Part shown: positions 1-64,000 of the stretch, one piece after another
Layout of the letters: every line of letters begins with the position of its first letter
How positions within the stretch are numbered: position 1 is the stretch's first letter
DNA from: Natrinema sp. CBA1119
GTDB lineage: Archaea > Halobacteriota > Halobacteria > Halobacteriales > Natrialbaceae
Direction: 5' to 3'
Assembly: GCF_002572525.1 (NCBI RefSeq)
Contig: NZ_PDBS01000001.1
Location: 3,844,001-3,908,000 of the forward strand
Length of the DNA stretch: 64,000 nucleotides
Translations under genes and position numbers: made by a program
The notes under the pieces: model-generated
The model's database searches: none
Seen by the model: the letters and a program-made list of their open reading frames with translations, nothing else
Told to the model about the DNA's origin: nothing

Positions 1-137
1 GCCAGTTCCGCGTTCTGTGCCGGCGATCGCATACGTCTCGTTGCGTCCCGGGACGGCTTAGGGATGCGGGTTGTTCGCTGGGGCTCCCGACCGCGAGACG
101 GTGACCGAAGGTGGCAGACGGGTTCGCCGTCCCACTG

Positions 138-144
138 CTTTAAG
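138..144 (+). promoter_or_regulatory. TATA-like box for the cupin gene
   Basis: The sequence CTTTAAG is centred about 27 bases before the ATG at 168. This is the usual spacing for a leaderless haloarchaeal transcript and supports that ATG as the start. Confidence 0.5.
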
Positions 145-167
145 GGTCGAACCGTAAACGATGGGGT

Positions 168-512
168 ATGGGCTACGATACCGCAGCCAAGACCGATCCG
201 GACTCAGTCATCGACGAGGAGTGGGGCGGCATGTGGTTCCTCAAGGACGCGCTCGCGACTGACGAACTCGGAATCTCCGTGCTCGAGCTCGAGCCCGGTG
301 GCAAGGGGATGGAACACGCCGAGGCCGACTCCGGGCAGGAAGAGGTGTACTACGTGGTCGCCGGGACGGTCGACATCGAGCTTCCGGACGCGGACGAGAC
401 GGTGACGCTCGAGACGGACGAGGCGATTCGACTGGACCCAGAGGAGACCCGGCAGATCCACAACGGCGGCGACGAGCGCGCGAAGCTCGTGCTGGTCGGC
501 GCGCCGCTGTGA
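168..512 (+). CDS. Small cupin-domain protein
   Basis: A 114-residue single-domain cupin. The first half contains a glutamate-rich stretch (E-E-V-Y-Y-V-V-A-G near residues 60-68) matching cupin motif 1, and the C-terminal half has the motif-2 pattern around P-E-E-T-R-Q-I-H-N. The cupin fold binds a metal and is used by small isomerases, dioxygenases and sugar- or ligand-sensing proteins, so the substrate cannot be named. The start is fixed by a TATA-like box 27 bases upstream. The gene stands alone, convergent with the HTH regulator gene that ends at 574. It is cytoplasmic, with no signal peptide or membrane segment. Confidence 0.85.
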   Translation: MGYDTAAKTDPDSVIDEEWGGMWFLKDALATDELGISVLELEPGGKGMEHAEADSGQEEVYYVVAGTVDIELPDADETVTLETDEAIRLDPEETRQIHNGGDERAKLVLVGAPL

Positions 513-573
513 GGTCCCGTCGCTGTCCGCTGTACTGCCACGATTGCTGTCCAAAAGACTGGTTCTAACGCGT

Positions 574-984
574 TTACCGATCGGGACGAGGGGCGTTTTC
601 CGCGGCTTCGACCTCGTCCGGTTTCTCGACGCGCGAGTAGAGTTCTTGCCAGTGTTCCTCGACGAAGATGTCGTTCCTATCGAAGAGTTCACGAGCGCTC
701 TCCGTGAGACCGTAGAACTTGCTTGGTTGGCCTTTCGTCCGCTGTCCGCGGGGGAACGCGACGACTTCGACGATCCCTGCGTCGATGAGGGTATCTAGAT
801 GGTCGCGAACCGTCGTTCGGTGCAGCCCGGTCGTGAACTCCAACTCCTTCATCGAGGGGAGGGACTGCGGGTGAGCAACGATGTCCGCAACGATGTCTCG
901 CCGTGATTCTTCTGCCAGCGCTTCAGCGACGCTAAAGAACTGTGTGTCGTTGCGAGGGGTAGCCGAAGCACCAGTCTGTGGCAT
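574..984 (-). CDS. Winged-helix transcriptional regulator (ArsR/MarR-like)
   Basis: A 136-residue protein from the ATG at 984. Residues about 15-80 look like a winged helix-turn-helix: an N-terminal helix with A-E-E-S-R-R-D-I-V, then a recognition-helix region reading T-G-L-H-R-T-T-V-R-D-H-L, then a wing containing G-Q-P-S-K-F-Y-G-L-T. The open frame continues upstream to 1086, but that part (residues reading M-T-F-S-W-C-Y) lies in a palindromic repeat and is not protein-like, so I chose the internal ATG. It is divergent from the gene at 1149, with the repeat at 1063-1150 in the shared promoter region. Its targets are unknown; control of the neighbour is only a guess. Confidence 0.8.
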   Translation of the reverse strand: MPQTGASATPRNDTQFFSVAEALAEESRRDIVADIVAHPQSLPSMKELEFTTGLHRTTVRDHLDTLIDAGIVEVVAFPRGQRTKGQPSKFYGLTESARELFDRNDIFVEEHWQELYSRVEKPDEVEAAENAPRPDR

Positions 985-1062
985 CTCACTCGGACGTACA
1001 GGTTCGATATAGATAACGATGTGGGTCGCTATCCACATCAATGGGCTGATACCTAATGGTTG

Positions 1063-1150
1063 ACTATAGCACCAACTGAAAGTCACTGTACACCCAATCG
1101 CACGACAGCTTTGTAATCGGTGTGTGAATTGTTTCAGTTGGTACTATAGT
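1063..1150. repeat. Palindromic MITE-like repeat, copy 1
   Basis: An 88 bp element with 19-base terminal inverted repeats that differ at one base: left ACTATAGCACCAACTGAAA, right the complement of ACTATAGTACCAACTGAAA. The interior is also partly self-complementary, so the whole element can fold into one hairpin. The reverse complement of its interior matches copies 2 and 3 (for example the shared GCTGTCGTGCG block). It occupies the intergenic space between two divergent genes. Confidence 0.85.
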
Positions 1151-1766
1151 GTCGGACAACCAGCGCTTCGTAATGGCCGAGGACCGATTGCAGCAGCTTA
1201 TCGAGGATACGCTCACGTACTCCGAGAAAGCGGAGGCCGAATTGAAAATCGAGGACTACCGATCCCTTCGGCGTGCACTTCACACGGATGTCCTCAATGT
1301 GATCGCTGCTGACCGGTCGTTTTTCGTCCTCGGAAGTTACAACGACGAGGAAAAACACCGTCTCGAGAAAACCGTCGAGCACCTCTACAACGATGGATAT
1401 GCATTTCTATTAGATGATACACTCGAGGCGTGGGAAAACTGGACGACACACTTCAAAATCTACGCGGATCGAGCAACGCACATCATCGGCGTGTTCGAAC
1501 ACGCTGACGGCGGCCACGAGTGGGAAGCTGGATACCTGGATCATCGCGAATATCGGCGGAAGACGTACATCTTGAAGCGTCGGTATCCATCGCTGGTGCC
1601 GAAAGACGAACCATTCGACGGGATGATGGCCCACTACATGCTCCTCGTGGACCGACGCGGACAGCTCGTCGAATGGGACGGCGACGAAAACGCGTCAGCG
1701 GCCGAATTGGAACGCAGTCTCGAAGCCGCAATCGACGAATTCCGCGATTCTGAACTCTCCTCGTAG
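1149..1766 (+). CDS. Rossmann-like protein, possibly TIR/deoxyribosyltransferase-related
   Basis: A 205-residue protein of unknown function. After an N-terminal helical region there is a strand reading S-F-F-V-L-G-S-Y (about 56-63), a helix, a second strand Y-A-F-L-L-D, then H-I-I-G-V-F-E and the motif G-H-E-W-E-A-G-Y-L (near 120-128), followed by K-T-Y-I-L-K. Alternating strands with a glutamate in W-E-x-G resemble TIR domains and nucleoside 2-deoxyribosyltransferases, where that glutamate attacks the N-glycosidic bond. This is pattern recognition, not a verified homology. The GTG start overlaps the last bases of the palindromic repeat; an ATG at 1173 is the alternative and would remove eight residues. 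Confidence 0.7.
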   Translation: MSDNQRFVMAEDRLQQLIEDTLTYSEKAEAELKIEDYRSLRRALHTDVLNVIAADRSFFVLGSYNDEEKHRLEKTVEHLYNDGYAFLLDDTLEAWENWTTHFKIYADRATHIIGVFEHADGGHEWEAGYLDHREYRRKTYILKRRYPSLVPKDEPFDGMMAHYMLLVDRRGQLVEWDGDENASAAELERSLEAAIDEFRDSELSS

Positions 1767-1877
1767 ATACGCTCTCCTGTTTCTCATTGCAGTCGTCGTA
1801 CTGACCGACCGTCGTTCAGCCCTCGACCGGTATTCGACGACCGTCGTCGACGACAGAATCCGGAGTACCAACGATCG

Positions 1878-2522
1878 TCAGGACTCGAGGTCGCGCTGTC
1901 GCCCCTTCGGCACCATCGAGCGCAGTTCGCCGTGGACGTAGAGGCCGACGCCGAGCGGTTCGAGCGCTTCGCACTCGACGGCCTCTTCTCGCGGGCTTCG
2001 TTCGCTCGAACTGTTCGAGGCGCTGCGCGCCTCGCTTTCACCGTCTCGCGATGATCGCCCCTTCGGCTCGACCCCGACCTCGTGGGCGGCGATGAGATAG
2101 CCCCAGTCGCCGTCCCACTCGAGTTCCTGGTCCTCACCGGTCGCGAATCGGCGGGCCTGCTCGCGCTCGAGTTCGATCACGCACTCGGTCGCGTACTGGC
2201 CGAAGCGCTGGACGAAGTCCGTCGTGGGCTTCCAGTGTTCCTGTCGGGTCCGCAGGCAGGTCATCCCGATCGCTTCGATTCTGATCGGCGTCGGGGCGTC
2301 GCCGGCGTAGATCCAGATTTTGCCCGCGCCCTTCTCCCAGAAGGTGTAGTCGTCGAACGTCTCGGGCGGGATGCCGAACCGATCGGCGAAGAGCGTGACC
2401 ACCTCTTCGCGCGTGGCCCGGCCCTCGACGGTTCGCTCCGCTTCGGTGGTGGGAAGTCGGTCGAACCGCTGACCGTCGTTCGTCTCCGGCACGGTACCGT
2501 CGCCGTCTCGTTCGTCGCTCAT
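1878..2522 (-). CDS. Conserved haloarchaeal protein next to an RNA m5C methyltransferase
   Basis: A 214-residue protein, start ATG at 2522. The N-terminal 130 residues are compact and conserved-looking (A-D-R-F-G-I-P-P-E-T-F, F-W-E-K-G-A-G-K-I-W-I-Y). They are followed by a region with E-W-D-G-D-W-G-Y-L-I-A-A-H. The start overlaps the stop of the upstream methyltransferase in ATGA, so the two are translationally coupled and probably share RNA-modification work; in many methyltransferases of this family a PUA-like RNA-binding part is fused at this end. A Ser/Arg/Glu-rich insert near residues 160-185 is encoded by a hairpin-rich stretch (2000-2060) like non-coding repeats elsewhere in the window. 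The precise function is unknown. Confidence 0.8.
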   Translation of the reverse strand: MSDERDGDGTVPETNDGQRFDRLPTTEAERTVEGRATREEVVTLFADRFGIPPETFDDYTFWEKGAGKIWIYAGDAPTPIRIEAIGMTCLRTRQEHWKPTTDFVQRFGQYATECVIELEREQARRFATGEDQELEWDGDWGYLIAAHEVGVEPKGRSSRDGESEARSASNSSSERSPREEAVECEALEPLGVGLYVHGELRSMVPKGRQRDLES

Positions 2523-3430
2523 TCGGCGGTCACCTCGAGTTTCGCGACGAAGAAGCCGCCCGTGTCGTTCTGGTGTGGATAGATCCGGGCCGCGTTTCCG
2601 AGACTCGAGTCGAACGTCTCGCCGTCCCACTCGGTCAGTCCCGGCGAGTGCTCGAGGCCGAGGTCGAAGTCGACGACGCGGCAGGATTCGGTGTCGAGCG
2701 CGTGCTGGACGATGGCTTCGTTCTCCTCGGGCGCGAAGGTACACGTCGAGTAGACGACGGTCCCGCCCTCGCGGGTGGCCTGGATCGCTCGGCGGATGAT
2801 CCCCTTCTGGATCCCCGCGACGGAGGAGACGTGCCCCTCAGACCAGTTGTCGAGCGCGTCGGGGTTCTTCCGGATCGTCCCCTCGCAGGAACAGGGCGCG
2901 TCGACGAGCGTTCGATCGAACTCGTCGAAGTCGAAGCGGGACAGCGAGTAGTTGCGCGCGTCGGCGTTGGTCACCGCGAGGCTGGTCGCGCCGAGCCGTT
3001 CGGCGTTGAATCGCAGCGCGGAGATGCGCCCGAGGTTGTTGTCGTTCGCGACGACCGTTCCCCGATCGTCCATCAGGGCCGCGATCTGGGTGGCCTTCCC
3101 GCCGGGAGCGGCACAGCAGTCCCAGACCCGCTCGCCGGGCTCGGGAGCGAGGACGACCGGTGGCACCGCCGAGACCTCCTCCTGGCCGTGCGTAAAGCCG
3201 TGAAAGGAGGTCCACGTCGACCCCGGCGAGTCGGTCTCGAGGTCCAGGACGCGCGGGTTCCAGTCGGCCTGCTCGTAGGCTATGCCTTCCTCCGCGAGGG
3301 CCGCGAGCGTCCGCTCGACGGAGGCCTTGATCGTATTGATGCGGACGGCGTTACCGAGTGGCCGCTCGCAGGCCGCTAGAAAGGCGTCGAAGTCGTCGAT
3401 GATCGGTCGATACCGCTCGAGTGGCTCCAT
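2519..3430 (-). CDS. RNA m5C methyltransferase, NOL1/NOP2/Sun family
   Basis: A 303-residue SAM-dependent RNA cytosine-C5 methyltransferase. The SAM-binding motif D-C-C-A-A-P-G-G-K lies at about 104-112. The two family cysteines are in P-C-S-C-E-G (about 179-184) and S-T-C-T-F (about 228-232); in this family the TC-motif cysteine forms the covalent adduct with cytosine and the PC-motif cysteine helps release it. The protein is shorter than bacterial RsmB/RsmF and has no C-terminal PUA domain, which the downstream overlapping gene might supply. The target, tRNA or rRNA, cannot be told from sequence. Confidence 0.93.
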   Translation of the reverse strand: MEPLERYRPIIDDFDAFLAACERPLGNAVRINTIKASVERTLAALAEEGIAYEQADWNPRVLDLETDSPGSTWTSFHGFTHGQEEVSAVPPVVLAPEPGERVWDCCAAPGGKATQIAALMDDRGTVVANDNNLGRISALRFNAERLGATSLAVTNADARNYSLSRFDFDEFDRTLVDAPCSCEGTIRKNPDALDNWSEGHVSSVAGIQKGIIRRAIQATREGGTVVYSTCTFAPEENEAIVQHALDTESCRVVDFDLGLEHSPGLTEWDGETFDSSLGNAARIYPHQNDTGGFFVAKLEVTAE

Positions 3431-3587
3431 CGAGCGCGGATTCGAGTGCGGAGCGCTTGTGGGTTTCGAAGGCGAGGGGATCGGACCGTCGTTGCGGTCG
3501 CGACTGTATACAGCTTCCTATCCCATCGGATCTCTCAATAGCTCTCCTAGAAACCGCTTTCAGCGAGGGTGAGAGACGTGCGTTCGT

Positions 3588-3803
3588 ATGTCAACGGGTT
3601 CACCGAGCGACGACGAATCGGCGCGAACGCAGGCTACCCTGGAGTCGCGGGACCGTTCGACCGAGTGCCCCCTCTGTCAGCTGACTGGCGAGAGCCCGGA
3701 TCACGTCTATCGCCACCTCCAGGTCGGTCACCGGAAGAGCGCGATCGCCGACGCGCTCGTCGCTGTCGTCTCGGCTCGAGAGGGAGCACCACTCCCCGAG
3801 TGA
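3588..3803 (+). CDS. Small C2H2-like zinc-finger protein
   Basis: A 71-residue protein with C-P-L-C at about residues 27-30, followed by H-V-Y-R-H-L-Q-V-G-H, giving a possible C2H2-type zinc site in the middle. The flanks are acidic and probably disordered. Small single-zinc-finger proteins of this kind are common in haloarchaea, where several have been linked to regulation and biofilm or motility phenotypes, but no role can be assigned here. It stands alone between the methyltransferase and PAC2 genes. Confidence 0.75.
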   Translation: MSTGSPSDDESARTQATLESRDRSTECPLCQLTGESPDHVYRHLQVGHRKSAIADALVAVVSAREGAPLPE

Positions 3804-3859
3804 GGGCGTCGTCGCCGACGGCTCGATGCCCGGTCATTCGCGTCGTCGGCCGCCCTCGA

Positions 3860-3866
3860 TTTTATG
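3860..3866 (+). promoter_or_regulatory. TATA-like box for the PAC2 gene
   Basis: TTTTATG is centred 28 bases before the ATG at 3891. This favours that start over the in-frame ATG at 3864, which would lie within the promoter. Confidence 0.5.
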
Positions 3867-3890
3867 CCGCTGACGGCCGTCGGTCCGAGT

Positions 3891-4637
3891 ATGGCCGAAA
3901 TCCGCGTGCAGGGACCGGAACCGGAACTCGAGGAGCCGACGCTGGTCGAGGGGTTTCCGGGCGTCGGCCTCGTCGGGAAAATCGCGACCGATCACCTCGT
4001 CGAGGAACTCGAGATGCGCTACTACGCGAGCGTCCACTGCGAGGGGCTCCCCCGGATCGGCGTCTATCGGAGCGGTGACCGGACCGCGCGTCCCCCGGTG
4101 CGGCTCTACGTCAGCGAGGAGCACGACCTCATCGCCCTCCAGAGCGACGCGCCGATCGCCTCGCAGGCGGTCGAGAGCGTCGCCGACTGCCTGACCGGCT
4201 GGATCGTCGAGCAGGGGGCCACCCCGATCTACCTGAGCGGACTCCCTGCCGAACGCGACGGCGAGACCCGACCCTCCCTCTACGGTATCGCGACCGGCAA
4301 CGGCGGCGATCGACTCGAGGCGGCCAATATCCCGATTCCGTCGGAAGACGGCGTCATCACCGGGCCGACGGGGGCGCTCATCAACCGCGCCGCACAGGAA
4401 GACTACGGTAGCCTCGGCCTCGTCGTCGAGTGCAGCCCGCAGTTCCCCGACCCCGAAGCCGCGAGCGTCCTGCTCGAGGACGGTATCGCGCCGGTCACCG
4501 GCCTCGAGATAGACGTGACGGAACTCGTCGACCGCGCCGAAGAGATCCGGGCGAAACGGGAGCAGTTGGCCCAGCAGATGCAGGCGATCGGTCAGGACGA
4601 GAGTTCACAGGCCCAGCCGTTGCGGATGTACCAGTAG
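3891..4637 (+). CDS. PAC2 family protein (proteasome-assembly-chaperone-like)
   Basis: A 248-residue PAC2-domain protein. The N-terminal motif E-G-F-P-G-V-G-L-V-G-K-I-A (about 20-32) is the family hallmark, followed by a mixed alpha/beta core with G-P-T-G-A-L near 160 and a C-terminal coiled helix rich in Q and E. Archaeal PAC2 proteins resemble the eukaryotic proteasome assembly chaperone 2 and are thought to be ATP-grasp-associated or proteasome-related, but their activity is not settled. The start at 3891 is chosen because a TATA-like box lies 28 bases before it. A perfect palindrome follows the stop. Confidence 0.9.
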   Translation: MAEIRVQGPEPELEEPTLVEGFPGVGLVGKIATDHLVEELEMRYYASVHCEGLPRIGVYRSGDRTARPPVRLYVSEEHDLIALQSDAPIASQAVESVADCLTGWIVEQGATPIYLSGLPAERDGETRPSLYGIATGNGGDRLEAANIPIPSEDGVITGPTGALINRAAQEDYGSLGLVVECSPQFPDPEAASVLLEDGIAPVTGLEIDVTELVDRAEEIRAKREQLAQQMQAIGQDESSQAQPLRMYQ

Positions 4638-4650
4638 CAGTAGTTGGAAA

Positions 4651-4672
4651 TACGCTGAATTTTCAGCGTATG
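4651..4672. terminator. Perfect 10 bp palindrome after the PAC2 gene
   Basis: ATACGCTGAA, two bases, then its exact complement TTCAGCGTAT, 14 bases after the PAC2 stop. It could be a terminator hairpin or a dyad operator; there is no strong T-tract directly after it. Confidence 0.4.
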
Positions 4673-4767
4673 CTGCGAAACTCGCACTCGGTATAGGACA
4701 TACAAGTATCGTCCAGTTTAACCCTACTCACAGAAAGTTTATACGTATATGTTTCGTATCTAACCAT

Positions 4768-5244
4768 ATGCTGTCTCGCCGTGCTACTCTCCAAGCTACG
4801 CTCTCTCTACTCGCTGGTACGTTTTCTGGATGCACCTCCTCAATTCTTTCCAATAGACACCCTATTCTCAACTGTATTGAGATAATTAATGTAGATACCC
4901 AATCGTATACCGTTCACCTGCGTGTAGATTACGAGAATGAAGAGATTCTCTCGGATTCATATACTATTGATGGCCGTGAAGAAGATGGACGGGTTCAACA
5001 GCAATGGATTCCACAGGAATGGCCCGACAAGGCGGGACAATACCGTGTCCACATGCGTATGGATACCAATTCAGATTGGGCAACAATTGAATCTGAGGAG
5101 GAGTTAGGTGAGTATGCTATTCAAATAGCATATCGGATTGGTTCAGATGGCAACGGAATACCCTTTTGGGAAACAATTGATGCAGATGACTCCGAGCGAG
5201 ATTGTGGCGAATCGCTGGCGAACCAAATTGAAATAGGCGGTTGA
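4768..5244 (+). CDS. Putative lipoprotein, unknown function
   Basis: A 158-residue exported protein. The N-terminus reads M-L-S-R-R-A-T-L-Q-A followed by a hydrophobic stretch and F-S-G-C at about residues 18-21, a Tat-like signal with a lipobox, so it is probably anchored to the outside of the membrane. The mature part is acidic with beta-strand-like alternation, as in many small haloarchaeal secreted proteins. Base composition is clearly more AT-rich than its neighbours, suggesting recent transfer. A palindromic repeat lies 120 bases downstream. No family was recognised. Confidence 0.75.
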   Translation: MLSRRATLQATLSLLAGTFSGCTSSILSNRHPILNCIEIINVDTQSYTVHLRVDYENEEILSDSYTIDGREEDGRVQQQWIPQEWPDKAGQYRVHMRMDTNSDWATIESEEELGEYAIQIAYRIGSDGNGIPFWETIDADDSERDCGESLANQIEIGG

Positions 5245-5590
5245 ACCGATGATTCAGACCGAATATGGTTTCGTTCGCTCTCCACCTGTAGCCAGTTAGT
5301 TCGCATCTGTAGTTGCCGAACCGCCCGATACAGTGTCACACCTGTCTAACGAAAGCGTCCTCCTATAGTAGCCACTGAAACAAATTACACACTGATCGCA
5401 CAGCCGTCGTGCGGTCAGGTGTACATTGACTTTCAGTGGCTACTATATCTACCGGTAGCGGGTCCCCCTTCGCTCTATCGGCGAGTGTCGAAGGATGTGA
5501 CTACCAGTCAGCCGGCGAAACTACGATTCACGCCCCAATATCCCGAAAGTCAAGCTAACGTATATCACGACACCGGATGGTCCTAGCGGT
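5245..5590. other. Intergenic region holding repeat copy 2
   Basis: About 346 bases between the lipoprotein and amidase genes. Apart from the palindromic repeat at 5364-5447 I see no coding potential. Confidence 0.6.
5364..5447. repeat. Palindromic MITE-like repeat, copy 2
   Basis: An 84 bp element with perfect 17-base terminal inverted repeats, TATAGTAGCCACTGAAA and its complement. The two halves remain complementary with scattered mismatches to the centre. The element matches the copy at 19658 in length and terminal sequence, and most interior positions agree. Confidence 0.9.
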
Positions 5591-7014
5591 ATGTCACGCG
5601 AAACGGATCTCACACGGCTCTCCGCGGTGGAGCTCGCCGACCGAATCCGAAACGGGGACGTAACGCCGACCGAGGCCGTCGAGGCCCATCTCGAGCGAAT
5701 CGACGAGCGCGACGACGAAATCAACGCCTTCGTCACGGTCTGTGCAGACGAGGCGCTCGAGGCCGCGGCGGAAGCCGACCGGACGCTCGAAGACGACGAG
5801 AACGTCGGAGCGCTCCACGGCGTCCCGCTGGCGCTGAAAGACCTTGGCGCGGAGAAGGAAGGGATCCGCCATACCTATGGGTCGGCGCTCTTCGCGGACC
5901 ACGTCGCGGATCGGACCGCGGCAATCGTCGAGCGCCTCGAGGCCGCCGGTGCGATCGTGATCGGGAAGACGAACACGCCGGAGCTGGGTCACAAGGGAAC
6001 GACCGACAACGAGGTGATCGGCGCGACTGCGTCGCCGATCGACACCGACCTGAACGCGGGCGGTTCCTCGGGGGCTCGGCGGCGGCGGTTTCGGCCGGGA
6101 TGACGTCGATCGCGACGGGCAGCGACGCGGGCGGCTCGCTTCGCATTCCGGCCGCGGCCTGCGGGGTCTACGGGTTCAAGCCAACGTTCGGACTGGTTCC
6201 GGACGACGGGAGACCGAGCGCATTCGGCCGGGAACTCCAGCACACGACGAAGGGGCCGATGACTCGCACGGTCGAAGACGCTGCCCTGTTGCTGTCGGTG
6301 ATGGACGGGCCGCACCCGGCCGACCCCAACAGCGTGCCGGTTGAGATCGACTATCAGGGTGCCCTCGAGCGCCCAATCGACGACTACCGGATCGCGTACA
6401 GCCCCGATCTCGACGTCTTCCCGGTCGCCGACGAGGTGCGCGCGGTCGTCGACGAGACGGTCTCCGCGCTCGCCGACGCCGGCGCGACGGTCGAGGAGAT
6501 CTCGGTCGATCACGGCTACTCGATGGCCGAGTTGAGCGAGGCCGCGATGCCGGCGTACACGACCTCCGTCCTCGAGAGCGCGACAATCGTCGAGGAGGCC
6601 CACGGCGTGGATTTCCGAGAGCGATCCGACGAGGTCTCCGATAGTTTGCTCGCGATGCTCCACGTCGGCGAGGACCACGGGGCCGCTGACGTGGCTCGGT
6701 CCGGAATCGTCCGAACGGGCGTCTACGACGCCGTCGAAGAGATACTCGCGGAGTACGATCTGCTCGTAGCGCCGACGCTCTCACGAGCGAACGTCGGGCT
6801 GCACGCCGACCTCGGGGCCGAGGCCTGGGAATGGCCGATGACCTGGCCGTTCAACTGGACCGGCCATCCCGTCGCGTCCGCGCCCGCCGGCCTGACCGAC
6901 CGCGGGCACCCCGTCGGCCTGCAGCTCGTCGGTGGCCGGTTCGCCGACGACTACGTCCTCGCGGCGAGCGCGGCGCTCGAGCGCGAGCGACCCTGGGAGC
7001 ATCTCTACGAGTAA
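5591..7014 (+). pseudogene. Amidase signature family hydrolase, frameshifted
   Basis: Two adjoining frames (5591-6103 and 6100-7014) together encode a normal-length amidase of about 474 residues. The catalytic lysine is in G-V-P-L-A-L-K-D (about 77-84). The signature should read G-G-S-S-G-G-S-A-A-A, but after G-G-S-S-G the frame shifts at a run of five G (6070-6074); one more G restores the reading frame into A-A-V-S-A-G-M-T. The nucleophile motif G-S-D-A-G-G-S is in the second frame. Everything else looks intact, so this is either a very recent mutation or an assembly error. The family splits the C-N bond of amides; the substrate is unknown, and GatA is unlikely without gatB/gatC nearby. Confidence 0.85.
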
Positions 7015-7154
7015 CTCGAGAGAGACCGCCCAGACGACGATCTATGAGCGATGTTCTCGAGGCACACAGCGACATTCCGTCACACCCGCTGTCGCACGGC
7101 GAACCGCTGTCCGCAACCCAAACCCATTTTCGCGTTCTCCTCCATCGTTCGACC

Positions 7155-7997
7155 ATGGGAACTGAAGACGCCGAAACGATCGCTCCGGGGACGTGTCCGA
7201 CCGCCAGCGGCATGCCGATGTTGGGTCTCGGCACCTGGCAGAACGACGATGCCGACCAGTGCGCCGAGAGCGTGCGGACGGCCCTCGAGACGGGCTACCG
7301 ACACATCGACACTGCCCAGGCCTACGGCAACGAGGAGGCCGTCGGCGACGGTATCGCGGCCGCGGACATCGACCGCGAGGACGTCTTCCTCGCGACCAAG
7401 CTCTGGCACTCGAACCTCGCGTACGACGACGTTCTCGAGACGGCTCAAGACAGCCTCGACCGGCTGGGCGTCGACTCGCTCGACCTGCTGTACGTCCACT
7501 GGCCGTCGGGGACGTACGACCCCGAGGAGACCCTGTCGGCCCTCTCCGAACTGTACGACGAGGGCCTGATCGAGAACGTCGGGGTCAGTAACTTCCTCCC
7601 CGACGATCTCGAGGTGGCCGTGGACGTCTGCGACGCGCCGATCTTCGCAAACCAGGTCGAACTCCACCCGCTGCTCCCTCAGGAGCGGATCCGCGAGGCC
7701 TGTGAGAACTACGATATCGAGGTCGTCGGCTACTCGCCGCTGGCACGCGGGCGAGTCTTCAACCAGGCCGAGATTCAGGAGGTCGCCGCGAAACACGATG
7801 CCAGCGAGGCGCAGGTCAGCCTCGCCTGGGCGCGCGAGAAGGGAATCACGGCGATTCCGAAAGCGACCGGTGCGGACCACATTGGCGACAACTGGGAGTC
7901 GCTGATCGTGGAACTCGATCGAGAGGATATCAACACGATCGACGCGATCGACGAGACGAGCCGCCAGGTCGATCCCGACTTCGCCCCCTGGAACTGA
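7155..7997 (+). CDS. Aldo/keto reductase
   Basis: A 280-residue NADPH-dependent oxidoreductase with an AKR TIM barrel. The tetrad is visible: D and Y in D-T-A-Q-A-Y-G-N-E, K in L-A-T-K-L-W, and H in L-L-Y-V-H-W-P. The cofactor-binding C-terminal region has I-P-K-A-T. It probably reduces small aldehydes or ketones; the physiological substrate is unknown. An upstream in-frame ATG at 7044 would add 37 residues lacking family similarity, so I chose 7155. It lies 141 bases after the broken amidase on the same strand. Confidence 0.92.
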   Translation: MGTEDAETIAPGTCPTASGMPMLGLGTWQNDDADQCAESVRTALETGYRHIDTAQAYGNEEAVGDGIAAADIDREDVFLATKLWHSNLAYDDVLETAQDSLDRLGVDSLDLLYVHWPSGTYDPEETLSALSELYDEGLIENVGVSNFLPDDLEVAVDVCDAPIFANQVELHPLLPQERIREACENYDIEVVGYSPLARGRVFNQAEIQEVAAKHDASEAQVSLAWAREKGITAIPKATGADHIGDNWESLIVELDREDINTIDAIDETSRQVDPDFAPWN

Positions 7998-8117
7998 TCG
8001 ACGACAGCGGGTTGCACAGCGCTCATTTGAATTGCTCCGTTCACCGTCGATAGCCGCTGTGCGGTCTTTCAGCCGGGCTATCACCGATATATCACTCGGA
8101 AAGAAAAAGCAGGAAAG

Positions 8118-8124
8118 TTTACGG
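8118..8124 (+). promoter_or_regulatory. TATA-like box for the membrane protein gene at 8148
   Basis: TTTACGG is centred about 27 bases before the ATG at 8148, consistent with a leaderless transcript. Confidence 0.4.
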
Positions 8125-8147
8125 TACACCGGCTTTTTGGCTCGCGT

Positions 8148-8918
8148 ATGTCTACCCGCTCACAACGCGGTGGCGGCGGTGGGCTCGTCGGCGCGATCAA
8201 GGCCGACGTTCGGCGGTTACACGGGGCCTGGATGGAGATCGTCTTCCCCAGGCAACGCGGCCGCGGTCACTCCGTCATGGGCAAGTGGAAGCCCGAGTCC
8301 CTCCCGCAGAAGATCGGCTATCACGGCTGGAGCGTGCTCGGGGTCATCGGCTTGCTCTTCCTCTATCCGCTAACTGTACTCGGTCTCGGAACCCGCTTCT
8401 ACGCGGCGAAACTCGACTCGACCAGGACCAGACTGGGCATCGTCGGCGTTACCGGCGTCGCACTGCTCGGCTGGGGGCTGCTGACGATCGCCTGGGGCGC
8501 GATGTCGTATATGGAACAGGTCGATATCCCCCTCGAGGCGGTCCTCGCGGTCGCAGCGGCGAGTGGCGTCGCGACGGTTTCGACCGCCCTCGCCGCGACA
8601 TTCTCGAAGGTCGGCGGCCGCGGCACGACGGCCGTCCTCGCGTATCCGTTCGCGATGACAGCGCTGTTCCTCCCGCCCGTCGTCGCCGCGCTCGTCACGC
8701 CGTCGCTGCATCCCTACGTCCTCGACCCGAGCTACGACTTCGCCGTCTGGGCGCTCGACAACGTGCTGTTCGTCGGCGGTCTGAGCGACTATCTGCGCGA
8801 CAATTACACGCTCGAGGGGCCGGCCTACGCCGCGATGTGGGTCGGGATCTCGTTCCCGCTGGGCTGGTTCCTCGGGACCGTCGTGGCACTGGCGAATCTG
8901 GTTCGTCCGTCGCAGTAG
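8148..8918 (+). CDS. Haloarchaeal multi-pass membrane protein
   Basis: A 256-residue protein with a basic cytoplasmic N-terminus (about 60 residues, rich in R, G and K) and then five or so hydrophobic segments, the first near 62-82 (V-L-G-V-I-G-L-L-F-L-Y-P), the last near 230-250. There is no recognisable catalytic motif or transporter family. Similar-looking proteins are restricted to halophilic archaea as far as I can tell. A TATA-like box lies 27 bases before the ATG. Confidence 0.8.
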   Translation: MSTRSQRGGGGGLVGAIKADVRRLHGAWMEIVFPRQRGRGHSVMGKWKPESLPQKIGYHGWSVLGVIGLLFLYPLTVLGLGTRFYAAKLDSTRTRLGIVGVTGVALLGWGLLTIAWGAMSYMEQVDIPLEAVLAVAAASGVATVSTALAATFSKVGGRGTTAVLAYPFAMTALFLPPVVAALVTPSLHPYVLDPSYDFAVWALDNVLFVGGLSDYLRDNYTLEGPAYAAMWVGISFPLGWFLGTVVALANLVRPSQ

Positions 8919-9009
8919 TTCGGTCGCCGTCTCTCATTCACCGTTCAATCTTCGTGAACGGACTGCCGATTCCCGATACCATTAGTTATCGGACTCCCAA
9001 TCACAGCAC

Positions 9010-9204
9010 ATGGAGTTCGATCTTCCCACGACCGCTGCCGCGTTTATCGCCGTCATCGCAATCGGCGTCGTTAGCCTAATCGCCGCGCCGATGATGGGGA
9101 TGGACACCGTACTGATGATGGTCGCACCGTCGATGATCGTCTTCGGACTCATCATGCTGGGACTCGGGATCAAACACGGCGAGTACCGTACGGCCGGCCG
9201 ATAG
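9010..9204 (+). CDS. Small two-helix membrane protein
   Basis: A 64-residue protein made almost wholly of two hydrophobic helices (about 7-28 and 33-54), with M-M-G-M-D-T between them and a charged tail K-H-G-E-Y-R. It resembles short conserved haloarchaeal membrane proteins of unknown function. It stands alone and is convergent with the PAPS-reductase-family gene. Confidence 0.75.
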   Translation: MEFDLPTTAAAFIAVIAIGVVSLIAAPMMGMDTVLMMVAPSMIVFGLIMLGLGIKHGEYRTAGR

Positions 9205-9341
9205 TATCGGACGGGAAATCTCTCGAGACGAACGATCTCGTCGATTGCGGGAGAGACGGCTCGTATTGCCACTCCTTCGAGCGAACGAAAACCGAGAAAA
9301 TCGGTAGTTGCGTGTCAGTCAGTGGCCGACGGCGAGGCGGC

Positions 9342-10313
9342 CTACATGTAGCCCAGATCGCGCAGGCGCTCCATCAGGTCCTCTTTGTCCTGGGCGCGGC
9401 CCGCGCGCTCGGTGGTCCCCTCGAGGTCCTGCAGCCAGGCGGGATCCTCGTTGGCCTTCTCCGTGCTGACTTCGCTGCCCAGCGAGCGGAAGCCGGCGAA
9501 GTATTTCGGCGAAATCGGGATGTCGTCCTGTTCGACGCCCTCGGGGAGGTCGGTGTCACTTTCGGGGACGTAGCCTTCCTCGGGGAAGTTCTCGACCGTG
9601 TCCGGGACCACGAAGTTCCAGAAGGCCTGCCACACGGCAGCCTCGTCGAACTGCAGGATGGGCTGGATGCGGTCGTGTGGCGGGTAGATGTCCGGATCGT
9701 GGCGCGGCGAGAAGAACGTCTCGTCGGCGCGGGCCTCCTGTTCGTCCCAGCGGACGCCGGAGATGACGCCGTCGATATCGTACTCCTCGAGCGCGTCGTT
9801 GAGCGCGACCGTCTTCAGCAGGTGGTTGCCGACGTAGGTGTCGAGCAGGAAGGGGAACGTGTCCTCCTCGTACTCGAGGATGTTCTCGACGTGGTGTTGG
9901 TTGTGCTCGGAGAGTTCCGAGATGTCGATGTCGTCGCCGGGCTCGAGGCCGCGTTCGTCGACGTACTCGCCGACGTCCTCGTTGCGCGCGTAGATGACCT
10001 CGAGGTCCCACTCGTCGGCCCAGTGGTCGACGAAGTCGTGGATCTCGTCGAAGTGCTGGTAGTGGTCGATGAAGACCGCCGGCGGTACCTCGAGATCGAA
10101 TCGGTCGGCGACCTCCTTGATGAAGTACAGCGTGAGCGTCGAGTCCTTGCCACCGGTCCACATGACCGCCGGGTTCTCGTACTCTTCTAAGCCCTCGCGG
10201 GTGACCTCGATCGCTTTCTCGATCTTGTCCTGAATGTGGGGATACGCCTCGGGATCTTCGCCGTCGCCGTCGGAATAGTCGACGTTCACGTAGTCGGGGA
10301 AGTTCTCAGCCAT
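9342..10313 (-). CDS. PAPS reductase/ATP sulfurylase-type PP-loop protein
   Basis: A 323-residue protein of the PAPS reductase / CysD superfamily. The PP-loop W-T-G-G-K-D-S-T-L lies at about 52-60. Downstream are R-W-D-E-Q-E-A-R and R-I-Q-P-I-L-Q-F-D, typical of the family's nucleotide-binding core. I see no CysH C-terminal cysteine motif, so it may be a CysD-like adenylyltransferase or another sulfur-transfer enzyme rather than a true PAPS reductase. The ATG at 10313 was chosen because the upstream extension is not protein-like. No other sulfate-assimilation genes adjoin. Confidence 0.88.
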   Translation of the reverse strand: MAENFPDYVNVDYSDGDGEDPEAYPHIQDKIEKAIEVTREGLEEYENPAVMWTGGKDSTLTLYFIKEVADRFDLEVPPAVFIDHYQHFDEIHDFVDHWADEWDLEVIYARNEDVGEYVDERGLEPGDDIDISELSEHNQHHVENILEYEEDTFPFLLDTYVGNHLLKTVALNDALEEYDIDGVISGVRWDEQEARADETFFSPRHDPDIYPPHDRIQPILQFDEAAVWQAFWNFVVPDTVENFPEEGYVPESDTDLPEGVEQDDIPISPKYFAGFRSLGSEVSTEKANEDPAWLQDLEGTTERAGRAQDKEDLMERLRDLGYM

Positions 10314-10741
10314 CTCGTAATTAGATATAATTAGGAGGTGTAAATCCTTTGGGTCGCCGGAAAACTCTGTCGGCATCCCGGACCGCGTGGGTCGTCGCGG
10401 GTCAATCGACAGCGATGCGTCGATGCGGGAGATCGTACACCGTGTTTTTGTACTCCGACGGGGACTCGAGTCGGGTGGCGAAACGGGGCATAATGTCGGA
10501 AGTGGCGGCAATTATTGTCCTCCAACGGCACGGACCGTCTGAGCGGCGAACAGCCACGAACGCCCGATTCGTCGCCCAGTCTATTCGCGATCGGTTGATG
10601 GGCCGAACGTATACAGATTGGTCGAAGAAGAGGACGAACAGGGTTTAATCGTATCGATGTGATCGCGAATATTTCCTTCCGCGAAAAATTCTTGTATGAT
10701 GTTCACGGAGGATGGTGTGTGAGTAAGTAGCAAGACAATGT
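10314..10741. other. Intergenic region, no gene seen
   Basis: About 430 bases between divergent genes. It should contain both promoters. The plus-strand open frame here has no family similarity or haloarchaeal-like composition, and I reject it as a gene. Confidence 0.5.
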
Positions 10742-11914
10742 GTGGTACGTGAACTGAACGGCCCAGCGATCCCCCGAGTCAAAATCGCAACCGAGACAAC
10801 TGTGGTAGCACACGAATCCGAACCGATACGACGGAGCATCGAAGTCGAGTACTGGGTGATCGACGATGAGGGACGACTGATCGAACCCGGAGAACTCGTC
10901 GACGCGTCGGCGGGTGCCGAACGGGAGTTCGTCGAACCATTGCTCGAGATCAAAACGACACCGTGTGAGACGACGGCGGAGCTGCGCGACGAGCTATTCG
11001 ACCGGGTCGAGAGTGTCGTGCGACGTGCCGACGAACTCGACCGGGGACTCGTCCCGCTCGCGACGCCGATACACGCCGGCGAGATTCCGGACCGCGCGAG
11101 CGACAGGACGCGAATCCAGGACCGCGTCATCGGCGACGATTTCGAGTACGTCCGACACTGTGCGGGAACCCATATCCACGTCGAACAACAACCGGGACGC
11201 GAGATTGACCAGCTGAACGCGCTCATCGCACTCGATCCCGCACTGGCGCTGGCGAACTCCTCGCCGTATTTCCGGGGTCGAAACCTGGCCGTCGGGGCTC
11301 GATCGAAACTCTACCGCTGGATGGCGTACGACGGCGTCCCTCACCAGGGTCGGCTGTGGCCCTACGTCAACGATGCCGAGGAGTGGACCCGGCGTCTCGA
11401 GCGGCGATACGAGGATTTCGTGACGGCGGCCATCGAGGCGGGAGCCGACCGCGCGACGATCGAGTCGAACTTCGATCCCGAAAGCGCGGTGTGGACGCCC
11501 GTTCAGCTCCGCGACACGTTCGGGACCGTCGAGTGGCGCTCGCCCGACGCTGCCCTTCCGAGTCAGATCATCCAATTGGCCGATCGAGTGGCCGAAATCG
11601 TCGGTCATCTCGGCGACGCCGACGTGCGAATCGAGGGGAGGACCGGCTCCGTGACCGAGGACGCGATCGTCCTCCCGGAGTTCGACGCGGTCATCGAGTA
11701 CGTCAACGCCGCGATCCGAGAGGGTGTCGCGTCGGACGCGGTATGGTCCTACCTCGATCGGATGGGGTTTGACATCGCCGCCTACGAGCCCGTATCACAC
11801 GAAATCGACGGGCTTGGACCAGTTTGCCCCGCGGACGCGCGCCGGTTTCGGCTCGACCACGCCGAGCGCCTCGAGCGGGACGTTCGACAGGCCAGTCCGA
11901 TCACCGGCGACTGA
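10742..11914 (+). CDS. GCS2-family glutamate-cysteine-ligase-like protein
   Basis: A 390-residue member of the carboxylate-amine ligase (GCS2) family. The N-terminal motif R-R-S-I-E-V-E-Y-W-V-I-D-D-E-G (about 30-44) corresponds to the ATP/metal-binding I-E-x-E of gamma-glutamylcysteine ligases, and C-A-G-T-H-I-H-V-E near 140-148 matches the conserved histidines. It is a paralogue of GshA at 29,725 and so may ligate glutamate to an amine other than cysteine. The GTG at 10742 is the longest start; another GTG near 10801 is possible. It precedes an SDR gene on the same strand by about 100 bases. Confidence 0.85.
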   Translation: MVRELNGPAIPRVKIATETTVVAHESEPIRRSIEVEYWVIDDEGRLIEPGELVDASAGAEREFVEPLLEIKTTPCETTAELRDELFDRVESVVRRADELDRGLVPLATPIHAGEIPDRASDRTRIQDRVIGDDFEYVRHCAGTHIHVEQQPGREIDQLNALIALDPALALANSSPYFRGRNLAVGARSKLYRWMAYDGVPHQGRLWPYVNDAEEWTRRLERRYEDFVTAAIEAGADRATIESNFDPESAVWTPVQLRDTFGTVEWRSPDAALPSQIIQLADRVAEIVGHLGDADVRIEGRTGSVTEDAIVLPEFDAVIEYVNAAIREGVASDAVWSYLDRMGFDIAAYEPVSHEIDGLGPVCPADARRFRLDHAERLERDVRQASPITGD

Positions 11915-12015
11915 CGATCCACGGCGGACGATCGGTCGCCGACATCTCGCTTCGATCGACTCGAGCGGGCGTTCACTGGGGAACGTATTACTCCGTGGAT
12001 ACCGACGATCACTCC

Positions 12016-12756
12016 ATGACGACTCTCACCGACGAGACGATCATCGTGACCGGCGCGAGCAAGGGACTGGGACGTTCGATGGCGCTACACCTCTCGGAAC
12101 TCGGGGCGAACGTCGTCCTCGTGGCCCGCAGCGAAGACGACCTCGAGGCCGTGGCCGACGCAGCAGACGGCGAGACGCTGGTCGCGCCGGCGGACGTTCG
12201 CGACGCCGATGCCGTCGACCGCGTCGTCGAGTCGACGCTCGATCGCTTCGGCGGGATCGATACGCTGATCAACAACGCCGGGATCTCGGGGCTCAGTTTC
12301 GGCGAGGAGCGCCGGTCACTGGTCGAGACGAGCGAAGACGAGTGGGACCGGATTATGGACGTCAACGTGAAAGGTGTCTATCTGTTCACGAAACACGTCC
12401 TCGAGGCAATGCTCGAGAGGGGACAGAAGTCGGGACAGATCATCAACGTCTCTTCCGGCCTCGGTCGCTACGCAATTCCGGACGCCGCAGCGTACATCAC
12501 GTCGAAGTGGGGCCTCGAGGGGTTCACGCAGGGAGTCGCACTCGAGGTCGAGGATGATGGAATTACCGTCAACGCGATCGACCCCGGCGGTCGGGTGAAC
12601 ACGCGGATCTGGGAACATCTCCCCGACGACGAACGCCAGGAGATCCTGCAACCCGACGTGATGGATGACGCCGCGGCGTTACTGGCCGCGCAGGGACCGG
12701 ACGGCGTCACCGGCGAGTCGATGACCGCCGCGGAGTGGGAAGACCGACTCGAGTGA
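12016..12756 (+). CDS. Short-chain dehydrogenase/reductase
   Basis: A 246-residue classical SDR. The cofactor motif T-G-A-S-K-G-L-G is at about 11-18, N-N-A-G at about 86-89, and the catalytic Y-I-T-S-K near 156-160, with the preceding serine in N-V-S-S-G. The fold binds NAD(P)H and reduces a ketone or oxidises an alcohol; the substrate is unknown. The ATG at 12016 fits the fold, while the longer frame from 11824 overlaps the preceding gene. Confidence 0.92.
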   Translation: MTTLTDETIIVTGASKGLGRSMALHLSELGANVVLVARSEDDLEAVADAADGETLVAPADVRDADAVDRVVESTLDRFGGIDTLINNAGISGLSFGEERRSLVETSEDEWDRIMDVNVKGVYLFTKHVLEAMLERGQKSGQIINVSSGLGRYAIPDAAAYITSKWGLEGFTQGVALEVEDDGITVNAIDPGGRVNTRIWEHLPDDERQEILQPDVMDDAAALLAAQGPDGVTGESMTAAEWEDRLE

Positions 12757-12786
12757 CGAGCGAAAAGGGCTACGACGGACCTATCG

Positions 12787-13113
12787 TCAGGACGACTCGA
12801 ACCGGTGTTGACAGCCGCGACAGTACGTCACGCCCGCTCGATTCGCCGCTCCACACGCGGGACACCGAACCGTCGACGAGCCGTCGGCCTCGACGCCAAT
12901 CTCGTTCGCTAACACGGCGAGTACGTCGTCGTGCTCCGCGATGTCGTGAGCGTCGTCGCGGCCTCGCGTCCGCGCCCACTCGGTAATGAGATCGTCGTCC
13001 CGCAGTCGCTCGAGCCCCCGGACCAATCCCAGAAAACACAGCGTCGGGGCGATCATCACGAAGACCGCCACGGCGAGGCGACCGAGGAGCGCGTACGGGC
13101 CCGGATCGTCCAT
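12787..13113 (-). CDS. Membrane-anchored zinc-ribbon protein
   Basis: A 108-residue protein with one or two hydrophobic segments at the N-terminus (about 10-32, V-A-V-F-V-M-I-A-P-T-L-C), an acidic linker and a C-terminal zinc ribbon with C-P-A-C (about 84-87) and C-R-G-C (about 98-101). This layout, a membrane anchor plus a cytoplasmic ribbon, is frequent in haloarchaea. Function unknown. It is convergent with the SDR gene. Confidence 0.78.
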   Translation of the reverse strand: MDDPGPYALLGRLAVAVFVMIAPTLCFLGLVRGLERLRDDDLITEWARTRGRDDAHDIAEHDDVLAVLANEIGVEADGSSTVRCPACGAANRAGVTYCRGCQHRFESS

Positions 13114-13259
13114 ACTCGTCGTTCGCCATCGGGATTACAAACGTCTATCGCCGGCCGGATGGCCGCAGCAGGCGGACTCCTCCTGACCCACCGGGCTTCG
13201 CGTCACCGGCGTCCGGCTACGGTGTCCGATTGCGGTGTCCGTATATCGCGCGAGAACAC

Positions 13260-14543
13260 TCACGCGGCGGGGACGACGCGGAAGACCCCGCCCCCGCCGG
13301 TGCCCGTGCCGAGCGCGTACACCTCTCCCCGATCGTCGCGACTGAATGAGAGCAGTCGCTCGAGGGTCGTCTCGCCGTCGATCTCGAGGACGGTGGTCGG
13401 CCACAGTCCGTCGCCGTCATCGGGTCGAGTGGCGGCGAACAGCCGCCCTTCGGGCAGGAAGTCGCCGAAGACGTACGTGCCCTCCAGGGCCGGGAGCGTC
13501 GAACCCCGGTAGACGTAGCCGCCGATGACCGACACGCCGCTGACCGCCGATTCCGTCGGCGGATGCGGATACTCGATGATCGGATCGCGGAACGGCTCAC
13601 CGCCGCCGCCGTCGCGTTCGGCGGAGCGGTTCGGACAGGTCTCCTCCCGATAGCAGTGGGTCCCCTCTCTGACGTTCCAACCGTAGTTCCCGCCCTTCTC
13701 GAGGCGGTTGACCTCTTCGTAGTCGCTCTCGCCGACGTCCGCGACGAAGCAGTCGCCGTCGTCGAACGAGAGCCGCCAGGGGTTCCGAAAGCCCCACGCG
13801 TAGTACTCGTCGAGGCCCGTCCGTCCAACGAGCGGGTTGTCGTCGGGGACGGCGTACGCTCGATCGGCCGTCCGATCGTCGACGTCGAGTCGCAGGACGC
13901 TACCCAGAAAGTCCGTCGTGACATCTTGACCGCCGCCGCCTCCGCCGCCGCCCGCGCCGATGCCGACGTAAAGGAACCCGTCCGGTCCGAACGCGAGATC
14001 GCCCCCGTTGTGGAAGTCCGCCGGTTGGGGGATCTCGAGGACGACGCGGCCGGTGTCTCGGCGAACCCTCCTTCCGTCGTCGGTCGCTCGGAACGACGCG
14101 AGGATCCCCGTGTGGTCGAAATCCGCCGGCGTTCCAGACTGACGCGGTGCGCTGAAGTGGACGAACAGCCGGCGGTTCTCGGCGAAATCCGGATGGAGTG
14201 TCATGCCCAGTAGCCCGCGTTCGCCACCGGTGCGGACGGTGTCGCGCAGGTCGAGAAACGGCTCGTCGCGGAGCCCGTCCGATTCGTGAGCAAAAATACG
14301 GCCACCGCGATCGGCGACGTATCGACGATCCGCTCCGGGGGCGAACTCGAGGCCCACTGGCATCCCCAGTCCGTCGACTAGCGTCTCGAGGCCGACCGCG
14401 TTCGGGACTCGATCGATCGCGTCCAGTGCGTTCGGCGCCGTGGCATCGTCGGCTCGAGACCGTTTCGCGAAGCCGGCGAGACCCGTCGTCGCGCCGGCGA
14501 CCGCATTCGTCAGGAATCGCCGTCGGCTGGTGCGGGGTTCCAT
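13260..14543 (-). CDS. PQQ-dependent sugar (aldose) dehydrogenase, Tat-exported
   Basis: A 427-residue soluble glucose/aldose dehydrogenase-type beta-propeller. The N-terminus has the Tat motif S-R-R-R-F-L and a hydrophobic stretch, so the folded enzyme is exported. Family motifs include G-M-P-V-G-L-E-F-A-P, G-L-L-G-M-T-L-H-P-D-F, F-H-N-G-G-D-L-A-F-G-P-D-G and W-G-F-R-N-P-W-R. Family members use PQQ and calcium to oxidise sugars outside the cell. A run of glycines near residue 200 is expanded. The longer frame to 14720 adds no signal, so the ATG at 14543 is preferred. Confidence 0.9.
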   Translation of the reverse strand: MEPRTSRRRFLTNAVAGATTGLAGFAKRSRADDATAPNALDAIDRVPNAVGLETLVDGLGMPVGLEFAPGADRRYVADRGGRIFAHESDGLRDEPFLDLRDTVRTGGERGLLGMTLHPDFAENRRLFVHFSAPRQSGTPADFDHTGILASFRATDDGRRVRRDTGRVVLEIPQPADFHNGGDLAFGPDGFLYVGIGAGGGGGGGGQDVTTDFLGSVLRLDVDDRTADRAYAVPDDNPLVGRTGLDEYYAWGFRNPWRLSFDDGDCFVADVGESDYEEVNRLEKGGNYGWNVREGTHCYREETCPNRSAERDGGGGEPFRDPIIEYPHPPTESAVSGVSVIGGYVYRGSTLPALEGTYVFGDFLPEGRLFAATRPDDGDGLWPTTVLEIDGETTLERLLSFSRDDRGEVYALGTGTGGGGVFRVVPAA

Positions 14544-14780
14544 GGAGGGGGTCGTACAGGCTCGAGGAGGATATAGACCTATTCGGTCGCGATGAACGCT
14601 GTTCGAAATTGGAGATTTAGGATCGCGTTGCCGAGGCGTCGGTGACCGCGCCGCTAGTCGTCGATGAGTCGGGGCGAGCGATCGGTTCCCGCTTCGTTCA
14701 TACGGGCCGTTGTAAGTCATTTCCGAAGCAACCTCGAACCGTCCTGCGGTTGCTCTGGGTAATCGTTACAACAGACCGTA

Positions 14781-15365
14781 TCAGTCCGTGATGAACTTGT
14801 TGTCCCGCCAGTTGACGCCGCCCTCACCCGAGCCGTGATCGCGGGGCCCTTCGACGACTTCGATGTCGGCAGGGCGGGGTTCGCCGTCGACGATCCGGGT
14901 CGCATCGAGGTCGCCGTTGCGCTCCGAAATTGCGGTTAGGGTGCCCTTCTCGGCCGCTTCGGCGATCTCACAGAGAACGAGGAACATTTCGTATTGCAAC
15001 AGCGAGTTCTGGAGGACGGTCTCTCGGTCGCCCTTGAAGGCGGCGAACTCGACGAGTTCGGATTCGATCTCTTCTTCTTCCTCTTCGTCCCAGCTGAAGG
15101 ACTTCTGTCGCCGCTCGTCGGGATCTTCCTCATAGACCCGATTTTCCGTGACGCTGGCCTTGAGCTGTGCCGTCGGCGTGTACTTACTGACGGACTGGTC
15201 CTCGGCGACGGCCTTGAGGATGAGCGTATTGTTCCGTCGCGTGATTTCGACGTCGTTGATCCCGTCAGGGTACTTCGCCTCGTCGATATGCTCGCGAAGG
15301 TCTTCGAGGGGCAGTTCGAGTGTCGAGTGCAGCCGATATACGTGTCTGGATTCCTCTGTTGACAT
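14781..15365 (-). CDS. Conserved haloarchaeal protein, unknown function
   Basis: A 194-residue acidic protein. The N-terminal half (R-H-V-Y-R-L-H-S-T-L-E-L-P, then D-V-E-I-T-R-R-N-N-T-L-I-L-K-A) looks like an alpha/beta domain. A polyglutamate patch near 95-105 separates it from a mostly helical C-terminal half. I recognise it as a halophile-restricted family of unknown role. It stands alone upstream of the sugar dehydrogenase gene on the same strand. Confidence 0.8.
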   Translation of the reverse strand: MSTEESRHVYRLHSTLELPLEDLREHIDEAKYPDGINDVEITRRNNTLILKAVAEDQSVSKYTPTAQLKASVTENRVYEEDPDERRQKSFSWDEEEEEEIESELVEFAAFKGDRETVLQNSLLQYEMFLVLCEIAEAAEKGTLTAISERNGDLDATRIVDGEPRPADIEVVEGPRDHGSGEGGVNWRDNKFITD

Positions 15366-15484
15366 TGTGGGGAAGGTGTGTACGGCGATAGTCGTGATCG
15401 TCTAGTACGAGGGCGTGACTTATATGACCTGCTATTAAATGTGTGAAATATCAAATTCAATGAATAAATGACGTATTCGTGTCG

Positions 15485-15829
15485 TTACGCGGCGTTGAGC
15501 GTCTCAGCGAGCTCATTACGCTCCTCGAGTTCCTCGAGGATGTCGGAGCCGCCGACGAATTCGCCATCGACGAACGTCTGCGGGATGGTCTCCCAGTCGC
15601 TGCGTTCGGACAGCGCCCGCCGGAACTCATCGAGCGACTCGAGAACGTCGACGGTTTCGAACTCGTCGCGGTGCTGGTCGAGCAGCCCGAGCGCCTTGCG
15701 GGAGTAGCCACACTGGGGCATCAGTTCGGTTCCCTTCATGAAGAGCACGACCTCGTTCTCTTCGAGCGCTTCGGCGACCTGCTCGTCGACTTCCTCCTGA
15801 TCGAGACCCTGGTTCGGTGGGAATTCCAT
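15485..15829 (-). CDS. Monothiol glutaredoxin-family protein
   Basis: A 114-residue glutaredoxin fold. The motif M-P-Q-C-G-Y-S-R-K-A puts the single active cysteine at residue 40; C-G-Y-S is the haloarchaeal version of the monothiol C-G-F-S. T-I-P-Q-T-F-V-D-G-E and G-G-S-D-I-L supply the glutathione-site-like TVP and GG motifs. Monothiol glutaredoxins carry [2Fe-2S] clusters and take part in iron-sulfur delivery. Haloarchaea use gamma-glutamylcysteine as low-molecular thiol, and the GshA that makes it is encoded at 29,725. Confidence 0.92.
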   Translation of the reverse strand: MEFPPNQGLDQEEVDEQVAEALEENEVVLFMKGTELMPQCGYSRKALGLLDQHRDEFETVDVLESLDEFRRALSERSDWETIPQTFVDGEFVGGSDILEELEERNELAETLNAA

Positions 15830-15910
15830 ACATACCTATACGGTAGTGTGGGGGATATGCCTTGCGCCATCGGCACTCTCGATGTTGGAACTGCGGCCTG
15901 CTGTGCGGGC

Positions 15911-16007
15911 GAATGGAGCAAGGGAGGAACGAAGCAAAGCAGGGACGGAGCAGAACAAGAACGGAGCAGAGCAGGGACGGAATAGGGGAGAAACGAAGGT
16001 GGGCAGG
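15911..16007. repeat. Purine-rich tract with imperfect short repeats
   Basis: Nearly 100 bases with almost no T on the plus strand, built from loosely repeated blocks such as AGCAGGGACGGA (twice) and AACGGAGCAGAG. It lies between two minus-strand genes, so the transcript is pyrimidine-rich here, and it may mark the 3' end of the desuccinylase-family mRNA. Confidence 0.5.
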
Positions 16008-16027
16008 TGTGTATCGTGGGTGCTGGC

Positions 16028-16825
16028 TCAGTCAGCCGTCGCGGGCGTCTCGAGCACGTCCACTTTCTCGGCGCTGTAGCCGAAGACGTTCCGGTAGCCG
16101 TTCGACGACATGAGGACCGGGTAAAACGACTCGTCGGCGACCTGCTTCTCGCCGTCGGCGGCAGCGAACGGCGCGCCGGCCTCGACCTCGGTGAAGTTCT
16201 CGACGAACACTTCGTAGGTGTCGGCCTGATCCTTGCGGATGACGTCGGTGAGCCGGTAGACCGGGAGGTCGCGGCGGACGGTGTCGCCGGGCAACGCGCC
16301 CACTGCGGTGAGGAACGATCGCGTCAGTCGGTCGGCGTTCTCGGCGGCCGTCTCCGACCCCTGCAGTCCGCACTCGACTTCGATGGTGTCGATCGCGGAG
16401 AAGAGTCGTCCCTCCGCGAAGTTACTCGTCTCGACCATCGCCGCGACGGGCAGTTGCGGGACGATATCTTTGGCCGTCTCGTTGACCCCGTTGACGATCG
16501 CGAAGGGGTCGGCGTGGCTCTGCGTGGAGTGCATCGAGAAGGTCAGACAGCCGTCGAGTTCGTCGACGAGTTCGTGTGCAAGCCGTCCCTCGTGCGTCGT
16601 CGCGTCCGGACTGCCAGGGAACGCGCGGTTGAGATCCTCGTCGACGAACCGCACCTGTCGCTCGAGCGCCGGTTCGTTGGCGACGATGAGTTTGACGGGC
16701 CGTTCGACGGTCGGGCGGTCGTCGAGAAGGCGTTCGATCGCCCGGACGCCACAGGGTTCGTCCCCGTGGACGCCCGCCACGACTGCGATTTCCGGCGTTC
16801 CCGACCCCAACTGTGCGACTCTCAT
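16028..16825 (-). CDS. Succinylglutamate desuccinylase/aspartoacylase family hydrolase
   Basis: A 265-residue zinc hydrolase of the M14-like AstE/AspA family. Zinc ligands are visible in G-V-H-G-D-E (H20, E23) and M-H-S-T (H99); the general base glutamate is probably in V-E-C-G. The family deacylates N-acyl amino acids or related amides, and the substrate is not predictable. A small C-terminal beta domain is present. The gene lies upstream of the glutaredoxin gene on the same strand, 200 bases away. Confidence 0.9.
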   Translation of the reverse strand: MRVAQLGSGTPEIAVVAGVHGDEPCGVRAIERLLDDRPTVERPVKLIVANEPALERQVRFVDEDLNRAFPGSPDATTHEGRLAHELVDELDGCLTFSMHSTQSHADPFAIVNGVNETAKDIVPQLPVAAMVETSNFAEGRLFSAIDTIEVECGLQGSETAAENADRLTRSFLTAVGALPGDTVRRDLPVYRLTDVIRKDQADTYEVFVENFTEVEAGAPFAAADGEKQVADESFYPVLMSSNGYRNVFGYSAEKVDVLETPATAD

Positions 16826-16950
16826 TACTAGTTAGTTCGGCTGAAAGGGGAAAGGCGATTCGGTCCTTCACAGCGTCGACCGATCGCGGATCGCGTCCGG
16901 TTCTTCGCTCGGAGAACCTGTCTGCGAGCCGTGATGCGATTTAATCCGCC

Positions 16951-17436
16951 TCACTCCTCGAGCGAGTCGGTGTATTCGTACTCGACGGCTCGAGCGGTCG
17001 GTCGCTCGTCGTCCAGCCGTATCCGCCAGTCGTCGATAGCAGCCGGTTCCTCGAGGGCGTTCGTGAGCGCGGTTCGGACCGCGAGCACGTCCACTCCGTA
17101 GTAGTCGCTCGGGACGCCACGGAGGTACTGCAGTGCCGTCTCGAAGAGGCTCCGCATGCCGTCGTCGTTCTCGAAATCGACGTGTTTGTAGGCTCCCGCA
17201 GCCACCTGGACCATCCCGTGACAGAACTTGCTCTCCGCGGTGCCGGCTCCGTAGTTGTACCATTCGGCCTCGAAACAGTCATGGGATTCGTGGTACGCGC
17301 CGTCGTTGAACAGCCGAACGCCGCAGTCGGTCGCCCGGCGGAGCGTCGCGTGCTCCCAGCGACCCGCGGACGGATCCCAGCCGGTCGGATTCCCAGCCGG
17401 CGGCTCGACGGTCGGGTCGCGTGTGTGGTCGTCCAT
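16951..17436 (-). CDS. DUF309 domain protein
   Basis: A 161-residue helical protein of the DUF309 family. The hallmark [17 protein letters not shown] (about 43-59) carries the conserved His/Glu residues, and [11 protein letters not shown] follows near 70-80. The family may bind metal; function is unknown. The frame continues upstream to 17529, but the start at 17436 fits the domain. It is divergent from the tiny ribbon protein at 17540. Confidence 0.85.
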
Positions 17437-17539
17437 AGTCGATGTCGGGGGCCGAGAGGCGGTAGTTCCGTCGGTTAGGCGACCCGTAGCGTGTGTAAGC
17501 ACCGTATTTATCACGGTAGGGTGCCTCATACCGAACTAG

Positions 17540-17668
17540 ATGGTCCAGCCCTACGGCCGCTGTCAGCACTGCGGGGAGCGCCTCTACGCGCACATCGAGG
17601 GCGGGTACCAGTGTCTGAACTGCGATCGGCGCTACACCGAGGAGGCCCTCGATGAGCGGATGGCCTGA
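17540..17668 (+). CDS. Tiny zinc-ribbon protein (42 residues)
   Basis: A complete frame of 42 codons plus stop, with two CxxC pairs: C-Q-H-C at residues 8-11 and C-L-N-C at residues 25-28, separated by G-E-R-L-Y-A-H-I-E-G-G-Y-Q. That is a compact zinc ribbon of about 20 residues with a short acidic helix after it. Proteins of this size are commonly missed. Function unknown. Confidence 0.7.
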   Translation: MVQPYGRCQHCGERLYAHIEGGYQCLNCDRRYTEEALDERMA

Positions 17669-17885
17669 ACTGACGGGACTCCCTCAGTGGGGGAATCTCG
17701 GCGAGCAAGAGTGAGCCGACACGCAGCCTCGTTTCGCGATACCGTTTTGGAGACCCGTCTGGACGCGATTGGACACTACTGAGGCTCGAGCGGAGAGCCA
17801 GACGACGTACTCCCATCGTCGCCGAAGACACGTTCCGCTGTCCCGCTGTCCAGTCGGCGATGGGAGTGGCAGTGAATATTCGATA

Positions 17886-18923
17886 TCATAGCACGCCTCT
17901 CAGGAACAGATACGGCTCACGATGGAGTAGCGCTGCAAGACTGTGCCGTGTGATTGCGATACTCAGCAACGCCACTCCGAGAAGGAGAATCAGCCCACCG
18001 AACACAATAGAGACGACCAGTTGCGTTCCTTCCGGCGTCGTAGCTAATACCACTCCGGAAAGCACGGCGAATGCGTTGTTCAGGTAATGCAGGACGATCG
18101 GATAAATCGGAGCGATCCAGAGCAAATCGTTCAAATTCCGCTCTTCGAACGTAGTGTAAACTGCAACGGAAATCATCGTTAAAAGCGAGTGAAACAGAAC
18201 GCGATACAGGTAGAGTATGTCCGGTTCTCCGGCGTACGTGCTCGAGTGTTCGACCAGACCGAAAATACAGCCGATTACGAGAGCGATAGCGATGCGAGAA
18301 TAGATCGATCTACCGAATATGGCTGCGCCGATAGTCAATGCAACACCGAATTTTAGTAACTCCTCGAAAATCGGAGCGATGATCACGATTCGTTGCACCA
18401 TGTTCAACCCGACGAAAAGCACGCTCCATAACCCGATTACAGTGCAAGTGAGAGCGAAATAGATCGGTGATTCAGCCAACTCATGCAGCCCGCTCGGAGC
18501 GGAATACGACGGTCTTTCGGTATCTAGTACCGCACCACTAACAAGTGAAATCCCGGCTGGAACGAGGAGAACGAGAAGCCACCAATCGGGTAAGAATTCC
18601 TCAGGGGGAAGAATCATGCTACCGTTTCGGATTTCAAAGACAGCAGCTATTCCGCCGAACAGAACGGAAACGGCAATCCAGATCAGGGACGCAACCAGAA
18701 TCACGGATACGACTCCGATGGCGACAGTCCGACGAATCGGATTCTCCCGAGCGAAATCGTGATAGAGACCGACATAGAATGCCAGTGAAAAAGACAGTAA
18801 CAGTATAATCGTCGGTGGAGCAAGCGAGAGATTTACGCGCCCAGTGTGAAACAGATAAAGCGTCGACAGAAACGCAATCGTCACTGTCGCGGCTACCAGC
18901 CGAAAAATACGGATTGTATTCAT
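17886..18923 (-). CDS. PrsW-like intramembrane protease family protein
   Basis: A 345-residue protein with about nine membrane helices. Three motifs in or near membrane segments match the PrsW/CPBP-type putative metalloproteases: A-P-I-F-E-E-L-L-K (E187, E188, K191), F-G-L-V-E-H (E225) and V-L-F-H (H245). PrsW cleaves an anti-sigma factor in Bacillus; in archaea the substrate is unknown. AT content is higher than in flanking genes. A small membrane-protein gene lies just upstream on the same strand (27-base gap) and probably forms an operon with it. Confidence 0.8.
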   Translation of the reverse strand: MNTIRIFRLVAATVTIAFLSTLYLFHTGRVNLSLAPPTIILLLSFSLAFYVGLYHDFARENPIRRTVAIGVVSVILVASLIWIAVSVLFGGIAAVFEIRNGSMILPPEEFLPDWWLLVLLVPAGISLVSGAVLDTERPSYSAPSGLHELAESPIYFALTCTVIGLWSVLFVGLNMVQRIVIIAPIFEELLKFGVALTIGAAIFGRSIYSRIAIALVIGCIFGLVEHSSTYAGEPDILYLYRVLFHSLLTMISVAVYTTFEERNLNDLLWIAPIYPIVLHYLNNAFAVLSGVVLATTPEGTQLVVSIVFGGLILLLGVALLSIAITRHSLAALLHREPYLFLRGVL

Positions 18924-18949
18924 CGTTACTCACCTCGCGATGCGGCGCT

Positions 18950-19216
18950 TCAGACGTCGTCTTGGGCGTCTACTTTGATGGTTACTTCATCAGCCGTATA
19001 TCGCTTGTACGCCGCGTAGGCAACGTTTCCGATTCCGAGAGTCCACCAAAGAGTTAACAGGGCAACAACGATGTGTCCGAGAGCCGATCCCCAATCTTTA
19101 TCCTTCACTCGGGCGCTTCGCTCCCCTTGACTTTTCACTTGGTACCCTTGTGTAATATAATCGTCAATAACTCGCTCCATCTCGCGTTGATCGTCAACCC
19201 TTCGGATTCGACTCAT
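18950..19216 (-). CDS. Small membrane protein upstream of the PrsW-like gene
   Basis: An 88-residue protein. A charged N-terminal half (R-R-V-D-D-Q-R-E-M-E-R-V-I-D-D-Y-I-T-Q-G-Y) is followed by one long hydrophobic segment (about 47-69, I-V-V-A-L-L-T-L-W-W-T-L-G-I-G) and an acidic tail. It is likely co-transcribed with the downstream protease-like gene and might be its substrate or partner, which is only inference. A TATA box (TATAAATA) sits about 29 bases before the start. Confidence 0.7.
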   Translation of the reverse strand: MSRIRRVDDQREMERVIDDYITQGYQVKSQGERSARVKDKDWGSALGHIVVALLTLWWTLGIGNVAYAAYKRYTADEVTIKVDAQDDV

Positions 19217-19241
19217 AGTAACTCACCTGATACGGCAGGGT

Positions 19242-19249
19242 TATAAATA
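19242..19249 (-). promoter_or_regulatory. TATA box for the small membrane protein/PrsW-like operon
   Basis: TATAAATA on the plus strand, about 29 bases from the start at 19216, as expected for a leaderless haloarchaeal promoter. Confidence 0.5.
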
Positions 19250-19501
19250 TTGATGTTTACTGACTAAACATCGCACGGGTAGATTCCATCTTTCCTGACT
19301 CTATCGCTGACTATCTCGCGTATTCACCATCATTCACATGGCATGATACGTCTATACGTAGTAAGAAAACCATCGCACGGATAGAATAAAAGACCTTCCG
19401 AGGTGGTGGCGTATTCCGGACGTAGATTTCTCGTCTCGAGGACCGTACCGAGAGCTAAACCGGGCCATTTAACCCATGGACGGGCCTACAAAAAGGCGCG
19501 T

Positions 19502-19584
19502 GCGAGGGTAGCCAAGCGGTCAACGGCGGCGGACTCAAGATCCGCTCTCGTAGGAGTTCGTGGGTTCGATCCCCTCCCCTCGCA
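19502..19584 (+). tRNA. tRNA-Leu (anticodon CAA)
   Basis: An 83-base class II tRNA. The acceptor stem GCGAGGG pairs with CCCTCGC at the 3' end, followed by discriminator A. The anticodon loop reads CT-CAA-GA flanked by a GCGGA/TCCGC stem, there is a long variable arm, and the T-loop is TTCGATC. CCA is not encoded. A palindromic repeat begins 73 bases downstream. Confidence 0.95.
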
Positions 19585-19657
19585 CTCACCACAGTGCGCG
19601 GCAAGACGGAGCGTCTTGCCCTCGCAAACTTCTGATACCGACCTACCCTGACCGAGC

Positions 19658-19741
19658 TATAGTAGCCACTGAAACGATTTACATACTGATCGCAACGCTG
19701 TCGTGCGATCAGCTGTGCAACGACTTTCAGTGGCTACTATA
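19658..19741. repeat. Palindromic MITE-like repeat, copy 3
   Basis: 84 bp with perfect 17-base terminal inverted repeats TATAGTAGCCACTGAAA and complement, the same termini and length as copy 2. The interior (CTGATCGCA, then TGTCGTGCGATCAG) is itself an inverted repeat, so the element can form one long hairpin. It lies between tRNA-Leu and the phosphatase gene. Confidence 0.9.
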
Positions 19742-19870
19742 CTGCTACCGCTACAGCTACTGGCTCATCGAATGTGTCCGACGAGAGACCGCCCGCTCGA
19801 GGGGCCCGACGACGGCGGCTCGAGGCGCGTAGTACGACCACTTTTCACCCCCGACCGTCGAGGATGGGCC

Positions 19871-20674
19871 ATGTATGAACCCGAATCGGACCCCGATCGC
19901 GCGGCCGTCGCGGCTCGAGCAGCGGGCGAGGGGGCCGCCGTCGCGGCCGACTCGTTTCGAACCGATCTCGCCGTCGAGGAGAAAAGCGGCAAGACGGACG
20001 TCGTGACGCAGGTCGACCGCGACGCCCAGGAGACCGTCATCGAGACCATCCGCGAGGCGTTCCCGGACGATCCGATCGTCGGCGAGGAAGAAGACGCGCT
20101 GAAGGAGGTCCCCGAAACCGGACCAGCCTGGATCGTCGACCCCATCGACGGGACGAACAACTACGTCGACGGGACTCGAGCGTTCGGGACCGCCGTCGCG
20201 GCCGTCGTGGACGGCGAACCGGTCGGTGCCGCGTTCGACTGTCCCGCCCTCTCCGACACCTACCGCGTCGGCCCCGAGGGGGCGTTCCGAAACGACGAGG
20301 CGCTATCGGTCAGCGACTGTGCCGACCCGGAGGCGGCCACCGTCTGCCCGACGTTCTGGTGGGACTTCGACCAGCGCGACCAGTACGCCGCGGCCACCCG
20401 CGCCGTCGTCGAGCGGTTCGGCGACATGCGCCGCTTCGGCTGTGCCCAGCTCGAGCTGGCGATGGTCGCCTCGGGCGCGCTCGAGGGGACGATGACTAAC
20501 CTGCGAGCGAACTCGTGGGACACCGTCGCCGGCGTTCAGTTGATCCGCGAGGCCGGCGGCGTCGTCACCGATCTCGAGGGCGACCGCTGGCGACACGATA
20601 GGACGGGGATCGTCGCCTCGAACGGCGGGATTCACGACGAACTGCTCGCGGCGGCCCGCGAGATCGAGGGCTGA
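19871..20674 (+). CDS. Inositol monophosphatase-family phosphatase
   Basis: A 267-residue magnesium-dependent sugar phosphatase. The metal-binding sites are G-E-E-E (about 71-74), D-P-I-D-G-T (about 90-95) and N-S-W-D-T-V-A-G near 220. In archaea such enzymes act on inositol-1-phosphate and/or fructose-1,6-bisphosphate; sequence alone does not decide. The ATG at 19871 was chosen because the longer frame runs into the palindromic repeat. There is no obvious operon partner. Confidence 0.92.
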   Translation: MYEPESDPDRAAVAARAAGEGAAVAADSFRTDLAVEEKSGKTDVVTQVDRDAQETVIETIREAFPDDPIVGEEEDALKEVPETGPAWIVDPIDGTNNYVDGTRAFGTAVAAVVDGEPVGAAFDCPALSDTYRVGPEGAFRNDEALSVSDCADPEAATVCPTFWWDFDQRDQYAAATRAVVERFGDMRRFGCAQLELAMVASGALEGTMTNLRANSWDTVAGVQLIREAGGVVTDLEGDRWRHDRTGIVASNGGIHDELLAAAREIEG

Positions 20675-21341
20675 GTGGCTTATCGGATGTGGACGGAACC
20701 GACGGTCTGCGAGGAGGAGTTCCGATATCGCCAGTCACTGGCTGCGTGAATGGACCAGTAGTTCTGGTGGGAAAGAATGAAAAGAAGTGTTCTGCTACCG
20801 TGGCAACAAGGGATCGCCACGCCCTCCCCAACCGATTCACTCGCTCCCAGGCTCACGGCTTCGCCGTTCGCTTTCCGAGGCGCTCACAGTGTTCGCGCCT
20901 CGCTCCGCTCGCTCATCCAACGGAAGACGCCCCGCGTCTTCCGAGCAGTCCCTCGTTCCGTCTTCTCACGGCCGCTTCGCGGCCGTTCGCACGGTATGCG
21001 GGACCGGCGGTCCCGCACTACTCGCGACGACCTCGCGCAGCGTCGTCGCCCGCCCTCACTGTGCTCACGGTTCCCTGCGGTCACCGCTCGCTTTCCGAGG
21101 CGCTGAGCGCCTCACGACGCTCGGTCGGCCTGCTCACGGATCGCTTTGCTCTCCGTTCACTCTCGAGGCGCTCCCGCTGGTCGCGCCTCGCAGACAGCGC
21201 GCGCCACCGCACGCCGGTTGACCAGTCTCGAGCGATGCGTTCCGCTCTTCTACAGAGATTCATCGTCGAACCCGGTCGCGGGGAACAGTCACGCGCGTTG
21301 AAAATCGGAAACGGTAAGCGGCCCCCACTACGGGATTCGGT
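20675..21341. other. Long hairpin-rich intergenic region without a gene
   Basis: About 670 bases of GC-rich sequence packed with short perfect hairpins, for example at 20922-20942 (GGAAGACGC arms), 20969-20985 (CGGCCGC arms), 20998-21016 (GCGGGACC arms) and 21097-21113 (GAGGCGC arms). Long frames run through it in several phases, but their arginine- and serine-rich translations look random. Similar hairpin units occur at 2017-2033 inside a gene and near 43372-43420. Confidence 0.6.
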
Positions 21342-22469
21342 ATGGACGATGTCATCGACCGGTTCGGGGCCGAGCGCGTCTGGGTCGCGACCGTCGCGAG
21401 TCTCGCGGCCGCGGTGGTCCTCGGCGCGCTCTTGTTCCCACAGCGGGTCTACGTCGAGATTATTTGGCAGTACTTCTGGGGCCCGGTCGTCGCCGACGCC
21501 CACAGCTGGAACTGCGCAACGTTAGTTGACGGCCAGGCGGTCTCCTGTGCCGAAGCCCCCGCCGACGCCAGTCCGACCGCCGAACCCGGCTATACGTTCG
21601 TCTCCTACGCCGGTTACATCCCGACTCTGGTCCTCATGCTGATCGGGGTCATCTTCCTCGTTCGCCGCCTCGAGATCGAGCGCTACCGCGCGGGCTTTTT
21701 CGCACTGTTCCCGTTCATGCTCTTCGGCGGCGCGCTGCGGGTCGTCGAGGACGCCAACGCTGCGGCCTTCGTGTACACCGGAGAGATGGCCATCGACCTG
21801 CCGTGGTCCGGCTTCATCATCAGCCCGCTGATCTATTTCACCGTCTTCTTCGTCGCGCTGCTCGCGGTCGTGAGTTCGGTCTGGCTCGAGCGAAACGACT
21901 ACGTCTCGGGCTACGAGTACCCGCTGGCCGGAATCGGAACGGGCCTGCTGACCCTGACGGTCCTCTTCCTGGCCTACACGGCGGCGACGAAGGGATACGC
22001 GGAGTTCTACCCGCTGGTCCCGCTGGTCATCCTCGTCGGCGCGACGCTGACGACGGCGATCACGTGGGTCGCACTCGAGCGGTTCGCGCCGGAACTGAAC
22101 CGCGGTACCGGATACATGGGGATCGTCGTCATCTGGGCACACGCGGTCGACGGCGTCGCGAACGTCATCGGCCTCGATTGGGCGACCTCGCTCGGGCTCC
22201 CGGCGAACCTCGTTCCGAAGCACCCGATCAACCGGGCGATCGCGAACACGACGGCTGACGTGCTTCCGGCCAATATCGTCTCGATCACCGGCTCGGCTTG
22301 GCCGTTCCTGCTCGTGAAGATCGCCGCCGCCGTCTTCGTCATCTGGATCTTCGACGAGACGGTCTTCGAGGACAGCCCGCGCTACGCGGTCTTGCTCATG
22401 ATCACCGTCGTTGCCGTCGGTCTGGGCCCGGGAACCCGCGACATGCTGCGTGCGACGTTCGGCGTCTGA
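21342..22469 (+). CDS. DUF63 family membrane protein
   Basis: A 375-residue archaeal membrane protein of the DUF63 family, with about eight to nine hydrophobic helices. Characteristic are G-G-A-L-R-V-V-E-D near residues 126-134 and [10 protein letters not shown] near 264-273, both conserved-looking charged motifs in membrane regions. Function is unknown; the family is widespread in Euryarchaeota. It lies just upstream of nop5 and flpA. Confidence 0.9.
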
Positions 22470-22572
22470 ATTCGCTTTTTCGCGTTTCGTCTCGAGTTCT
22501 TCGTTCTCCGCTCCTTGGAGCCCCCGCATCGTCCCACGCCGGCCCCGCTCGAGCGGCGACCGCGAACGGGGG

Positions 22573-22579
22573 CTTTAAT
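22573..22579 (+). promoter_or_regulatory. TATA-like box for the nop5-flpA operon
   Basis: CTTTAAT is centred 28 bases before the ATG at 22604. It supports that ATG rather than the upstream extension of the frame. Confidence 0.5.
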
Positions 22580-22603
22580 CGCTCGCGGCGGGAACGGGCG
22601 TTC

Positions 22604-23497
22604 ATGACCGATACGGACGGGTGGTTCGCGGCCGTCGACCGCGACGATCCCGACGCGATGGCGGCCGCAATTCGCGAGGGACGCGCCGACGAGCCCCGCG
22701 ACTGGCCCGCCCTCGCACTCGAGGCGGGGTTTGCGAGCGACGAGGACGGGTACTACGACGCGCTCGGGGAGGCGACGACCGCGGCGACGCGGGCCGCGGT
22801 GACCGAGCGCGAGCGAGCCGACGATCAGCAGTTGGTCCACGCGATCAGAGCGATGGACGACTGCAGTCGGACGGCGAACGAACTTGCCGAGCGCCTGGCG
22901 GAGTGGGCCGGCACCGTCGACCCCGAGGCGGGGACCGGCGTCGAGTACGCTCGCAAACTGGCACGCGGCGAGGCGGACGACGACCTCGAGGAGCCTGCGA
23001 TCCGCTCGCTCGCCGAACGGGTGGCCGACCTCGCGGACGAGGCCGACGACCTGCGCGAGTTCGTCGAGCGCCAGACGCCGGCCGTCGCGCCGAACCTCTC
23101 GGCGCTCGCCGAGCCCGTGTTGTCGGCTCGCCTGATCGCCCTCGCGGGCGGGCTCGAGGCACTCGCGAAGAAACCGAGCGGAACGGTGCAGGTACTCGGC
23201 GCGGAGGACGCGCTGTTCGCCCACCTGCGGGGGCACGCGCCCTCGCCCAAGCACGGGATCATCTACACGCACGACGCGGTTCGGGGCACCCACCCCGAAA
23301 ACCGGGGCTCCGCGGCGCGTGCGGTCGCGGGCAAACTCGCCATCGCGGCCCGCGTCGATCACTACTCTGGCGAGTCGAAACCCGAACTCGAGGCCGAACT
23401 CGCCGAACGGATCGAGACGATTCAGGCGCGGACGGTGGACGACGACGCGGACTCCGACGATGGCAGTGCCGATACTGGAGGTGTCGACGATGAGTGA
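22604..23497 (+). CDS. nop5: Nop5, box C/D RNP core protein
   Basis: A 297-residue Nop5/Nop56/58-family scaffold of the archaeal box C/D ribonucleoprotein, which guides 2'-O-methylation of rRNA and tRNA. The central coiled-coil is followed by the Nop domain with A-P-N-L-S-A-L, A-G-G-L-E-A-L-A-K-K-P-S-G-T-V-Q-V-L-G-A-E and P-K-H-G-I-I-Y-T-H. The C-terminal tail is acidic. It is shorter at the N-terminus than many homologues, as usual in haloarchaea. The stop overlaps the fibrillarin start by 8 bases, so both subunits are made together. Confidence 0.95.
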   Translation: MTDTDGWFAAVDRDDPDAMAAAIREGRADEPRDWPALALEAGFASDEDGYYDALGEATTAATRAAVTERERADDQQLVHAIRAMDDCSRTANELAERLAEWAGTVDPEAGTGVEYARKLARGEADDDLEEPAIRSLAERVADLADEADDLREFVERQTPAVAPNLSALAEPVLSARLIALAGGLEALAKKPSGTVQVLGAEDALFAHLRGHAPSPKHGIIYTHDAVRGTHPENRGSAARAVAGKLAIAARVDHYSGESKPELEAELAERIETIQARTVDDDADSDDGSADTGGVDDE

Positions 23498-24122
23498 GCT
23501 TCCGGCGGGCGTCGAGCGCCGCGCGTTCGACGGGTCCGAGCGACTGGCGACTCGAGGCGAGCCAGTCTACGGCGAGCCCACCGACGGCCAGTGGCGTGCC
23601 TGGAACCCGAATCGATCGAAACTGGGTGCGATGCTCGAGCTGGGAATGGACACCGGCCTCGCAGGCGGCGAAACCGTGCTCTATCTGGGTGCCGCGAGCG
23701 GGACGACCGTGAGCCACGTCGCCGATTTCGCCGGGCCGACCTACGCCGTGGAGTTCGCCGCGCGGCCGGTTCGGGACCTGCTCGAGGCCGCCGAGAGCCG
23801 GGATCGGCTGTTTCCGCTCCTAAAAGATGCGCGGAAACCAGAGACCTACGCCCACGTCGTGGAGTCCGATGTTGACGTGATCGTCCAAGACGTCGCGACG
23901 CGCGGACAGGCGCGGGTGGCGCTCGAGAACCGGCGCTTCTTGGCCGACGACGGGCGGCTCCTGTTGGCTGTCAAGGCCCGGAGCGAAGACGTGACTCGAG
24001 AGCCGTCGGCCGTGTTCGAGGACGTTCGCGAGGAGTTGTCTGAGGGGTACGAGATTCTGGAGGCTCGGGGGCTCGAGGAGTATCACGCGGATCATCTTGG
24101 GGTTGTAGCCAAGTCGAAATAG
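23490..24122 (+). CDS. flpA: Fibrillarin, rRNA/tRNA 2'-O-methyltransferase
   Basis: A 210-residue fibrillarin, the SAM-dependent catalytic subunit of box C/D RNPs. Motif I reads V-L-Y-L-G-A-A-S-G-T-T-V-S-H (about 63-76), followed by Y-A-V-E-F, a catalytic-site D-V-I-V-Q-D-V-A near 130, and A-V-K-A-R-S near 157 carrying the catalytic lysine. The start overlaps the end of nop5 by 8 bases; this gene pair is standard in Archaea and makes the assignment secure. Confidence 0.96.
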   Translation: MSELPAGVERRAFDGSERLATRGEPVYGEPTDGQWRAWNPNRSKLGAMLELGMDTGLAGGETVLYLGAASGTTVSHVADFAGPTYAVEFAARPVRDLLEAAESRDRLFPLLKDARKPETYAHVVESDVDVIVQDVATRGQARVALENRRFLADDGRLLLAVKARSEDVTREPSAVFEDVREELSEGYEILEARGLEEYHADHLGVVAKSK

Positions 24123-24147
24123 TCGTACCCGCATGTATACTCATCCG

Positions 24148-24483
24148 CTATCCCTTTTGCCGAGAAAGATACGATCTAATGGATAAGCCGACACCAAAGG
24201 CTCCCACTAATATAGTCAAAATTTTATATGGCATAGCCAGCCCACTATCAACTACCATGATCAATCCTGCAAGAAGTGTCAAACCACCAAGGATAAACTG
24301 TATCTGATACCGTTCCACACCTTTGACGGCAATAAGCAGTGACGAAAGTAGTCCCGTTGCAAATAGTAGTTGAATAGATGCTGGATACGATGCTTGATAA
24401 TATATGAAAACAACTCCTATCATCAATATGGATAAAAAAGCATGAGGTGTCCGTATCTTCCCTGAGATCATGAATAGAAACAA
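24148..24483 (-). CDS. AT-rich small membrane protein
   Basis: A 111-residue protein with four predicted membrane helices (about 14-30, 36-52, 62-78, 84-101) and short charged loops; no family recognised. Codon use is strikingly AT-rich relative to the adjacent nop5-flpA genes, suggesting horizontal acquisition. It stands alone, convergent with fibrillarin. Confidence 0.6.
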   Translation of the reverse strand: MFLFMISGKIRTPHAFLSILMIGVVFIYYQASYPASIQLLFATGLLSSLLIAVKGVERYQIQFILGGLTLLAGLIMVVDSGLAMPYKILTILVGAFGVGLSIRSYLSRQKG

Positions 24484-24912
24484 CTAATGGATGGACATTA
24501 ATATTGAGGATTAGCCACAGACAGCGTCCCGGAAATAAGAAGGACAATGGCAATAGAGCCAAAGTTGCAAGAACAGCACCTGCTGGTGACTACTTTTCTG
24601 GCCCCTCCATCTTTAATCCACTCTACGATATCCTCTATGATGGCCTATTTATTACTTATCTATCCTTTGTATTTAGATTATAGGCGGATGGTACCAAGCG
24701 CGACTGAGAGTACAGTGCGACGTTTCGATTCACAGTCGGCTCGAGAGTAGCAGCAGCCATCCATTGGGCAGTCTCATTCGCTACCGATTCCAACCGGCTT
24801 CCGTCAGCGGTCGGACGATCAGGGCGACATCGAGAAGTATTGCACCGTTCTATGCTACCGGAGACACGGAAGCCAAATCCTCGAATACCGAGTAGTCCTC
24901 ATACTTACTCGC
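24484..24912. other. AT-rich intergenic region, no gene seen
   Basis: About 430 bases. A 67-codon plus-strand frame (24547-24750) has no haloarchaeal-like composition and I do not call it. The AT-rich stretch matches its flanking genes and may be part of the same acquired patch. Confidence 0.4.
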
Positions 24913-25173
24913 TTACTCGTTTTCTACCGTTCTCGCGTCGAGATTCCCCCGAAGATACTGTTCACCGTCTTCAGTAATCGTGTACACCCCGTTCCCGATA
25001 TTTTGAGTCAGACCGTAGCTCTCGAGTTTCATACAACGGTTGTTAATATGTTGTCGCGAGAATGGAATGGGGCCTTCTTCTTTGATTTTCGTCGGGGATC
25101 GAGGACCGTTCTCATCTAAGAACTCGAGAATCCTATCATCGGCGAGAACCATCCAGTCGGCAGAAATCCGCAT
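24913..25173 (-). CDS. Winged-helix DNA-binding protein (phage PhiH1 repressor-like)
   Basis: An 86-residue single winged helix: W-M-V-L-A-D-D-R-I-L-E-F-L-D-E-N-G-P-R-S-P-T-K-I (helices 1-2), then F-S-R-Q-H-I-N-N-R-C-M-K-L (recognition helix, about 38-50), then G-L-T-Q-N-I-G-N-G-V-Y-T-I-T-E-D-G (wing). This is the compact repressor type first known from Halobacterium phage PhiH and now found widely in haloarchaeal genomes and mobile elements. In a low-GC patch it may be a remnant of an acquired element. Confidence 0.85.
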   Translation of the reverse strand: MRISADWMVLADDRILEFLDENGPRSPTKIKEEGPIPFSRQHINNRCMKLESYGLTQNIGNGVYTITEDGEQYLRGNLDARTVENE

Positions 25174-25391
25174 AGTACGCTAATACCTTCACGCCATCAA
25201 ATCATCGTCGGAAAGCAATTAGGACGATTAGAATGATTATATCGAATCTATCGTCAATTATACAATCTATGAGAAAACATAGTTGCTTACAGAAGGATGG
25301 ATAGACCTGACGGTCAGGCTCCGAGCAAAAGCGAGCCGGTGCTAGTAATACCGAGCCCGCAAGCAGTTCCCTAAATTACCCACCTGAAGCC

Positions 25392-25820
25392 ATGCACGAC
25401 GATACTCCGTGGGGCCGTGAACGCCCCGGTCGAGCAGACGAATCACCACCAAATTACTCCGAAGCCGACGGAAGAACCGCGTGGATCGAACTCACCGCCT
25501 TCCAGCGCGATTGTCTCGAGGCCGTGGCCCGCCTCGAGCGCGACGATGTGGTTCCCGACGAACATGCGATCGTCGACACGCTCGAGCGCGCGTATCTCAG
25601 CGTCACCCGAACCAGACTCGACCCGAACCTACGTACCCTCGTCGGCCGCGGCCTCCTCGAGAAGCGGCGACTCGAGGCCCACGCGGAGTATCTTCTCACC
25701 GACGACGGCCGCGCGCTCCTGTTGCAACGCGCCGAGCGCTTCGCTGACGCCTGCAGGATCGGCGCGGCCGAGTTCGGAGCGGACGAGGTAACCGCTCGAG
25801 AGGCGGGTGAGCAGGGATAA
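25392..25820 (+). CDS. Winged-helix protein (PadR-like)
   Basis: A 142-residue protein. After about 30 disordered residues comes a winged-helix domain: L-T-A-F-Q-R-D-C-L-E-A-V-A-R-L-E-R, then T-L-E-R-A-Y-L-S-V-T-R-T-R-L-D-P-N-L-R-T-L-V-G-R-G-L-L-E-K-R, with the wing around Y-L-L-T-D-D-G. The F-Q-R-D opening is shared with haloarchaeal PadR-like regulators. Target unknown. Immediately downstream an open frame without a start encodes a zinc ribbon (see 25811). Confidence 0.8.
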   Translation: MHDDTPWGRERPGRADESPPNYSEADGRTAWIELTAFQRDCLEAVARLERDDVVPDEHAIVDTLERAYLSVTRTRLDPNLRTLVGRGLLEKRRLEAHAEYLLTDDGRALLLQRAERFADACRIGAAEFGADEVTAREAGEQG

Positions 25821-25957
25821 TCGGGCCTCGAGATGCGGAGTCGATTCGGTGTCCCGACTGCGACGGGGCGCTCCCCGAATGCGATCCGCTGATCGGGTGG
25901 TGGCTCTGTGACGACTGCGAACTCGCGGTCGACGGCGACGGGAGTCGAATCGCGTGA
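25811..25957 (+). pseudogene. Zinc-ribbon reading frame with no normal start codon
   Basis: From just after a TGA at 25808-25810 to TGA at 25955-25957 the frame is open and encodes C-P-D-C, then D-P-L-I-G-W-W-L-C-D-D-C-E-L-A-V-D-G, which looks like a genuine small ribbon protein. No ATG, GTG or TTG precedes the first cysteine in this frame. It could be a decayed gene, a one-base sequence error that hides the start, or a C-terminal part joined to the regulator at 25392-25820 by frameshift. Confidence 0.4.
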
Positions 25958-26128
25958 CCGAACTGTCGAGACGTCTCAAACGTGCAGCCCCATCGATGAC
26001 ATCGTCGCGCGGCCGCGGTGACTAGCGGGCGTCTTATTTGGTCACGTAGTGACCGTGGTATCCGCATCGCTTCCGTCTGCATAGCCTGAGAATCAGGCAT
26101 TACAGAACGTGAGTCCACCGAAATACCC

Positions 26129-26278
26129 ATGTCACTCCAACTCCCAGACGGATATCGTATGGTCCGCTATGCCGAAGAGCCCTGCGCCGACTGTAGTGGG
26201 AAGAAGATTCGACGGGCAGACGGGTCGGAGTGGTGTCCGAACTGCGCGTTGTTCGATCCGCGCCAGCAGGCCGCGTGA
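26129..26278 (+). CDS. Small zinc-ribbon protein (49 residues)
   Basis: A complete 49-residue frame starting M-S-L-Q-L-P-D-G-Y-R. It has C-A-D-C at about 18-21 and C-P-N-C at about 34-37, separated by S-G-K-K-I-R-R-A-D-G-S-E-W, a compact zinc ribbon. The tail is basic and glutamine-rich. Function unknown; it is one of several tiny zinc proteins in this window. Confidence 0.65.
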   Translation: MSLQLPDGYRMVRYAEEPCADCSGKKIRRADGSEWCPNCALFDPRQQAA

Positions 26279-26624
26279 GACGGCCGGCTTCGAGGGGGAA
26301 CGGAAAGCAGTGAGTGACAGCGGATACGACCCGATCCGCGCTCCGTTTCCCGCCGACCGAATTCCCGCACGCTTCCGTCCCCGCGAGCTCTTGAGCGGCT
26401 CGATTGATCGTCGCTCTCGAGCCCTCGCGTCGAGCGCTCTAGCGAGAGACGATTCGCCGAGACCTGCGTTCCGTCGTCGACCCAATCGAGGAATTCACAA
26501 TCGACGATCCGTCCTCCGTCCCGGTGGCTGCCGGAACCGAACCCCTGGTTTAACTCCCGGAAGCATTGGCCGCCTACGTAACTGAAACAACCTGAGTATT
26601 GCTAGGCACAGCAACGACTCATCC
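26279..26624. other. Intergenic region, no gene seen
   Basis: About 346 bases of GC-rich sequence before the MFS transporter. No frame has convincing composition. It presumably carries the transporter promoter. Confidence 0.4.
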
Positions 26625-27839
26625 GTGGCGCATCCGATACAGACGATCAGACGGAACGCGAAGGAGACGACAGATGACCTGTGGGCCGGCGGGCGCGGCT
26701 GGATTCTCATCGCCGTCGGTGCCGGGTGGGCGCTCTCTATCGGTGTGCGGTTCGTCTATCCAGCGCTCGTCCCCTACTTTCAGGACGACTTCGGGATCGG
26801 GCTGACCACGACCGGGCTGCTGTTGACGCTGCTCTGGGGAGCATACGCCGTCGGTCACGTGCCCGGCGGATTCCTCGGCGACCGAATCGGCGAGGGCAAC
26901 GTGGTCGTCATCAGCACCCTCATTTCGGCCGGAACCGTTCTCGTCGTCGCCACGGCCGTAAACGTCTGGATGTTGTTCGCGGGAACGATCGTGTTCGGCC
27001 TCGCGACCGCGCTGTACGGACCGACTCGATTCACCATCTTCACGGACATCTATCCGGATCGAGCCGGCTCGGCCATCGGGCTGACGATGGCTGCGGGGAA
27101 CATCGGAAACACTGTCTTTCCCGTCGCGGCAGCCGTTATCGCTTCGTACGCGACGTGGCGGTACGGAATCGGCGCGTTCAGCCCCCTCTTTCTCGTCGTC
27201 GCCGTCGGACTCTGGATGACCGTTCCGAACCGCACGTCGAGCGGGGAAAGCGCGGTCGACGAACTCTCGAGCGACACGCTCGCGCGGATCAGAAGCGGGA
27301 TCACTCGCGAATCCATCCCGACCGTCGTCGCGATTCAGGTCACCGCCTCGTTCGTGATACAGGGGTTTTCCTCCTTCTATCCGACGTATCTCGCGGTGGC
27401 GAAGGGGATCTCTCCGGCGGTCGCAGCGACGCTGTTCGGGTTGTTCTTCGCCGTCGGTGCGATTATACAGCCCTTTTCGGGAACCATGCTCGACCGTTTC
27501 GGCGCGCGTCCGACGCTCGTCCTGTATTTCGGCGGCTGCGTCGCCGGGCTGTGGTTGCTCCCTTTCGTCAACGGTTTCGTCCCGCTCGTCGCGGTCACGG
27601 TTCTCATCAGTAGCTGGAACGGGTGCGGCGTCGTCACGCAGACGTATATCGCGGACTCGCTCCCCGACGATATGCAGGGAACGGGACTGGGCACGTTGAA
27701 GGCGGGCTGGATGGTCGTCGGTGCGACGTCGCCCCTGCTCATCGGCACGCTCGCCGATTACGGCTCGTTCGACCACGGATTCTTGCTACTGGCTTCGGTC
27801 GGCACCGTCGGATTGGTGCTCTCGATCACGCGGCTCTAG
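26625..27839 (+). CDS. Major facilitator superfamily transporter
   Basis: A 404-residue MFS permease with twelve hydrophobic helices. The loop 2-3 motif is G-G-F-L-G-D-R-I-G-E-G near residues 82-92, corresponding to the G-x-x-x-D-R-x-G family signature, and a second copy is M-L-D-R-F-G-A-R-P near 288-296. The substrate cannot be inferred; the fold resembles organic anion/nitrate-type antiporters. A GTG start is used. An acyl-CoA ligase follows on the same strand 190 bases later. Confidence 0.9.
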   Translation: MAHPIQTIRRNAKETTDDLWAGGRGWILIAVGAGWALSIGVRFVYPALVPYFQDDFGIGLTTTGLLLTLLWGAYAVGHVPGGFLGDRIGEGNVVVISTLISAGTVLVVATAVNVWMLFAGTIVFGLATALYGPTRFTIFTDIYPDRAGSAIGLTMAAGNIGNTVFPVAAAVIASYATWRYGIGAFSPLFLVVAVGLWMTVPNRTSSGESAVDELSSDTLARIRSGITRESIPTVVAIQVTASFVIQGFSSFYPTYLAVAKGISPAVAATLFGLFFAVGAIIQPFSGTMLDRFGARPTLVLYFGGCVAGLWLLPFVNGFVPLVAVTVLISSWNGCGVVTQTYIADSLPDDMQGTGLGTLKAGWMVVGATSPLLIGTLADYGSFDHGFLLLASVGTVGLVLSITRL

Positions 27840-28027
27840 GACTCCCAGTCGTTCGTCTCCATCTGGATCGGAATCGTGAGCCGTTTTGGCTTCCTCTCAG
27901 TCGACCAAGCATCGAGCGAGTACTGGCAAATCGGATGCGGATCGGTTGGTTTCGGCACCGACCTCGACACTAACCGGTGCTCTTCTCATTAAAGAATATA
28001 AGGACATCCGTGGTAGATGGTGGTGGT

Positions 28028-29620
28028 ATGTCAAATCACCCCACGATAGGTGACACCCTCGAACAGACGGTCGATCGCTATCCCGATCGCGACGCGATCA
28101 TCTATCCGCGGAAAGACCAGCACTGGACCTACGCGGAGTTCAACGAGCGGGTAAATCGGTTGGCCGACGCCTTGCTCGAGGCCGGAATCGAAACGGGAGA
28201 CAGAGTCGCGACGGTGCTGTACAACGGCTCGGAGATGGCACTTACCGTCTACGCGTGCGCGAAGATCGGTGCCGTCTTCACCCCGCTGAACTTCCGCCTC
28301 CCGGCGGGCGAGATCGAGTACATCGTCAACGATGCCGAGGCGAAGATGGTCCTCTTCGAGTCCGAAACGCGGGAGGCCGTCGAGGGGGCGCGACCGAGCC
28401 TCGAGTCCGTCGCGGAGTACGTGTTCATCGACGACGACCGCGAGGCGGTACCGGAGTACGCGCGCGGATTCTACGAGATGCTCGAGTCGGGCTCACCCGA
28501 AAAACCTGACACTCGCGTCACGGAAGACGACGTGTACGCCTTCATCTATACGTCGGGAACGACGGGCCGACCGAAAGGCGTCGTCCACGAACACCGAGAC
28601 ATGGTCGAGCACAACCTCCTGTGCATCGCGGAGGCGAACATGACTCGCGACGATGTCGGCCTGTCGATGATGCCGCTGTACCACTGCGCCGAACTCCACT
28701 GCAACCTCTTCCCGCGGGTCCATCGCGGCGCGGCGAACGTGATCCACCACGAGTTCGAACCCGACGCCGTGCTCGCGGCGATCGAGGACCACGACGTCAC
28801 GCTCGTCTTCGCCGCACCGACCGCCTGGAACGCGCTCTCGATGACCGCCGCCGAGATGAACGTCGACATCTCTTCGCTCCGGCTCGGCCTCTACGGCGCG
28901 GCACCGATGCCCGAACAGGTGCTCGAGAACTGTCGGGAACACCTCTGTGACGACTACCTTCAGGCCTACGGCATGACCGAGATCGGTCCCGCGGGCGTCT
29001 TCCAGCCGCCGGAAGACCAGCTCTCGAAGCAGGGCTCGGCCGGGCTGCCCGGGCTCAATCACCGGCTGCGGATCGTCGAGCCCGATGCCGATCCGGACCG
29101 GGAAGTCGACGAGGGCGAGATCGGCGAGATACTGATCGCCAGCCCGTGTACGATGCGGGAGTACTGGAACCGCCCCGAGGCGACCGCTGACTCCCTGCGC
29201 GAGGCCGACGGGACGACCTGGTACTACACCGGCGATCTCGGCTACCGCGACGACGACGGCTACCTCTACGTCGTCGACCGGAAGGACGACATGATCGTCT
29301 CCGGCGGCGAGAACGTCTACCCCGCCGAGGTCGAGGACGTGCTGTTCACCCACGACGCCGTCGAAGAGGCGGCCGTCGTCGGCGAACCCGACGAGGAGTG
29401 GGGCGAACGGATCGTCGCGTACGTGGTGGCCGACGGCGTCGAGGGGGCGGATCTCGATGCGTTCGCACTCGAAAATGACCGGCTCGCCGACTTCAAGCGC
29501 CCGCGGACGTACTACTTTGTCGACGAACTCCCAAAGAATCCCAGCGGCAAGGTCCAGAAGTTCAAGCTCCGCGAGGACGAGGCGGGCCTCGAGCCCGAAA
29601 TCGAAACCGTCGCGTCCTGA
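28028..29620 (+). CDS. Acyl-CoA synthetase (AMP-forming)
   Basis: A 530-residue adenylate-forming enzyme. The phosphate-binding motif [11 protein letters not shown] lies at about 178-188, Y-G-M-T-E near 317, T-G-D-L-G near 412, the hinge D-R-K-D-D near 428, and the catalytic C-terminal lysine in N-P-S-G-K-V-Q-K near 507. It activates a fatty or aromatic acid to its CoA thioester; chain length cannot be told. The ATG at 28028 is chosen, since the 17-codon upstream extension lacks family similarity. Confidence 0.93.
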
Positions 29621-29693
29621 TCGGCCGCTGGGAGCGGGAGTTAGATCTCCGATCTCGCTCGAGGATCCGGTCGGTCGCACCGACTCCAAATCG

Positions 29694-29700
29694 TATTTAC
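29694..29700 (+). promoter_or_regulatory. TATA-like box for gshA
   Basis: TATTTAC is centred about 28 bases before the ATG at 29725, supporting a leaderless transcript and that start. Confidence 0.5.
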
Positions 29701-29724
29701 TATCGGCGACGAAAGCACGACACG

Positions 29725-30807
29725 ATGGAACGCGGGTCGCGAGAATCGTTTACGCGCATGGGTACGCTGGGGATCGAAGAGGAGTGTTTCGTCGTCGACG
29801 CCGACGGCCGCCCGACCAGCGGGACCGACGAACTCGTCTACGAACACGACCCGCCCGAGATTCTCAAGGGCCGACTCGATCACGAACTGTTCAAGTTCGT
29901 CATCGAGACCCAGACGCCGCTGATCGAGTCTCTCGACGACGCCCGCGACTCGTTGCTCGCGATCCGCGAGGCACTGGTCGAACACGCGAAGAACCACGGC
30001 TATCGCATCGCGGCCGCCGGTCTCCACCCGCTCGCGAAGTGGCAGGAACTCGAGCACGCGGAGAAACCCCGCTACCGCTCGCAGCTCGACCGTATCCAGT
30101 ACCCACAACACCGAAACACGACGGCGGGCGTCCACGTCCACGTCGGCGTTGACGACGCTGACAAAGCGGTCTGGATCGCCAACGAACTGCGGTGGTACGT
30201 CCCGATTATGCTCGCGCTCTCCGCGAATTCGCCCTACTGGAACGGGTTCGACACCGGGCTCCAGTCCGCCCGCGCGAAGATTTTCGAGGCGCTGCCCAAC
30301 ACCGGGATGCCGACCCACTTCGAAGACTTCGAGGCGTTCGATCGGTTCGAGCGACTGATGCTCGAGACCGAGTCGATCAACGACCGCGGCGAACTCTGGT
30401 ACGACGTTCGGCCCCACACCGCCCACGGTACGGTCGAACTGCGCACGCCGGACGGGCAGGCCGACCCCGAGATCGTGCTGGCGTTCGTCGAGTACGCCCA
30501 CGCACTCGTCGGGGCCCTCGCCGAGGACTACGAAGATGGCGCGAGCGGTCACCGGCACCGTCGGGAACTGCTCGACGAGAACAAGTGGCGGGCCATCCGA
30601 CACGGACAGGATGCCTCTTTCATCGACCGCGACCTCGAGGGAACCGTCGATCTGGGAGAACTCGTCGACCGCGAGTGCGAGCGCCTCGGCATCGACGGCA
30701 TCAGAGACGTTTACGAGCGGGAGAGCGGCGCGGATCGGCAACGCCGTTTGCTCGAGGAGAAGGGACCCGACGCGCTATGCGAATCGCTCATTCTGCAAAC
30801 CGAGTGA
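29725..30807 (+). CDS. gshA: Glutamate-cysteine ligase, haloarchaeal GshA type
   Basis: A 360-residue GCS2-family ligase. [13 protein letters not shown] (about 12-24) is the ATP/metal-binding signature, and [10 protein letters not shown] near 132-141 holds the conserved histidines. Haloarchaeal GshA joins glutamate and cysteine to make gamma-glutamylcysteine, their main thiol. The best match to that type in the window is this gene rather than the paralogue at 10,742. A winged-helix regulator gene follows 54 bases later. Confidence 0.92.
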
Positions 30808-30861
30808 CTACCCCGCAAAGGTTTAACTCCGCTCGAGGCCTCGTCCTGTACGAGAACCCAC

Positions 30862-31596
30862 ATGAGCTCCGACGACACGGACGAGCATCCGGTCGATACC
30901 GACGACGGAGACGAATCGCTCGAGGGACCGGACGACTTCGTCGAGCGCGAGGCCGGCCGAAGCCCGGCCGTCGAGGAGCTCGACCAGCGCATCGTCGACC
31001 TGCTCTCGTGGATCCTGGACACGGAAACTCGCGCGAAGATCTACGTCTATCTGCTGGCGAATCCGGGAAGTACCTCCGAAGAGGTCGCGAAGGGGACCGG
31101 GCTCTATCCCAGCACGGTTCGCGAAGCGCTCGCGGAACTCCACGAGGAAGACCGCGTCACCCGTGAAAAGCGCGCCAGCGAGGGGGCCGGGAACAACCCC
31201 TACGAGTACACCGCGATCCAGCCCAGCGACCTCGTCGGCGGCGTCGTCGATCAGGTCCAGCGGGAACTGAACACCATCTTCACGCTCGATCGCGTTCTCG
31301 ACCGCGAGGTCGATCGCGACGCTCGAGCCGAACTCGAGGAGGAAGTCGAACCGGTGACGATCACCGTCGACGACACTGCACCGACGATCGACGGCGATTC
31401 CGAGACGGAGACGGACCCCGAGACCGATCCCGATGCCGACGTCATCGAGTTCGAGGACGACATGCAGATCGACACCGTCGATACCGAATCCGACGGGTCC
31501 GATAGCCCCAATGAGTCTGACGAGTCCGTCGACGGCGTCGGAGGCGACACAACCGACGAGAATGACGAGTTCGACGCCCGATCGAGCGACGAATAG
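30862..31596 (+). CDS. Winged-helix transcriptional regulator with acidic tail
   Basis: A 244-residue protein. Residues about 45-125 form a winged helix: S-W-I-L-D-T-E-T-R-A-K-I-Y-V-Y-L-L-A-N-P-G-S-T-S-E-E-V-A, recognition helix G-L-Y-P-S-T-V-R-E-A-L-A-E-L, and wing with N-N-P-Y-E-Y-T-A-I. The C-terminal 100 residues are low-complexity D/E/S/T and probably disordered. Proximity to gshA makes control of that gene or of redox genes conceivable, but this is not shown. Confidence 0.85.
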   Translation: MSSDDTDEHPVDTDDGDESLEGPDDFVEREAGRSPAVEELDQRIVDLLSWILDTETRAKIYVYLLANPGSTSEEVAKGTGLYPSTVREALAELHEEDRVTREKRASEGAGNNPYEYTAIQPSDLVGGVVDQVQRELNTIFTLDRVLDREVDRDARAELEEEVEPVTITVDDTAPTIDGDSETETDPETDPDADVIEFEDDMQIDTVDTESDGSDSPNESDESVDGVGGDTTDENDEFDARSSDE

Positions 31597-31626
31597 GGTT
31601 CGACGGGTCTGCGTCCTCCCTCGTCG

Positions 31627-32751
31627 TTACTCCTCGAGGTCGAGCACGTCCGGCCGCTCGAGTTCGACGTCCCGATCGACCGCGGAGACGGTCGTCGTCG
31701 GCCAGCGATCCGTCGCCGTCAGCGTCTCGATTTCCTCGTCGGTGACCAGTGCGGTATCCTCGCTTTTCGCGCCCTGTACCGTCGGGTTCCACGCGTAGGC
31801 CATCGGCGCTTCGACCGGCGCGTCGTGGTCCGGCGTGGCGATCCACTCGCGACCGGCGAAGCCGGCGGCCCCGCCCTGATGGTGGTGCTCCCACTCGCCG
31901 TCGTAGCCGACCGCGTCGTAAGCATCTTGAATGGCGGCGAAGACATCACCGGCGGTCCCCCCGCTATCGGCCGCGTCGCTGTCGCTCGCTGCCGCCGTCT
32001 GCGTTGCCGCCAGCGCCGTCGTTTCCACGCGAGCGGCGGCTTCGTGACGCTCCGCGAGCCACGACGGCGGATCGAAGGCGACGGTCCGGGTGCAACTCGC
32101 GTGAAGGCCGGCCCGCTGGGCGGTCACGGAGACGAGCGCGTAGTCGCCGAGTTCGGCCCCGGTCGGCGTGTAGTGGCGGTACCGCTGTGCCCGTTCCGAG
32201 CCACCGACGAGGACGACCGGCGCTTCGATGTCTCGAGCCGAGAGAGCGATTCGCAGCGCGGAGGCGACCTCGTGTTCCGTGTCGTCGGACTGCAGTTCGC
32301 GACAGACCGATTCGACGGCGGATGCCGTCTGGCCGCCGAGTTCACGGTATCGCTTCCGGTCGCGCTCGGTCAGTGGCTGCCGCAGCGCGGTCGGGTCGAC
32401 GCGCTCGAATCCCGGCAGTTCGATGTCGATCGCGGCCCGCTCGTTGCTTCCGACGTGTTCGGTGATCGCTTCGGCCAGCGATGACGCATACCAGGGGAAC
32501 CGCTCGATCGAGATCTCGGTCGCCTCGAGATCCGGCAGTTCCTCGGCCGCGATGCGGTCGGCTTCGATGTTGTTCGTCACGATCACGAGTTCGTCACCAT
32601 CGTAGCCGACGGCTGCGACGCCGGTATCACCCTCGCGATCGATGACGCTGTTCCCGCCGGTGAGCCACGCAAACGAGTTCGGCCGGGCGAACCAGATCGA
32701 ATCGAGCCCGTCGGACTCGAGGGAAGCCTCGAGTCGCTCGCGTTTGTCCAT
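31627..32751 (-). CDS. M24 (Xaa-Pro peptidase/creatinase-fold) protein, probably degenerate
   Basis: A 374-residue protein with the creatinase-like N-terminal domain (W-F-A-R-P-N-S-F-A-W-L-T-G-G-N, I-E-A-D-R-I) and a C-terminal pita-bread domain. In active M24 peptidases two aspartates bind metal; the region that should hold them reads Y-A-L-V-S-V-T-A-Q-R-A-G-L-H-A-S-C-T-R-T, without either aspartate, and the later G-H-G-I-G motif is replaced by H-Q-G-G-A-A-G-F. The protein may bind a peptide or small substrate without cleaving it. The start at 32751 fits the domain. Confidence 0.85.
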   Translation of the reverse strand: MDKRERLEASLESDGLDSIWFARPNSFAWLTGGNSVIDREGDTGVAAVGYDGDELVIVTNNIEADRIAAEELPDLEATEISIERFPWYASSLAEAITEHVGSNERAAIDIELPGFERVDPTALRQPLTERDRKRYRELGGQTASAVESVCRELQSDDTEHEVASALRIALSARDIEAPVVLVGGSERAQRYRHYTPTGAELGDYALVSVTAQRAGLHASCTRTVAFDPPSWLAERHEAAARVETTALAATQTAAASDSDAADSGGTAGDVFAAIQDAYDAVGYDGEWEHHHQGGAAGFAGREWIATPDHDAPVEAPMAYAWNPTVQGAKSEDTALVTDEEIETLTATDRWPTTTVSAVDRDVELERPDVLDLEE

Positions 32752-32946
32752 GTCGGGTGCTGGCGAGGACGGCTCTTGAATGCGGCGAACACCGAGCCAT
32801 CGGTTGGCGTGAGCGGTCGAAGCGAGCGGGCACATCTCGAGCCGAAGCCGGTCGATCAACTGTCGGCGATAACCGCTCGATTCCCGCCGAATCGGACGAC
32901 TCGGTCAACCTAAGTACGGGCCGTCCTAACCCTCGACAGAACGCCC

Positions 32947-33825
32947 GTGTCGTACGACAATCACGCGCCCGACTCGAGACTTCGGTCGTTGATCGATCGG
33001 TTCGGCTATCCGCACCTGCTGACCGCAACGCTCGCGCTGGTCGCGGCGACGATTCTGTTGGGTGTCGCGGCGAAGGCGACCGGTTCGGGGCTGGCCTGCG
33101 AGGCCAACTGGCCCCGGTGTGACGCCGGGCCGTACAACCTGTTGCCGGGGAGCATGCCGAGTTTCTACGAGTGGTTCCACCGCTTCGTCTCGATGTTCGC
33201 CGGGTTCGCAATCGTCGGCTCCGCGCTCGCCGCGTGGCGGCTCCCAGACGTCGACCGGCGAGTCACCGGACTGGTCGTGGCCGGAATGGTCCTTACGCCG
33301 GTCCAAGTCGCGCTCGGCCGCGAAACCGTCCAGCAGTACACGATGGACATCCTCTCCTTGCACTTCTGGACGGCCGTCACCATCTTCACGCTCTTTCTGA
33401 TCGCCACCGTCCTGGTCTGGGCACCGCGACTGACGGGAACGCACGTCACCGGCGCGCTCGCGCTCGGAATCGTGGCGCTGCCCGCACACGTCGCCCTCAG
33501 CCCGGTCGTCGGCACCGAAATCTCGAGCTACTCGCCGACGATGCAACTGATCCAGTACGCCGTGGCTCTCACGCTGCTTGGTGCGGCCATCGTCGCCGCG
33601 CTGATCGGTCAACGGCGGTTCACGGGACGAGCCGTTCCCCCGTTACTCGCGGCCCCGCCGCTCGTGGTCGTCGTTCTCTTCTTCGGTCGACAGGCAGCGA
33701 ACCCCGCCGTCGAGATTCCGTATCTCGCCGCTGCCGTCGCGCTCTTGGCGACGTTCGTCGCCGGAATCGTGCTTACGCGACGGGGGACCGCCTCGAGCGA
33801 GACGTCAGACACACTTTCACCGTAG
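32947..33825 (+). CDS. ctaA: CtaA/COX15-family heme A synthase
   Basis: A 292-residue protein with eight membrane helices, the size of CtaA. The first extracellular loop has G-S-G-L-A-C-E-A-N-W-P-R-C, the conserved cysteine-pair region of short archaeal/actinobacterial CtaA. Heme ligands include H in W-F-H-R-F and in S-L-H-F-W-T. It oxidises the methyl group of heme O to give heme A for terminal oxidases. It uses a GTG start. It is convergent with a YdjM-like gene. Confidence 0.9.
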   Translation: MSYDNHAPDSRLRSLIDRFGYPHLLTATLALVAATILLGVAAKATGSGLACEANWPRCDAGPYNLLPGSMPSFYEWFHRFVSMFAGFAIVGSALAAWRLPDVDRRVTGLVVAGMVLTPVQVALGRETVQQYTMDILSLHFWTAVTIFTLFLIATVLVWAPRLTGTHVTGALALGIVALPAHVALSPVVGTEISSYSPTMQLIQYAVALTLLGAAIVAALIGQRRFTGRAVPPLLAAPPLVVVVLFFGRQAANPAVEIPYLAAAVALLATFVAGIVLTRRGTASSETSDTLSP

Positions 33826-33850
33826 AGTGGGGTTCCGTTGTGAGAGCGAG

Positions 33851-34351
33851 TTAGCCGAAGACGACGACGATCCCTATTCCTGCGAGAACGGCGACGACGC
33901 CCAGTCCGAGCAGTCCGTAGTTGGCGATCGGGTTCGCGGCCGTCGTCACCGAGAGGGAGTATCGACGCCGCGAAACCGGCCAGAGCGGACGGATACCCAT
34001 CGGCGTCAGCGCGTCCGCGAGGAGATGGGAAGCGATCGAGACGAAACCGACGAGGAACGCGAAGCTCACGACCCCGGCGTCGACGAATGCGGAGGAGGCG
34101 TCGACGAGGACAGCGGTCAGCGCCGCGAGCCCGGCCCCGACGAGTAGCGCGAATAGAATCGTGTGGGTCGGGCCGCGGTGTTCGATCAGCGGTAGCCGGT
34201 GGTCGTAGTCCGGGACCGTCGACAGGGCGACGCAGACGAGACCGCCAACGATGGCGATCTCGCCGTATCCACCCAGAGCGACGATGGTGCCCAGCGGCGC
34301 GTACGCCGCGAGCGCACCGCCGTAGTGCCCCACCTGATACATGTACGACAC
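33851..34351 (-). CDS. YdjM-like (DUF457) membrane-bound metal-dependent hydrolase
   Basis: A 166-residue protein with about four helices and the conserved polar motifs of the YdjM family: V-P-D-Y-D-H near residues 46-51, H-R-G-P-T-H-T near 58-64 and H-L-L-A-D near 108-112. These histidines and aspartates probably bind a metal at the membrane surface. Activity and substrate are unknown in the family. Confidence 0.88.
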   Translation of the reverse strand: MSYMYQVGHYGGALAAYAPLGTIVALGGYGEIAIVGGLVCVALSTVPDYDHRLPLIEHRGPTHTILFALLVGAGLAALTAVLVDASSAFVDAGVVSFAFLVGFVSIASHLLADALTPMGIRPLWPVSRRRYSLSVTTAANPIANYGLLGLGVVAVLAGIGIVVVFG

Positions 34352-34486
34352 GAGACACGCGAGCGGAGTATAAACCCACCGTCATCCGACCGATGCGACG
34401 AGTTCGGCAGGGACGGAATCACGTCGGTTCCGGATCGGCCCGCCGCGATCGCTGGGGTTTTGACCGCTGACGGCATTCTCCCGGTC

Positions 34487-35119
34487 GTGCGAAACGTGAC
34501 CGACAGGACGAGTAACCCGTTCGGACTCCGACCGCCGTTCGACCGGTCCGACCCTGATGACCGAACGGCCGTCTTCGGCTACGGAGACGCTAACGCCGAT
34601 TTCCACGTGATTGGCGACTACCCCGGCATCCACGGCGGCGAATCCACCGGCGTCCCGTTCACCGAAACCGAGAGCGGACTCGCAATCCAGGACGTTCTTC
34701 GCGAGACCGGCTTTGCGAGTGGCCCGCGGGACGAACCCGTCCTCGAGAACTGCTTTCTGAGCTATATCCACATGTGCAGCCTCCCGGACGGGGAGGCACC
34801 GACCGCCGAGGGGTACGCTGACCTCGAGCGATTCTTCGACGCTGAACTCCGTGCGATCAACGCCCACATCCTCCTGCCGGTCGGAGCCCAGGCGACCGAC
34901 CGCGTCCTCCGAGAGTACACGACCCAGCGGCGACGGTTCGACCTCGAGATGGGAGCGCTCCACGCCGCCGAGATCCGTGGCCGCGGTTTCATGGTCGTCC
35001 CGATCGAGGATCCCGTGGAGTGGGTCGACGGCGATTTCGAGGCGATCGTCGCGCGACTCGAGGCGCTGCTTGCGAGCGATTACCGGCAGACGAAGGGAGT
35101 CGCGACGACCGTCGGCTGA
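34487..35119 (+). CDS. Uracil-DNA glycosylase-like family protein
   Basis: A 210-residue alpha/beta protein resembling the haloarchaeal members of the uracil-DNA glycosylase superfamily: H-V-I-G-D-Y-P-G-I-H-G-G near residues 38-49 matches the substrate-pocket motif G-E-x-P-G, and a C-terminal conserved basic region follows. The usual active-site H-P-S is not obvious, so activity is uncertain. The GTG at 34487 gives a sensible N-terminus; the longer frame lacks an ATG close to it. Confidence 0.7.
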   Translation: MRNVTDRTSNPFGLRPPFDRSDPDDRTAVFGYGDANADFHVIGDYPGIHGGESTGVPFTETESGLAIQDVLRETGFASGPRDEPVLENCFLSYIHMCSLPDGEAPTAEGYADLERFFDAELRAINAHILLPVGAQATDRVLREYTTQRRRFDLEMGALHAAEIRGRGFMVVPIEDPVEWVDGDFEAIVARLEALLASDYRQTKGVATTVG

Positions 35120-35250
35120 GACGGACTGCTGTCAGTCAGTTTCGGCGCACCCGCGAACCATCCGACGATTGCGCCGGTAAATCGGGACGGGAGACCATCT
35201 GACCGGTAAGAGCACCGCTCGGCCGAGCCAATTGGTCGCTCGTTACGAGT

Positions 35251-35556
35251 CTATGAGTCCGTTTTCGGTGCGAAGACGATCAGTGCTGTACTGTCGTCGA
35301 CTGCGTACGGGGAGATGTCCTGATCACCGTCGAACTGGACTATCTCTCCCGTCTCGAGGGTGTAGACATCGTCGCCGAGCGTGAGTTCGACCTCTCCCTC
35401 GAGCAGGTGGAGAACCACGTTCGACTCCGGATGGCGATGTGCGGGCACGCTATCGTCCGCTTCGAGGCGTAATCGCACCGTTCGCGGGGTACGTTCGTCG
35501 AAAACCTCGGCGTGTGGCGTCGCCTCAAGTTCGTCTACTGACGTGATTGCTGGCAT
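35251..35556 (-). CDS. Cupin-domain protein
   Basis: A 101-residue cupin. V-P-A-H-R-H-P-E-S-N-V-V-L-H-L-L-E-G-E-V (about 37-56) is motif 1 with its metal-binding histidines, and G-E-I-V-Q-F-D-G-D-Q-D-I-S-P-Y near 71-85 is motif 2. It is a second small cupin in the window, unlike the one at 168 in having intact HxH residues. Ligand unknown. It is divergent from the aldehyde dehydrogenase gene. Confidence 0.88.
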   Translation of the reverse strand: MPAITSVDELEATPHAEVFDERTPRTVRLRLEADDSVPAHRHPESNVVLHLLEGEVELTLGDDVYTLETGEIVQFDGDQDISPYAVDDSTALIVFAPKTDS

Positions 35557-35721
35557 GAGCGAACTGTGACGGTTCTCCCAGTTGTACTTTCGGATGAACT
35601 CGTTCGGGGCGAGCGGTACTGACCCGGTACTGCTCGAGAGTGACCGCCGACGGTTTCCGCTCGGATATCTCGGCCGAGACTGCGTAAACACTAATCGTCT
35701 TCGGCATACACACTCACACGT

Positions 35722-37083
35722 ATGCAGGTGATCAATCCGGCCACCGGCGAGCGAGAGGAAACCGTCGAGGAACACGACGCATCCGACGTTCAGGACGCCC
35801 TCGAGCGATCGACGGCGGCGTACGAGGAGTGGCGCGAGCGGCCGATTCGGGAGCGCGAGGAACTGCTCTCGGCCGCGGGTGACATCCTCCGCGAGAACAA
35901 ACGCGAGTACGCCGAAACGATGACCCGCGAGATGGGGAAGCCGATCTCGCAGGCGCTCGCCGAGATCGAGAAGTGCGCGTGGGTCTGTGACCACTACGCC
36001 CAACACGGGAGCGCCTATCTCGAGGCGGACTCCCATCCGAGCCCGCCGGGATCGAACGTCAAAACCGTCTACGATCCGCTCGGCCCTATTCTGGCGGTGA
36101 TGCCGTGGAATTTCCCGTTCTGGCAGGTCTTCCGGTTTGCGGCCCCGCACCTCACCTCGGGGAACGTCGGGCTGCTCAAACACGCCTCGAACGTCCCCGG
36201 CTGTGCCCAAGCCATCGAGGACGTGTTCCGCAAGGCCGGCTACCCCGAGGATGTCTTCCAGTCACTGCTGATCCCGTCCGATCTGGTCGACGACGTCATC
36301 GAGGACGAACGGGTCAAAGCCGCGACCGTTACCGGTAGCGGTCCGGCGGGTCGCGCGGTCGCGTCGACGGCCGGCGACCAGCTCAAGAAGTCCGTCCTCG
36401 AGCTGGGCGGGAGCGACCCGTTCGTCGTCCTCGACGATGCCGATGTCGCGGATGCGGCAGAGACGGGCGCGTGGGCGCGCAACCAGAACGGCGGGCAGTC
36501 CTGTATCGCCGGGAAGCGCTTTCTCGTCCACACCGACGTCTACGACGAGTTCCTCGAGCGGTTCGTCGACGAGGTCGAATCGCTCACGGTGGGTGACCCG
36601 ATGGACGAGGACACGGACGTCGGCCCGCAGGCCCGCGAAGACCTCATGGAAGAGCTTCACGAACAGGTCGAAGCGAGCGCCGAGGCCGGTGCTCGCGTGC
36701 TCACCGGCGGCGAGCCGATGGACCGCGACGGCGCGTTCTATCCGCCGACGGTGCTCGCCGACGTCCCGGAGGGGTGTCCGGCCGACAGCGAGGAGACGTT
36801 CGGCCCCGTCGCCGCCGTCTATGAAATCGACGACGAGGACGGACTCCTCGCGAAGGCCAACGACACGGAGTTCGGCCTCGGCGCGAGCATCTGGACGAAC
36901 GACCGGGCTCGCGGTCAACGCCTCGCCCGCGAGATAGACGCTGGCTGCGTCTACATCAACCAACTCGTCAAGTCCGATCCGCGCGTCCCGTTCGGCGGCG
37001 TCAAGGAGTCGGGCTACGGCCGCGAACTCGCTCGAGAGGGGATGCTCGAGTTCGTCAACCGGAAGACGGTCTGGACCGAATAA
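35722..37083 (+). CDS. NAD(P)-dependent aldehyde dehydrogenase, succinate-semialdehyde type
   Basis: A 453-residue ALDH. The nucleophile is Cys261 in G-Q-S-C-I-A, the general base Glu227 in L-E-L-G-G, and the cofactor region includes P-W-N-F-P-F and G-S-G-P-A-G. G-Q-S-C-I-A-G-K-R-F is characteristic of the succinate-semialdehyde dehydrogenase-like subgroup, so GABA-shunt or similar chemistry is likely. It stands alone between a cupin and a multicopper oxidase gene. Confidence 0.93.
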   Translation: MQVINPATGEREETVEEHDASDVQDALERSTAAYEEWRERPIREREELLSAAGDILRENKREYAETMTREMGKPISQALAEIEKCAWVCDHYAQHGSAYLEADSHPSPPGSNVKTVYDPLGPILAVMPWNFPFWQVFRFAAPHLTSGNVGLLKHASNVPGCAQAIEDVFRKAGYPEDVFQSLLIPSDLVDDVIEDERVKAATVTGSGPAGRAVASTAGDQLKKSVLELGGSDPFVVLDDADVADAAETGAWARNQNGGQSCIAGKRFLVHTDVYDEFLERFVDEVESLTVGDPMDEDTDVGPQAREDLMEELHEQVEASAEAGARVLTGGEPMDRDGAFYPPTVLADVPEGCPADSEETFGPVAAVYEIDDEDGLLAKANDTEFGLGASIWTNDRARGQRLAREIDAGCVYINQLVKSDPRVPFGGVKESGYGRELAREGMLEFVNRKTVWTE

Positions 37084-37277
37084 TCGATCGCGAGCGGGGA
37101 CCGCGAATCGCTGACAGTGGTGGGCTCAGTTCGGGAGTAATCCGCTACTGGACGCCAGTATCGATAACTCGTCGTCGCTTCGTTTATATAGGAACCGTGA
37201 ACATGTTCTCGAGATTTCCCGATCCGTAAGAACTGGCTCGACCCGTTATACGCCGGTACTTCTTCTGACCAGTTGTT

Positions 37278-38435
37278 ATGAGTGATCGTATTGGCGCACC
37301 CGGACTCGGACTATCGCGACGCGAATTCGTTGCTGCGACTGGCGGTGTGGCTGCACTGACCGGCTTGGCCGGCTGTATGAGCCAGGGAGCGACACAGGAC
37401 TCGAGTCCGTCGGATTCGTCCGAGAAATCTTCGGACGAGTCCGGTTCAGAGCTGCCGTGGACGAGTTCCCCTGAGGTCGTCCAGGTCGACGAGCAGGGCG
37501 GGAGCGTCACGCTACGGTCGGTGACGTCCCGACACGCCGTCCATCCGATGGACTCGATGGGCGGCCCGGTGGAACTGCCGAAGGTCTGGGCGTTCCAGGC
37601 CGACGACGGGACGCCGAGCGTTCCGGGGCCGATCCTCCGAACGACCGAAGGCAACGACATCGAAGTGACGCTAGATAACACTGACGCCAAGATGCCGCAC
37701 ACGCTGCACTTCCACGGCTCGAATCTGACGTGGGAAAACGACGGCGTCCCGACGACGACGGGAATCACGGTCAACCCCGGCGAGAAACACACCTACACGA
37801 TCCCCGCGAACGTCCCGGGGACCCACCTCTATCACTGCCACTACCAAACTCACCAGCACATTGATATGGGGATGTACGGCATCTTCCGCGTCGATCCGAA
37901 GGGGTACGAACCCGCGGACAAGGAGTACTTCTTCACGCTGAAGGACTGGGACTCGCGCGTGAACCGGCAGATGGCCGGCGAGGACGTCGACTACAGTCCC
38001 CGCAACCGCAACCCGGACGTGTTTACGATGAACGGGAAGAGCCTCCCGCGGACGCTCCACCCGGAGGAGGGCTCGCCGATCATCGTCGACCACGGCGACA
38101 CCGTCCGCCTCCACATGGTCAACGCGGGGTATATGTCCCACCCGATGCACACGCACAACCACCGGTTCCGCCTCGTCGAAAAAGACGGCGGGCAGGTCCC
38201 CGAAGCGGCCCAGTATGAACAGGACGTCACAAATATCGCACCCGCAGAACGACACACCATCGAGTTCGAGGCCAACGCCGACCCCGGCATCTACCTCATG
38301 CACTGCCACAAGGTCAACCACGCGATGAACGGGAACTCCTACCCCGGCGGAATGGTCAACGGCATCGTCTACCGCGACGCGATGGATACCGATATCTTCG
38401 CGAACCTCATGGAGCACGCGGGCTACGAGGGATAA
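37278..38435 (+). CDS. Two-domain multicopper oxidase, Tat lipoprotein
   Basis: A 385-residue exported cupredoxin. The N-terminus has S-R-R-E-F (Tat) followed by a hydrophobic stretch and G-L-A-G-C (lipobox, Cys33), so it is anchored outside. Copper motifs are H-T-L-H-F-H-G (about 141-147), H-L-Y-H-C-H-Y-Q-T-H-Q-H (about 183-194), H-P-M-H-T-H-N-H (about 288-295) and M-H-C-H (about 342-345). The two-domain layout resembles small laccases and copper nitrite reductases; whether it oxidises phenols, metals or nitrite cannot be decided. Confidence 0.9.
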   Translation: MSDRIGAPGLGLSRREFVAATGGVAALTGLAGCMSQGATQDSSPSDSSEKSSDESGSELPWTSSPEVVQVDEQGGSVTLRSVTSRHAVHPMDSMGGPVELPKVWAFQADDGTPSVPGPILRTTEGNDIEVTLDNTDAKMPHTLHFHGSNLTWENDGVPTTTGITVNPGEKHTYTIPANVPGTHLYHCHYQTHQHIDMGMYGIFRVDPKGYEPADKEYFFTLKDWDSRVNRQMAGEDVDYSPRNRNPDVFTMNGKSLPRTLHPEEGSPIIVDHGDTVRLHMVNAGYMSHPMHTHNHRFRLVEKDGGQVPEAAQYEQDVTNIAPAERHTIEFEANADPGIYLMHCHKVNHAMNGNSYPGGMVNGIVYRDAMDTDIFANLMEHAGYEG

Positions 38436-38475
38436 GCGATATCCAAAACGAATACGATCGCCGTTGCAACTGATT

Positions 38476-38739
38476 TTACGTTCGACCTTCCGTCTCCGTC
38501 GGAGTCTCCGATTCGACGGGGAGCGAGTTCGCACCGGCGAGTTGGTGACGACCCGACGCGGTGATCGCGTACCGCTGGCAGCCGATCGACCGAACCGCCC
38601 CGTCTTCGTGGAGGCGGTCACAGGCGTGCTCGACCGCGACCGGATGCTCGTCTATCGTCGCGGCGAGGTCGACGACGTAGCTCGGCGTTCCGTCAGCAAG
38701 CGCGTCGAGAATCTCGCGCTCGAGTCGGTGCCCGAACAT
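38476..38739 (-). CDS. Small winged-helix protein downstream of TFB
   Basis: An 87-residue winged-helix fold: L-E-R-E-I-L-D-A-L-A-D-G-T-P-S-Y-V-V-D-L, E-H-P-V-A-V-E-H-A-C-D-R-L-H-E-D-G-A-V, then a wing Y-A-I-T-A-S-G-R-H. Its start directly adjoins the stop of the TFB gene with no gap, so the two are in one transcript. It may modulate that TFB or bind DNA by itself. Confidence 0.75.
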   Translation of the reverse strand: MFGHRLEREILDALADGTPSYVVDLAATIDEHPVAVEHACDRLHEDGAVRSIGCQRYAITASGRHQLAGANSLPVESETPTETEGRT

Positions 38740-39711
38740 CTATCGATCGCGGGCCTCCCCGTACGCGTCCAGTAGTTCTCGATAGCGGTTTCGGACCGTG
38801 ACCTTGCTCACGCCGGTTTCGGCACCGACGGTCTCCTGGGTGATCCGTTCGTTCGTCAGCCGCGCCGCACCGTAAATCGCCGCGGCCGCCAGCCCGGCTG
38901 GACTTCGGCCGCTGTGGAGATCCTGCTCCATGGCCGCCTCGAGGATCTCGCGGGCGAGCCGTTCGGCGTCGTCGCTGATCTCGAGTTCGGAAGCGTACTG
39001 CGGAAGGTAGTGGATCGGATCGGCGGGTTCGATCTGCAACTCGAGTTCGTCCGAGAGATAGCGATACGCTCGCTGGACGGGGAGCTTTTCGACGCGACTT
39101 ACCGAGGCGAACGCGACCAGCGTCCGCGGCGTGCCGTGTTGCCGAGCGGCGGCGTACAGACACGCGGTCGACATCGCCTCGATCGACCGTCCCGGAAGCA
39201 GTCCGTCCTCGACGGCACGGCGATACAGGACGCCGGCCGTTTCGCGACAGGGCTTCGGTAAGCCGAGCGCCGACGCCATGCGCTCGATCTCGCCGAACGC
39301 GTGTTTGAGGTTCCGTTCCGCGGCGTTTTTCGAGGTGAAGCGTTCGTTCCACGTCCGTAGCCGCCGGAGCTGTTCGCGCTTTCGCCCCGAGAGCTGGTTG
39401 CCGTAGGCGTCCTGATCCTCCCAGCCGATGGTCGTACTCAGGCCCTTGTCATGTCGAAGCGTCGTCACCGGCGCGCCGACCCGTCGTCGGTCCCCCTCGT
39501 CGTCGAACGCCCGCCACTCGGGGCCGTAATCGATCTCGTCCGTATCGATAACCAGACCACACTCCGCACACGCCCGCTCGCCGCGTTCCTCGTCGTGGTG
39601 GATCGAGCCTGCGCATTCCGGACACTCGGATCCCCGACGCTCAGGAACGGTCTCGCGCTCTCCGTTCCGGGTCGATCCCCCGCCAGCCGTATCGACGATC
39701 GTCTGACTCAT
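38740..39711 (-). CDS. tfb: Transcription initiation factor TFB
   Basis: A 323-residue TFIIB homologue. The N-terminal zinc ribbon uses C-P-E-C (30-33) and C-A-E-C (48-51); the B-finger/linker region is followed by two cyclin folds (about 120-210 and 215-310). G-V-S-K-V-T-V-R-N-R-Y-R-E-L near the end is the BRE-binding helix-turn-helix. Haloarchaea have several TFBs that select different promoters. The longer frame to 39939 is disfavoured. It is co-transcribed with the small winged-helix gene downstream. Confidence 0.95.
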   Translation of the reverse strand: MSQTIVDTAGGGSTRNGERETVPERRGSECPECAGSIHHDEERGERACAECGLVIDTDEIDYGPEWRAFDDEGDRRRVGAPVTTLRHDKGLSTTIGWEDQDAYGNQLSGRKREQLRRLRTWNERFTSKNAAERNLKHAFGEIERMASALGLPKPCRETAGVLYRRAVEDGLLPGRSIEAMSTACLYAAARQHGTPRTLVAFASVSRVEKLPVQRAYRYLSDELELQIEPADPIHYLPQYASELEISDDAERLAREILEAAMEQDLHSGRSPAGLAAAAIYGAARLTNERITQETVGAETGVSKVTVRNRYRELLDAYGEARDR

Positions 39712-40175
39712 TGGTCTGTGTCCGCCGGAGTGCATTCCGGCCGTGTGATTGCCTCTCTTGGATTGCGGTGGAGCAACAGTATCAACGACCGGCGGATTCC
39801 CAGGCCGTGGGAATGGTCGGAGACGCGCGTCTCTCTCTCCGAGTCGTGTCCGCTGGATTCGAGGGGGCCGTTCAGGTGAGGGGCTGAAGAGTGATGCGGT
39901 CGCATTCCAGGCGGTTTCGGCTGAACTCAGCCGACTCACCGATGCTACCGCTCGCAGTCAGTCAGGCTTTGCGGAGCGAAAGGCGACGCCGTATGCGTCG
40001 CTTCGACGGAGTATCCGTCACCAGTTGGCAGGAGTCTGAACGTGAACGGTGGCTCTTCCCCTGTTGCCGATGAGTCGGCCAGAACGGGAGTCCGCGCCGA
40101 ACCCCACCGATTTAGCGGTGGGTTGCTCAACTCGTTCGGATACTCGAGCGTGCGACTGTTACTGATATCGATTCC
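39712..40175. other. Intergenic region with a transposon-end-like hairpin
   Basis: About 460 bases between the TFB and PadR genes. It contains the hairpin at 40103-40122 and short palindromes upstream of it. The translated frames look random or resemble decayed coding sequence; I call no gene. Confidence 0.5.
40103..40122. repeat. Hairpin resembling an IS200/IS605 right end
   Basis: CCCACCG, loop ATTTAG, CGGTGGG. A GC-rich stem with a T/A-rich loop just after a degenerate coding-like stretch is typical of the 3' end of IS200/IS605-group (tnpB-only) elements in haloarchaea. No transposase frame is left, so this is at most a fossil end. Confidence 0.3.
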
Positions 40176-40469
40176 CTACTCCGATTCGGAAAGCAACTCG
40201 CCGACGTACTGGTCTTCCCACTCTCGGCGAGCCTCGAGTTCGCGCCGACCGCGAGCGGTGATCGTGTAGTAATTCGTTCGCTGGTCGAGTTCGCCTTTCT
40301 CGACGAGCCCTTTGTCGACGACCTCGTCGAGGTTCGGATAGAGCCGCCCGTGATGGATCTCCTTCTCGTAGTAGTCCTCGAGTTCGTCTTTGATCGCGAG
40401 GCCGTGCGGGTCGTCTTGCCCGGCGATCGTATACAGCAGGTCGCGCTGGAAGCCGGTAAGATCGTACAT
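40176..40469 (-). CDS. PadR-family transcriptional regulator
   Basis: A 97-residue PadR winged helix. L-T-G-F-Q-R-D-L-L-Y-T-I-A-G-Q-D-D-P-H-G-L-A-I-K-D-E-L is the opening helix pair, H-H-G-R-L-Y-P-N-L-D-E-V-V-D-K-G-L-V-E-K is the recognition helix and start of the wing, and R-T-N-Y-Y-T-I-T-A-R-G the wing. PadR proteins repress neighbouring stress or transport genes; no target is evident here. The start at 40469 matches the family N-terminus (Y-D-L-T-G-F-Q-R-D). Confidence 0.92.
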   Translation of the reverse strand: MYDLTGFQRDLLYTIAGQDDPHGLAIKDELEDYYEKEIHHGRLYPNLDEVVDKGLVEKGELDQRTNYYTITARGRRELEARREWEDQYVGELLSESE

Positions 40470-41094
40470 ATCGGAATTTCTGCGTGTCGTCAGATAAGCT
40501 TTCCGAGAACAAACGAGTGGAGATAGCGTCGGGAACACGCGTTCACTCACGAAGCGTATCACGTTTCTCGAGGGGGGCTGACCAGCCGTTTGGGAGTCCA
40601 TCAGGGGTGCCGGTGGCAGCTCGGTTATGACGCTGACCGTACTTTCACCATGTGACGCTTCTCAGCACGAACACAGCCATCTCGAGTACCCGCGAGGAAA
40701 GCACCATGACACCGCCGAAAACAGCTGATTAACTGCTAAACGCCGTTCTCGAATATCACTTTCACTCCGGTTGGCTCACGTATATACGGGGACCGACACA
40801 ATACATGGCCTGAAGAGCATGGGTTCGGAGGCAGGTTCACACGTTCACGGATCACCTGTCACCAAACACGCGTCCGATTCCAGACAAATCCAGTCGGACG
40901 ACACCGTGACCCCGTCATGACTAGTAACCTATGAGTCACGACCGCTCCGTCTCCGGTTCGCACCTCGGTGTAGCGATGACCGATCGCTGTGGTAGCTGTT
41001 GGTTTCGGCCGAACGCTGTCCCCGCGACAATTGGAGTCGGGCCGACTGTTCACCTGACGACTCCATCGTATCCAAATACCGCGTCGGAATTTCT
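40470..41094. other. Intergenic region, one weak small frame
   Basis: About 625 bases. The only candidate is a 33-residue frame at 40819-40920 (starting M-G-S-E-A-G-S-H-V-H) with TATATA about 35 bases upstream (40781-40786). I see no family similarity, so I do not list it as a gene. Confidence 0.4.
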
Positions 41095-41235
41095 ATGATT
41101 AAATTAAAACACATTTTCACTCGAAACCGGGAGCAAACCCTGTTCGAATGCCGGCGCTGCGGGAAAAATGTGAGTGCAGATGCCGAAGCCTGCCCTGAAT
41201 GCGATTCGGACGATATTATTCGATACGAGCTATAG
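41095..41235 (+). CDS. Small zinc-ribbon protein ended by repeat copy 4
   Basis: A 46-residue protein starting M-I-K-L-K-H-I-F. It has C-R-R-C at about 19-22 and C-P-E-C at about 34-37, a rubredoxin-like ribbon, and ends D-I-I-R-Y-E-L. The last codon CTA and stop TAG coincide with the start of the palindromic repeat (CTATAG), so the insertion may define the C-terminus. The ATG at 41095 is preferred over an upstream frame start at 40999. Function unknown. Confidence 0.7.
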   Translation: MIKLKHIFTRNREQTLFECRRCGKNVSADAEACPECDSDDIIRYEL

Positions 41236-41313
41236 TACCAACTGAAATGAGGCACATACCGGTCGGACGGTAACGATGCGATTAGCGTGGCAATCGTTTC
41301 AGTGCCTGCTATC
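41231..41313. repeat. Palindromic MITE-like repeat, copy 4 (degenerate)
   Basis: 83 bp. The left end TATAGTACCAACTGAAA matches copy 1; the right end has TTTCAGTG followed by several changes (CCTGCTATC). Interior positions agree partly with the other copies. The left terminus overlaps the stop codon of the preceding gene. Confidence 0.75.
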
Positions 41314-41351
41314 GCTATTGCAGATCGCGCTTCGATTTGAGAGGAACAACG

Positions 41352-41358
41352 TTTATTC
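41352..41358 (+). promoter_or_regulatory. TATA-like box for the gene at 41383
   Basis: TTTATTC is centred 28 bases before the ATG at 41383. It lies 38 bases beyond the end of repeat copy 4. Confidence 0.4.
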
Positions 41359-41382
41359 GTTCCGAGACGACACCACAGACAG

Positions 41383-41802
41383 ATGGATCGAGACGGGGAT
41401 CGAACCGAACACGGCGGGCCCGATGTCGATGCGGACCTCGAGGCGGACGATCACCGCGTCGAACTCGGACTGGCGTTGCTCGCCCGACTCGAACACGAAT
41501 CGCTCCCACTGGCCGCAGTGATCGACCGCCTCGAGACGGTCACGAGCGATCCGACGGTAACTCGAACGATCCTCGATCGGGCCGAACTCCGCGGCCTCAT
41601 CGAACGCGATGACGGGATCGTCCGCCCGAAGAGCCGTCAGTACGTCCGCTTCGAACAGGATGTCTGTACGAAAGAGGGTGAGTTTACCTGTCGGCGCTGT
41701 GGCTCCGGGCTATCAACCGGTTACTTCATCGATCTCGAGGCGGGCGAACTCGGTCCCTTCGGCTCTTCGTGTATTCGAAAAGTGACCGGACGTGAGGACT
41801 AA
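41383..41802 (+). CDS. Winged-helix plus zinc-ribbon haloarchaeal protein
   Basis: A 139-residue protein. The N-terminal half looks like a helical winged-helix-like region (R-V-E-L-G-L-A-L-L-A-R-L-E, T-V-T-R-T-I-L-D-R-A-E-L-R-G-L-I-E-R). The C-terminal half holds C-T-K-E-G-E-F-T-C-R-R-C-G near residues 94-106 and S-S-C-I-R-K-V-T near 127-134, with three or four cysteines for a zinc site. It resembles a halophile-specific family of unknown function; it could be a nucleic acid-binding protein. Confidence 0.8.
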   Translation: MDRDGDRTEHGGPDVDADLEADDHRVELGLALLARLEHESLPLAAVIDRLETVTSDPTVTRTILDRAELRGLIERDDGIVRPKSRQYVRFEQDVCTKEGEFTCRRCGSGLSTGYFIDLEAGELGPFGSSCIRKVTGRED

Positions 41803-41879
41803 CCGGGTTTCATCGGTGGCTGAGAGCGGATCACTTCACAGCACCCGGTTCCACCGTTCAGTGGCGCACGGAAACGACG

Positions 41880-43034
41880 CTACCGACCCTGCCGGAGTTC
41901 CGCGATCAACTGCTCGATCGTCTCTCCCTGTTTCTCTATGATCTCGCTCTGGCGCTCGACCGCCACCTCGAGTGCGTCGAGGCGCTCGAGGAGTTCGGGA
42001 TCGGTTCCGGCTGTGGCTTCGGGGGTGTTAACATCGGTATGCTCCGCGGGATCGGCAGCACTGGCCGACGCATCGATATCGTCGCCCGCGTCGAAGAGGG
42101 AGGCGGTCTCCGTGGTTCCCACCGGGCCGTCACGGTCGCGATCCGCGGTCGCCGATGCCTGGTTCGACGTGGACTGTCCGCCGTCGCTCTCGTTTGACTG
42201 CCGTCCCGGTTCGGCGGTCGTAATGTCGTCCGTCTCGCCGCCGGCGAGTGGATCCGTGCTTCCCGACCCGGCAGCATCGCGTGCCGCTTCGACGGTCGCG
42301 TCGTGATCGTCCGGTTCGGGCGGATCGGCGTCGAGGGGGTCGACGCCGCCGCCGAAGTCGACCGATCCCCCACGACTGGTATCGTCCTCGTCGTCCCTGC
42401 CGACCGCCTCGTTGAGTTCCTCGAGCGAGCCGACATCGTGGTAGTCGAACAGGGCTCGTTGCAGTCGTTCCCGGAGATCGTTCGCTTGCTCGTTCGGGGC
42501 TTTGATCCGCTGGGGTCGCCCGTCGACGGTGAGGACGATCTGGGTGGCAACGCTACCGTCTTCGAAGGCGAGTTGCGTCACGTCCTCGAAGTGGTACTCC
42601 TCGAAGTCGCCATCCCAGACCGCTCCACCGATGTGTTTGACGAGCCGGTCGCTCGTGATGATCAGGGTCAGTTCGCTGAACCGATAGGTCTTGACGACCG
42701 TCTCGCCCGGATCGGTGATCCCGTTGCCGTTCAGCACGCCGGCGAGGACGGGATGTAACACGTCGTCAGTGACGCTCGAGGGAATCGAAAACGTCCGCTC
42801 CCCGTCGAGGGCGTACTCGAGCGTAACCTTCGTCTTGCGACGGCCTTCGGAGAGCGTCAGTCGGTCGGCGTCGTGGGGGTATTCGTCGGCCGATTCGTCG
42901 CTCAAAAGGCCGTCTGCACGGTAGACGATGGTCCGTGTGGGCGTGATAAAGAGCTCGTCGTCGCTGCCAAGAGAGACGCGCGCTGCGATCTCTTCGTCAT
43001 CGAGAGTAGAGTTGACGATGCCGGGAACGCTCAT
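41880..43034 (-). CDS. Conserved haloarchaeal protein with C-terminal coiled coil
   Basis: A 384-residue acidic protein from the ATG at 43034. The N-terminal 190 residues hold two similar beta-rich units (F-I-T-P-T-R-T-I-V-Y-R-A-D-G and L-I-I-T-S-D-R-L-V-K-H-I-G-G), resembling PH-like or bacterial-PH-type domains. A long disordered D/S/T/A-rich linker follows. The last 40 residues (L-L-E-R-L-D-A-L-E-V-A-V-E-R-Q-S-E-I-I-E-K) form a coiled coil, suggesting oligomerisation. Function unknown. Confidence 0.8.
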   Translation of the reverse strand: MSVPGIVNSTLDDEEIAARVSLGSDDELFITPTRTIVYRADGLLSDESADEYPHDADRLTLSEGRRKTKVTLEYALDGERTFSIPSSVTDDVLHPVLAGVLNGNGITDPGETVVKTYRFSELTLIITSDRLVKHIGGAVWDGDFEEYHFEDVTQLAFEDGSVATQIVLTVDGRPQRIKAPNEQANDLRERLQRALFDYHDVGSLEELNEAVGRDDEDDTSRGGSVDFGGGVDPLDADPPEPDDHDATVEAARDAAGSGSTDPLAGGETDDITTAEPGRQSNESDGGQSTSNQASATADRDRDGPVGTTETASLFDAGDDIDASASAADPAEHTDVNTPEATAGTDPELLERLDALEVAVERQSEIIEKQGETIEQLIAELRQGR

Positions 43035-43136
43035 GCACTGGCGTTCGTAATACCGTATGATAAATCCGTGGGTCCGCGTTGCACGGCGGCTTCGAATACA
43101 AAGCTTAAAGAAATGCACCCCACTACTCGTAACCGA

Positions 43137-43287
43137 GCCCGGGTGGCTTAGCTGGACATAGCGCCGCACTCATAGGGTTCAGAGATTCGGTGCGGTTTCG
43201 CCTTGGAAGCCTCCGTGTCCCTCGAGGACTGCCGAGCCTCGAACCTGGGACATGCGGAGATCGAGGGTTCGGAGCCCTCCCCGGGCA
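43137..43287 (+). tRNA. Elongator tRNA-Met (CAT) with an intron of about 75 bases
   Basis: The acceptor stem GCCCGGG pairs with CCCGGGC at the 3' end, discriminator A at 43287. The 5' half ends in the anticodon stem CCGCA and loop CTCATA; the 3' half resumes near ATGCGG (about 43250), closing the stem. The 75-base or so insert after the position next to the anticodon is the intron, as known for elongator tRNA-Met of Haloferax volcanii, and would be cut by the archaeal splicing endonuclease at a bulge-helix-bulge. CCA is not encoded. The 3' end is copied downstream in inverted and direct orientation. Confidence 0.92.
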
Positions 43288-43361
43288 TGCTTCTCAATTC
43301 CATTACGAGTCGAAGACGAGTGATAACTCTGAGAAGCATGCCCGGGGAGGGCTCCGAACCC
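43265..43361. repeat. Perfect 32-base inverted repeat of the tRNA-Met 3' end
   Basis: Bases 43265-43296 (T-arm, acceptor strand and nine bases beyond the tRNA) recur exactly in reverse complement at 43330-43361, with a 33-base loop between. Such duplications are usually left by integration or excision at a tRNA, but there direct repeats are expected. Confidence 0.9.
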
Positions 43362-43424
43362 GGTGGTCTTCACCGAGCGAAGCGAGGTGAAGGCAGGAAA
43401 GACGAACGGAGTGAGTCTTTCCGT

Positions 43425-43444
43425 GGTTCGGAGCCCCCGGGCAT
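43425..43444 (+). repeat. Degenerate direct copy of the tRNA-Met 3' end
   Basis: GGTTCGGAGCCCCCGGGCAT matches the tRNA 3' end with three bases missing, in the same orientation as the tRNA. It may be a decayed attachment-site remnant. Confidence 0.65.
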
Positions 43445-43537
43445 TTTCCACGAGGCAGTCACGAACCCAGTGAGTGATGACGCTGCGAAACTCCCCGGAG
43501 AGGCGGAGGGTCCGGTGGTCTCCGGGCGATCCACAGG

Positions 43538-43544
43538 TATAACT
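43538..43544 (+). promoter_or_regulatory. TATA-like box for the gene at 43570
   Basis: TATAACT is centred about 29 bases before the ATG at 43570, fitting a leaderless transcript for the first gene of the surface-polysaccharide region. Confidence 0.4.
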
Positions 43545-43569
43545 TTCACCCGCGAATACCCGACTGCGA

Positions 43570-44817
43570 ATGGTCGTCGCCGCCACCATCGCGGTCGTGT
43601 TGCTGTTCGCCCTCGTCAGTCGGCACCGATCGCGGCTGTACCGCGTTGCCGGCGGTGTCGCCCTCGCGGGGCATCTCCTGTTCGCGATCGTGGTTCTTCC
43701 CCTGCTGCCCTACGACTGGGACATTGACGTGTTCCATTCGATAGCCGTGGGCATCCTGGGCGGTGGCGACACAAGCTCCCTTTCGTCGCTCGATGCGTTC
43801 GGTACGGTCCAAGCCGTCCTGTACGCCGTATTCGGGACCGATCCGACGGTACTGGCAGTCTTCAACGGACTGCTGGCCGTGCTGATTCCACTCCCGGCGT
43901 GTTACGTCGCCCGGCGACTCTACGACCCGTTGGAGTCGACCAACGGCCTGCTACTCGTGCTCTTGTTTCTCCCCTTCCCGTTCCTGTTCAACAGCCTCCC
44001 GATGCGCGATGCGCTCTCGACACTGGCCGCAGTAACGCTCCTCTCCATTTGCGTGCGAGCGATCATCGACCGTCGGTACTGGTGGGCGCTTACCGCGCCG
44101 CCGCTCTGGGGACTACTGTTTTTGTTGCGGGAGGAACTGGCGCTGCTGATCCTACTCGGCGTAGCGGGGGCGCTCCTCGTCGCCGCGATCAGGCGGATCG
44201 CCGACCGAGATGTTTCGCTGTGCTCGCTGGCGCTGTCCTCGGTTCCGGTCGGCGTCTGTGGGTTCGCGTTGTTCGCCGTCTTGTTCCCCGTCGACGCGCT
44301 CAACGCACGGCTACAGTACCGGGCGATGGGCGGTGCGGCGTACCTCGAATTCATGCAGTACGAGTCGTGGCTGGACGTGTTGCTGGCCGCGCCGGTCCGC
44401 GCTATCTACTTCCAGTTCGCGCCCTTCCCGCTGCACGTCACCTCGACGTTCGATCTCGTCGCCATACTTTCGCTGCCGCTGTTGATCGCGCTCGCCGTGA
44501 TGACTTACCGGTCGATCCAGGCCGTCGAAACCGATTCCCTCGTAGAGATTCTCCTCGGTATCGTGTACGTCGGCGGTATCGTCGGCTACGGCTTGATCGA
44601 CTCGAACTTCGGGACGACACTCAGACACCGCTCGGTGTTCGTATTCCTGCTCGCCGTGTTCAGTGCACCCATTCTCGAATCGTGGTTCCGCTCACTCCGT
44701 CAGCGGGTCGACGAAGCGATCTATCAGCGCCGCAAGACAGACGAAAAACAGTGCGAAGCTCAGGAACTTGACACCAGCCCCGAGGTTCGATCTGAACACC
44801 GAGACCACGCTCACTAG
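43570..44817 (+). CDS. Multi-pass membrane protein, glycosyltransferase/polymerase-like
   Basis: A 415-residue protein with about ten hydrophobic helices. L-P-Y-D-W-D-I-D-V-F-H-S near residues 45-56, in the first outside loop, resembles the aspartate motif of GT-C glycosyltransferases (membrane enzymes using polyprenyl-phosphate sugars), and R-D-A-L-S-T-L-A near 145 is a typical conserved loop in such proteins. The neighbouring genes for glycosyltransferases and a flippase support a role in glycan assembly at the cell surface. Its tail overlaps a gene on the other strand by 126 bases. Confidence 0.75.
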   Translation: MVVAATIAVVLLFALVSRHRSRLYRVAGGVALAGHLLFAIVVLPLLPYDWDIDVFHSIAVGILGGGDTSSLSSLDAFGTVQAVLYAVFGTDPTVLAVFNGLLAVLIPLPACYVARRLYDPLESTNGLLLVLLFLPFPFLFNSLPMRDALSTLAAVTLLSICVRAIIDRRYWWALTAPPLWGLLFLLREELALLILLGVAGALLVAAIRRIADRDVSLCSLALSSVPVGVCGFALFAVLFPVDALNARLQYRAMGGAAYLEFMQYESWLDVLLAAPVRAIYFQFAPFPLHVTSTFDLVAILSLPLLIALAVMTYRSIQAVETDSLVEILLGIVYVGGIVGYGLIDSNFGTTLRHRSVFVFLLAVFSAPILESWFRSLRQRVDEAIYQRRKTDEKQCEAQELDTSPEVRSEHRDHAH

Positions 44818-44988
44818 TACGAAGACGGCAAGACTACCGAGCAACACCCGCTTGCTACCCAGCAGCGAGATAACCGTGCTACTGTCCGTCCACCGGTGTA
44901 GCGTCTGCAACGCGTCGTACGTTCTCGACTCAGAGAACGGTTCGAGGCCCCGGCCCATCGGTCGGTCCGAAGTACGGCCGAGCCGCAC
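44692..44988 (-). CDS. Small membrane protein overlapping the previous gene
   Basis: A 98-residue protein on the opposite strand. The C-terminal two thirds carry two hydrophobic helices (about 48-65, V-L-L-G-S-L-A-V-F-V-L-V; about 72-88, F-L-S-F-A-L-F-F-V-C-L-A), ending in D-P-L-T-E. The composition looks coding, and similar short membrane proteins occur in haloarchaeal polysaccharide clusters, but the convergent overlap lowers certainty. An internal ATG at 44958 is another possible start. Confidence 0.5.
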   Translation of the reverse strand: MRLGRTSDRPMGRGLEPFSESRTYDALQTLHRWTDSSTVISLLGSKRVLLGSLAVFVLVSVVSVFRSNLGAGVKFLSFALFFVCLAALIDRFVDPLTE

Positions 44989-45014
44989 ATAACTGTTGAT
45001 ACTCCGACGACGAC

Positions 45015-46205
45015 TCAGTCAAGTAGTCCCTCGAAGCGCCGTTCGAGGCTGTCAGCGACGTGTTCCCACGTGTACCCCTCTTCGATCACGTAGGACCGGC
45101 AGGCTCCCCCCGCACTCGTACGTTCCGCCTCTCCCACTCGCGCCCACGAAGCCAGTCGCGCGGCCAGGGCGTCGGCATCGCCCGCGTCGACCAGCAGCGG
45201 CTCCGTGATCGCCGATCGACGCTCCAGATTTCCGAGAATTTCCGGCGTCGCGCCGGCTCGCGTCCCGATCACGGGCGTCCCTGCGGCCAGCGCCTCGAGC
45301 GTCGCGAGCCCGAACCCCTCGAGTTCGAGCGTCGGCAGAACGAACACGTCCGCGCCGGCGTACAGGGACGCCAGTTGCTCCTCCGGAACGTATCCGAGGA
45401 ACGTGACGGCCGAGTCGATACCGAGACGGTCGGCTCGCGCGCACAGTTCGTCGCGCAGCGGGCCGTCGCCCCCGATGTAGAGGTGTGCGTCGTCGCCGTC
45501 CGCGACGACCGACGCGAACGCGTCGAGCAGGGTCTCCAGACCCATGCGCGGCGTGAGACGGCGAACTGTGAGAAACGAGGTTTCGTCCTCGGCGAACGTC
45601 TCCGGGCCGGGGCCGTCGATCGGGGCGAACCGCTCGACGTCGACGCCGCCCGGGACGACCGAACAGGATGGCGCTCCCGGGTGGTGGTCGCGGAAGCGCT
45701 CGCGCATGAACTCGCTCAACACGATGGCGGCGTCGCTGTGGTCGAGCACGCGAGCCTCGATTCGGTGACGAAGCGCGCGGTTGAGCCGGTGCCACGGCGC
45801 CGCCCACCGGCTCGGGGCGACCAGTCTGTCGCGGTACTCGACCGCCCAGAGCCCGTGGATCGTGTACGTTCGGGGGATCCGATTCGAGATTGCCCGGTCG
45901 ACGCCGAACGAACTCAATGCGCCGTGAAAACTGACGACGTCGACGGGGGCGTTCGACTCGATCGACGCCACCGTTCGATCGATTTCCCGCAGCGTCGCCG
46001 GGAGTCGCGGAATCGACGCGTCGTACCGGTATACGTCCATCCCGTCGACCGTCTCTCGCGCATGCGCGTCGCCGCGCAGCCTGGTGACGACCGAGACGTC
46101 GTGTCCCCGTTCGACGAGCTCGCGACCGACTTCGTAGTTATACCGCCCGGAGCCGGTCGCTTCCGGGTCGGGATAGAGGTTGTTCGTCGCGGAGAGGACG
46201 TGCAT
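45015..46205 (-). CDS. GT4-family glycosyltransferase
   Basis: A 396-residue GT-B glycosyltransferase. The N-terminus has G-S-G-R-Y-N-Y-E-V-G-R-E-L-V-E-R-G-H-D-V (about 19-38), the usual acceptor-domain glycine loop. The donor domain has L-T-V-R-R-L-T-P-R-M-G-L-E-T-L, G-G-D-G-P-L-R and L-E-G-F-G-L-A-T-L-E-A-L-A-A-G-T-P-V-I-G, the E-x7-E motif that binds nucleotide sugar. It probably transfers a sugar to a lipid-linked glycan or exopolysaccharide. The ATG at 46205 gives M-H-V-L-S-A-T-N-N. Confidence 0.93.
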   Translation of the reverse strand: MHVLSATNNLYPDPEATGSGRYNYEVGRELVERGHDVSVVTRLRGDAHARETVDGMDVYRYDASIPRLPATLREIDRTVASIESNAPVDVVSFHGALSSFGVDRAISNRIPRTYTIHGLWAVEYRDRLVAPSRWAAPWHRLNRALRHRIEARVLDHSDAAIVLSEFMRERFRDHHPGAPSCSVVPGGVDVERFAPIDGPGPETFAEDETSFLTVRRLTPRMGLETLLDAFASVVADGDDAHLYIGGDGPLRDELCARADRLGIDSAVTFLGYVPEEQLASLYAGADVFVLPTLELEGFGLATLEALAAGTPVIGTRAGATPEILGNLERRSAITEPLLVDAGDADALAARLASWARVGEAERTSAGGACRSYVIEEGYTWEHVADSLERRFEGLLD

Positions 46206-46339
46206 ACGCGGTCTCGATAGCGGCACGAAATCAGTGTTCCGTTCGAGAGGCGCCCGTGCGGTCGTGTTCGGCCGTGCCCCCGACCGTCCCGAACGGATGG
46301 CGAAACACTAATCCTGCGGCTCTGGCGAGATAGTGACAC

Positions 46340-47266
46340 ATGGACACGCGTTCGCGACTGTCCCGTGCACTCCGCACCCCGATCCTGTTTTGCCGACACG
46401 CCAACCGGCTGTATCACCGCCGGTTCGGCCGCCGCGAGTGCAACGAGGACGGCGTGGATCCGTTCGAGGCCGACTGGGACAACCTCTTCGTCCTCGACGC
46501 GTGCAGGTACGACATGTTCGAGCGCCGGGCGGAGCTGCCGGGCCGGCTGGAACGCGCCGAGTCCCGGGCGTCCACGACCGTCGAATTTCTCCGCGCGAAC
46601 GTCGACGGCCGAGACCTCAGCGACACCGTCTACGTGACCGCGAATCCACAGCTCTCCCAGCACCGCGAGTCGATCGATGCGCGGTTCGCGGCCGTCGTCG
46701 ACGTCTGGCGTGCGGACGGGTGGAGCAACGAACACGGCACGGTGCTCCCCGAAACGGTGACCGAGTACGCGCTCCAGGCCGCCGAGGAGTACCCGAACAA
46801 GCGCCTCGTCGTCCACTACATGCAACCCCACTACCCGTTCGTTGGGTCCGACGCTGACTTCGACGGCGGGGACTTCTCCGACCCGGAGGCGACCGAGGAA
46901 AACGTCTGGGTACAGCTCTTACAGGGACAAACCGACGTGGACCGGGACGAAATTTGGGAACTCTACGACGGCAACCTCGACCGGGCGCTTCCCCACGTCG
47001 AAGACGCCATGCGAGAACTCGGCGGCAAGACGATCGTAACAGCCGACCACGGCAACATGGTCGGCGAACGCGCGTTCCCAATCCCGTTTCGAGAGTGGGG
47101 ACACCCTCGCGGCGTGTACACGCCGGAGCTCGTCGACGTGCCGTGGCTGGTATACGAGAGCGGGGCCCGCCGGACGATCCGCGCGGCGACTCCCGATGAT
47201 CGCGACGAATCGCCCGACGACGACGTTGTCGCCGAACGGTTGCGCGATCTCGGATACGCCGAATGA
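46340..47266 (+). CDS. Sulfatase/alkaline phosphatase-fold protein
   Basis: A 308-residue protein of the alkaline phosphatase superfamily. D-N-L-F-V-L-D-A-C-R-Y-D (about 46-57) is the first metal/nucleophile strand, and V-T-A-D-H-G-N-M-V-G-E near 234-244 and F-R-E-W-G-H-P-R-G near 251-259 carry metal ligands. In haloarchaeal surface clusters such proteins are called sulfatases and may add or remove sulfate or phosphate groups on glycans. No signal peptide is evident. It is followed after 19 bases by a glycosyltransferase gene. Confidence 0.88.
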   Translation: MDTRSRLSRALRTPILFCRHANRLYHRRFGRRECNEDGVDPFEADWDNLFVLDACRYDMFERRAELPGRLERAESRASTTVEFLRANVDGRDLSDTVYVTANPQLSQHRESIDARFAAVVDVWRADGWSNEHGTVLPETVTEYALQAAEEYPNKRLVVHYMQPHYPFVGSDADFDGGDFSDPEATEENVWVQLLQGQTDVDRDEIWELYDGNLDRALPHVEDAMRELGGKTIVTADHGNMVGERAFPIPFREWGHPRGVYTPELVDVPWLVYESGARRTIRAATPDDRDESPDDDVVAERLRDLGYAE

Positions 47267-47285
47267 CCACCACGAGGGAGACGGC

Positions 47286-48506
47286 GTGAAACTAGGCTTC
47301 GTCCACCCGAGCTATCCGAAGAGCGAGGGAACGGGCGCGACGCACAGCGCTTCGCGCATCGTGTTCGAGCTGGCCGATCGCGGCCACGACGTGACGGTGT
47401 ACCCCTGGGAGCGACCGCCCGAGGACGCCGCGATCGACGCCGACGTTTCGATTCGCCCGCTCGAGCTATCGGGCTACCCGTACCACTCAGCGTTCCAGCT
47501 CAACGACGCGCTCCGGAAGCGCGTCGCCGAGTTCGACGAGTATGACGTCGTGCACAGCTACGTCATGAACAGTATGCCGGTACTGGGCGAGATCGCCGCG
47601 CGAACGAGTGCGGCAACGGTCGTAACGCTGAACGCCTACGGCGGGATCTGCCCGAAAAACGATCTCCGCTACATGGACCGCGAGCCCTGCACTAGCAATG
47701 GGCTGGCCAAGTGTACGGCCTGCTCGCTCGCGACCAGCGGCAGCCACGACGAGGACGGCCCGCTCTATCGCTCGGCGAGCAGGCTCGGTTACCTGAAGCT
47801 GATTCGAGAGGGCGAACGCATGGTCGACGAGATCGACGCCTACCACGCCCTCTCGCCGCACATCGAGGCCACGTACGCCGACTTCGGGTTTCCGCCCGAG
47901 CGGCTGACCGTGATTCCGAACATCCTCGACGAGCGGTTCAGTCGCCCGCACGAGAGCGACTTCGACGCTCCCTACGACCTGCTGTACGTCGGATCGCTCG
48001 ACGAACACAAGGGTGTCGACCGACTCGTCCCGATCCTGAACCGACTGAACGACCGGGTCTCCGGGGCTGTCCGGCTGACCGTCGTTGGCGATGGTGGCCA
48101 CCGGACAGACATGGAACAACGGGCCGCGGACAGCGCCATTGAGGACCGCGTCACGTTCACCGGGTGGCTGCCGAACGACGACCTCCCGGGTGTGTTTGCG
48201 GCCCACGACTGCTTCGTCTACCCCGGCCGGTGGGACGAGCCGTTCGGCCGCGTGTTCCTCGAGGCGCTCGCGACGGGGACACCGGTCGTCGCCAGCGATG
48301 TCGGCAGCGTCGCGGAGATCGTCGGCGACGGCGGCGTCACCACCGACGGCTCCGTGGACGGGTTCGTCGCCGCGCTGCGTGACCTGTTCGACGGCGAGAA
48401 ACTAGCGACCCGCTCGTCGGCGGCCGGGCGCGAGGTGGCGGCCTACCGTGCCGAGACTGTCGTTCCGCAGTTCGAGGAGCTGTACGAGCGCGTGATCGAA
48501 CGGTGA
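47286..48506 (+). CDS. GT4-family glycosyltransferase
   Basis: A 406-residue GT-B enzyme with GTG start. The acceptor domain begins K-L-G-F-V-H-P-S-Y-P-K-S-E-G-T-G-A-T-H-S-A-S. A cysteine cluster (G-G-I-C-P-K-N-D, E-P-C-T, C-T-A-C-S) near residues 125-152 is unusual but occurs in some GT4 proteins and might bind metal. The donor domain has Y-V-G-S-L-D-E-H-K-G-V-D-R-L and W-D-E-P-F-G-R-V-F-L-E-A-L-A-T-G-T-P-V-V-A-S, the E-x7-E motif. It is in an operon with the sulfatase-fold gene. Confidence 0.93.
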   Translation: MKLGFVHPSYPKSEGTGATHSASRIVFELADRGHDVTVYPWERPPEDAAIDADVSIRPLELSGYPYHSAFQLNDALRKRVAEFDEYDVVHSYVMNSMPVLGEIAARTSAATVVTLNAYGGICPKNDLRYMDREPCTSNGLAKCTACSLATSGSHDEDGPLYRSASRLGYLKLIREGERMVDEIDAYHALSPHIEATYADFGFPPERLTVIPNILDERFSRPHESDFDAPYDLLYVGSLDEHKGVDRLVPILNRLNDRVSGAVRLTVVGDGGHRTDMEQRAADSAIEDRVTFTGWLPNDDLPGVFAAHDCFVYPGRWDEPFGRVFLEALATGTPVVASDVGSVAEIVGDGGVTTDGSVDGFVAALRDLFDGEKLATRSSAAGREVAAYRAETVVPQFEELYERVIER

Positions 48507-48513
48507 AGTCGCC

Positions 48514-50313
48514 TCATCGGCTCTGTGCCGCGTAGAGGTCGGCGTACTCCCCGTCGTTCTCGACGAGTTCGTCGTGGGCCCCGACCTCCGAGATTTCTCC
48601 GTCCTCGAGCGTGTAGATGCGGTCAGCGTTCTGGACCGTGGTCAACCGGTGGGCGACGGTGACGACGAGATACTCCCGGTCCATCGTCTCGATCCCCGCT
48701 TGAACGTCTTGCTCCAGGTTCGAGTCCAGATCGCTCGTCGCCTCGTCCAGCAACAACACGTCCACGTCGTCGAGCAGTGCCCGGGCGATGGCGACGCGCT
48801 GTTTCTGTCCGCCCGAGAGCCGCACGCCGTCGTCTCCGACCTGCGTCTCGTAGCCGTCCGGAAGGTCGTCGAGGAACTCGTCGACCTGGGCGATCTCGCA
48901 GACCCGCTCGACCTCCTCCCAGGAGGCGTCCCTGTCGGCGATCGTCAGGTTGTACTCGAGTGTGTCGTCGAAGATGTAGGGGTCTTGCTCCACGACGGCG
49001 ATGTGGTCGCGCCACTCGTCGATATCCATCTCGCCAATCGAAACGCCGTTCGCCCGGATCTCGCCGTCGGTCGGTTCGTGCATCCGTGCGAGCAGCGAGA
49101 TGACGGTCGACTTCCCCGCCCCCGACTGGCCCACGAAGGCGACGAACTCCCCACGGTCCACCGAGAAGTCGACGGTACGGAGTACCTCGGTATCCTCGTC
49201 GTAGGCGAAGCTCACGTCGTCGAAAGCGACCGATTCGATCGTCCCGGGGACCTGGCGACAAGCGGTGTCGGGCTCGGCGTTGCCAGCGAGATCGCGCGTG
49301 AACTGGCGCGTGCGAACGAGATGCGGAAGGTCCTGCTCGATCCGGTAGAACAGTTCGTTGGCCCGACTCGCCTTGGGCCCCAGCCGGAACATCGCAAAGA
49401 GGAACAGGCCCAGCGAACTGAGCGTCAACTCCACGTACGTAAGCGAGACGTAGATGAGCGCGAACACCGACACTGCGACGGTCAGCTGATAGGCGTTGTC
49501 GATCGCGGCTTCGTTGCGACGGAGCTTCACGCGCGCTCGAGTATACTTGTCGACCGCTTCGACGAAATCACCGTACAGTTCGTCGACGAGGCTGAAGATT
49601 CGGCTCTCCCGCATTCCCTGCGTGCCAGCCTGGGCGGCTTCCTGGCGTTGCTCGTTCGCGTCCGCGACCCGGTTGCCGATGTCGTAGCCCGGTTCGACGA
49701 CGACGCGCAACAGCACCGTCACGCCGCCGAGTACAATGACCGTGAGGATCGTAAGTACCGGCGAAACGGCGAACGCGATGAGTCCGTAGACGATGCCGAG
49801 AAAGGACTGCTCGACGAACAGGACCAGCCGCTCGATCACTTGGCCCGCGTAGAACGTCTGGGTGATAATCGCGTTCAGTACGTCGTCGGATCCCGTTTCG
49901 TCGAGGTACGCGATGTCGGCGTCGAAGGCGTTTCCGAACGCCTCCGTCTGGAGGTCCCTGATGTAGGACATCCGGAGCGTCTCCCGGAACCACGCCACCA
50001 GAAAACTCGCCGTGAACCGGACGATCATGACGGCGGCGACGCCCAGTACCGCTGTCCCGAGCGTGAGCGGCACGTTTACGGTCTGGTAGACTGCCGCGAA
50101 GATCCCGGCAATGCCGCCATCGGTGGGCTGGCCGCCCGACTGGACCAGGTCGATGATCGGGAGGATAAAACTCAGTCCGACCCCTTCGAGCACGGCGGCG
50201 ATGATCCCGAGACCGACAATCGCGCCCGTGAGCTTCGGGTCGTATTCGAGAACGCTGACCAACGCGTCGAGTTTTTCGCGCCGCGAAGCGGGAGGGGCAT
50301 CAGGCTCTGGCAT
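48514..50313 (-). CDS. ABC exporter, lipid-linked glycan flippase type (PglK/MsbA-like)
   Basis: A 599-residue half-transporter: six membrane helices in the first 320 residues, then an ATPase domain with Walker A G-Q-S-G-A-G-K-S-T (about 395-403), signature L-S-G-G-Q-K-Q-R near 499 and Walker B V-L-L-L-D-E-A-T near 519. The tail H-R-L-T-T-V has the switch histidine. In a glycosyltransferase cluster the likely cargo is a lipid-linked oligosaccharide, as for PglK. It is convergent with the GT4 gene. The ATG at 50313 is chosen over the longer frame. Confidence 0.92.
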   Translation of the reverse strand: MPEPDAPPASRREKLDALVSVLEYDPKLTGAIVGLGIIAAVLEGVGLSFILPIIDLVQSGGQPTDGGIAGIFAAVYQTVNVPLTLGTAVLGVAAVMIVRFTASFLVAWFRETLRMSYIRDLQTEAFGNAFDADIAYLDETGSDDVLNAIITQTFYAGQVIERLVLFVEQSFLGIVYGLIAFAVSPVLTILTVIVLGGVTVLLRVVVEPGYDIGNRVADANEQRQEAAQAGTQGMRESRIFSLVDELYGDFVEAVDKYTRARVKLRRNEAAIDNAYQLTVAVSVFALIYVSLTYVELTLSSLGLFLFAMFRLGPKASRANELFYRIEQDLPHLVRTRQFTRDLAGNAEPDTACRQVPGTIESVAFDDVSFAYDEDTEVLRTVDFSVDRGEFVAFVGQSGAGKSTVISLLARMHEPTDGEIRANGVSIGEMDIDEWRDHIAVVEQDPYIFDDTLEYNLTIADRDASWEEVERVCEIAQVDEFLDDLPDGYETQVGDDGVRLSGGQKQRVAIARALLDDVDVLLLDEATSDLDSNLEQDVQAGIETMDREYLVVTVAHRLTTVQNADRIYTLEDGEISEVGAHDELVENDGEYADLYAAQSR

Positions 50314-50523
50314 ACGAAAGACTGTATCTACATCGCTACTCCCGGCTGGGGCGTATAAATCCATTCATCTCCATACCGGCGCTGTCACGGCGTGAGGGGC
50401 GTGGTTTAGGTGCGCCAAATGATATGTGAAAGGCTTTTACCGAGGACCGAAGATTCACGAGTAGTTCAAGATCCGAACCATGGACACGGCAACAGAGCGA
50501 CCGTCCGTCTGGGGGAACTCCCC

Positions 50524-51645
50524 GTGAACGTCATCGACGAGAACGGCCGACTGTTCGGTCGCGTCAACGTCTACGACGCGCTGGTCGTCTTACTCGTCTT
50601 GGGGGCGATCGTCGCGGGCGTCGTTTTCCTCGATCCGCTCGGTGGGGGCGACAGCGCCGGCGGAAACGGCGGCGAGTCCGCCACGCGCTATGCGACGGTC
50701 GACCTCGGCAATCGGTCGCCGGCGGTCGCCGAGCGAATCACCGACGGTACGACGTCAGCGCCCGACCTCACGATTACGGACACGTACGTGGGCCCCGCGG
50801 ACGGCGAGAACCTCTCCGTCGTCGTTCGGGTTCGCATCGACGGCACGCTCACCGACGGTGAGGGGAGCGACGGACGGTCCATCACGTTCGCAGATACCCG
50901 AGTACAGCGCGGTAGCGACCTCGACATCGAGACGGCGGAGTACGACGTGGCTGGTGAGGTGCTGGAACTGAGCACCGAGGGGGAGACGCTGAACACGAGT
51001 ACGCTCCCTGTCCTCATCAGAGCGGACCTGGGACCGTCGACGGCTGCCCTCGTCGACCGCGGCGACACCTACCGGATCGACGGCCGGACGATGGCGACCG
51101 TCGAGCAAGCGGTCGTCAACCCGAGGACGAACCGGACGAACCGGACCGACCTCGTGGGACTCTCCCTGCGCACGATCCGATACGACGGCGCCACCTACTT
51201 CGGGGCCGACCGAGTGCTTGTCGACCGGCCGCTCGAGTTCCGGACGGACCGATACGCGTTCTCCGGTACGGTGGCGCGATGGGGGAACGCCTCGCTGCCC
51301 GGTGAGCCGGTCGAACGGACCGTCACCGTAAGAGCCGCGAACGTCCCGCCTCACGTCGCCGACCGGATCGAAGCGGGGATCGTCGAGCGCCGGGGGAACG
51401 CGACGATTGCACGCGTCATGGACGTACGGACCGAACCGGCGTCGGTCGTTCTCACGAGTGCGGACGGGAACATCTACGAACGCGAACACCCCCGGAATGA
51501 AGACGTGTTCCTCACCGTCGAGTTGCGAGCGCGATCCACCGGCGACGATCTTCGGTTCCGGACGCGTCGAGTGCGGGCAGGGACCACCCTGTCCCTGGAC
51601 TTCGACACTGTCTCGGTCGTGGGAGAGGTGTTAGAAGTTCAATAG
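50524..51645 (+). CDS. DUF4330 domain membrane-anchored protein
   Basis: A 373-residue protein. The opening I-D-E-N-G-R-L-F-G-R-V-N-V-Y-D-A-L-V-V-L-L-V-L-G (about 4-27) followed by one membrane helix is the DUF4330 hallmark. The rest (about 40-373) is an acidic, beta-rich extracellular region made of three similar units with D-V-A-G-E-V-L-E-L / F-S-G-T-V-A / S-V-V-G-E-V-L-E-V strands. DUF4330 proteins are found in polysaccharide clusters of bacteria and archaea, perhaps as export partners. GTG start. Confidence 0.85.
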   Translation: MNVIDENGRLFGRVNVYDALVVLLVLGAIVAGVVFLDPLGGGDSAGGNGGESATRYATVDLGNRSPAVAERITDGTTSAPDLTITDTYVGPADGENLSVVVRVRIDGTLTDGEGSDGRSITFADTRVQRGSDLDIETAEYDVAGEVLELSTEGETLNTSTLPVLIRADLGPSTAALVDRGDTYRIDGRTMATVEQAVVNPRTNRTNRTDLVGLSLRTIRYDGATYFGADRVLVDRPLEFRTDRYAFSGTVARWGNASLPGEPVERTVTVRAANVPPHVADRIEAGIVERRGNATIARVMDVRTEPASVVLTSADGNIYEREHPRNEDVFLTVELRARSTGDDLRFRTRRVRAGTTLSLDFDTVSVVGEVLEVQ

Positions 51646-51715
51646 TAGTGAAATTCCCGGAACCTCCGTTACGGGTATTCGGCCGTCTGAGGCGTCGACT
51701 GTGGAATCTAAATAC

Positions 51716-51735
51716 TTTTAAGGCTTGCCTAAAAA
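51716..51735 (+). promoter_or_regulatory. Iron-box-like palindrome before the siderophore-like operon
   Basis: TTTTAAGGCTTGCCTAAAAA is an imperfect palindrome around TTG, the form expected for DtxR/IdeR/Idr-type iron-responsive repressors. It overlaps a TATA-like T/A-rich stretch (about 51710-51722) ahead of the operon. A second palindrome of the same type lies at the ferric importer promoter (59753). Confidence 0.65.
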
Positions 51736-51757
51736 TGTGCGGGCAAGAGATCGAGAG

Positions 51758-51832
51758 ATGAACGCTCACACGATGAACCGACCGTTCAGAGCCGTCGTCC
51801 GGCGGGTGGACCGACGGGGTGAAGCAGTATGA
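51758..51832 (+). CDS. Possible leader peptide upstream of the siderophore-like operon
   Basis: A 24-codon frame (M-N-A-H-T-M-N-R-P-F-R-A-V-V-R-R) whose stop TGA overlaps the start of the acyltransferase gene in ATGA. Its position just after the iron box and the 4-base overlap suggest translational coupling. It is too short to judge from composition, and may be untranslated leader. Confidence 0.35.
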   Translation: MNAHTMNRPFRAVVRRVDRRGEAV

Positions 51833-52416
51833 CCGGACCGCGGGAGACGGTGCGGTCGGGGTACAGTTATCTCACAACCGATCCCGACCTCGAGAAGTCC
51901 ATCGGTTTCCGGGAGGTGGATCCGGACCGCGACCTCGGTCGCCTTCACGCGTGGCTCAACAGCGATCACGTCCTCCCCTACTGGGAGCAGGACGATCCGC
52001 TGTTGCAGGTACGGGAGACGATCAACGAACGGGCGCGAAACGAGGACCAGACGCTCTACATCGGCTATCTGGACCACACGCCAATGAGCTACTGGGAATC
52101 GTACTGGGCCGCCCGAGATCGGATCGGCGACTACTACGACGCGGACCAGACCGATCAGGGGATCCACTTACTCATCGGCCCCCCCGAGTACCTCGGCGAG
52201 GGGTACGGGGCCCCGCTGGTGCGGGCGATGGTTGGCTTCCAGTTCCAGCACCCCGAGACGGAGCGCATCGTCACCGAACCGGACATCCGGAATGAGCGGG
52301 CCATCCGCGTGTTCGAGAAATGCGGCTTCGAGGCCGCACACGAGGTCGATCTGCCGGACAAAACTGGACTGCTCATGTTCTGTGACCGGGACCGCTTCGA
52401 GGAGGGGGGCGCATGA
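51829..52416 (+). CDS. GNAT acyltransferase of siderophore type (IucB/RhbD/AlcB-like)
   Basis: A 195-residue acetyl/acyl-CoA-dependent N-acyltransferase. The hallmark is I-G-F-R-E-V-D-P near residue 25, W-L-N-S-D-H-V-L-P-Y-W near 43-53, then Y-I-G-Y-L-D-H-T-P-M-S-Y-W-E-S-Y near 75-90, H-L-L-I-G-P-P-E-Y-L-G-E-G-Y-G near 112-126 (CoA loop), and E-P-D-I-R-N-E-R-A-I-R-V-F-E near 150-163. This arrangement is that of hydroxamate-siderophore acyltransferases, which acylate the hydroxylamine made by the next enzyme. The stop overlaps the start of the monooxygenase in ATGA. Confidence 0.88.
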   Translation: MTGPRETVRSGYSYLTTDPDLEKSIGFREVDPDRDLGRLHAWLNSDHVLPYWEQDDPLLQVRETINERARNEDQTLYIGYLDHTPMSYWESYWAARDRIGDYYDADQTDQGIHLLIGPPEYLGEGYGAPLVRAMVGFQFQHPETERIVTEPDIRNERAIRVFEKCGFEAAHEVDLPDKTGLLMFCDRDRFEEGGA

Positions 52417-53780
52417 CCGACCACGTCCACGACCTCCTCGGCATCGGCGTCGGCCCGTTCAACCTCGGACTCGCGGCACTGATCGACGACGCAGCCGCCG
52501 ACCTCGACGTCGCCTTCCTCGAGCAGAAGCCGGCGTTCAACTGGCACGAGGGAATGCTCATCGAGGGGACGACACTCGAGGTCCCGTTCCTCGCGGACCT
52601 AGTTACGATGGTCGACCCGACGAACCCCTACAGCTACCTCAACTACCTCCGCGAGCAGAACCGCCTCTACGAGTTCTACTTCTACGAGGAGTTTTTCATC
52701 CCGCGCCGCGAGTACAACGACTACTGCCGGTGGGTGGCCGACCAGCTCCCGTCCCTGCGCTTCGACCAGCGGGTCACCGACGTGCGCGAGGACGACGGGG
52801 TGTTTGTCGTCGAGACCGTCGATTCGGTGACGGGCGACCGGGCGAGCTACGCCGCCGAGGACGTAGTCATGGGGATCGGTACCCAACGTCATATCCCCGA
52901 TCAGTTCGAGGACTTCCTCGGCCCCGACGTGTTCCACTCGGCGTCGTACCTTCACAACCGTGACCGGTGTCTCGACGCCGACTCCATCACGATCGTCGGC
53001 TCCGGACAGAGCGCGGCGGAGGTGTTTCGCGACCTCGTCGAGCGCCAGCCCGACCGAGCCTACAGCATCGACTGGATCACCCGGTCGCGTGGCTTCTTCC
53101 AGATGGCCGACGCCAAACTGGGCCACATGATCTACACGCCGGACTACATCGACTACTTCTACGATCTGGATCAGGAGACAAAAGACCAGTTGCTCGGGTC
53201 ACAGGACCTCCTCTACAAGGGGATCGACGGGGAGACGAGCGCGAAGATCTACGACGCGCTCTACCGGAACTCCATCGGTGACGCCGAGCCCGACGTCGGA
53301 CTGCTCGCGGCGACCGAGATCACCGATATCGGGCCGGCCCGGTCGCCCGGCGAGGGCTACCAGTTGATCTGCGAGCAGTGGCAGGAAGGCGACCGGTTCC
53401 TTCACGAGAGCGAGGTGGTGATCCTGGCAACCGGCTACACCCGGACCGATCCGCCCTTCCTCGCACCGCTGGAAGACCGGATCCGGCGCGACGACGAGGG
53501 GCGACTCACAATCACTCGCGACTTCCGTCTGGAGACCGACGGGCTCGCGGGCGAGATCTTCGTCCAGAACGCGGAGTTGCACACCCACGGCCTCAACGCG
53601 CCCGATCTGGGTCTGGGACCGTACCGAAACGCCACCATCGTCAACGCGGTCGCCGACGAGGAGGTCTACGAACCCCGTAGCGCCGACACGTTCCAGCGCT
53701 TCTCCGTCGACGATTTCGTGGCCGAACGCGGGGCACACCGGCTCGAGTCGGCCGCGCCGAAGCCGAGCGACGGGGCTTGA
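52413..53780 (+). CDS. L-lysine N6-monooxygenase (IucD/SidA/PvdA family)
   Basis: A 455-residue flavin N-hydroxylating monooxygenase. The FAD motif G-I-G-V-G-P-F-N-L-G lies at 10-19, the NADPH motif I-V-G-S-G-Q-S-A-A-E-V at about 194-204, and A-T-G-Y at about 340-343. E-G-M-L-I-E-G-T-T-L-E-V-P-F-L-A-D-L-V (about 46-64) is characteristic of IucD-like enzymes, which hydroxylate the terminal amine of lysine or a diamine, the first step of hydroxamate siderophore synthesis. No decarboxylase gene is nearby, so free lysine is a reasonable substrate. One base separates its stop from the next gene. Confidence 0.94.
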   Translation: MTDHVHDLLGIGVGPFNLGLAALIDDAAADLDVAFLEQKPAFNWHEGMLIEGTTLEVPFLADLVTMVDPTNPYSYLNYLREQNRLYEFYFYEEFFIPRREYNDYCRWVADQLPSLRFDQRVTDVREDDGVFVVETVDSVTGDRASYAAEDVVMGIGTQRHIPDQFEDFLGPDVFHSASYLHNRDRCLDADSITIVGSGQSAAEVFRDLVERQPDRAYSIDWITRSRGFFQMADAKLGHMIYTPDYIDYFYDLDQETKDQLLGSQDLLYKGIDGETSAKIYDALYRNSIGDAEPDVGLLAATEITDIGPARSPGEGYQLICEQWQEGDRFLHESEVVILATGYTRTDPPFLAPLEDRIRRDDEGRLTITRDFRLETDGLAGEIFVQNAELHTHGLNAPDLGLGPYRNATIVNAVADEEVYEPRSADTFQRFSVDDFVAERGAHRLESAAPKPSDGA

Positions 53781-53781
53781 G

Positions 53782-55611
53782 ATGGTCGGTCTCTCCGGTG
53801 TATTCGGCGGGGACGCTCACAGCGTCGAGGTGGAGACGGTCCCCGAGACCATCGCCGGTGGCGAGGTGGCCGACACCTACCGCGAACACGGGGTCGTCAT
53901 TCGCGCGGCGTTCCACGAGGGGACGGCAACCGACCAGCCCGCCGAGACCGACGACGGGTCGCTCGTGTGGATCTGGGGCGAAGTGTATAGCGTCACCGAC
54001 GAGGTCGGCGAGCGGCGCTCGGTCGACCCTAACGAATCGGCACAGGTCTGTGCCCGGCAGTATAGCGCCCACGGTCTCGACTTCGTGTCCCGTCTCGACG
54101 GCGAGTTCACCGGTTGCGTCTACGAACCGGCCGCCGACACCGTTTCGTTTTTCACCGATCGGCTCGGTGCGCGGCCGCTGTACTACGCCCGCGGGGATGA
54201 CGGCCTCGCGTTCTCGACGGCCGTCCAGACGGTGCCCGTACTGCCGGGGTTCGAGCCGGCGTTCGACGAGCGATTCCTCGCGGAGTATCTCTACTGTCGG
54301 CGCACGTTCGGCACCAAGACGCCGATCACGGGACTCGAGCAACTGCCGCCGGCGACGATCCTGACCTGCTATATCGAGAGCGGCGACACCGATCGCCGTC
54401 GCTACTGGGAGCCCCGATACCGGCCCCAAGACCGACCGTTCTCGTACTTCGTGCGGGAACTCACCGACCGATTCGAACGGGCGGTCCACGACCGGACGCG
54501 AGACGACCGCGACCACGGCCTCCTGCTGAGTGGCGGGAGCGACTCTCGAGCGGTGCTGGCGGCTGCCGACGAGCCACTCACGGCCTTTCACCTGGGCGAC
54601 GGCTGGAATCGCGAGGCACGGATCGCCCAACGGGCGGCCGACGCCGCCGACTCCCGATTCGAACTGCTGAATCGCGGGCCAAACTACCACGCCACGCTAC
54701 TGGAGCGGGCCGGACCGATTCAGGAGTTCGTCGGGCCATTTCATACGGGTCACGCACTCGGGTTCGCCGATGAAATCGACGCCGAGGTCGACACGCTACT
54801 GACGGGTCTATACAGCGACGATCTCTTCGGATCCTGGAGCATCTCGCAGGCGACGCTTCAGCTCCCTTTCGACATCCAGTTCTGGTTCCCGTTCGAGCGC
54901 CTACCGTCGACCATCGACGACTTCGTATGCGAGCAGGTGACCGCTGGGCCCACGCGCCGGCCCGACTTTCTCGATGCGGCACCGCTCGAGGAGATCCTGC
55001 GCGAGAACATCCGGTTCGAGAACGGCGAGGTGGAGTTCCACGGCGTCGGCTACGAGTCGGTCGAACAGCTCAGCCTCAATTCGACGTTGTATCCGATCAC
55101 GAACGGGATCGGATTCGACCTGTTCAGCGCAGTACAGATCGCGCCAACGCGGAACCCGTTCCTCGACCGCCGACTGGTGGATCTGGCCCTCTCGATGCCC
55201 CTGAAGCACCGATTGCGCCGCGACCCGCTGCACCGAGCAGTGGACCGACTCGACGGCTCGCTGGCCGATATTCCGCACGCTTCGTCGCGCGTCCCGTTGA
55301 AACATCCCAAGGCGGCGCACGTGGTCGGCAATCGCGCGATGAACCTGTTCGACAAACTCGACTGGACCGGTTCGTATCGGACGCAGGGACCGTGGCAGGA
55401 CAAAAACGAAGTGATCAGAACCCACGACTTTGTGGGTCGGGCGCTGGAGCGACACGAGGAGACCGGTCGACGGCTACCCGGCCTCGACTGGGATGCGGTG
55501 CGTGACACGTATCGACGTCACCGCGCGGGCGAGACGAACGCCGCCGAGGAACTATACCGGCTGGTCACCGTCCTCGAAATGCCGCTTACGGGACGAATTG
55601 TCGGCGATTGA
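53782..55611 (+). CDS. Asparagine synthetase-like ligase without the glutaminase cysteine
   Basis: A 609-residue AsnB-family protein. The N-terminal domain (about 1-200) has the shape of a class II glutamine amidotransferase (D-G-E-F-T-G near 106-111, T-D-R-L-G-A-R-P-L-Y-Y near 125-135), but residue 2 is valine (M-V-G-L-S-G) instead of the catalytic cysteine, so ammonia release from glutamine is not expected. The synthetase domain has the PP-loop L-L-L-S-G-G-S-D-S (about 247-255) and T-G-L-Y-S-D-D-L-F-G near 341-350. The same arrangement is known in beta-lactam synthetase, which joins an amine and carboxylate within its substrate. In an operon with N-hydroxylase and acyltransferase it is the probable amide-bond-forming step. 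Confidence 0.88.
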   Translation: MVGLSGVFGGDAHSVEVETVPETIAGGEVADTYREHGVVIRAAFHEGTATDQPAETDDGSLVWIWGEVYSVTDEVGERRSVDPNESAQVCARQYSAHGLDFVSRLDGEFTGCVYEPAADTVSFFTDRLGARPLYYARGDDGLAFSTAVQTVPVLPGFEPAFDERFLAEYLYCRRTFGTKTPITGLEQLPPATILTCYIESGDTDRRRYWEPRYRPQDRPFSYFVRELTDRFERAVHDRTRDDRDHGLLLSGGSDSRAVLAAADEPLTAFHLGDGWNREARIAQRAADAADSRFELLNRGPNYHATLLERAGPIQEFVGPFHTGHALGFADEIDAEVDTLLTGLYSDDLFGSWSISQATLQLPFDIQFWFPFERLPSTIDDFVCEQVTAGPTRRPDFLDAAPLEEILRENIRFENGEVEFHGVGYESVEQLSLNSTLYPITNGIGFDLFSAVQIAPTRNPFLDRRLVDLALSMPLKHRLRRDPLHRAVDRLDGSLADIPHASSRVPLKHPKAAHVVGNRAMNLFDKLDWTGSYRTQGPWQDKNEVIRTHDFVGRALERHEETGRRLPGLDWDAVRDTYRRHRAGETNAAEELYRLVTVLEMPLTGRIVGD

Positions 55612-55702
55612 TACGGATTTTGCCGGTCAGTTCAGGCGTGACCGCAGAATGGTTCGCGGCACATCGGTACAGTAGACCGTATGTGGGGACGATTGACGGA
55701 TC

Positions 55703-56866
55703 TCAGGCCGACGGGAACCACACCAGCGGGTGGTTCGCGACGAGTTCGACGCGAACCGACTCGCCGATGTCGAACACCTCCGTGTGACCGTGAAGACACT
55801 GTATGGTATCGCCGCTGTCGGTCTCGACGCGGTAGATGAACGACGGGCCCTGGTACTGGCGTCGCGTGATCGTGCCGTCGGCCTCATCGGTCGTCGTCGG
55901 GCTCACGCGGAGGTCGTCGGGGCGAACCAGCACGTCGACCGTCGCCTCGTCGGACAGCGCCCCCCAGTCCGATCGATCGACGCCGACGAGCGCGTTGGTG
56001 TCGAGCTGGCCGACATCGGTCACGAGCACGCCGTCCTCGACGCTCGCCGAGAGGAACCCGGCACGACCGAGGAAGGAGGCGACGAACCGCGAAGCCGGAC
56101 GCTCGAACACTTTTGCCGGCCGCCCGACCTGTTGGAGTTGGCCATCGTGCATCACGCCGACACGGTCGGCGACCGACAGCGCCTCTTCTTGATCGTGGGT
56201 GACCCAGATCGTCGTGACGCCCGTCTCGTCGATGATCCGTCGGATCTCCTCGCGCATGGAGACGCGAAGGCTCACGTCGAGGTTCGAAAGCGGTTCGTCC
56301 AGCAGGAGAACGTCGGGCTCAGGTGCCAGCGAGCGCGCGAGCGCGATGCGCTGTTTTTGTCCGCCCGAGAGCTCGCTCGGGCGATCGTCGCCGTGGTCCG
56401 ACAGGTCGACGAGGTCGAGCAATTGCTCGACGCGGGCCTGACGCTCGCTCTCGGACCACTCTGAGAGCCCAAATCCAACGTTTTCGGCCGCCGTCAGGTG
56501 CGGAAAGAGCGCGAAATCCTGAAACACCAGCCCGATACCGCGCTCTTCGGGCGGTACGAACGTCCCGTCGACGTCAGCGAGGACGCGGTCGCCCAGTTTG
56601 ATGGTTCCATCGTTTGGACGTTCGAGCCCGCCGATCAACCGTAGTGTCGTGGTTTTCCCGCAGCCTGACGGACCCAATAGCGTCAGCACTTCGCCGTCGC
56701 CGACGGAAACGGAAAGGTCCTCGACCGCCGTCTCGGTCGCGTACGACCGAGCGATGTTGTCCAGTTCGAGTACTGTCGATTGTCGAGGATCGTCGTCGGT
56801 GTCGGCGGTCGATATCGCCGGTTCAGACGATGCGAGCGATTCGCGGTTGTAGTTGTGTTCTGACAT
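55703..56866 (-). CDS. Ferric iron ABC importer, ATP-binding subunit (FbpC-like)
   Basis: A 387-residue ATPase of the FbpC/PotA type. Walker A G-P-S-G-C-G-K-T-T lies at about 65-73, the signature L-S-G-G-Q-K-Q-R near 165-172, Walker B L-L-L-D-E-P-L-S-N-L-D near 186-196. The C-terminal third is a TOBE regulatory domain (V-L-V-R-P-D-D-L-R-V-S). It powers the permease encoded 3 bases upstream, and the three genes form one operon. The membership in the Fbp class is deduced from the permease and binding protein. Confidence 0.92.
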   Translation of the reverse strand: MSEHNYNRESLASSEPAISTADTDDDPRQSTVLELDNIARSYATETAVEDLSVSVGDGEVLTLLGPSGCGKTTTLRLIGGLERPNDGTIKLGDRVLADVDGTFVPPEERGIGLVFQDFALFPHLTAAENVGFGLSEWSESERQARVEQLLDLVDLSDHGDDRPSELSGGQKQRIALARSLAPEPDVLLLDEPLSNLDVSLRVSMREEIRRIIDETGVTTIWVTHDQEEALSVADRVGVMHDGQLQQVGRPAKVFERPASRFVASFLGRAGFLSASVEDGVLVTDVGQLDTNALVGVDRSDWGALSDEATVDVLVRPDDLRVSPTTTDEADGTITRRQYQGPSFIYRVETDSGDTIQCLHGHTEVFDIGESVRVELVANHPLVWFPSA

Positions 56867-56869
56867 GAA

Positions 56870-58522
56870 TTACTCCTCCTGTGAGAGGATGACGACCATC
56901 GAAAGACCCGAGACGACGATCAACACCAGCGCGGGGACGGCTGCGAACCCGTAGTAGCCGGATTCGCGGACGCTCCAGATGTACGTGACGAGCGTCTCGA
57001 AGCCTGTTGGGTGAAGCACCAGTGTTGCGGGCAACTCTTTCATCGTGGTGAGAAAGACCAGCGCCGCGCCGCCGATCACGCCGGGTGCGATCAGCGGGAG
57101 CGTGATCCGGCGGAACGCGCCCGCGGGCGTCCGACCGAGCGTTCGCGCAGCTTCGGTCAGACTCCGGTCGACGCGCAGCACCGACGACCGCGTCGACCCG
57201 ACGGCCTGCGGGAGAAAGCGGATGACATACGCAAAGATCAACAGTGGGAGCGTCTGGTACAGCGTTGGGGTGACGTCGACGCCGAAAAGCAAGAGGTCGC
57301 CGACGGACGATTCGTAATAGACGGCGAAGAACACGAGCGCGAGACCGAGGACGATTCCGGGCATCGCGTACCCCACGTAGGTCATCCGGTCGAACAGCTC
57401 AGACAGCCTGGACCGATGTCTCGCGGCAAGGTAGGCAACCGGAACCGCGGCGGCCGCACAGACGACTGCCGCCGCCAGTGAGACGGACACCGAGTTAATC
57501 GCGAACTGCCACTGGAAGCCGACGCCCTGTCGGGTGGCCTGGCTCGGACTCCGGACCAGCCAGTGGGTCAGGACGGCCAGTGGCACGACGAGACAGAGGA
57601 AGACGATACTCGTACAGAATGCGAGCGCGGGGGCTTTCCACGCGCCCAGTGAGACCGTCGTGTCGCTCCCTGAACTCGCGCCTGTGCCGACGTAGGCCCC
57701 GCGACTCGAGTCACCGATTCGCGACTCGATCGAGAGGATCACTGCGGTGATCGCCAGCAACTGCAAGGAGAGCATGGCGGCTGTCTCGCGACCGAACGCG
57801 TTGTACTCGACGAAGATGACGCGGGTGAATACGTCCAATCGCATAAGCGACGGAGTACCGAAATCCGAGAGCGTGTACAGCGCGACCAGGAGAGACCCCG
57901 ATGCGATCCCGGGTAGGAGTTGTCGAAGCGTTACGCGACTGAATGCTCGCCAGCGTGTCGTCCCGAGCGTCCGTGCGGCCTCGACGAGTTGCTGGTCGAA
58001 AGACAGCAGCGACGCCCGAGTCGTGATGAACACGTACGGATAGGTGTACAGCGTGAGCACGAGCGTCGTGCCCCAGAACCCGTAGACCGGTGGAATCGAC
58101 TCGATGCCGAGGGGCGCGAGAGCGTTTGCGAGTTGTCCGCCGGGGCCGAACGCGGAGATGAAGGTAAACGCCCCCAGATAACTCGGGATGACCAGCGGCA
58201 GGGCGACGGCGATGGTCCAGAACCGCCGGAACGGGAGATCCGTGCGGACGGTGAGAAAGGCGAGCGGAACGCCAATGCAGATCGATGCGCCGGTGACGGC
58301 GGCGACGAGGCCGAGGCTCGTCAACAGGATCTCGACGGTCATCGGGCGCGCGACGATCGACAGCGCGTAGTCGGTGTCGACCTGGAGCACGCGCATGACG
58401 ATCCACACGATCGGTGAGAGTACCACTGCGGCGATCGCACCGCTCAGGAGCGTCAGGCCGGTCGGATAGCCGTCCGTCTCCCCTTGGTCAAACCGTGACA
58501 CTAGTCTATCGCCCACGGACAT
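56870..58522 (-). CDS. Ferric iron ABC importer, permease (FbpB-like)
   Basis: A 550-residue inner-membrane permease made of two fused six-helix halves, as in FbpB/SfuB. Each half carries the EAA-type loop that docks on the ATPase: V-E-A-A-R-T-L-G-T-T near 180-189 in the first and L-T-E-A-A-R-T-L-G-R-T-P near 455-466 in the second. It moves Fe3+ released by the binding protein. The start is 1 base after the binding-protein stop. Confidence 0.92.
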   Translation of the reverse strand: MSVGDRLVSRFDQGETDGYPTGLTLLSGAIAAVVLSPIVWIVMRVLQVDTDYALSIVARPMTVEILLTSLGLVAAVTGASICIGVPLAFLTVRTDLPFRRFWTIAVALPLVIPSYLGAFTFISAFGPGGQLANALAPLGIESIPPVYGFWGTTLVLTLYTYPYVFITTRASLLSFDQQLVEAARTLGTTRWRAFSRVTLRQLLPGIASGSLLVALYTLSDFGTPSLMRLDVFTRVIFVEYNAFGRETAAMLSLQLLAITAVILSIESRIGDSSRGAYVGTGASSGSDTTVSLGAWKAPALAFCTSIVFLCLVVPLAVLTHWLVRSPSQATRQGVGFQWQFAINSVSVSLAAAVVCAAAAVPVAYLAARHRSRLSELFDRMTYVGYAMPGIVLGLALVFFAVYYESSVGDLLLFGVDVTPTLYQTLPLLIFAYVIRFLPQAVGSTRSSVLRVDRSLTEAARTLGRTPAGAFRRITLPLIAPGVIGGAALVFLTTMKELPATLVLHPTGFETLVTYIWSVRESGYYGFAAVPALVLIVVSGLSMVVILSQEE

Positions 58523-58523
58523 G

Positions 58524-59741
58524 TTAGAGTGCGCCTACCTCGCGCATGAGTTGCAGCGTCGGCTCGAGGTCCGCGAGCTGGGAGAGATCGAAATCCGGCG
58601 GGTTCAATTCGTCGATAGTCGGGAGGTCTCCGATCGGCGGGACGCTGGGGAGCAGCGGATATTCGTACCCCCGCGTCGCCAGGAACTCCTGGGCCTCGAT
58701 GCTGAGCAGGTGATGGATGAAATCCACCGCCAGCGTCTCGTTTGCCGTGTTCTTGATGATCTCGGTTCCCGAGCAGTTCACGAGCGCGCCCGCGTCGCCC
58801 TGCGTGAACGCGAGATCGATCGGGGCGTTGGGACGCTCTTCGAACACGAGTCGCGAGTAGTAGTGATTTGAGAACCCAGCGCTCAACTCGCCGCTCGCGA
58901 CCCTGTTGGCGACGACCAACTCGTTGTCGTACGTGTTGACGCCCTGTTCTTGCATCCCGTTGAGCCACTGGCGCGCTTCGCTTTCCCCGTCGATGAGTCT
59001 CATCGCGGTGACGAACGCTTGGAACGCGCCGTAAGTCGGAGCCCAGCCCATCGCGTTGTTAAATCGTGAATCCTGCGCGAACGTCAAGATGTCGTTTGGA
59101 ATCTCCGACTCCGAGAACTCCTCCGTGTTGTAGGGAATGCTTCGGGCTCGACCCATGACCCCGACCCACTGATCCGTCGGGTGGTACGTGTCCGGAATTT
59201 CGGAGACGAGGTGGTCCGGGAGCGACACGGTCGCGTCGTTTTCGGCGACGATGCCGATCGATCCGGCGTCGATTGCCCAGAAGATGTCCGCCGGACTCTG
59301 GCCGGCGTTGACCTCCTCGCTGATGGTGTTCGCAAGCTGGGATGAGGGCGCCTCTCGGATGTTCACGATGAAGTCCTGGTACGTGTTCTGGACCCGCTTC
59401 ATCAGGTTCGCGTACAGTCCGCCCTCGCCGCCGCCGAGGTAGACCGTTAGTTCGCCCCGCAGATCCGGAAGATCGAGCATCGACCGGCCGGTGTACTCCG
59501 AGGGGCGGTCGTCGATCAGCGGACCGGACCCCCGCCACTCTTCGAGGGAAAAGAGTTCGTCGACCGTGTACGTCTTGGGATCGGGTATCGATCCCTCTCG
59601 CTCGTACGTCGACTCGTCGCTGTTGCTGGCACACCCCACGAGCGACACGGCTCCGGTCGCCGTTCCGGTGAGTTTCAGGAACTGTCGCCGGCCCCGTCCG
59701 GTCGCGTCACTCCGGTGGTCGCCGCCTTCGTATTCGGCCAT
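58524..59741 (-). CDS. Ferric iron ABC importer, substrate-binding protein
   Basis: A 405-residue extracellular solute-binding protein. The N-terminus has a Tat signal (G-R-R-Q-F-L-K near 17-23) and a lipobox-like S-L-V-G-C (Cys38). The mature part has L-T-V-Y-L-G-G-G-E-G-G-L-Y near 99-111 and later N-H-Y-Y-S-R-L-V near 298-305 and G-D-A-G-A-L-V-N near 319-326, consistent with the FbpA/AfuA Fe3+-binding class; the double tyrosine could bind iron. A DtxR-like palindrome overlaps its promoter. Confidence 0.88.
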   Translation of the reverse strand: MAEYEGGDHRSDATGRGRRQFLKLTGTATGAVSLVGCASNSDESTYEREGSIPDPKTYTVDELFSLEEWRGSGPLIDDRPSEYTGRSMLDLPDLRGELTVYLGGGEGGLYANLMKRVQNTYQDFIVNIREAPSSQLANTISEEVNAGQSPADIFWAIDAGSIGIVAENDATVSLPDHLVSEIPDTYHPTDQWVGVMGRARSIPYNTEEFSESEIPNDILTFAQDSRFNNAMGWAPTYGAFQAFVTAMRLIDGESEARQWLNGMQEQGVNTYDNELVVANRVASGELSAGFSNHYYSRLVFEERPNAPIDLAFTQGDAGALVNCSGTEIIKNTANETLAVDFIHHLLSIEAQEFLATRGYEYPLLPSVPPIGDLPTIDELNPPDFDLSQLADLEPTLQLMREVGAL

Positions 59742-59752
59742 ATACGCCGTAT

Positions 59753-59770
59753 TTTTTGGCTACCCTAAAA
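59753..59770 (-). promoter_or_regulatory. Iron-box-like palindrome at the ferric importer promoter
   Basis: TTTTTGGCTACCCTAAAA, an imperfect palindrome, lies 12-29 bases upstream of the ATG at 59741. On the coding strand the TTTTAGG end serves as the TATA-like element of a leaderless promoter, so a repressor bound here would block transcription factor binding. It resembles the palindrome at 51716. Confidence 0.65.
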
Positions 59771-59873
59771 TGACTTTACATTCGCCGCCGGTCAGGGGTA
59801 TCAGTCGACGGGCGTCCGTCTTCGGAAACGATGAACTTAACTCGTGAGCCTATCGATCCGGCCATGAACGCGC

Positions 59874-60761
59874 GTGAAAACGAGCATCATCATCCCCGTG
59901 TACAACGATCCAGAGGGGCTAGGAGTGACCGTCGACTCGCTCCTGAACCAGACTGCAACCGACTACGAAGTCGTCATCGCGGACAACGGATCGACCGACG
60001 AGACAGCGGCCGTCGGCCGGGAGTTCGCGCAGTCGGACCGTGTTCGCCACGTCGTCGAAGAGGACGTTCAAAGCTCTTACGCGGCTCGAAACGCCGGTAT
60101 CGAAGTTGCACGTGGGGACATCCTCGGGTTCGTCGACGCGGACATGTGGGTCGAGACCGACTACGTCGAGTCGATCACCGACAAGATGACGGCCGACGAC
60201 CGGGACTACATGGGGTGTAACGTCGAACTTGTGACCGACGACGGCACGATAGGCCGCTACAGATCTACCACCGGCTTCGACGTCGAAAAATACGTCCGAG
60301 AGAAGCGGTTCGCACCGACGTGCTGTGTCGTGACCCGCAAGCGGGTGTTCGACGCCGTCGGGCTCTTCGACAGCCGATTGCGTTCAAACGGGGACCTCGA
60401 GTTCGGCCGCCGCGTCCACGAGGCCGGCTTCGACCTCGTGTTCGAGCCCGACATCACGCTCTATCATCCCGCTCGGTCGACGGTCGGTGAACTTATCGCA
60501 CAAAGTACTCGGATCGGCCGGGGTCGTGGAGAGATCCGGGCGTATCACGGCGATCGGTTCAGTGTGCAAACAACCCTGAATCCGCGACACTATCTCCCGG
60601 TAAATCCCATTGCGTTCCACGAGAGAGTGTCCGGAGCGTACCGCTCACTCACTGAATTTCTCCTGTGGTATCTGCTCGCGTGTATCCAGAAGTGGTCGAT
60701 CACGGGGGGCTATCTGCGACAGACCGTCTCTTCGCCGATGGACGCACCGGATCCTCGTTGA
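59874..60761 (+). CDS. GT2-family glycosyltransferase
   Basis: A 295-residue GT-A enzyme. K-T-S-I-I-I-P-V-Y-N-D opens the fold, V-I-A-D-N-G-S-T-D-E-T is near 34-44, A-A-R-N-A-G near 70-75, and the DXD motif F-V-D-A-D-M-W near 86-92. The C-terminal region has G-D-L-E-F-G-R-R-V near 170 and a hydrophobic segment near 263-278 that may anchor it to the membrane. It belongs with the polysaccharide genes. The GTG at 59874 is in frame with the fold; the ATG 11 bases before is in another frame. Confidence 0.92.
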   Translation: MKTSIIIPVYNDPEGLGVTVDSLLNQTATDYEVVIADNGSTDETAAVGREFAQSDRVRHVVEEDVQSSYAARNAGIEVARGDILGFVDADMWVETDYVESITDKMTADDRDYMGCNVELVTDDGTIGRYRSTTGFDVEKYVREKRFAPTCCVVTRKRVFDAVGLFDSRLRSNGDLEFGRRVHEAGFDLVFEPDITLYHPARSTVGELIAQSTRIGRGRGEIRAYHGDRFSVQTTLNPRHYLPVNPIAFHERVSGAYRSLTEFLLWYLLACIQKWSITGGYLRQTVSSPMDAPDPR

Positions 60762-60783
60762 CCGTGAGGCGGTATAGTAGCCG

Positions 60784-62574
60784 TCATTCTACGGTCACGC
60801 TCTTCGCCAGGTTCCGTGGTTTGTCGATCGACCGACCTAATCGATTCGCCACCCAGTACGCCACCAGCTGTAACTGCACGTTCGCGAGGATCGGAGTGAG
60901 ACGTGGTCCCGCGGTTGGCACCTCCAAGACGTGGTCTACATACCGATCGACGTCCGCGGGCGAATCAGTTACCGCGATGACGGGTGCATCGCGCGCCTCG
61001 ACTTCCGTTACGTTCCCGAGCGTCCTCGTGGCGGTTGCGTCGCCGGTGACGAGCGCGAAAACAGGCGTCCGATCGCTCACCATCGCGAGTGGCCCGTGTT
61101 TCAGTTCGCCGGCCGCAAACCCTTCGGCGTGTTTGTACGTAATTTCCTTCATCTTCAGCGCACCCTCGCGGGCGACGGGCGCGTTGTACCCTCTCCCAAT
61201 GAAGAAGTAGGCGTCGGCATCTTCGTACGTCTCCGCGATGGACCGGGCGTTCGACGTGTCCAAGACCCATTGGACTTGATCGGGAAGGGTACGCAATCGT
61301 TTGACCGGGGGTGCTGAACACGTCTCCGAGAGCACGCTGGCGAGCATCGCCAGCGCGACCTGCTGACTCGCGAACGTCTTCGTCGCGGCCACGCTGATCT
61401 CCGGGCCCGCACGGATGAGCATCGCGTGATCGCACTCCCGGACGGCTGAACTGCCGACAGTGTTCGTTAGCGCGAGCGTCGTCGCACCGGTGCGATTCGC
61501 AGCGCGGAGTGCACGCATCGTATCGGCCGTCTCGCCGCTCTGGGTTACACCCACGACGAGCGTCCCGTCGGACACTGGTATCGAGGCTGCGTCGTACTCG
61601 CTGGCGAGAAAACACTGAGCCGACACGTCCCACTCGCGCAACAGTTGCGCGCCGTAGCAGGCAGCGTGATACGAGGTTCCACACGCGACGAACTGTACCG
61701 GCCCGTCGCAGTCGAGGGATGCCAATTCCTCGATCGTCACGTCCCCATCTAGTTCAGTGACGCGCTGGCGAAGACACTGGCGAATCGCCCGTGGCTGTTC
61801 GTGAATCTCTTTGAGCATGTAGTGGTCGTACCCGCTCTTGCCGGCGTCCTCGGGATCCCACGCGACCGTCTCGATAGCGGTTTCGACGATGGCACCCTGT
61901 GCGTCGGTGACGACGATACCTGCAGGGTTGATCCGCGCGAACTGCCCGTCATCGAGGTAGACGACCCGATCCGTGTACTCGATGAACGCTGGCACGTCGC
62001 TCGCCAGATAGTGACCGTCGTCCCCGATTCCGAGCACGAGCGGTGACTCGTGACGCGCAGCGTATACCGTCTCGCTGTCGGAGAACACCGCCGCGATGGC
62101 GTAGCTTCCGTCGAGTCGGGAGACTGCCTCACGGAACGCTTCCTCGCGGCTGGCCCCCGTCGTGAGTGCATTCTCGATCAGATGGGGGATGACTTCGGTG
62201 TCCGTCGCACTCTCAAACGTGTGCTCACCGGCCTCGAGCTCGTCTCGGAGCGACTGGTAATTTTCGATAATACCGTTGTGGACCACGGCGACCGATTCGG
62301 TACAGTCCGTATGTGGATGGGCGTTCTCGTCAGTCGGTGGCCCGTGCGTACTCCAGCGAGTATGCCCGATTCCGGCCGTGCCGTCGATTCCCTCGTCCGG
62401 AACGGCGGCCTCGAGGGCCGACACCTCGCCTCGACGCTTGTAGACCATCAACGACTCGCCCGAAACTGACAGTCCAGCGGAATCGTAGCCGCGATACTCG
62501 AGTCCAGACAAGCCAGTCAGCAGGATATCACTGGCGACTCTCTCGGTCCCGGTGTAGCCGATAATGCCACACAT
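60784..62574 (-). CDS. glmS: Glutamine-fructose-6-phosphate aminotransferase
   Basis: A 596-residue GlmS. The N-terminus M-C-G-I-I-G-Y-T-G puts the glutaminase cysteine at position 2, followed by H-T-R-W-S-T-H-G near 72-79. The C-terminal half has two SIS sugar-isomerase domains with C-G-T-S-Y-H near 298, T-Q-S-G-E-T-A-D-T near 343, and the end S-V-T-V-E in place of the usual K-S-V-T-V-E signature region (K present before it). It makes glucosamine-6-phosphate for UDP-GlcNAc and surface glycans. Its start overlaps the stop of the nucleotidyltransferase by one base. Confidence 0.96.
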   Translation of the reverse strand: MCGIIGYTGTERVASDILLTGLSGLEYRGYDSAGLSVSGESLMVYKRRGEVSALEAAVPDEGIDGTAGIGHTRWSTHGPPTDENAHPHTDCTESVAVVHNGIIENYQSLRDELEAGEHTFESATDTEVIPHLIENALTTGASREEAFREAVSRLDGSYAIAAVFSDSETVYAARHESPLVLGIGDDGHYLASDVPAFIEYTDRVVYLDDGQFARINPAGIVVTDAQGAIVETAIETVAWDPEDAGKSGYDHYMLKEIHEQPRAIRQCLRQRVTELDGDVTIEELASLDCDGPVQFVACGTSYHAACYGAQLLREWDVSAQCFLASEYDAASIPVSDGTLVVGVTQSGETADTMRALRAANRTGATTLALTNTVGSSAVRECDHAMLIRAGPEISVAATKTFASQQVALAMLASVLSETCSAPPVKRLRTLPDQVQWVLDTSNARSIAETYEDADAYFFIGRGYNAPVAREGALKMKEITYKHAEGFAAGELKHGPLAMVSDRTPVFALVTGDATATRTLGNVTEVEARDAPVIAVTDSPADVDRYVDHVLEVPTAGPRLTPILANVQLQLVAYWVANRLGRSIDKPRNLAKSVTVE

Positions 62575-63761
62575 CAGGGCCGTACCTCCGTCCCCTCGGG
62601 TATCGTTCCGCGGACGGTCGCACCGGTTTCGACCACCGCATCCGAGCCGACAATCGCGCCTGGGACATACGTGTTTCCACCCCGATCCGTCACGTGATCG
62701 GCAAGCAATGCACCGAGGTGTTCGTCTTCGAAGATACGATCGCCGACGCGGACATCTCCGGGTCCGCCGGGGATCGTCGTCCCGTTACCGATCGTTACGC
62801 CGACCCCAGTGACGCAATCGACGACGGTCGCTCCGGCTCCGATGCGCGTATCCGCATCGACGACGCTTCGCTCGACGACCGCGTTCGAACCGACCGTCGC
62901 GTTGTCGCCCAAACAGACGTACGGACCGACGACTGCTCCGGGACCGATTTCGCAGTCGGGGCCAAGGACGATCGGCTCGCGGATGACCGCCGACTCGTGG
63001 ATCGTCGCGGATGTCTCGGTGGTCGCGCCCTTGCTGCCGTCGACGATGCCGGCCTCGAATAGTTCGAACGAGACACCGAGTAGGTCCCACGGATACGTTG
63101 CATCGGTCCAGAGCCCGTCCGAAATGACGCCTTGCACGACGGCGTCCGACGCGAGAAGTTCCTGGATCCCGTCGATCAACGACTGTTCGCCGGTACGCGG
63201 ATCGGCGGCGCGAATCGCATCGAAAATACGGGAATCGAACAGATAGACGCCAGCGTTGAGACGATATGGGCGCTCGTCTTCGGGGTGTTCAACGATCGTC
63301 GTAACCTGTCCGTCACGAAGGAGGACACCACCGTACTCGCCGACATCTATGTGAGTAAGGAGGCCGAGCGTCGCCGCCGTAGTGGTCTTCCTGTGCGCGT
63401 CGAGAACGTCGGTAATAATTCCGTGCTCGACCAGTTGATCGCCATTGACGACTAACACTGGACCGTCGACCTCATCTTCGGCGGCGAGCAGTGCGTGGCC
63501 GCTCCCGAACTGATTCTTCTGTGTGACGTACGTCAACGGGACGTTCTCATACGTCGGACCGAAGTAGGTCTGGACGCGGTTCCGTCCGTAGCCGACGACG
63601 ATCGTGATCTCCGTCACGCCGGCCGCGAGCAACTGATCGAAGACGTGCTCGAGGATCGGCGTGGTCGCAGCCGGCAGCATCGGCTTGGGCCGGTGTTGTG
63701 TCAGCGGGCGAAGCCGCGTCCCCTCGCCCCCGGCGAGGACGACAGCGGAGACCGAGTTCAT
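62574..63761 (-). CDS. GlmU-like sugar-phosphate nucleotidyltransferase
   Basis: A 395-residue two-domain enzyme. The N-terminal pyrophosphorylase signature V-V-L-A-G-G-E-G-T-R-L-R-P-L-T is at about 7-21, with P-M-L-P near 27-30 and V-N-G-D-Q near 105. From about residue 250 there are hexapeptide repeats (I-G-P-G-A-V-V-G, I-G-A-G-A-T-V) forming a left-handed beta helix. Archaeal enzymes of this layout make UDP-GlcNAc from GlcNAc-1-P and may acetylate glucosamine-1-P, or act as glucose-1-phosphate thymidylyltransferases; coupling to glmS favours the UDP-GlcNAc pathway. Confidence 0.9.
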   Translation of the reverse strand: MNSVSAVVLAGGEGTRLRPLTQHRPKPMLPAATTPILEHVFDQLLAAGVTEITIVVGYGRNRVQTYFGPTYENVPLTYVTQKNQFGSGHALLAAEDEVDGPVLVVNGDQLVEHGIITDVLDAHRKTTTAATLGLLTHIDVGEYGGVLLRDGQVTTIVEHPEDERPYRLNAGVYLFDSRIFDAIRAADPRTGEQSLIDGIQELLASDAVVQGVISDGLWTDATYPWDLLGVSFELFEAGIVDGSKGATTETSATIHESAVIREPIVLGPDCEIGPGAVVGPYVCLGDNATVGSNAVVERSVVDADTRIGAGATVVDCVTGVGVTIGNGTTIPGGPGDVRVGDRIFEDEHLGALLADHVTDRGGNTYVPGAIVGSDAVVETGATVRGTIPEGTEVRP

Positions 63762-64000
63762 GACCGTATCAGATGACGGTAACTCCTTAGTACTATTGTC
63801 TCGGTCGAATACCGCCTGTTACGGTGGGTATCAGCAATCACGTCCACCGGGCGACGTGAGTACGTGCTGTGTGGCACGGCCCGGCCGGTTCCCGTCGACA
63901 GAACGAATAGTTCGTTCCGAGATCCCAGGCGGACTGCGAACGTGCGGCACCCATCGACCGTGATTCGATAGCCGCCTGACCGTGTCGGATACCTATAGTA
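63762..64000. other. Upstream region at the window end; possible repeat start
   Basis: About 240 bases with the promoter of the GlmU-like gene and no coding frame I would support. The last seven bases, TATAGTA, equal the beginning of the palindromic repeat termini, so a further copy could start at 63994, but the window stops there. Confidence 0.3.

What the first reader, a model, noticed from the sequence alone, without database searches (positions are those of the whole stretch)
51716..55611. Siderophore-like operon using an AsnB-type ligase instead of an IucA/IucC synthetase
Three genes overlap or nearly touch: a hydroxamate-siderophore acyltransferase, a lysine N6-monooxygenase and an asparagine synthetase-like ligase. 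The first two make N-acyl-N-hydroxylysine. In known haloarchaeal siderophore clusters IucA/IucC-type synthetases then form the amide bonds, and those genes are absent here. The AsnB-like enzyme could join two such units, cyclise one, or couple one to citrate. That would be a metallophore pathway I do not know to be described. Families are established knowledge; the pathway is inference.
Basis: partly seen in the sequence, partly recalled or inferred. Interest (0 to 1): 0.88.

Follow-up and report, generated by a model that had tools for sequence, protein, structure and literature searches.

The report
Iron-regulated hydroxamate and glycan gene cluster
Some salt-loving archaea carry an iron-controlled gene set that appears to make iron-grabbing hydroxamate groups and, instead of joining them with a standard siderophore synthetase, probably hangs them on a cell-surface sugar chain and then imports the captured iron; if true, this is a siderophore built into a glycan rather than a free small molecule.

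Summary
In detail: a GNAT acyltransferase, a flavin N-monooxygenase and an AsnB-like ligase overlap or abut (window 51829-55611), and the genome has no IucA/IucC and no NRPS condensation domain. The trio sits in a locus kept in ten haloarchaeal genomes from several families: an FbpABC-type Fe(III) importer plus a lipid-linked glycan assembly set (priming glycosyl-phosphotransferase, three GT4s, a GT2, a polytopic PMT_2/Wzy-like protein, an MsbA-like ABC transporter, a sulfatase-like protein, DUF4330). A DtxR-type iron box, TTTAGGYNNRCCTAAA, precedes the acyltransferase gene and the importer in all ten genomes. It also precedes the priming glycan enzyme in all eight genomes where that gene was located, including two where it lies 60-260 kb away. 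The monooxygenase has a diamine-type pocket, so N-hydroxylysine is probably the wrong product. The ligase lacks the glutaminase cysteine and the asparagine-synthetase glutamate but keeps the adenylation loop. Best reading: it attaches an N-acyl-N-hydroxy-diamine to a carboxylate of a glycan precursor, making a glycan-bound hydroxamate that feeds Fe3+ to FbpABC. Iron function is strongly supported; the glycan linkage is inference, about 0.55.

The parts
51829..52416 (+). GNAT N-acyltransferase (hydroxamate-forming type)
   Evidence: PF13523 E=6.6e-52; PDB relatives include MbtK and DfoC
52413..53780 (+). flavin N-monooxygenase, diamine-type pocket
   Evidence: PF13434 E=1.6e-113; best PDB hits 6xbb, 5o8p, 7us3; Ala61/His238 at SidA Lys107/Asn293 positions in 8/8
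53782..55611 (+). AsnB-like adenylating amide ligase without glutaminase Cys2
   Evidence: PF00733 E=4.8e-17; Val2 and SGGSDS invariant in 10 sequences; SGEG of E. coli AsnB is TGLY
55703..56866 (-). Fe(III) ABC importer ATPase (FbpC-like)
   Evidence: PF00005 and TOBE_2; conserved in 8/8 loci
56870..58522 (-). Fe(III) ABC importer permease (FbpB-like, two domains)
   Evidence: PF00528, two stretches; 8/8 loci
58524..59741 (-). Fe(III)-binding lipoprotein (FbpA-like)
   Evidence: PDB hit 7w3w E=1.2e-50, Fbp/HitA family; NHYY motif and Tat/lipobox in 8/8
59874..60761 (+). GT2 glycosyltransferase, divergent from fbpA; directly follows AsnB with 4-bp overlap in G195 and G097
   Evidence: PF00535 E=6.4e-31; synteny
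50410..51645 (+). DUF4330 protein, one predicted TM; true start probably further downstream
   Evidence: PF14221; 6/8 loci; hydropathy
48514..50364 (-). MsbA-like ABC transporter, likely glycan flippase or exporter
   Evidence: PF00005/PF00664; MsbA_lipidA E=4.5e-95 below cutoff; 8/8 loci
47196..48506 (+). GT4 glycosyltransferase b
   Evidence: PF00534; 8/8 loci
46340..47266 (+). sulfatase/alkaline-phosphatase-like protein, role unknown
   Evidence: PF00884 only at E=0.0022, below cutoff; 8/8 loci
45015..46226 (-). GT4 glycosyltransferase a
   Evidence: PF00534; 8/8 genomes counting the split group of G161
43570..44817 (+). polytopic PMT_2/Wzy-like membrane protein
   Evidence: sub-threshold PMT_2 match and about 10 hydrophobic segments; 8/8 genomes
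51718..51733 (+). iron box before the GNAT-NMO-AsnB operon (TTAAGGCTTGCCTAAA)
59754..59769 (+). iron box in the fbpA/GT2 divergent promoter (one mismatch)
50405..50420 (-). weak candidate iron box between the ABC transporter gene and DUF4330 (one mismatch; below the matrix threshold)
   Evidence: not recovered

Best explanation
The locus is an iron-starvation system that makes a hydroxamate-bearing, lipid-linked glycan and takes up the Fe(III) it collects. Steps: (1) the NMO N-hydroxylates a diamine and the GNAT acylates the hydroxylamine, giving an N-acyl-N-hydroxy-diamine with one free amine (families established, substrate inferred). (2) The AsnB-like ligase adenylates a carboxylate, most likely of a uronic-acid sugar, and the free amine attacks it, forming an amide and leaving the hydroxamate as a side group (chemistry from family and motifs; acceptor inferred). 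(3) The priming transferase, GT4s and GT2 build the glycan on a lipid, the ABC transporter moves it across the membrane and the Wzy-like protein may polymerise it (inferred from families). (4) Surface hydroxamates bind Fe3+, which is passed to the FbpA-like lipoprotein and imported by FbpBC (importer assigned by family; hand-over inferred). (5) A DtxR-family repressor acting on TTTAGGYNNRCCTAAA switches the set on when iron is low (sites shown, binding inferred).
For: Trio, importer and glycan genes stay together in ten genomes. Iron boxes, found with a matrix trained only on sites outside the cluster, precede GNAT and fbpA in 10/10 and the priming glycosyl-phosphotransferase in 8/8, including unlinked copies 60 kb (own) and 260 kb (G161) away. 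The exact box has 11 sites in 5.06 Mb with none for the reversed control; the others flank a DtxR-family gene and FecCD/Peripla_BP_2 genes, and 15 of 16 IucA/IucC loci carry it. The eight best genomes for the priming enzyme are exactly the eight trio genomes. GT2 overlaps AsnB by 4 bp in G195 and G097. Sixteen IucA/IucC loci lack these glycan genes. Diamine-type NMO pocket. Ligase keeps SGGSDS, lacks Cys2 and the AsnB Glu. FbpA-type binding protein. No IucA/IucC or condensation domain. Nucleotide-sugar dehydrogenases that could supply uronic acids exist in the genome.
Against: No result shows the acceptor; no uronic-acid gene lies in the locus. No diamine-forming decarboxylase was identified, and His238 could accept lysine. 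GT2 and DUF4330 are missing from some loci. Distant relatives of the ligase sit in mixed, not clearly glycan, contexts. In one search the eighth genome leads the ninth by 1.5 bits only. Some boxes are weak (12-16 bits in G161 and L110 before GNAT).
Confidence: 0.55

Rival explanations
1. Soluble small hydroxamate siderophore: the AsnB-like ligase joins N-acyl-N-hydroxy-diamine to a dicarboxylate such as citrate, replacing IucA/IucC; the glycan genes are a separate iron-starvation response, for example biofilm matrix, that shares the repressor.
For: The two-gene core GNAT-NMO is shared with IucA/IucC loci, whose NMOs are the nearest relatives; two genomes have a second, iron-boxed AsnB paralog, which could mimic an IucA/IucC pair.
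Against: Does not explain why glycan genes move with the trio in ten genomes and why unlinked copies keep the iron box, nor GT2 in the AsnB operon. The cluster has an FbpA-type rather than a ferric-siderophore binding protein. Most genomes have a single AsnB.
Confidence: 0.25
2. Soluble glycosylated siderophore: the hydroxamate is a small molecule to which the glycosyltransferases add sugars before export by the ABC transporter.
For: Glycosyltransferases and an exporter-type ABC protein are conserved with the trio.
Against: A polyprenyl-phosphate-type priming transferase (PF02397) and a polytopic PMT_2/Wzy-like protein are expected for lipid-linked glycans, not for decorating a soluble molecule.
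Confidence: 0.1
3. One reading: lysine is the substrate and the ligase dimerises or cyclises N6-acyl-N6-hydroxylysine.
For: No diamine-forming decarboxylase was identified; His238 replaces the Leu of diamine enzymes and could contact a carboxylate; SsDesB itself has low activity on lysine (PMC8009421).
Against: The essential carboxylate-binding Lys (SidA Lys107; PMC7347517) is Ala in all eight aligned cluster NMOs, as in diamine enzymes and RhbE; the glycan genes are left unexplained.
Confidence: 0.08

Closest known systems
Haloferax volcanii dat-bdb-iucABDC (proposed schizokinen) operon; haloarchaeal NIS clusters
   Same: GNAT next to a related NMO, overlapping genes, iron-regulated by experiment in H. 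volcanii (PMC7407949), same iron box in 15 of 16 relatives checked
   Different: IucA, IucC, dat, bdb and MFS are absent here; an AsnB-like ligase, glycan genes and an FbpABC importer take their place
Desferrioxamine and related diamine hydroxamate pathways (SsDesB, DfoA, FbsI, RhbE)
   Same: Diamine-type NMO pocket and hydroxamate-forming acyltransferase
   Different: Their ligation is by NIS synthetases (general knowledge) or other known enzymes; here the only ligase candidate is AsnB-like
Beta-lactam synthetase and other AsnB-like ligases that do not make asparagine
   Same: AsnB fold family, adenylation loop kept, glutaminase Cys lost
   Different: Partner genes, sequence clade and probable acceptor differ; only about 22-40 bits to solved relatives
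Bacterial polysaccharides with amino compounds in amide linkage to uronic acids (general knowledge)
   Same: Proposed amide between an amine and a sugar carboxylate
   Different: The amine here would carry a hydroxamate and the system is iron-regulated
FbpABC / HitABC ferric-ion importers
   Same: FbpA-like protein with Tyr-Tyr motif, ATPase and fused permease
   Different: Shares an iron-boxed promoter region with glycan genes

Membership tests
NIS (IucA/IucC) siderophore cluster | IucA/IucC-type synthetase | tested here: not met
   None in the whole own genome; six of eight cluster genomes have none, two have it at other loci
NRPS siderophore pathway | condensation domain | tested here: not met
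   No PF00668 match in the own genome
Hydroxamate siderophore pathway (chemistry) | N-monooxygenase plus hydroxamate-forming acyltransferase | tested here: met
   PF13434 and PF13523, coupled genes, 8/8 loci
Hydroxamate siderophore pathway (chemistry) | a hydroxamate iron chelator is produced | not testable with these tools
   needs chemistry
AsnB-like adenylating amide ligases | SGGxDS pyrophosphate loop | tested here: met
   SGGSDS invariant in 10 orthologs and paralogs
Asparagine synthetase B (strict sense) | N-terminal Cys2 glutaminase nucleophile | tested here: not met
   Val2 invariant in 10 sequences
Asparagine synthetase B (strict sense) | Glu of the SGEG motif | tested here: not met
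   SGEGSDEVFGG in E. coli AsnB aligns with TGLYSDDLFGS
Diamine N-hydroxylase | loss of the carboxylate-binding Lys (SidA Lys107) | tested here: met
   Ala in 8/8; role of the Lys from PMC7347517 and PMC8009421
Diamine N-hydroxylase | nonpolar residue at SidA Asn293 | tested here: inconclusive
   His238 in 8/8; Leu in SsDesB, RhbE and the IucA/IucC-locus NMOs
FbpA Fe(III)-binding protein | sequence family and Tyr-Tyr iron ligands | tested here: met
   PDB matches down to E=1.2e-50; NHYY in 8/8
DtxR-type iron regulon | shared operator with a DtxR-family gene and iron-uptake genes | tested here: met
   binding itself not tested
Lipid-linked glycan assembly locus | priming transferase, several glycosyltransferases and an ABC flippase-type transporter | tested here: met
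Lipid-linked glycan assembly locus | polymerase (Wzy) or ligase | tested here: inconclusive
   only a sub-threshold PMT_2 hit and about 10 hydrophobic segments

The most novel reading that the evidence does not exclude
A new class of metallophore: hydroxamate ligands installed by an AsnB-like ligase on a lipid-linked cell-surface glycan under DtxR-type control, so that the glycan itself is the siderophore and an FbpABC transporter imports the Fe3+.
Probability: 0.5. Interest if true: 0.92.

Novelty: new variant of a known kind. Interest (0 to 1): 0.8.

Why it matters
Hydroxamate siderophores are known as free molecules assembled by NIS synthetases or NRPSs. A conserved, iron-boxed locus that uses neither, and that is co-inherited with a glycan pathway, would be a third assembly route and, if the product is confirmed, the first glycan-built siderophore known to me. 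It could explain how some haloarchaea without IucA/IucC collect iron in brines where secreted molecules are easily lost, and it is testable in species with named type strains. It also suggests that some AsnB-like proteins lacking Cys2 attach amines other than ammonia.

Tried and rejected
AlphaFold model of the ligase from six sequences gave mean pLDDT 43.6 and was discarded; no fold search was run. Paper searches for AsnB in haloarchaeal siderophores, hydroxamate polysaccharides, uronic-acid amide ligases and DUF4330 found nothing relevant. The idea that the ligase's relatives are generally sugar-linked was not supported: 36-42% paralogs sit in mixed contexts. Orthologs of the sulfatase-like protein are too widespread to be diagnostic of the locus. 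Glycan loci in G209, G253 and G073 with a close sulfatase-like protein share only scattered, mostly low-scoring relatives and no trio. TIGR04439 histamine N-monooxygenase: 432 bits against a cutoff of 700, so rejected as a name. IucD of pathogen plasmids was not fetched as a yardstick; Sinorhizobium RhbE and PDB sequences were used instead. One alignment for the model failed because the Halostagnicola copy is disrupted.
Full report
Observation. The three genes are real and tightly packed: GNAT 51829-52416, NMO 52413-53780 (4-bp overlap), AsnB-like 53782-55611 (1-bp gap). Family matches are PF13523, PF13434 and PF00733/PF13537. The genome has no IucA/IucC, no NRPS condensation domain and no other full-length NMO.

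Conservation. In 391 Halobacteria genomes, AsnB orthologs of 56-78% identity occur in eight genomes (own, G031, G087, G161, G195, G097, G222, G381), each time directly downstream of a full-length NMO. Comparing coordinates by eye, IucA/IucC hits lie next to nearly all other full-length NMOs; six of the eight AsnB genomes have no IucA/IucC at all, and G087 and G161 have it at other places. NMOs with neither neighbour in the listed hits are G299:C7, G326:C1:826 kb and two on G301:C7. A scan of 84,980 species found the ligase only in haloarchaea: Halosimplex pelagicum, Saliphagus infecundisoli, Halorubrum saccharovorum, Halarchaeum nitratireducens and rubridurum, and a disrupted copy without the cluster in Halostagnicola sp. 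A56. That scan used strict peptide patterns, so distant homologs could be missed.

The unit is larger than the trio. All eight loci carry an FbpABC-type importer, an MsbA-like ABC transporter, GT4b and a sulfatase-like protein; most carry the rest of a 15-family set. Glycan families are PF00534, PF00535 and PF02397. The priming transferase and GT4c missing from the window lie together 60 kb upstream in the own genome; in G161 the priming transferase, GT4c, Wzy-like and GT4a genes lie together 260 kb from the trio. With the own priming transferase as query, the eight best genomes of 242 with a hit are exactly the eight trio genomes; the eighth (459 bits) is only just ahead of the ninth (458 bits). 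In G195 and G097 GT2 overlaps the end of AsnB by 4 bp. Sixteen IucA/IucC loci examined the same way have no such glycan genes apart from one weak sulfatase-like match; an annotated one reads dat-bdb-iucA-GNAT-NMO-iucC-MFS.

Iron regulation. Comparing promoters revealed a palindrome, TTTAGGYNNRCCTAAA. With up to one mismatch it has three sites in the window, none expected from shuffles. In the whole genome the exact pattern has 11 sites, with none for the reversed control. One is at the trio operon and one at the unlinked priming transferase; the others flank a DtxR-family repressor gene (PF01325/PF02742), FecCD and Peripla_BP_2 importer genes, and a few genes of other families. The box also occurs in 15 of 16 IucA/IucC loci, the type of operon shown to be iron-regulated in Haloferax volcanii (PMC7407949). 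A weight matrix trained only on sites outside the cluster finds boxes before GNAT and fbpA in 10/10 clusters and before the priming transferase in 8/8, including both unlinked copies; scores range from 12 to 32 bits and the weakest are before GNAT in G161 and Halosimplex. The second AsnB paralogs of G031 and G087 also have a box about 100-120 bp upstream. Binding by the repressor is inferred.

Enzymes. NMO: best PDB relatives are SsDesB, DfoA and FbsI. SsDesB lacks the SidA residues that hold the amino-acid carboxylate (PMC8009421), and Lys107 is essential in SidA (PMC7347517). Here Lys107 is Ala61 and Asn293 is His238 in 8/8; MbtG keeps Lys and Asn; RhbE and the haloarchaeal IucA/IucC-locus NMOs have Ala and Leu. 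The cluster NMOs form one group with 100/100 support. A diamine is therefore likely, but His238 leaves lysine possible and no diamine source was found: the only PF00282 match in the genome is partial and weak. Ligase: Val2 and SGGSDS are invariant and TGLY stands in place of SGEG: an adenylating ligase that should not be able to use glutamine and so needs another amine. GNAT resembles MbtK and DfoC. FbpA: NHYY and Tat/lipobox in 8/8.

Mechanism and doubt. An N-acyl-N-hydroxy-diamine has one free amine and no carboxylate, so it can only cap a carboxylate supplied by something else. The iron-controlled, co-inherited partner pathway is glycan assembly; a sugar carboxylate is therefore the most economical acceptor, and nucleotide-sugar dehydrogenases able to supply uronic acids exist in the genome, as they do in most genomes. 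This step is inference. The FbpA-type importer fits delivery of bare Fe3+ rather than of a ferric siderophore. The main rival is a soluble small hydroxamate with an independent glycan response.

Novelty. All families are known; their combination and regulation are not described in the papers searched, a library that lacks most subscription journals. I file it as a new variant; proof of a hydroxamate glycan would make it a new class.

Noticed in passing
window 51758-51832: A 24-aa open reading frame lies between the iron box and the GNAT gene and its stop overlaps the GNAT start (ATGA). Short frames ending the same way occur in G161, G381 and G222; other loci look similar by eye. Could be a leader peptide or chance.
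   Followed up: partly
L118 (G301:C7) 6247-7602 and 14324-15673; L117 (G326:C1) 8477-9829: A third haloarchaeal NMO type, sister to the cluster clade, without IucA/IucC, GNAT or AsnB. In G301 two copies flank carbamoyltransferase, AMP-binding, aminotransferase, GT4 and aldehyde dehydrogenase genes: perhaps an unknown N-hydroxylated product.
   Followed up: partly
L067 7102-8928 (G087) and L068 6140-7963 (G031): Second AsnB paralogs (60-63% identical) 38 kb and 6 kb from the trio, each with its own iron box; possibly a second acceptor site.
   Followed up: partly
L093 8266-12847, L089, L100, L091, L097, L103: A broad haloarchaeal clade of AsnB-like proteins, many with MVG instead of MCG at the N-terminus, sits with phosphodiesterase, FemAB/GNAT or ATP-grasp genes; functions unknown.
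   Followed up: partly
window 60784-63761: GlmS-like and GlmU-like genes (UDP-GlcNAc supply) lie next to the right end of the cluster.
   Followed up: no
L115 9879-11817 (Halostagnicola sp. A56): A copy of the ligase gene with its iron box but with stop codons in frame and no other cluster gene within the 21.8 kb held: a decaying remnant or an assembly error.
   Followed up: partly

Follow-up and report, generated by a model that had tools for sequence, protein, structure and literature searches.

An AsnB-fold protein as a candidate joining enzyme of a putative iron-regulated hydroxamate siderophore pathway in haloarchaea

Analysis of a 64,000-nucleotide stretch of the genome of Natrinema sp. 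CBA1119 (hereafter the window) revealed a protein of the asparagine synthetase B (AsnB) fold, for which we coin the name AsnL and which is encoded together with enzymes of hydroxamate synthesis. From the comparison of sequences we consider it probable that AsnL is an ATP-dependent amide ligase replacing the IucA/IucC (NIS) synthetase in an iron-regulated hydroxamate siderophore pathway, and that it uses the amine of an N-hydroxylated unit and not ammonia. We propose it as the joining enzyme because it shares an operon with hydroxamate enzymes, is associated with iron boxes, occurs in genomes without NRPS condensation domains and mostly without IucA/IucC, branches together with its partner hydroxylase and displays a particular pattern of residues. 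More tentatively, this might represent a third siderophore route of haloarchaea, neither NRPS nor IucA/IucC, in which an AsnB-fold ligase that lost its glutaminase, and whose site of acyl transfer is unusual, came to link N-hydroxy-N-acyl diamine units, perhaps into a desferrioxamine-like oligomer or ring.

The cassette, its regulation and its distribution

The gene asnL is the third in a tight operon, after an iucB-type and an iucD-type gene (Table 1), and the junctions between the genes are a 4-nt overlap or a 1-nt gap. An N-hydroxylase and an N-acyltransferase in one operon are one of the marks of a hydroxamate siderophore cluster. Convergent to this operon lie the genes of an FbpABC-type ferric-iron importer (55703-59741), which is of the free-ferric (FbpA) and not of the siderophore (FecCD) type, and this counts against the participation of AsnL in siderophore assembly. 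On its two sides (43570-48506 and 59874-60761 in the window) the cassette has, in most loci, glycosyltransferase genes and a gene for a sulfatase-like protein of 308 aa; some of this block is also present without the cassette in genome G073 (L106), and for this reason the glycosyltransferases were set aside as a component of the system.

Table 1. Features of the window: genes, iron-box-like sites and motifs of AsnL
Feature	Position	Strand	Evidence
Type I ABC exporter, possible siderophore exporter	48514..50364	-	PF00005 + PF00664; neighbour in 8/9 loci
Weaker iron-box-like site between ABC exporter and DUF4330 gene	50406..50419		absent from stricter scan
DUF4330 protein	50410..51645	+	Pfam; neighbour in 6/9 loci
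Iron-box-like palindrome TTTTAAGGCTTGCCTAAAAA before iucB operon	51716..51735		motif scans
IucB-type GNAT N-acyltransferase	51829..52416	+	PF13523 175.4 bits; nearest structures 2qml, MbtK; DfoC also matched
IucD-type flavin N-hydroxylase, diamine type	52413..53780	+	PF13434 379.7 bits; nearest structures DesB 6xbb, DfoA 5o8p, FbsI 7us3
AsnL, Cys-less AsnB-fold amide ligase candidate	53782..55611	+	Pfam PF00733, AF2 model, VIA
N-terminal MVG of AsnL, Val replacing catalytic Cys	53782..53790	+	sequence, column counts
PP-loop SGGSDS, residues 250-255	54529..54546	+	sequence, homologue alignment
GLYSDDLFG, residues 342-350, aligned to AsnB GEGSDEVFG; Glu348 replaced by Leu343	54805..54831	+	hhalign, column counts
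ABC importer ATPase, FbpC/PotA type	55703..56866	-	PF00005 + TOBE_2
ABC importer permease, FbpB type	56870..58522	-	PF00528, two stretches
FbpA-family ferric-iron-binding protein	58524..59741	-	phmmer 7w3w 1.2e-50, then FbpA/HitA/SfuA
Iron-box-like site before ferric-binding protein gene	59753..59770		motif scans

Among solved hydroxylases, the cassette IucD matches best DesB, DfoA and FbsI (371, 336 and 316 bits), followed by MbtG (204 bits). It keeps the conserved Asp equivalent to D391 of DesB, the charge of which clashes with the carboxylate of ornithine and which replaces a Leu of ornithine hydroxylases (PMC8009421). A lysine-type IucD is less likely, the cadaverine/putrescine hydroxylases being the nearest solved structures by more than 100 bits, and the NCBIfam assignment as histamine N-monooxygenase was rejected, since the score of 432 falls short of the cut-off of 700. 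As to the GNAT protein, its matches to aminoglycoside 6'-acetyltransferase are far below the cut-off, and its sequence, with just six diagnostic positions, does not reveal the acyl group. Within the cassette no diamine-forming gene or decarboxylase was found, and only three of the nine cassette genomes have a 2,4-diaminobutyrate-decarboxylase-type gene like that of NIS clusters; both observations count against the siderophore reading. Every genome tested has genes of the agmatinase family and of PF02784, which are of no discriminating value. The cassette IucD proteins differ from those of the NIS group by five fixed residues (Q230, D233, H238, M239, N395) near the substrate/NADP side, besides which a sixth residue is lost. 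Because of these differences and of the frequent absence of the decarboxylase-type gene, the amine used is unlikely to be diaminopropane, as it is in the NIS route.

A palindrome resembling TTTTAGGCnnGCCTAAAA is situated upstream of both iucB and the importer; we call it an iron box by its genomic targets and not by a published motif. When up to three mismatches are allowed, two sites are present in the window against 0.03 expected. The cassette loci, 217 kb in all, gave 29 matches, and the loci with AsnL homologues of 33-42% identity, 229 kb in all, gave none. The whole genome has matches at 18 places, several of which adjoin FecCD permeases, Peripla_BP_2 binding proteins and the gene of an iron-dependent repressor; the same palindrome is found at iucBD/NIS loci of relatives. 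Such a distribution suggests that the iucB-iucD-asnL operon is probably controlled by iron. Second copies of AsnL with iron boxes of their own were detected in genomes G031 and G087: one (L042:8111-9928, minus strand) stands alone, off the cassette, and the other (L043:5140-6954, plus strand) is inside the same cluster. They make up a sub-clade, which perhaps serves a second condensation step. Two more sites were noted: a strong match about 18 kb before the window (G000:C1:3826396-3826413, L119), which precedes the gene of a bacterial sugar transferase (PF02397), and a perfect match spanned by an open frame of 672 aa (L112:387-2405). This frame matches no Pfam domain and ends beside a FecCD permease gene; it encodes a new protein unless it has been miscalled.

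The gene order iucB-iucD-asnL and the adjoining FbpABC importer are syntenic in all nine loci, which come from several haloarchaeal families and include that of Saliphagus infecundisoli (L010, G391); the scan of genome contigs yielded one relative only, and plasmid records contained just homologues of 37-43% identity. In the trees the cassette IucD proteins form one clade (support 100/100), as do the cassette AsnL proteins (98/100), and the inner branching of the two clades is similar.

Hydroxamate siderophores built from such units require a condensing enzyme, and two kinds were searched for, IucA/IucC (PF04183) and the NRPS condensation domain. This Natrinema genome has no IucA/IucC. Among 85 sampled haloarchaeal genomes in which IucD was matched, IucA/IucC is present in each of the 77 that have no cassette (in at least 74 of them within 6 kb of iucD) versus two of the eight that have it (G087 and G161), never near iucD. 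With the ninth cassette genome, that of S. infecundisoli, which has no IucA/IucC either, seven of nine are devoid of this family, none has it near iucD, and the NRPS condensation domain is absent from all nine. Fisher's exact test for the cassette against IucA/IucC gives 6e-8, a value that is descriptive and not an independent test, as the genomes are related. In G087 and G161 AsnL could act beside the NIS enzyme, which speaks against the proposed replacement. The IucA/IucC clusters of these two genomes (L108 and L109, respectively) have iron boxes and no IucD alongside, and probably belong to a different NIS siderophore.

Fold and active sites of AsnL

The asnL frame begins with ATG and encodes 609 aa with the N-terminus MVGLSGVFG; the protein includes LLLSGGSDSRAV, within which S250-G251-G252-S253-D254-S255 form the ATP-binding loop, so that both motifs are as they had been read initially. 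All ten close homologues (58-78% identity, from eight other genomes) also start with MVG, and Val2 is therefore not an artefact of start-site choice or sequencing. An internal contrast is offered by the intact glmS of the same window (60784-62574, minus strand), which has an MCG start. Two Pfam domains were recognized above their cut-offs of 21 and 25 bits, Asn_synthase with 63.1 and GATase_7 with 38.9 bits, and AlphaFold2 gave a model of high confidence (pLDDT 93, pTM 0.92). Its VIA Z-scores are 26.9 to TsnB9 (7ylz; rmsd 3.2 over 508 residues), 24.8 to beta-lactam synthetase (1m1z), 24.7 to E. coli AsnB (1ct9) and 21.8 to carbapenam synthetase, with Foldseek E-values down to 4e-20. The predicted fold is thus of the complete two-domain AsnB/beta-lactam synthetase type, in agreement with the initial annotation.

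The residues of AsnL were mapped by hhalign profile alignment with AsnB and human ASNS and counted by column over 36 haloarchaeal homologues, the 11 cassette copies of AsnL included. The column of the catalytic Cys1 is V2 in all 11 cassette copies and Val in 26 of the 36 sequences, none of which has Cys there. At the column of AsnB Asn74 the cassette copies have Trp (W65; 11/11), at that of Arg49 Arg is not fully conserved (nine of 11), and no clear counterpart of Asp98 was found in the profile alignment. Judging by these positions, the glutaminase site as a whole looks dead; the PP-loop SGGSDS and D346 (the Asp of GSDE) are kept in 11/11 copies, and the earlier picture of an inactive glutaminase joined to an intact ATP pyrophosphatase loop holds.

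In the synthetase domain, the column of AsnB Glu348 is occupied by Leu343 in each of the 11 cassette copies; in beta-lactam synthetase this residue is Tyr348 of the Tyr-Glu dyad. Tyr344, which follows Leu343, is invariant in the cassette copies and is Tyr in 32 of the 36 homologues. Lys449 of AsnB (Lys443 of beta-lactam synthetase) is not recognisable in a region where the alignment is unsure, and an ungapped alignment by eye puts His499 (His in 33/36) at its place. In addition, 29 positions, including 443-447, W352, E315 and G274, hold residues that all cassette copies share and that are rare in the other homologues. As far as the aligned residues tell, the synthetase site corresponds to that of neither AsnB nor beta-lactam synthetase. 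Because the post-adenylation residues of both enzymes (Glu348 and Lys449; Tyr348 and Lys443) are not recognisably conserved, the ligase activity of AsnL is deduced from its fold and PP-loop, and these differences count against it. Nor do they support the close analogy with beta-lactam synthetase that had been drawn initially, and neither do the conserved His nearby and the context of iron and hydroxamate genes.

The loss of the catalytic Cys had been read initially as an argument against the synthesis of asparagine by AsnL. Since a large haloarchaeal family is devoid of this Cys, its loss is not specific to AsnL, and we dropped it as an uninformative argument; the use of free ammonia would fit it as well. 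The conclusion stands on other grounds: AsnL is likely an enzyme other than an asparagine maker, because its glutaminase looks dead, it is placed far from E. coli AsnB, it scores 102.3 bits with the NCBIfam AsnB model TIGR01536 (cut-off 267.1), and its gene is tied to siderophore-type genes. Cys-less AsnB-like proteins of 33-42% identity (L049-L060) occur in many haloarchaea and in varied contexts; some of them adjoin sulfatase-like genes or form a tandem pair with another AsnB-like gene, the product of which begins with MNKELFGVFG.

Proposed pathway and alternative explanations

The pathway may be envisaged as follows. Low iron would relieve a DtxR-type repressor at the palindromes; the enzyme assigned to the IucD family would N-hydroxylate one amine of a diamine-like substrate, and the GNAT-family protein would acylate the hydroxylamine to give a hydroxamate. 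AsnL would then adenylate a carboxylate, to be attacked by the free amine of a hydroxamate unit with no hydrolysis of glutamine. The acid may be either the distal one of a dicarboxylic acyl group (succinyl), leading to self-joining or ring closure as in desferrioxamine, or a polycarboxylate such as citrate, leading to a schizokinen-like compound; a schizokinen-type product was proposed for Haloferax volcanii (PMC7407949). The product would leave the cell via the neighbouring ABC exporter, and iron would re-enter via the FbpABC-type importer or via FecCD importers encoded elsewhere.

It is unlikely that AsnL performs tailoring and not assembly, using free ammonia to amidate the hydroxamate product, or some other acid, at a carboxylate. 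The genomes without NIS and NRPS enzymes would then be left with no joining enzyme, and a lone N-hydroxy-N-acyl diamine would be a weak chelator, although the loss of the glutaminase still permits ammonia-dependent chemistry. This alternative is favoured by the AsnB-type nitrile synthetase PesC, which accepts ammonia (PMC13060819). The proximity of glycosyltransferase and sulfatase-like genes in most loci, together with the varied contexts of the 33-42% homologues, some of them beside genes that look sulfatase-type (judged from translations only), might mean that the target of AsnL is a surface glycan or some other molecule of the cell envelope, which the hydroxamate genes decorate too, for example as a cell-bound iron trap. 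We regard this as rather improbable, since the iron boxes are at the iucB operon and the importer, none having been found in the window before the glycosyltransferases (43570-48506), and the glycosyltransferase/sulfatase-like pair is separable from the cassette, as in G073.

There is little probability that AsnL is regulatory, vestigial or an ammonia-using asparagine synthetase that merely happens to be located in the operon. The loss of Cys1, Asn74 and the equivalents of Glu348 and Lys449 would agree with a regulatory or vestigial protein, as would the commonness of Cys-less homologues in haloarchaea, but the universal retention of the PP-loop and D346 in the cassette copies, their 29 specific invariant positions and the iron boxes of the second copies would not, nor is asparagine synthesis expected to depend on iron. 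Finally, beta-lactam synthetase and lasso cyclases close rings, and the search for condensing enzymes was limited to two families, so that AsnL might perform a late ring closure on a siderophore assembled by an undetected enzyme encoded elsewhere; this we consider very improbable, given an iron-boxed cassette with no other ligase candidate and the absence of both known assembly families from most cassette genomes.

Relation to known systems

Siderophores are normally classed as products of NRPS or NIS routes. A third one is predicted by the conserved, iron-boxed cassette, in which the enzymes of hydroxamate formation are accompanied by an AsnB-fold protein where the assembly enzyme of either route would be expected; since haloarchaea can be cultured, the prediction is open to direct test. 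Genome mining that relies on IucA/IucC or NRPS domains would probably fail to recognise the cassette as a siderophore cluster. If AsnL is indeed the joining enzyme, the chemistry of the AsnB fold would be widened, since the post-adenylation residues differ from those of AsnB and beta-lactam synthetase. An AsnB-type siderophore ligase or a pathway of this kind was not found in the literature searched, most subscription papers being outside its reach.

Among AsnB-fold enzymes, AsnL shares the full-length two-domain architecture of AsnB (1ct9), but has no Cys1, Asn74 or Glu348, no recognised Lys449 and a score below the TIGR01536 cut-off. With the beta-lactam and carbapenam synthetases (1jgt, 1q15) it has in common the fold, the Cys-less N-terminal domain and the intact PP-loop; in contrast to beta-lactam synthetase, it has Leu343 (then Tyr344) at the place of Tyr348, no recognised equivalent of Lys443 and a different gene context. 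The hydroxyamidotransferase TsnB9 (7ylz) is its best structural match, with a Z-score about 2 above those of beta-lactam synthetase and AsnB, but, unlike AsnL, TsnB9 keeps Cys2 and the Lys region. Because residues that define AsnB, and Tyr348 of beta-lactam synthetase, are missing from it, we class AsnL under neither; it would function as a Cys-less AsnB-fold ligase.

As for the pathways, the schizokinen-type NIS cluster iucABDC-dat-bdb of Hfx. volcanii (PMC7407949) is similar in its IucB and IucD homologues and in hydroxamate chemistry, the IucB and IucD proteins of 24 NIS loci being 47-60% identical to those of the window; the cassette, however, has neither the two IucA/IucC synthetases nor the diaminopropane-forming genes, and has AsnL in their stead. 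The desferrioxamine pathways (DesABCD, DfoAC) provide the closest solved hydroxylases, DesB and DfoA, and the N-terminal domain of DfoC is matched by the GNAT protein, whereas a DesD/DfoC-type NIS synthetase and a lysine decarboxylase are not part of the cassette. On the whole, the cassette pathway has two enzymes, and probably the regulation, in common with hydroxamate siderophore clusters, minus their defining assembly enzyme.
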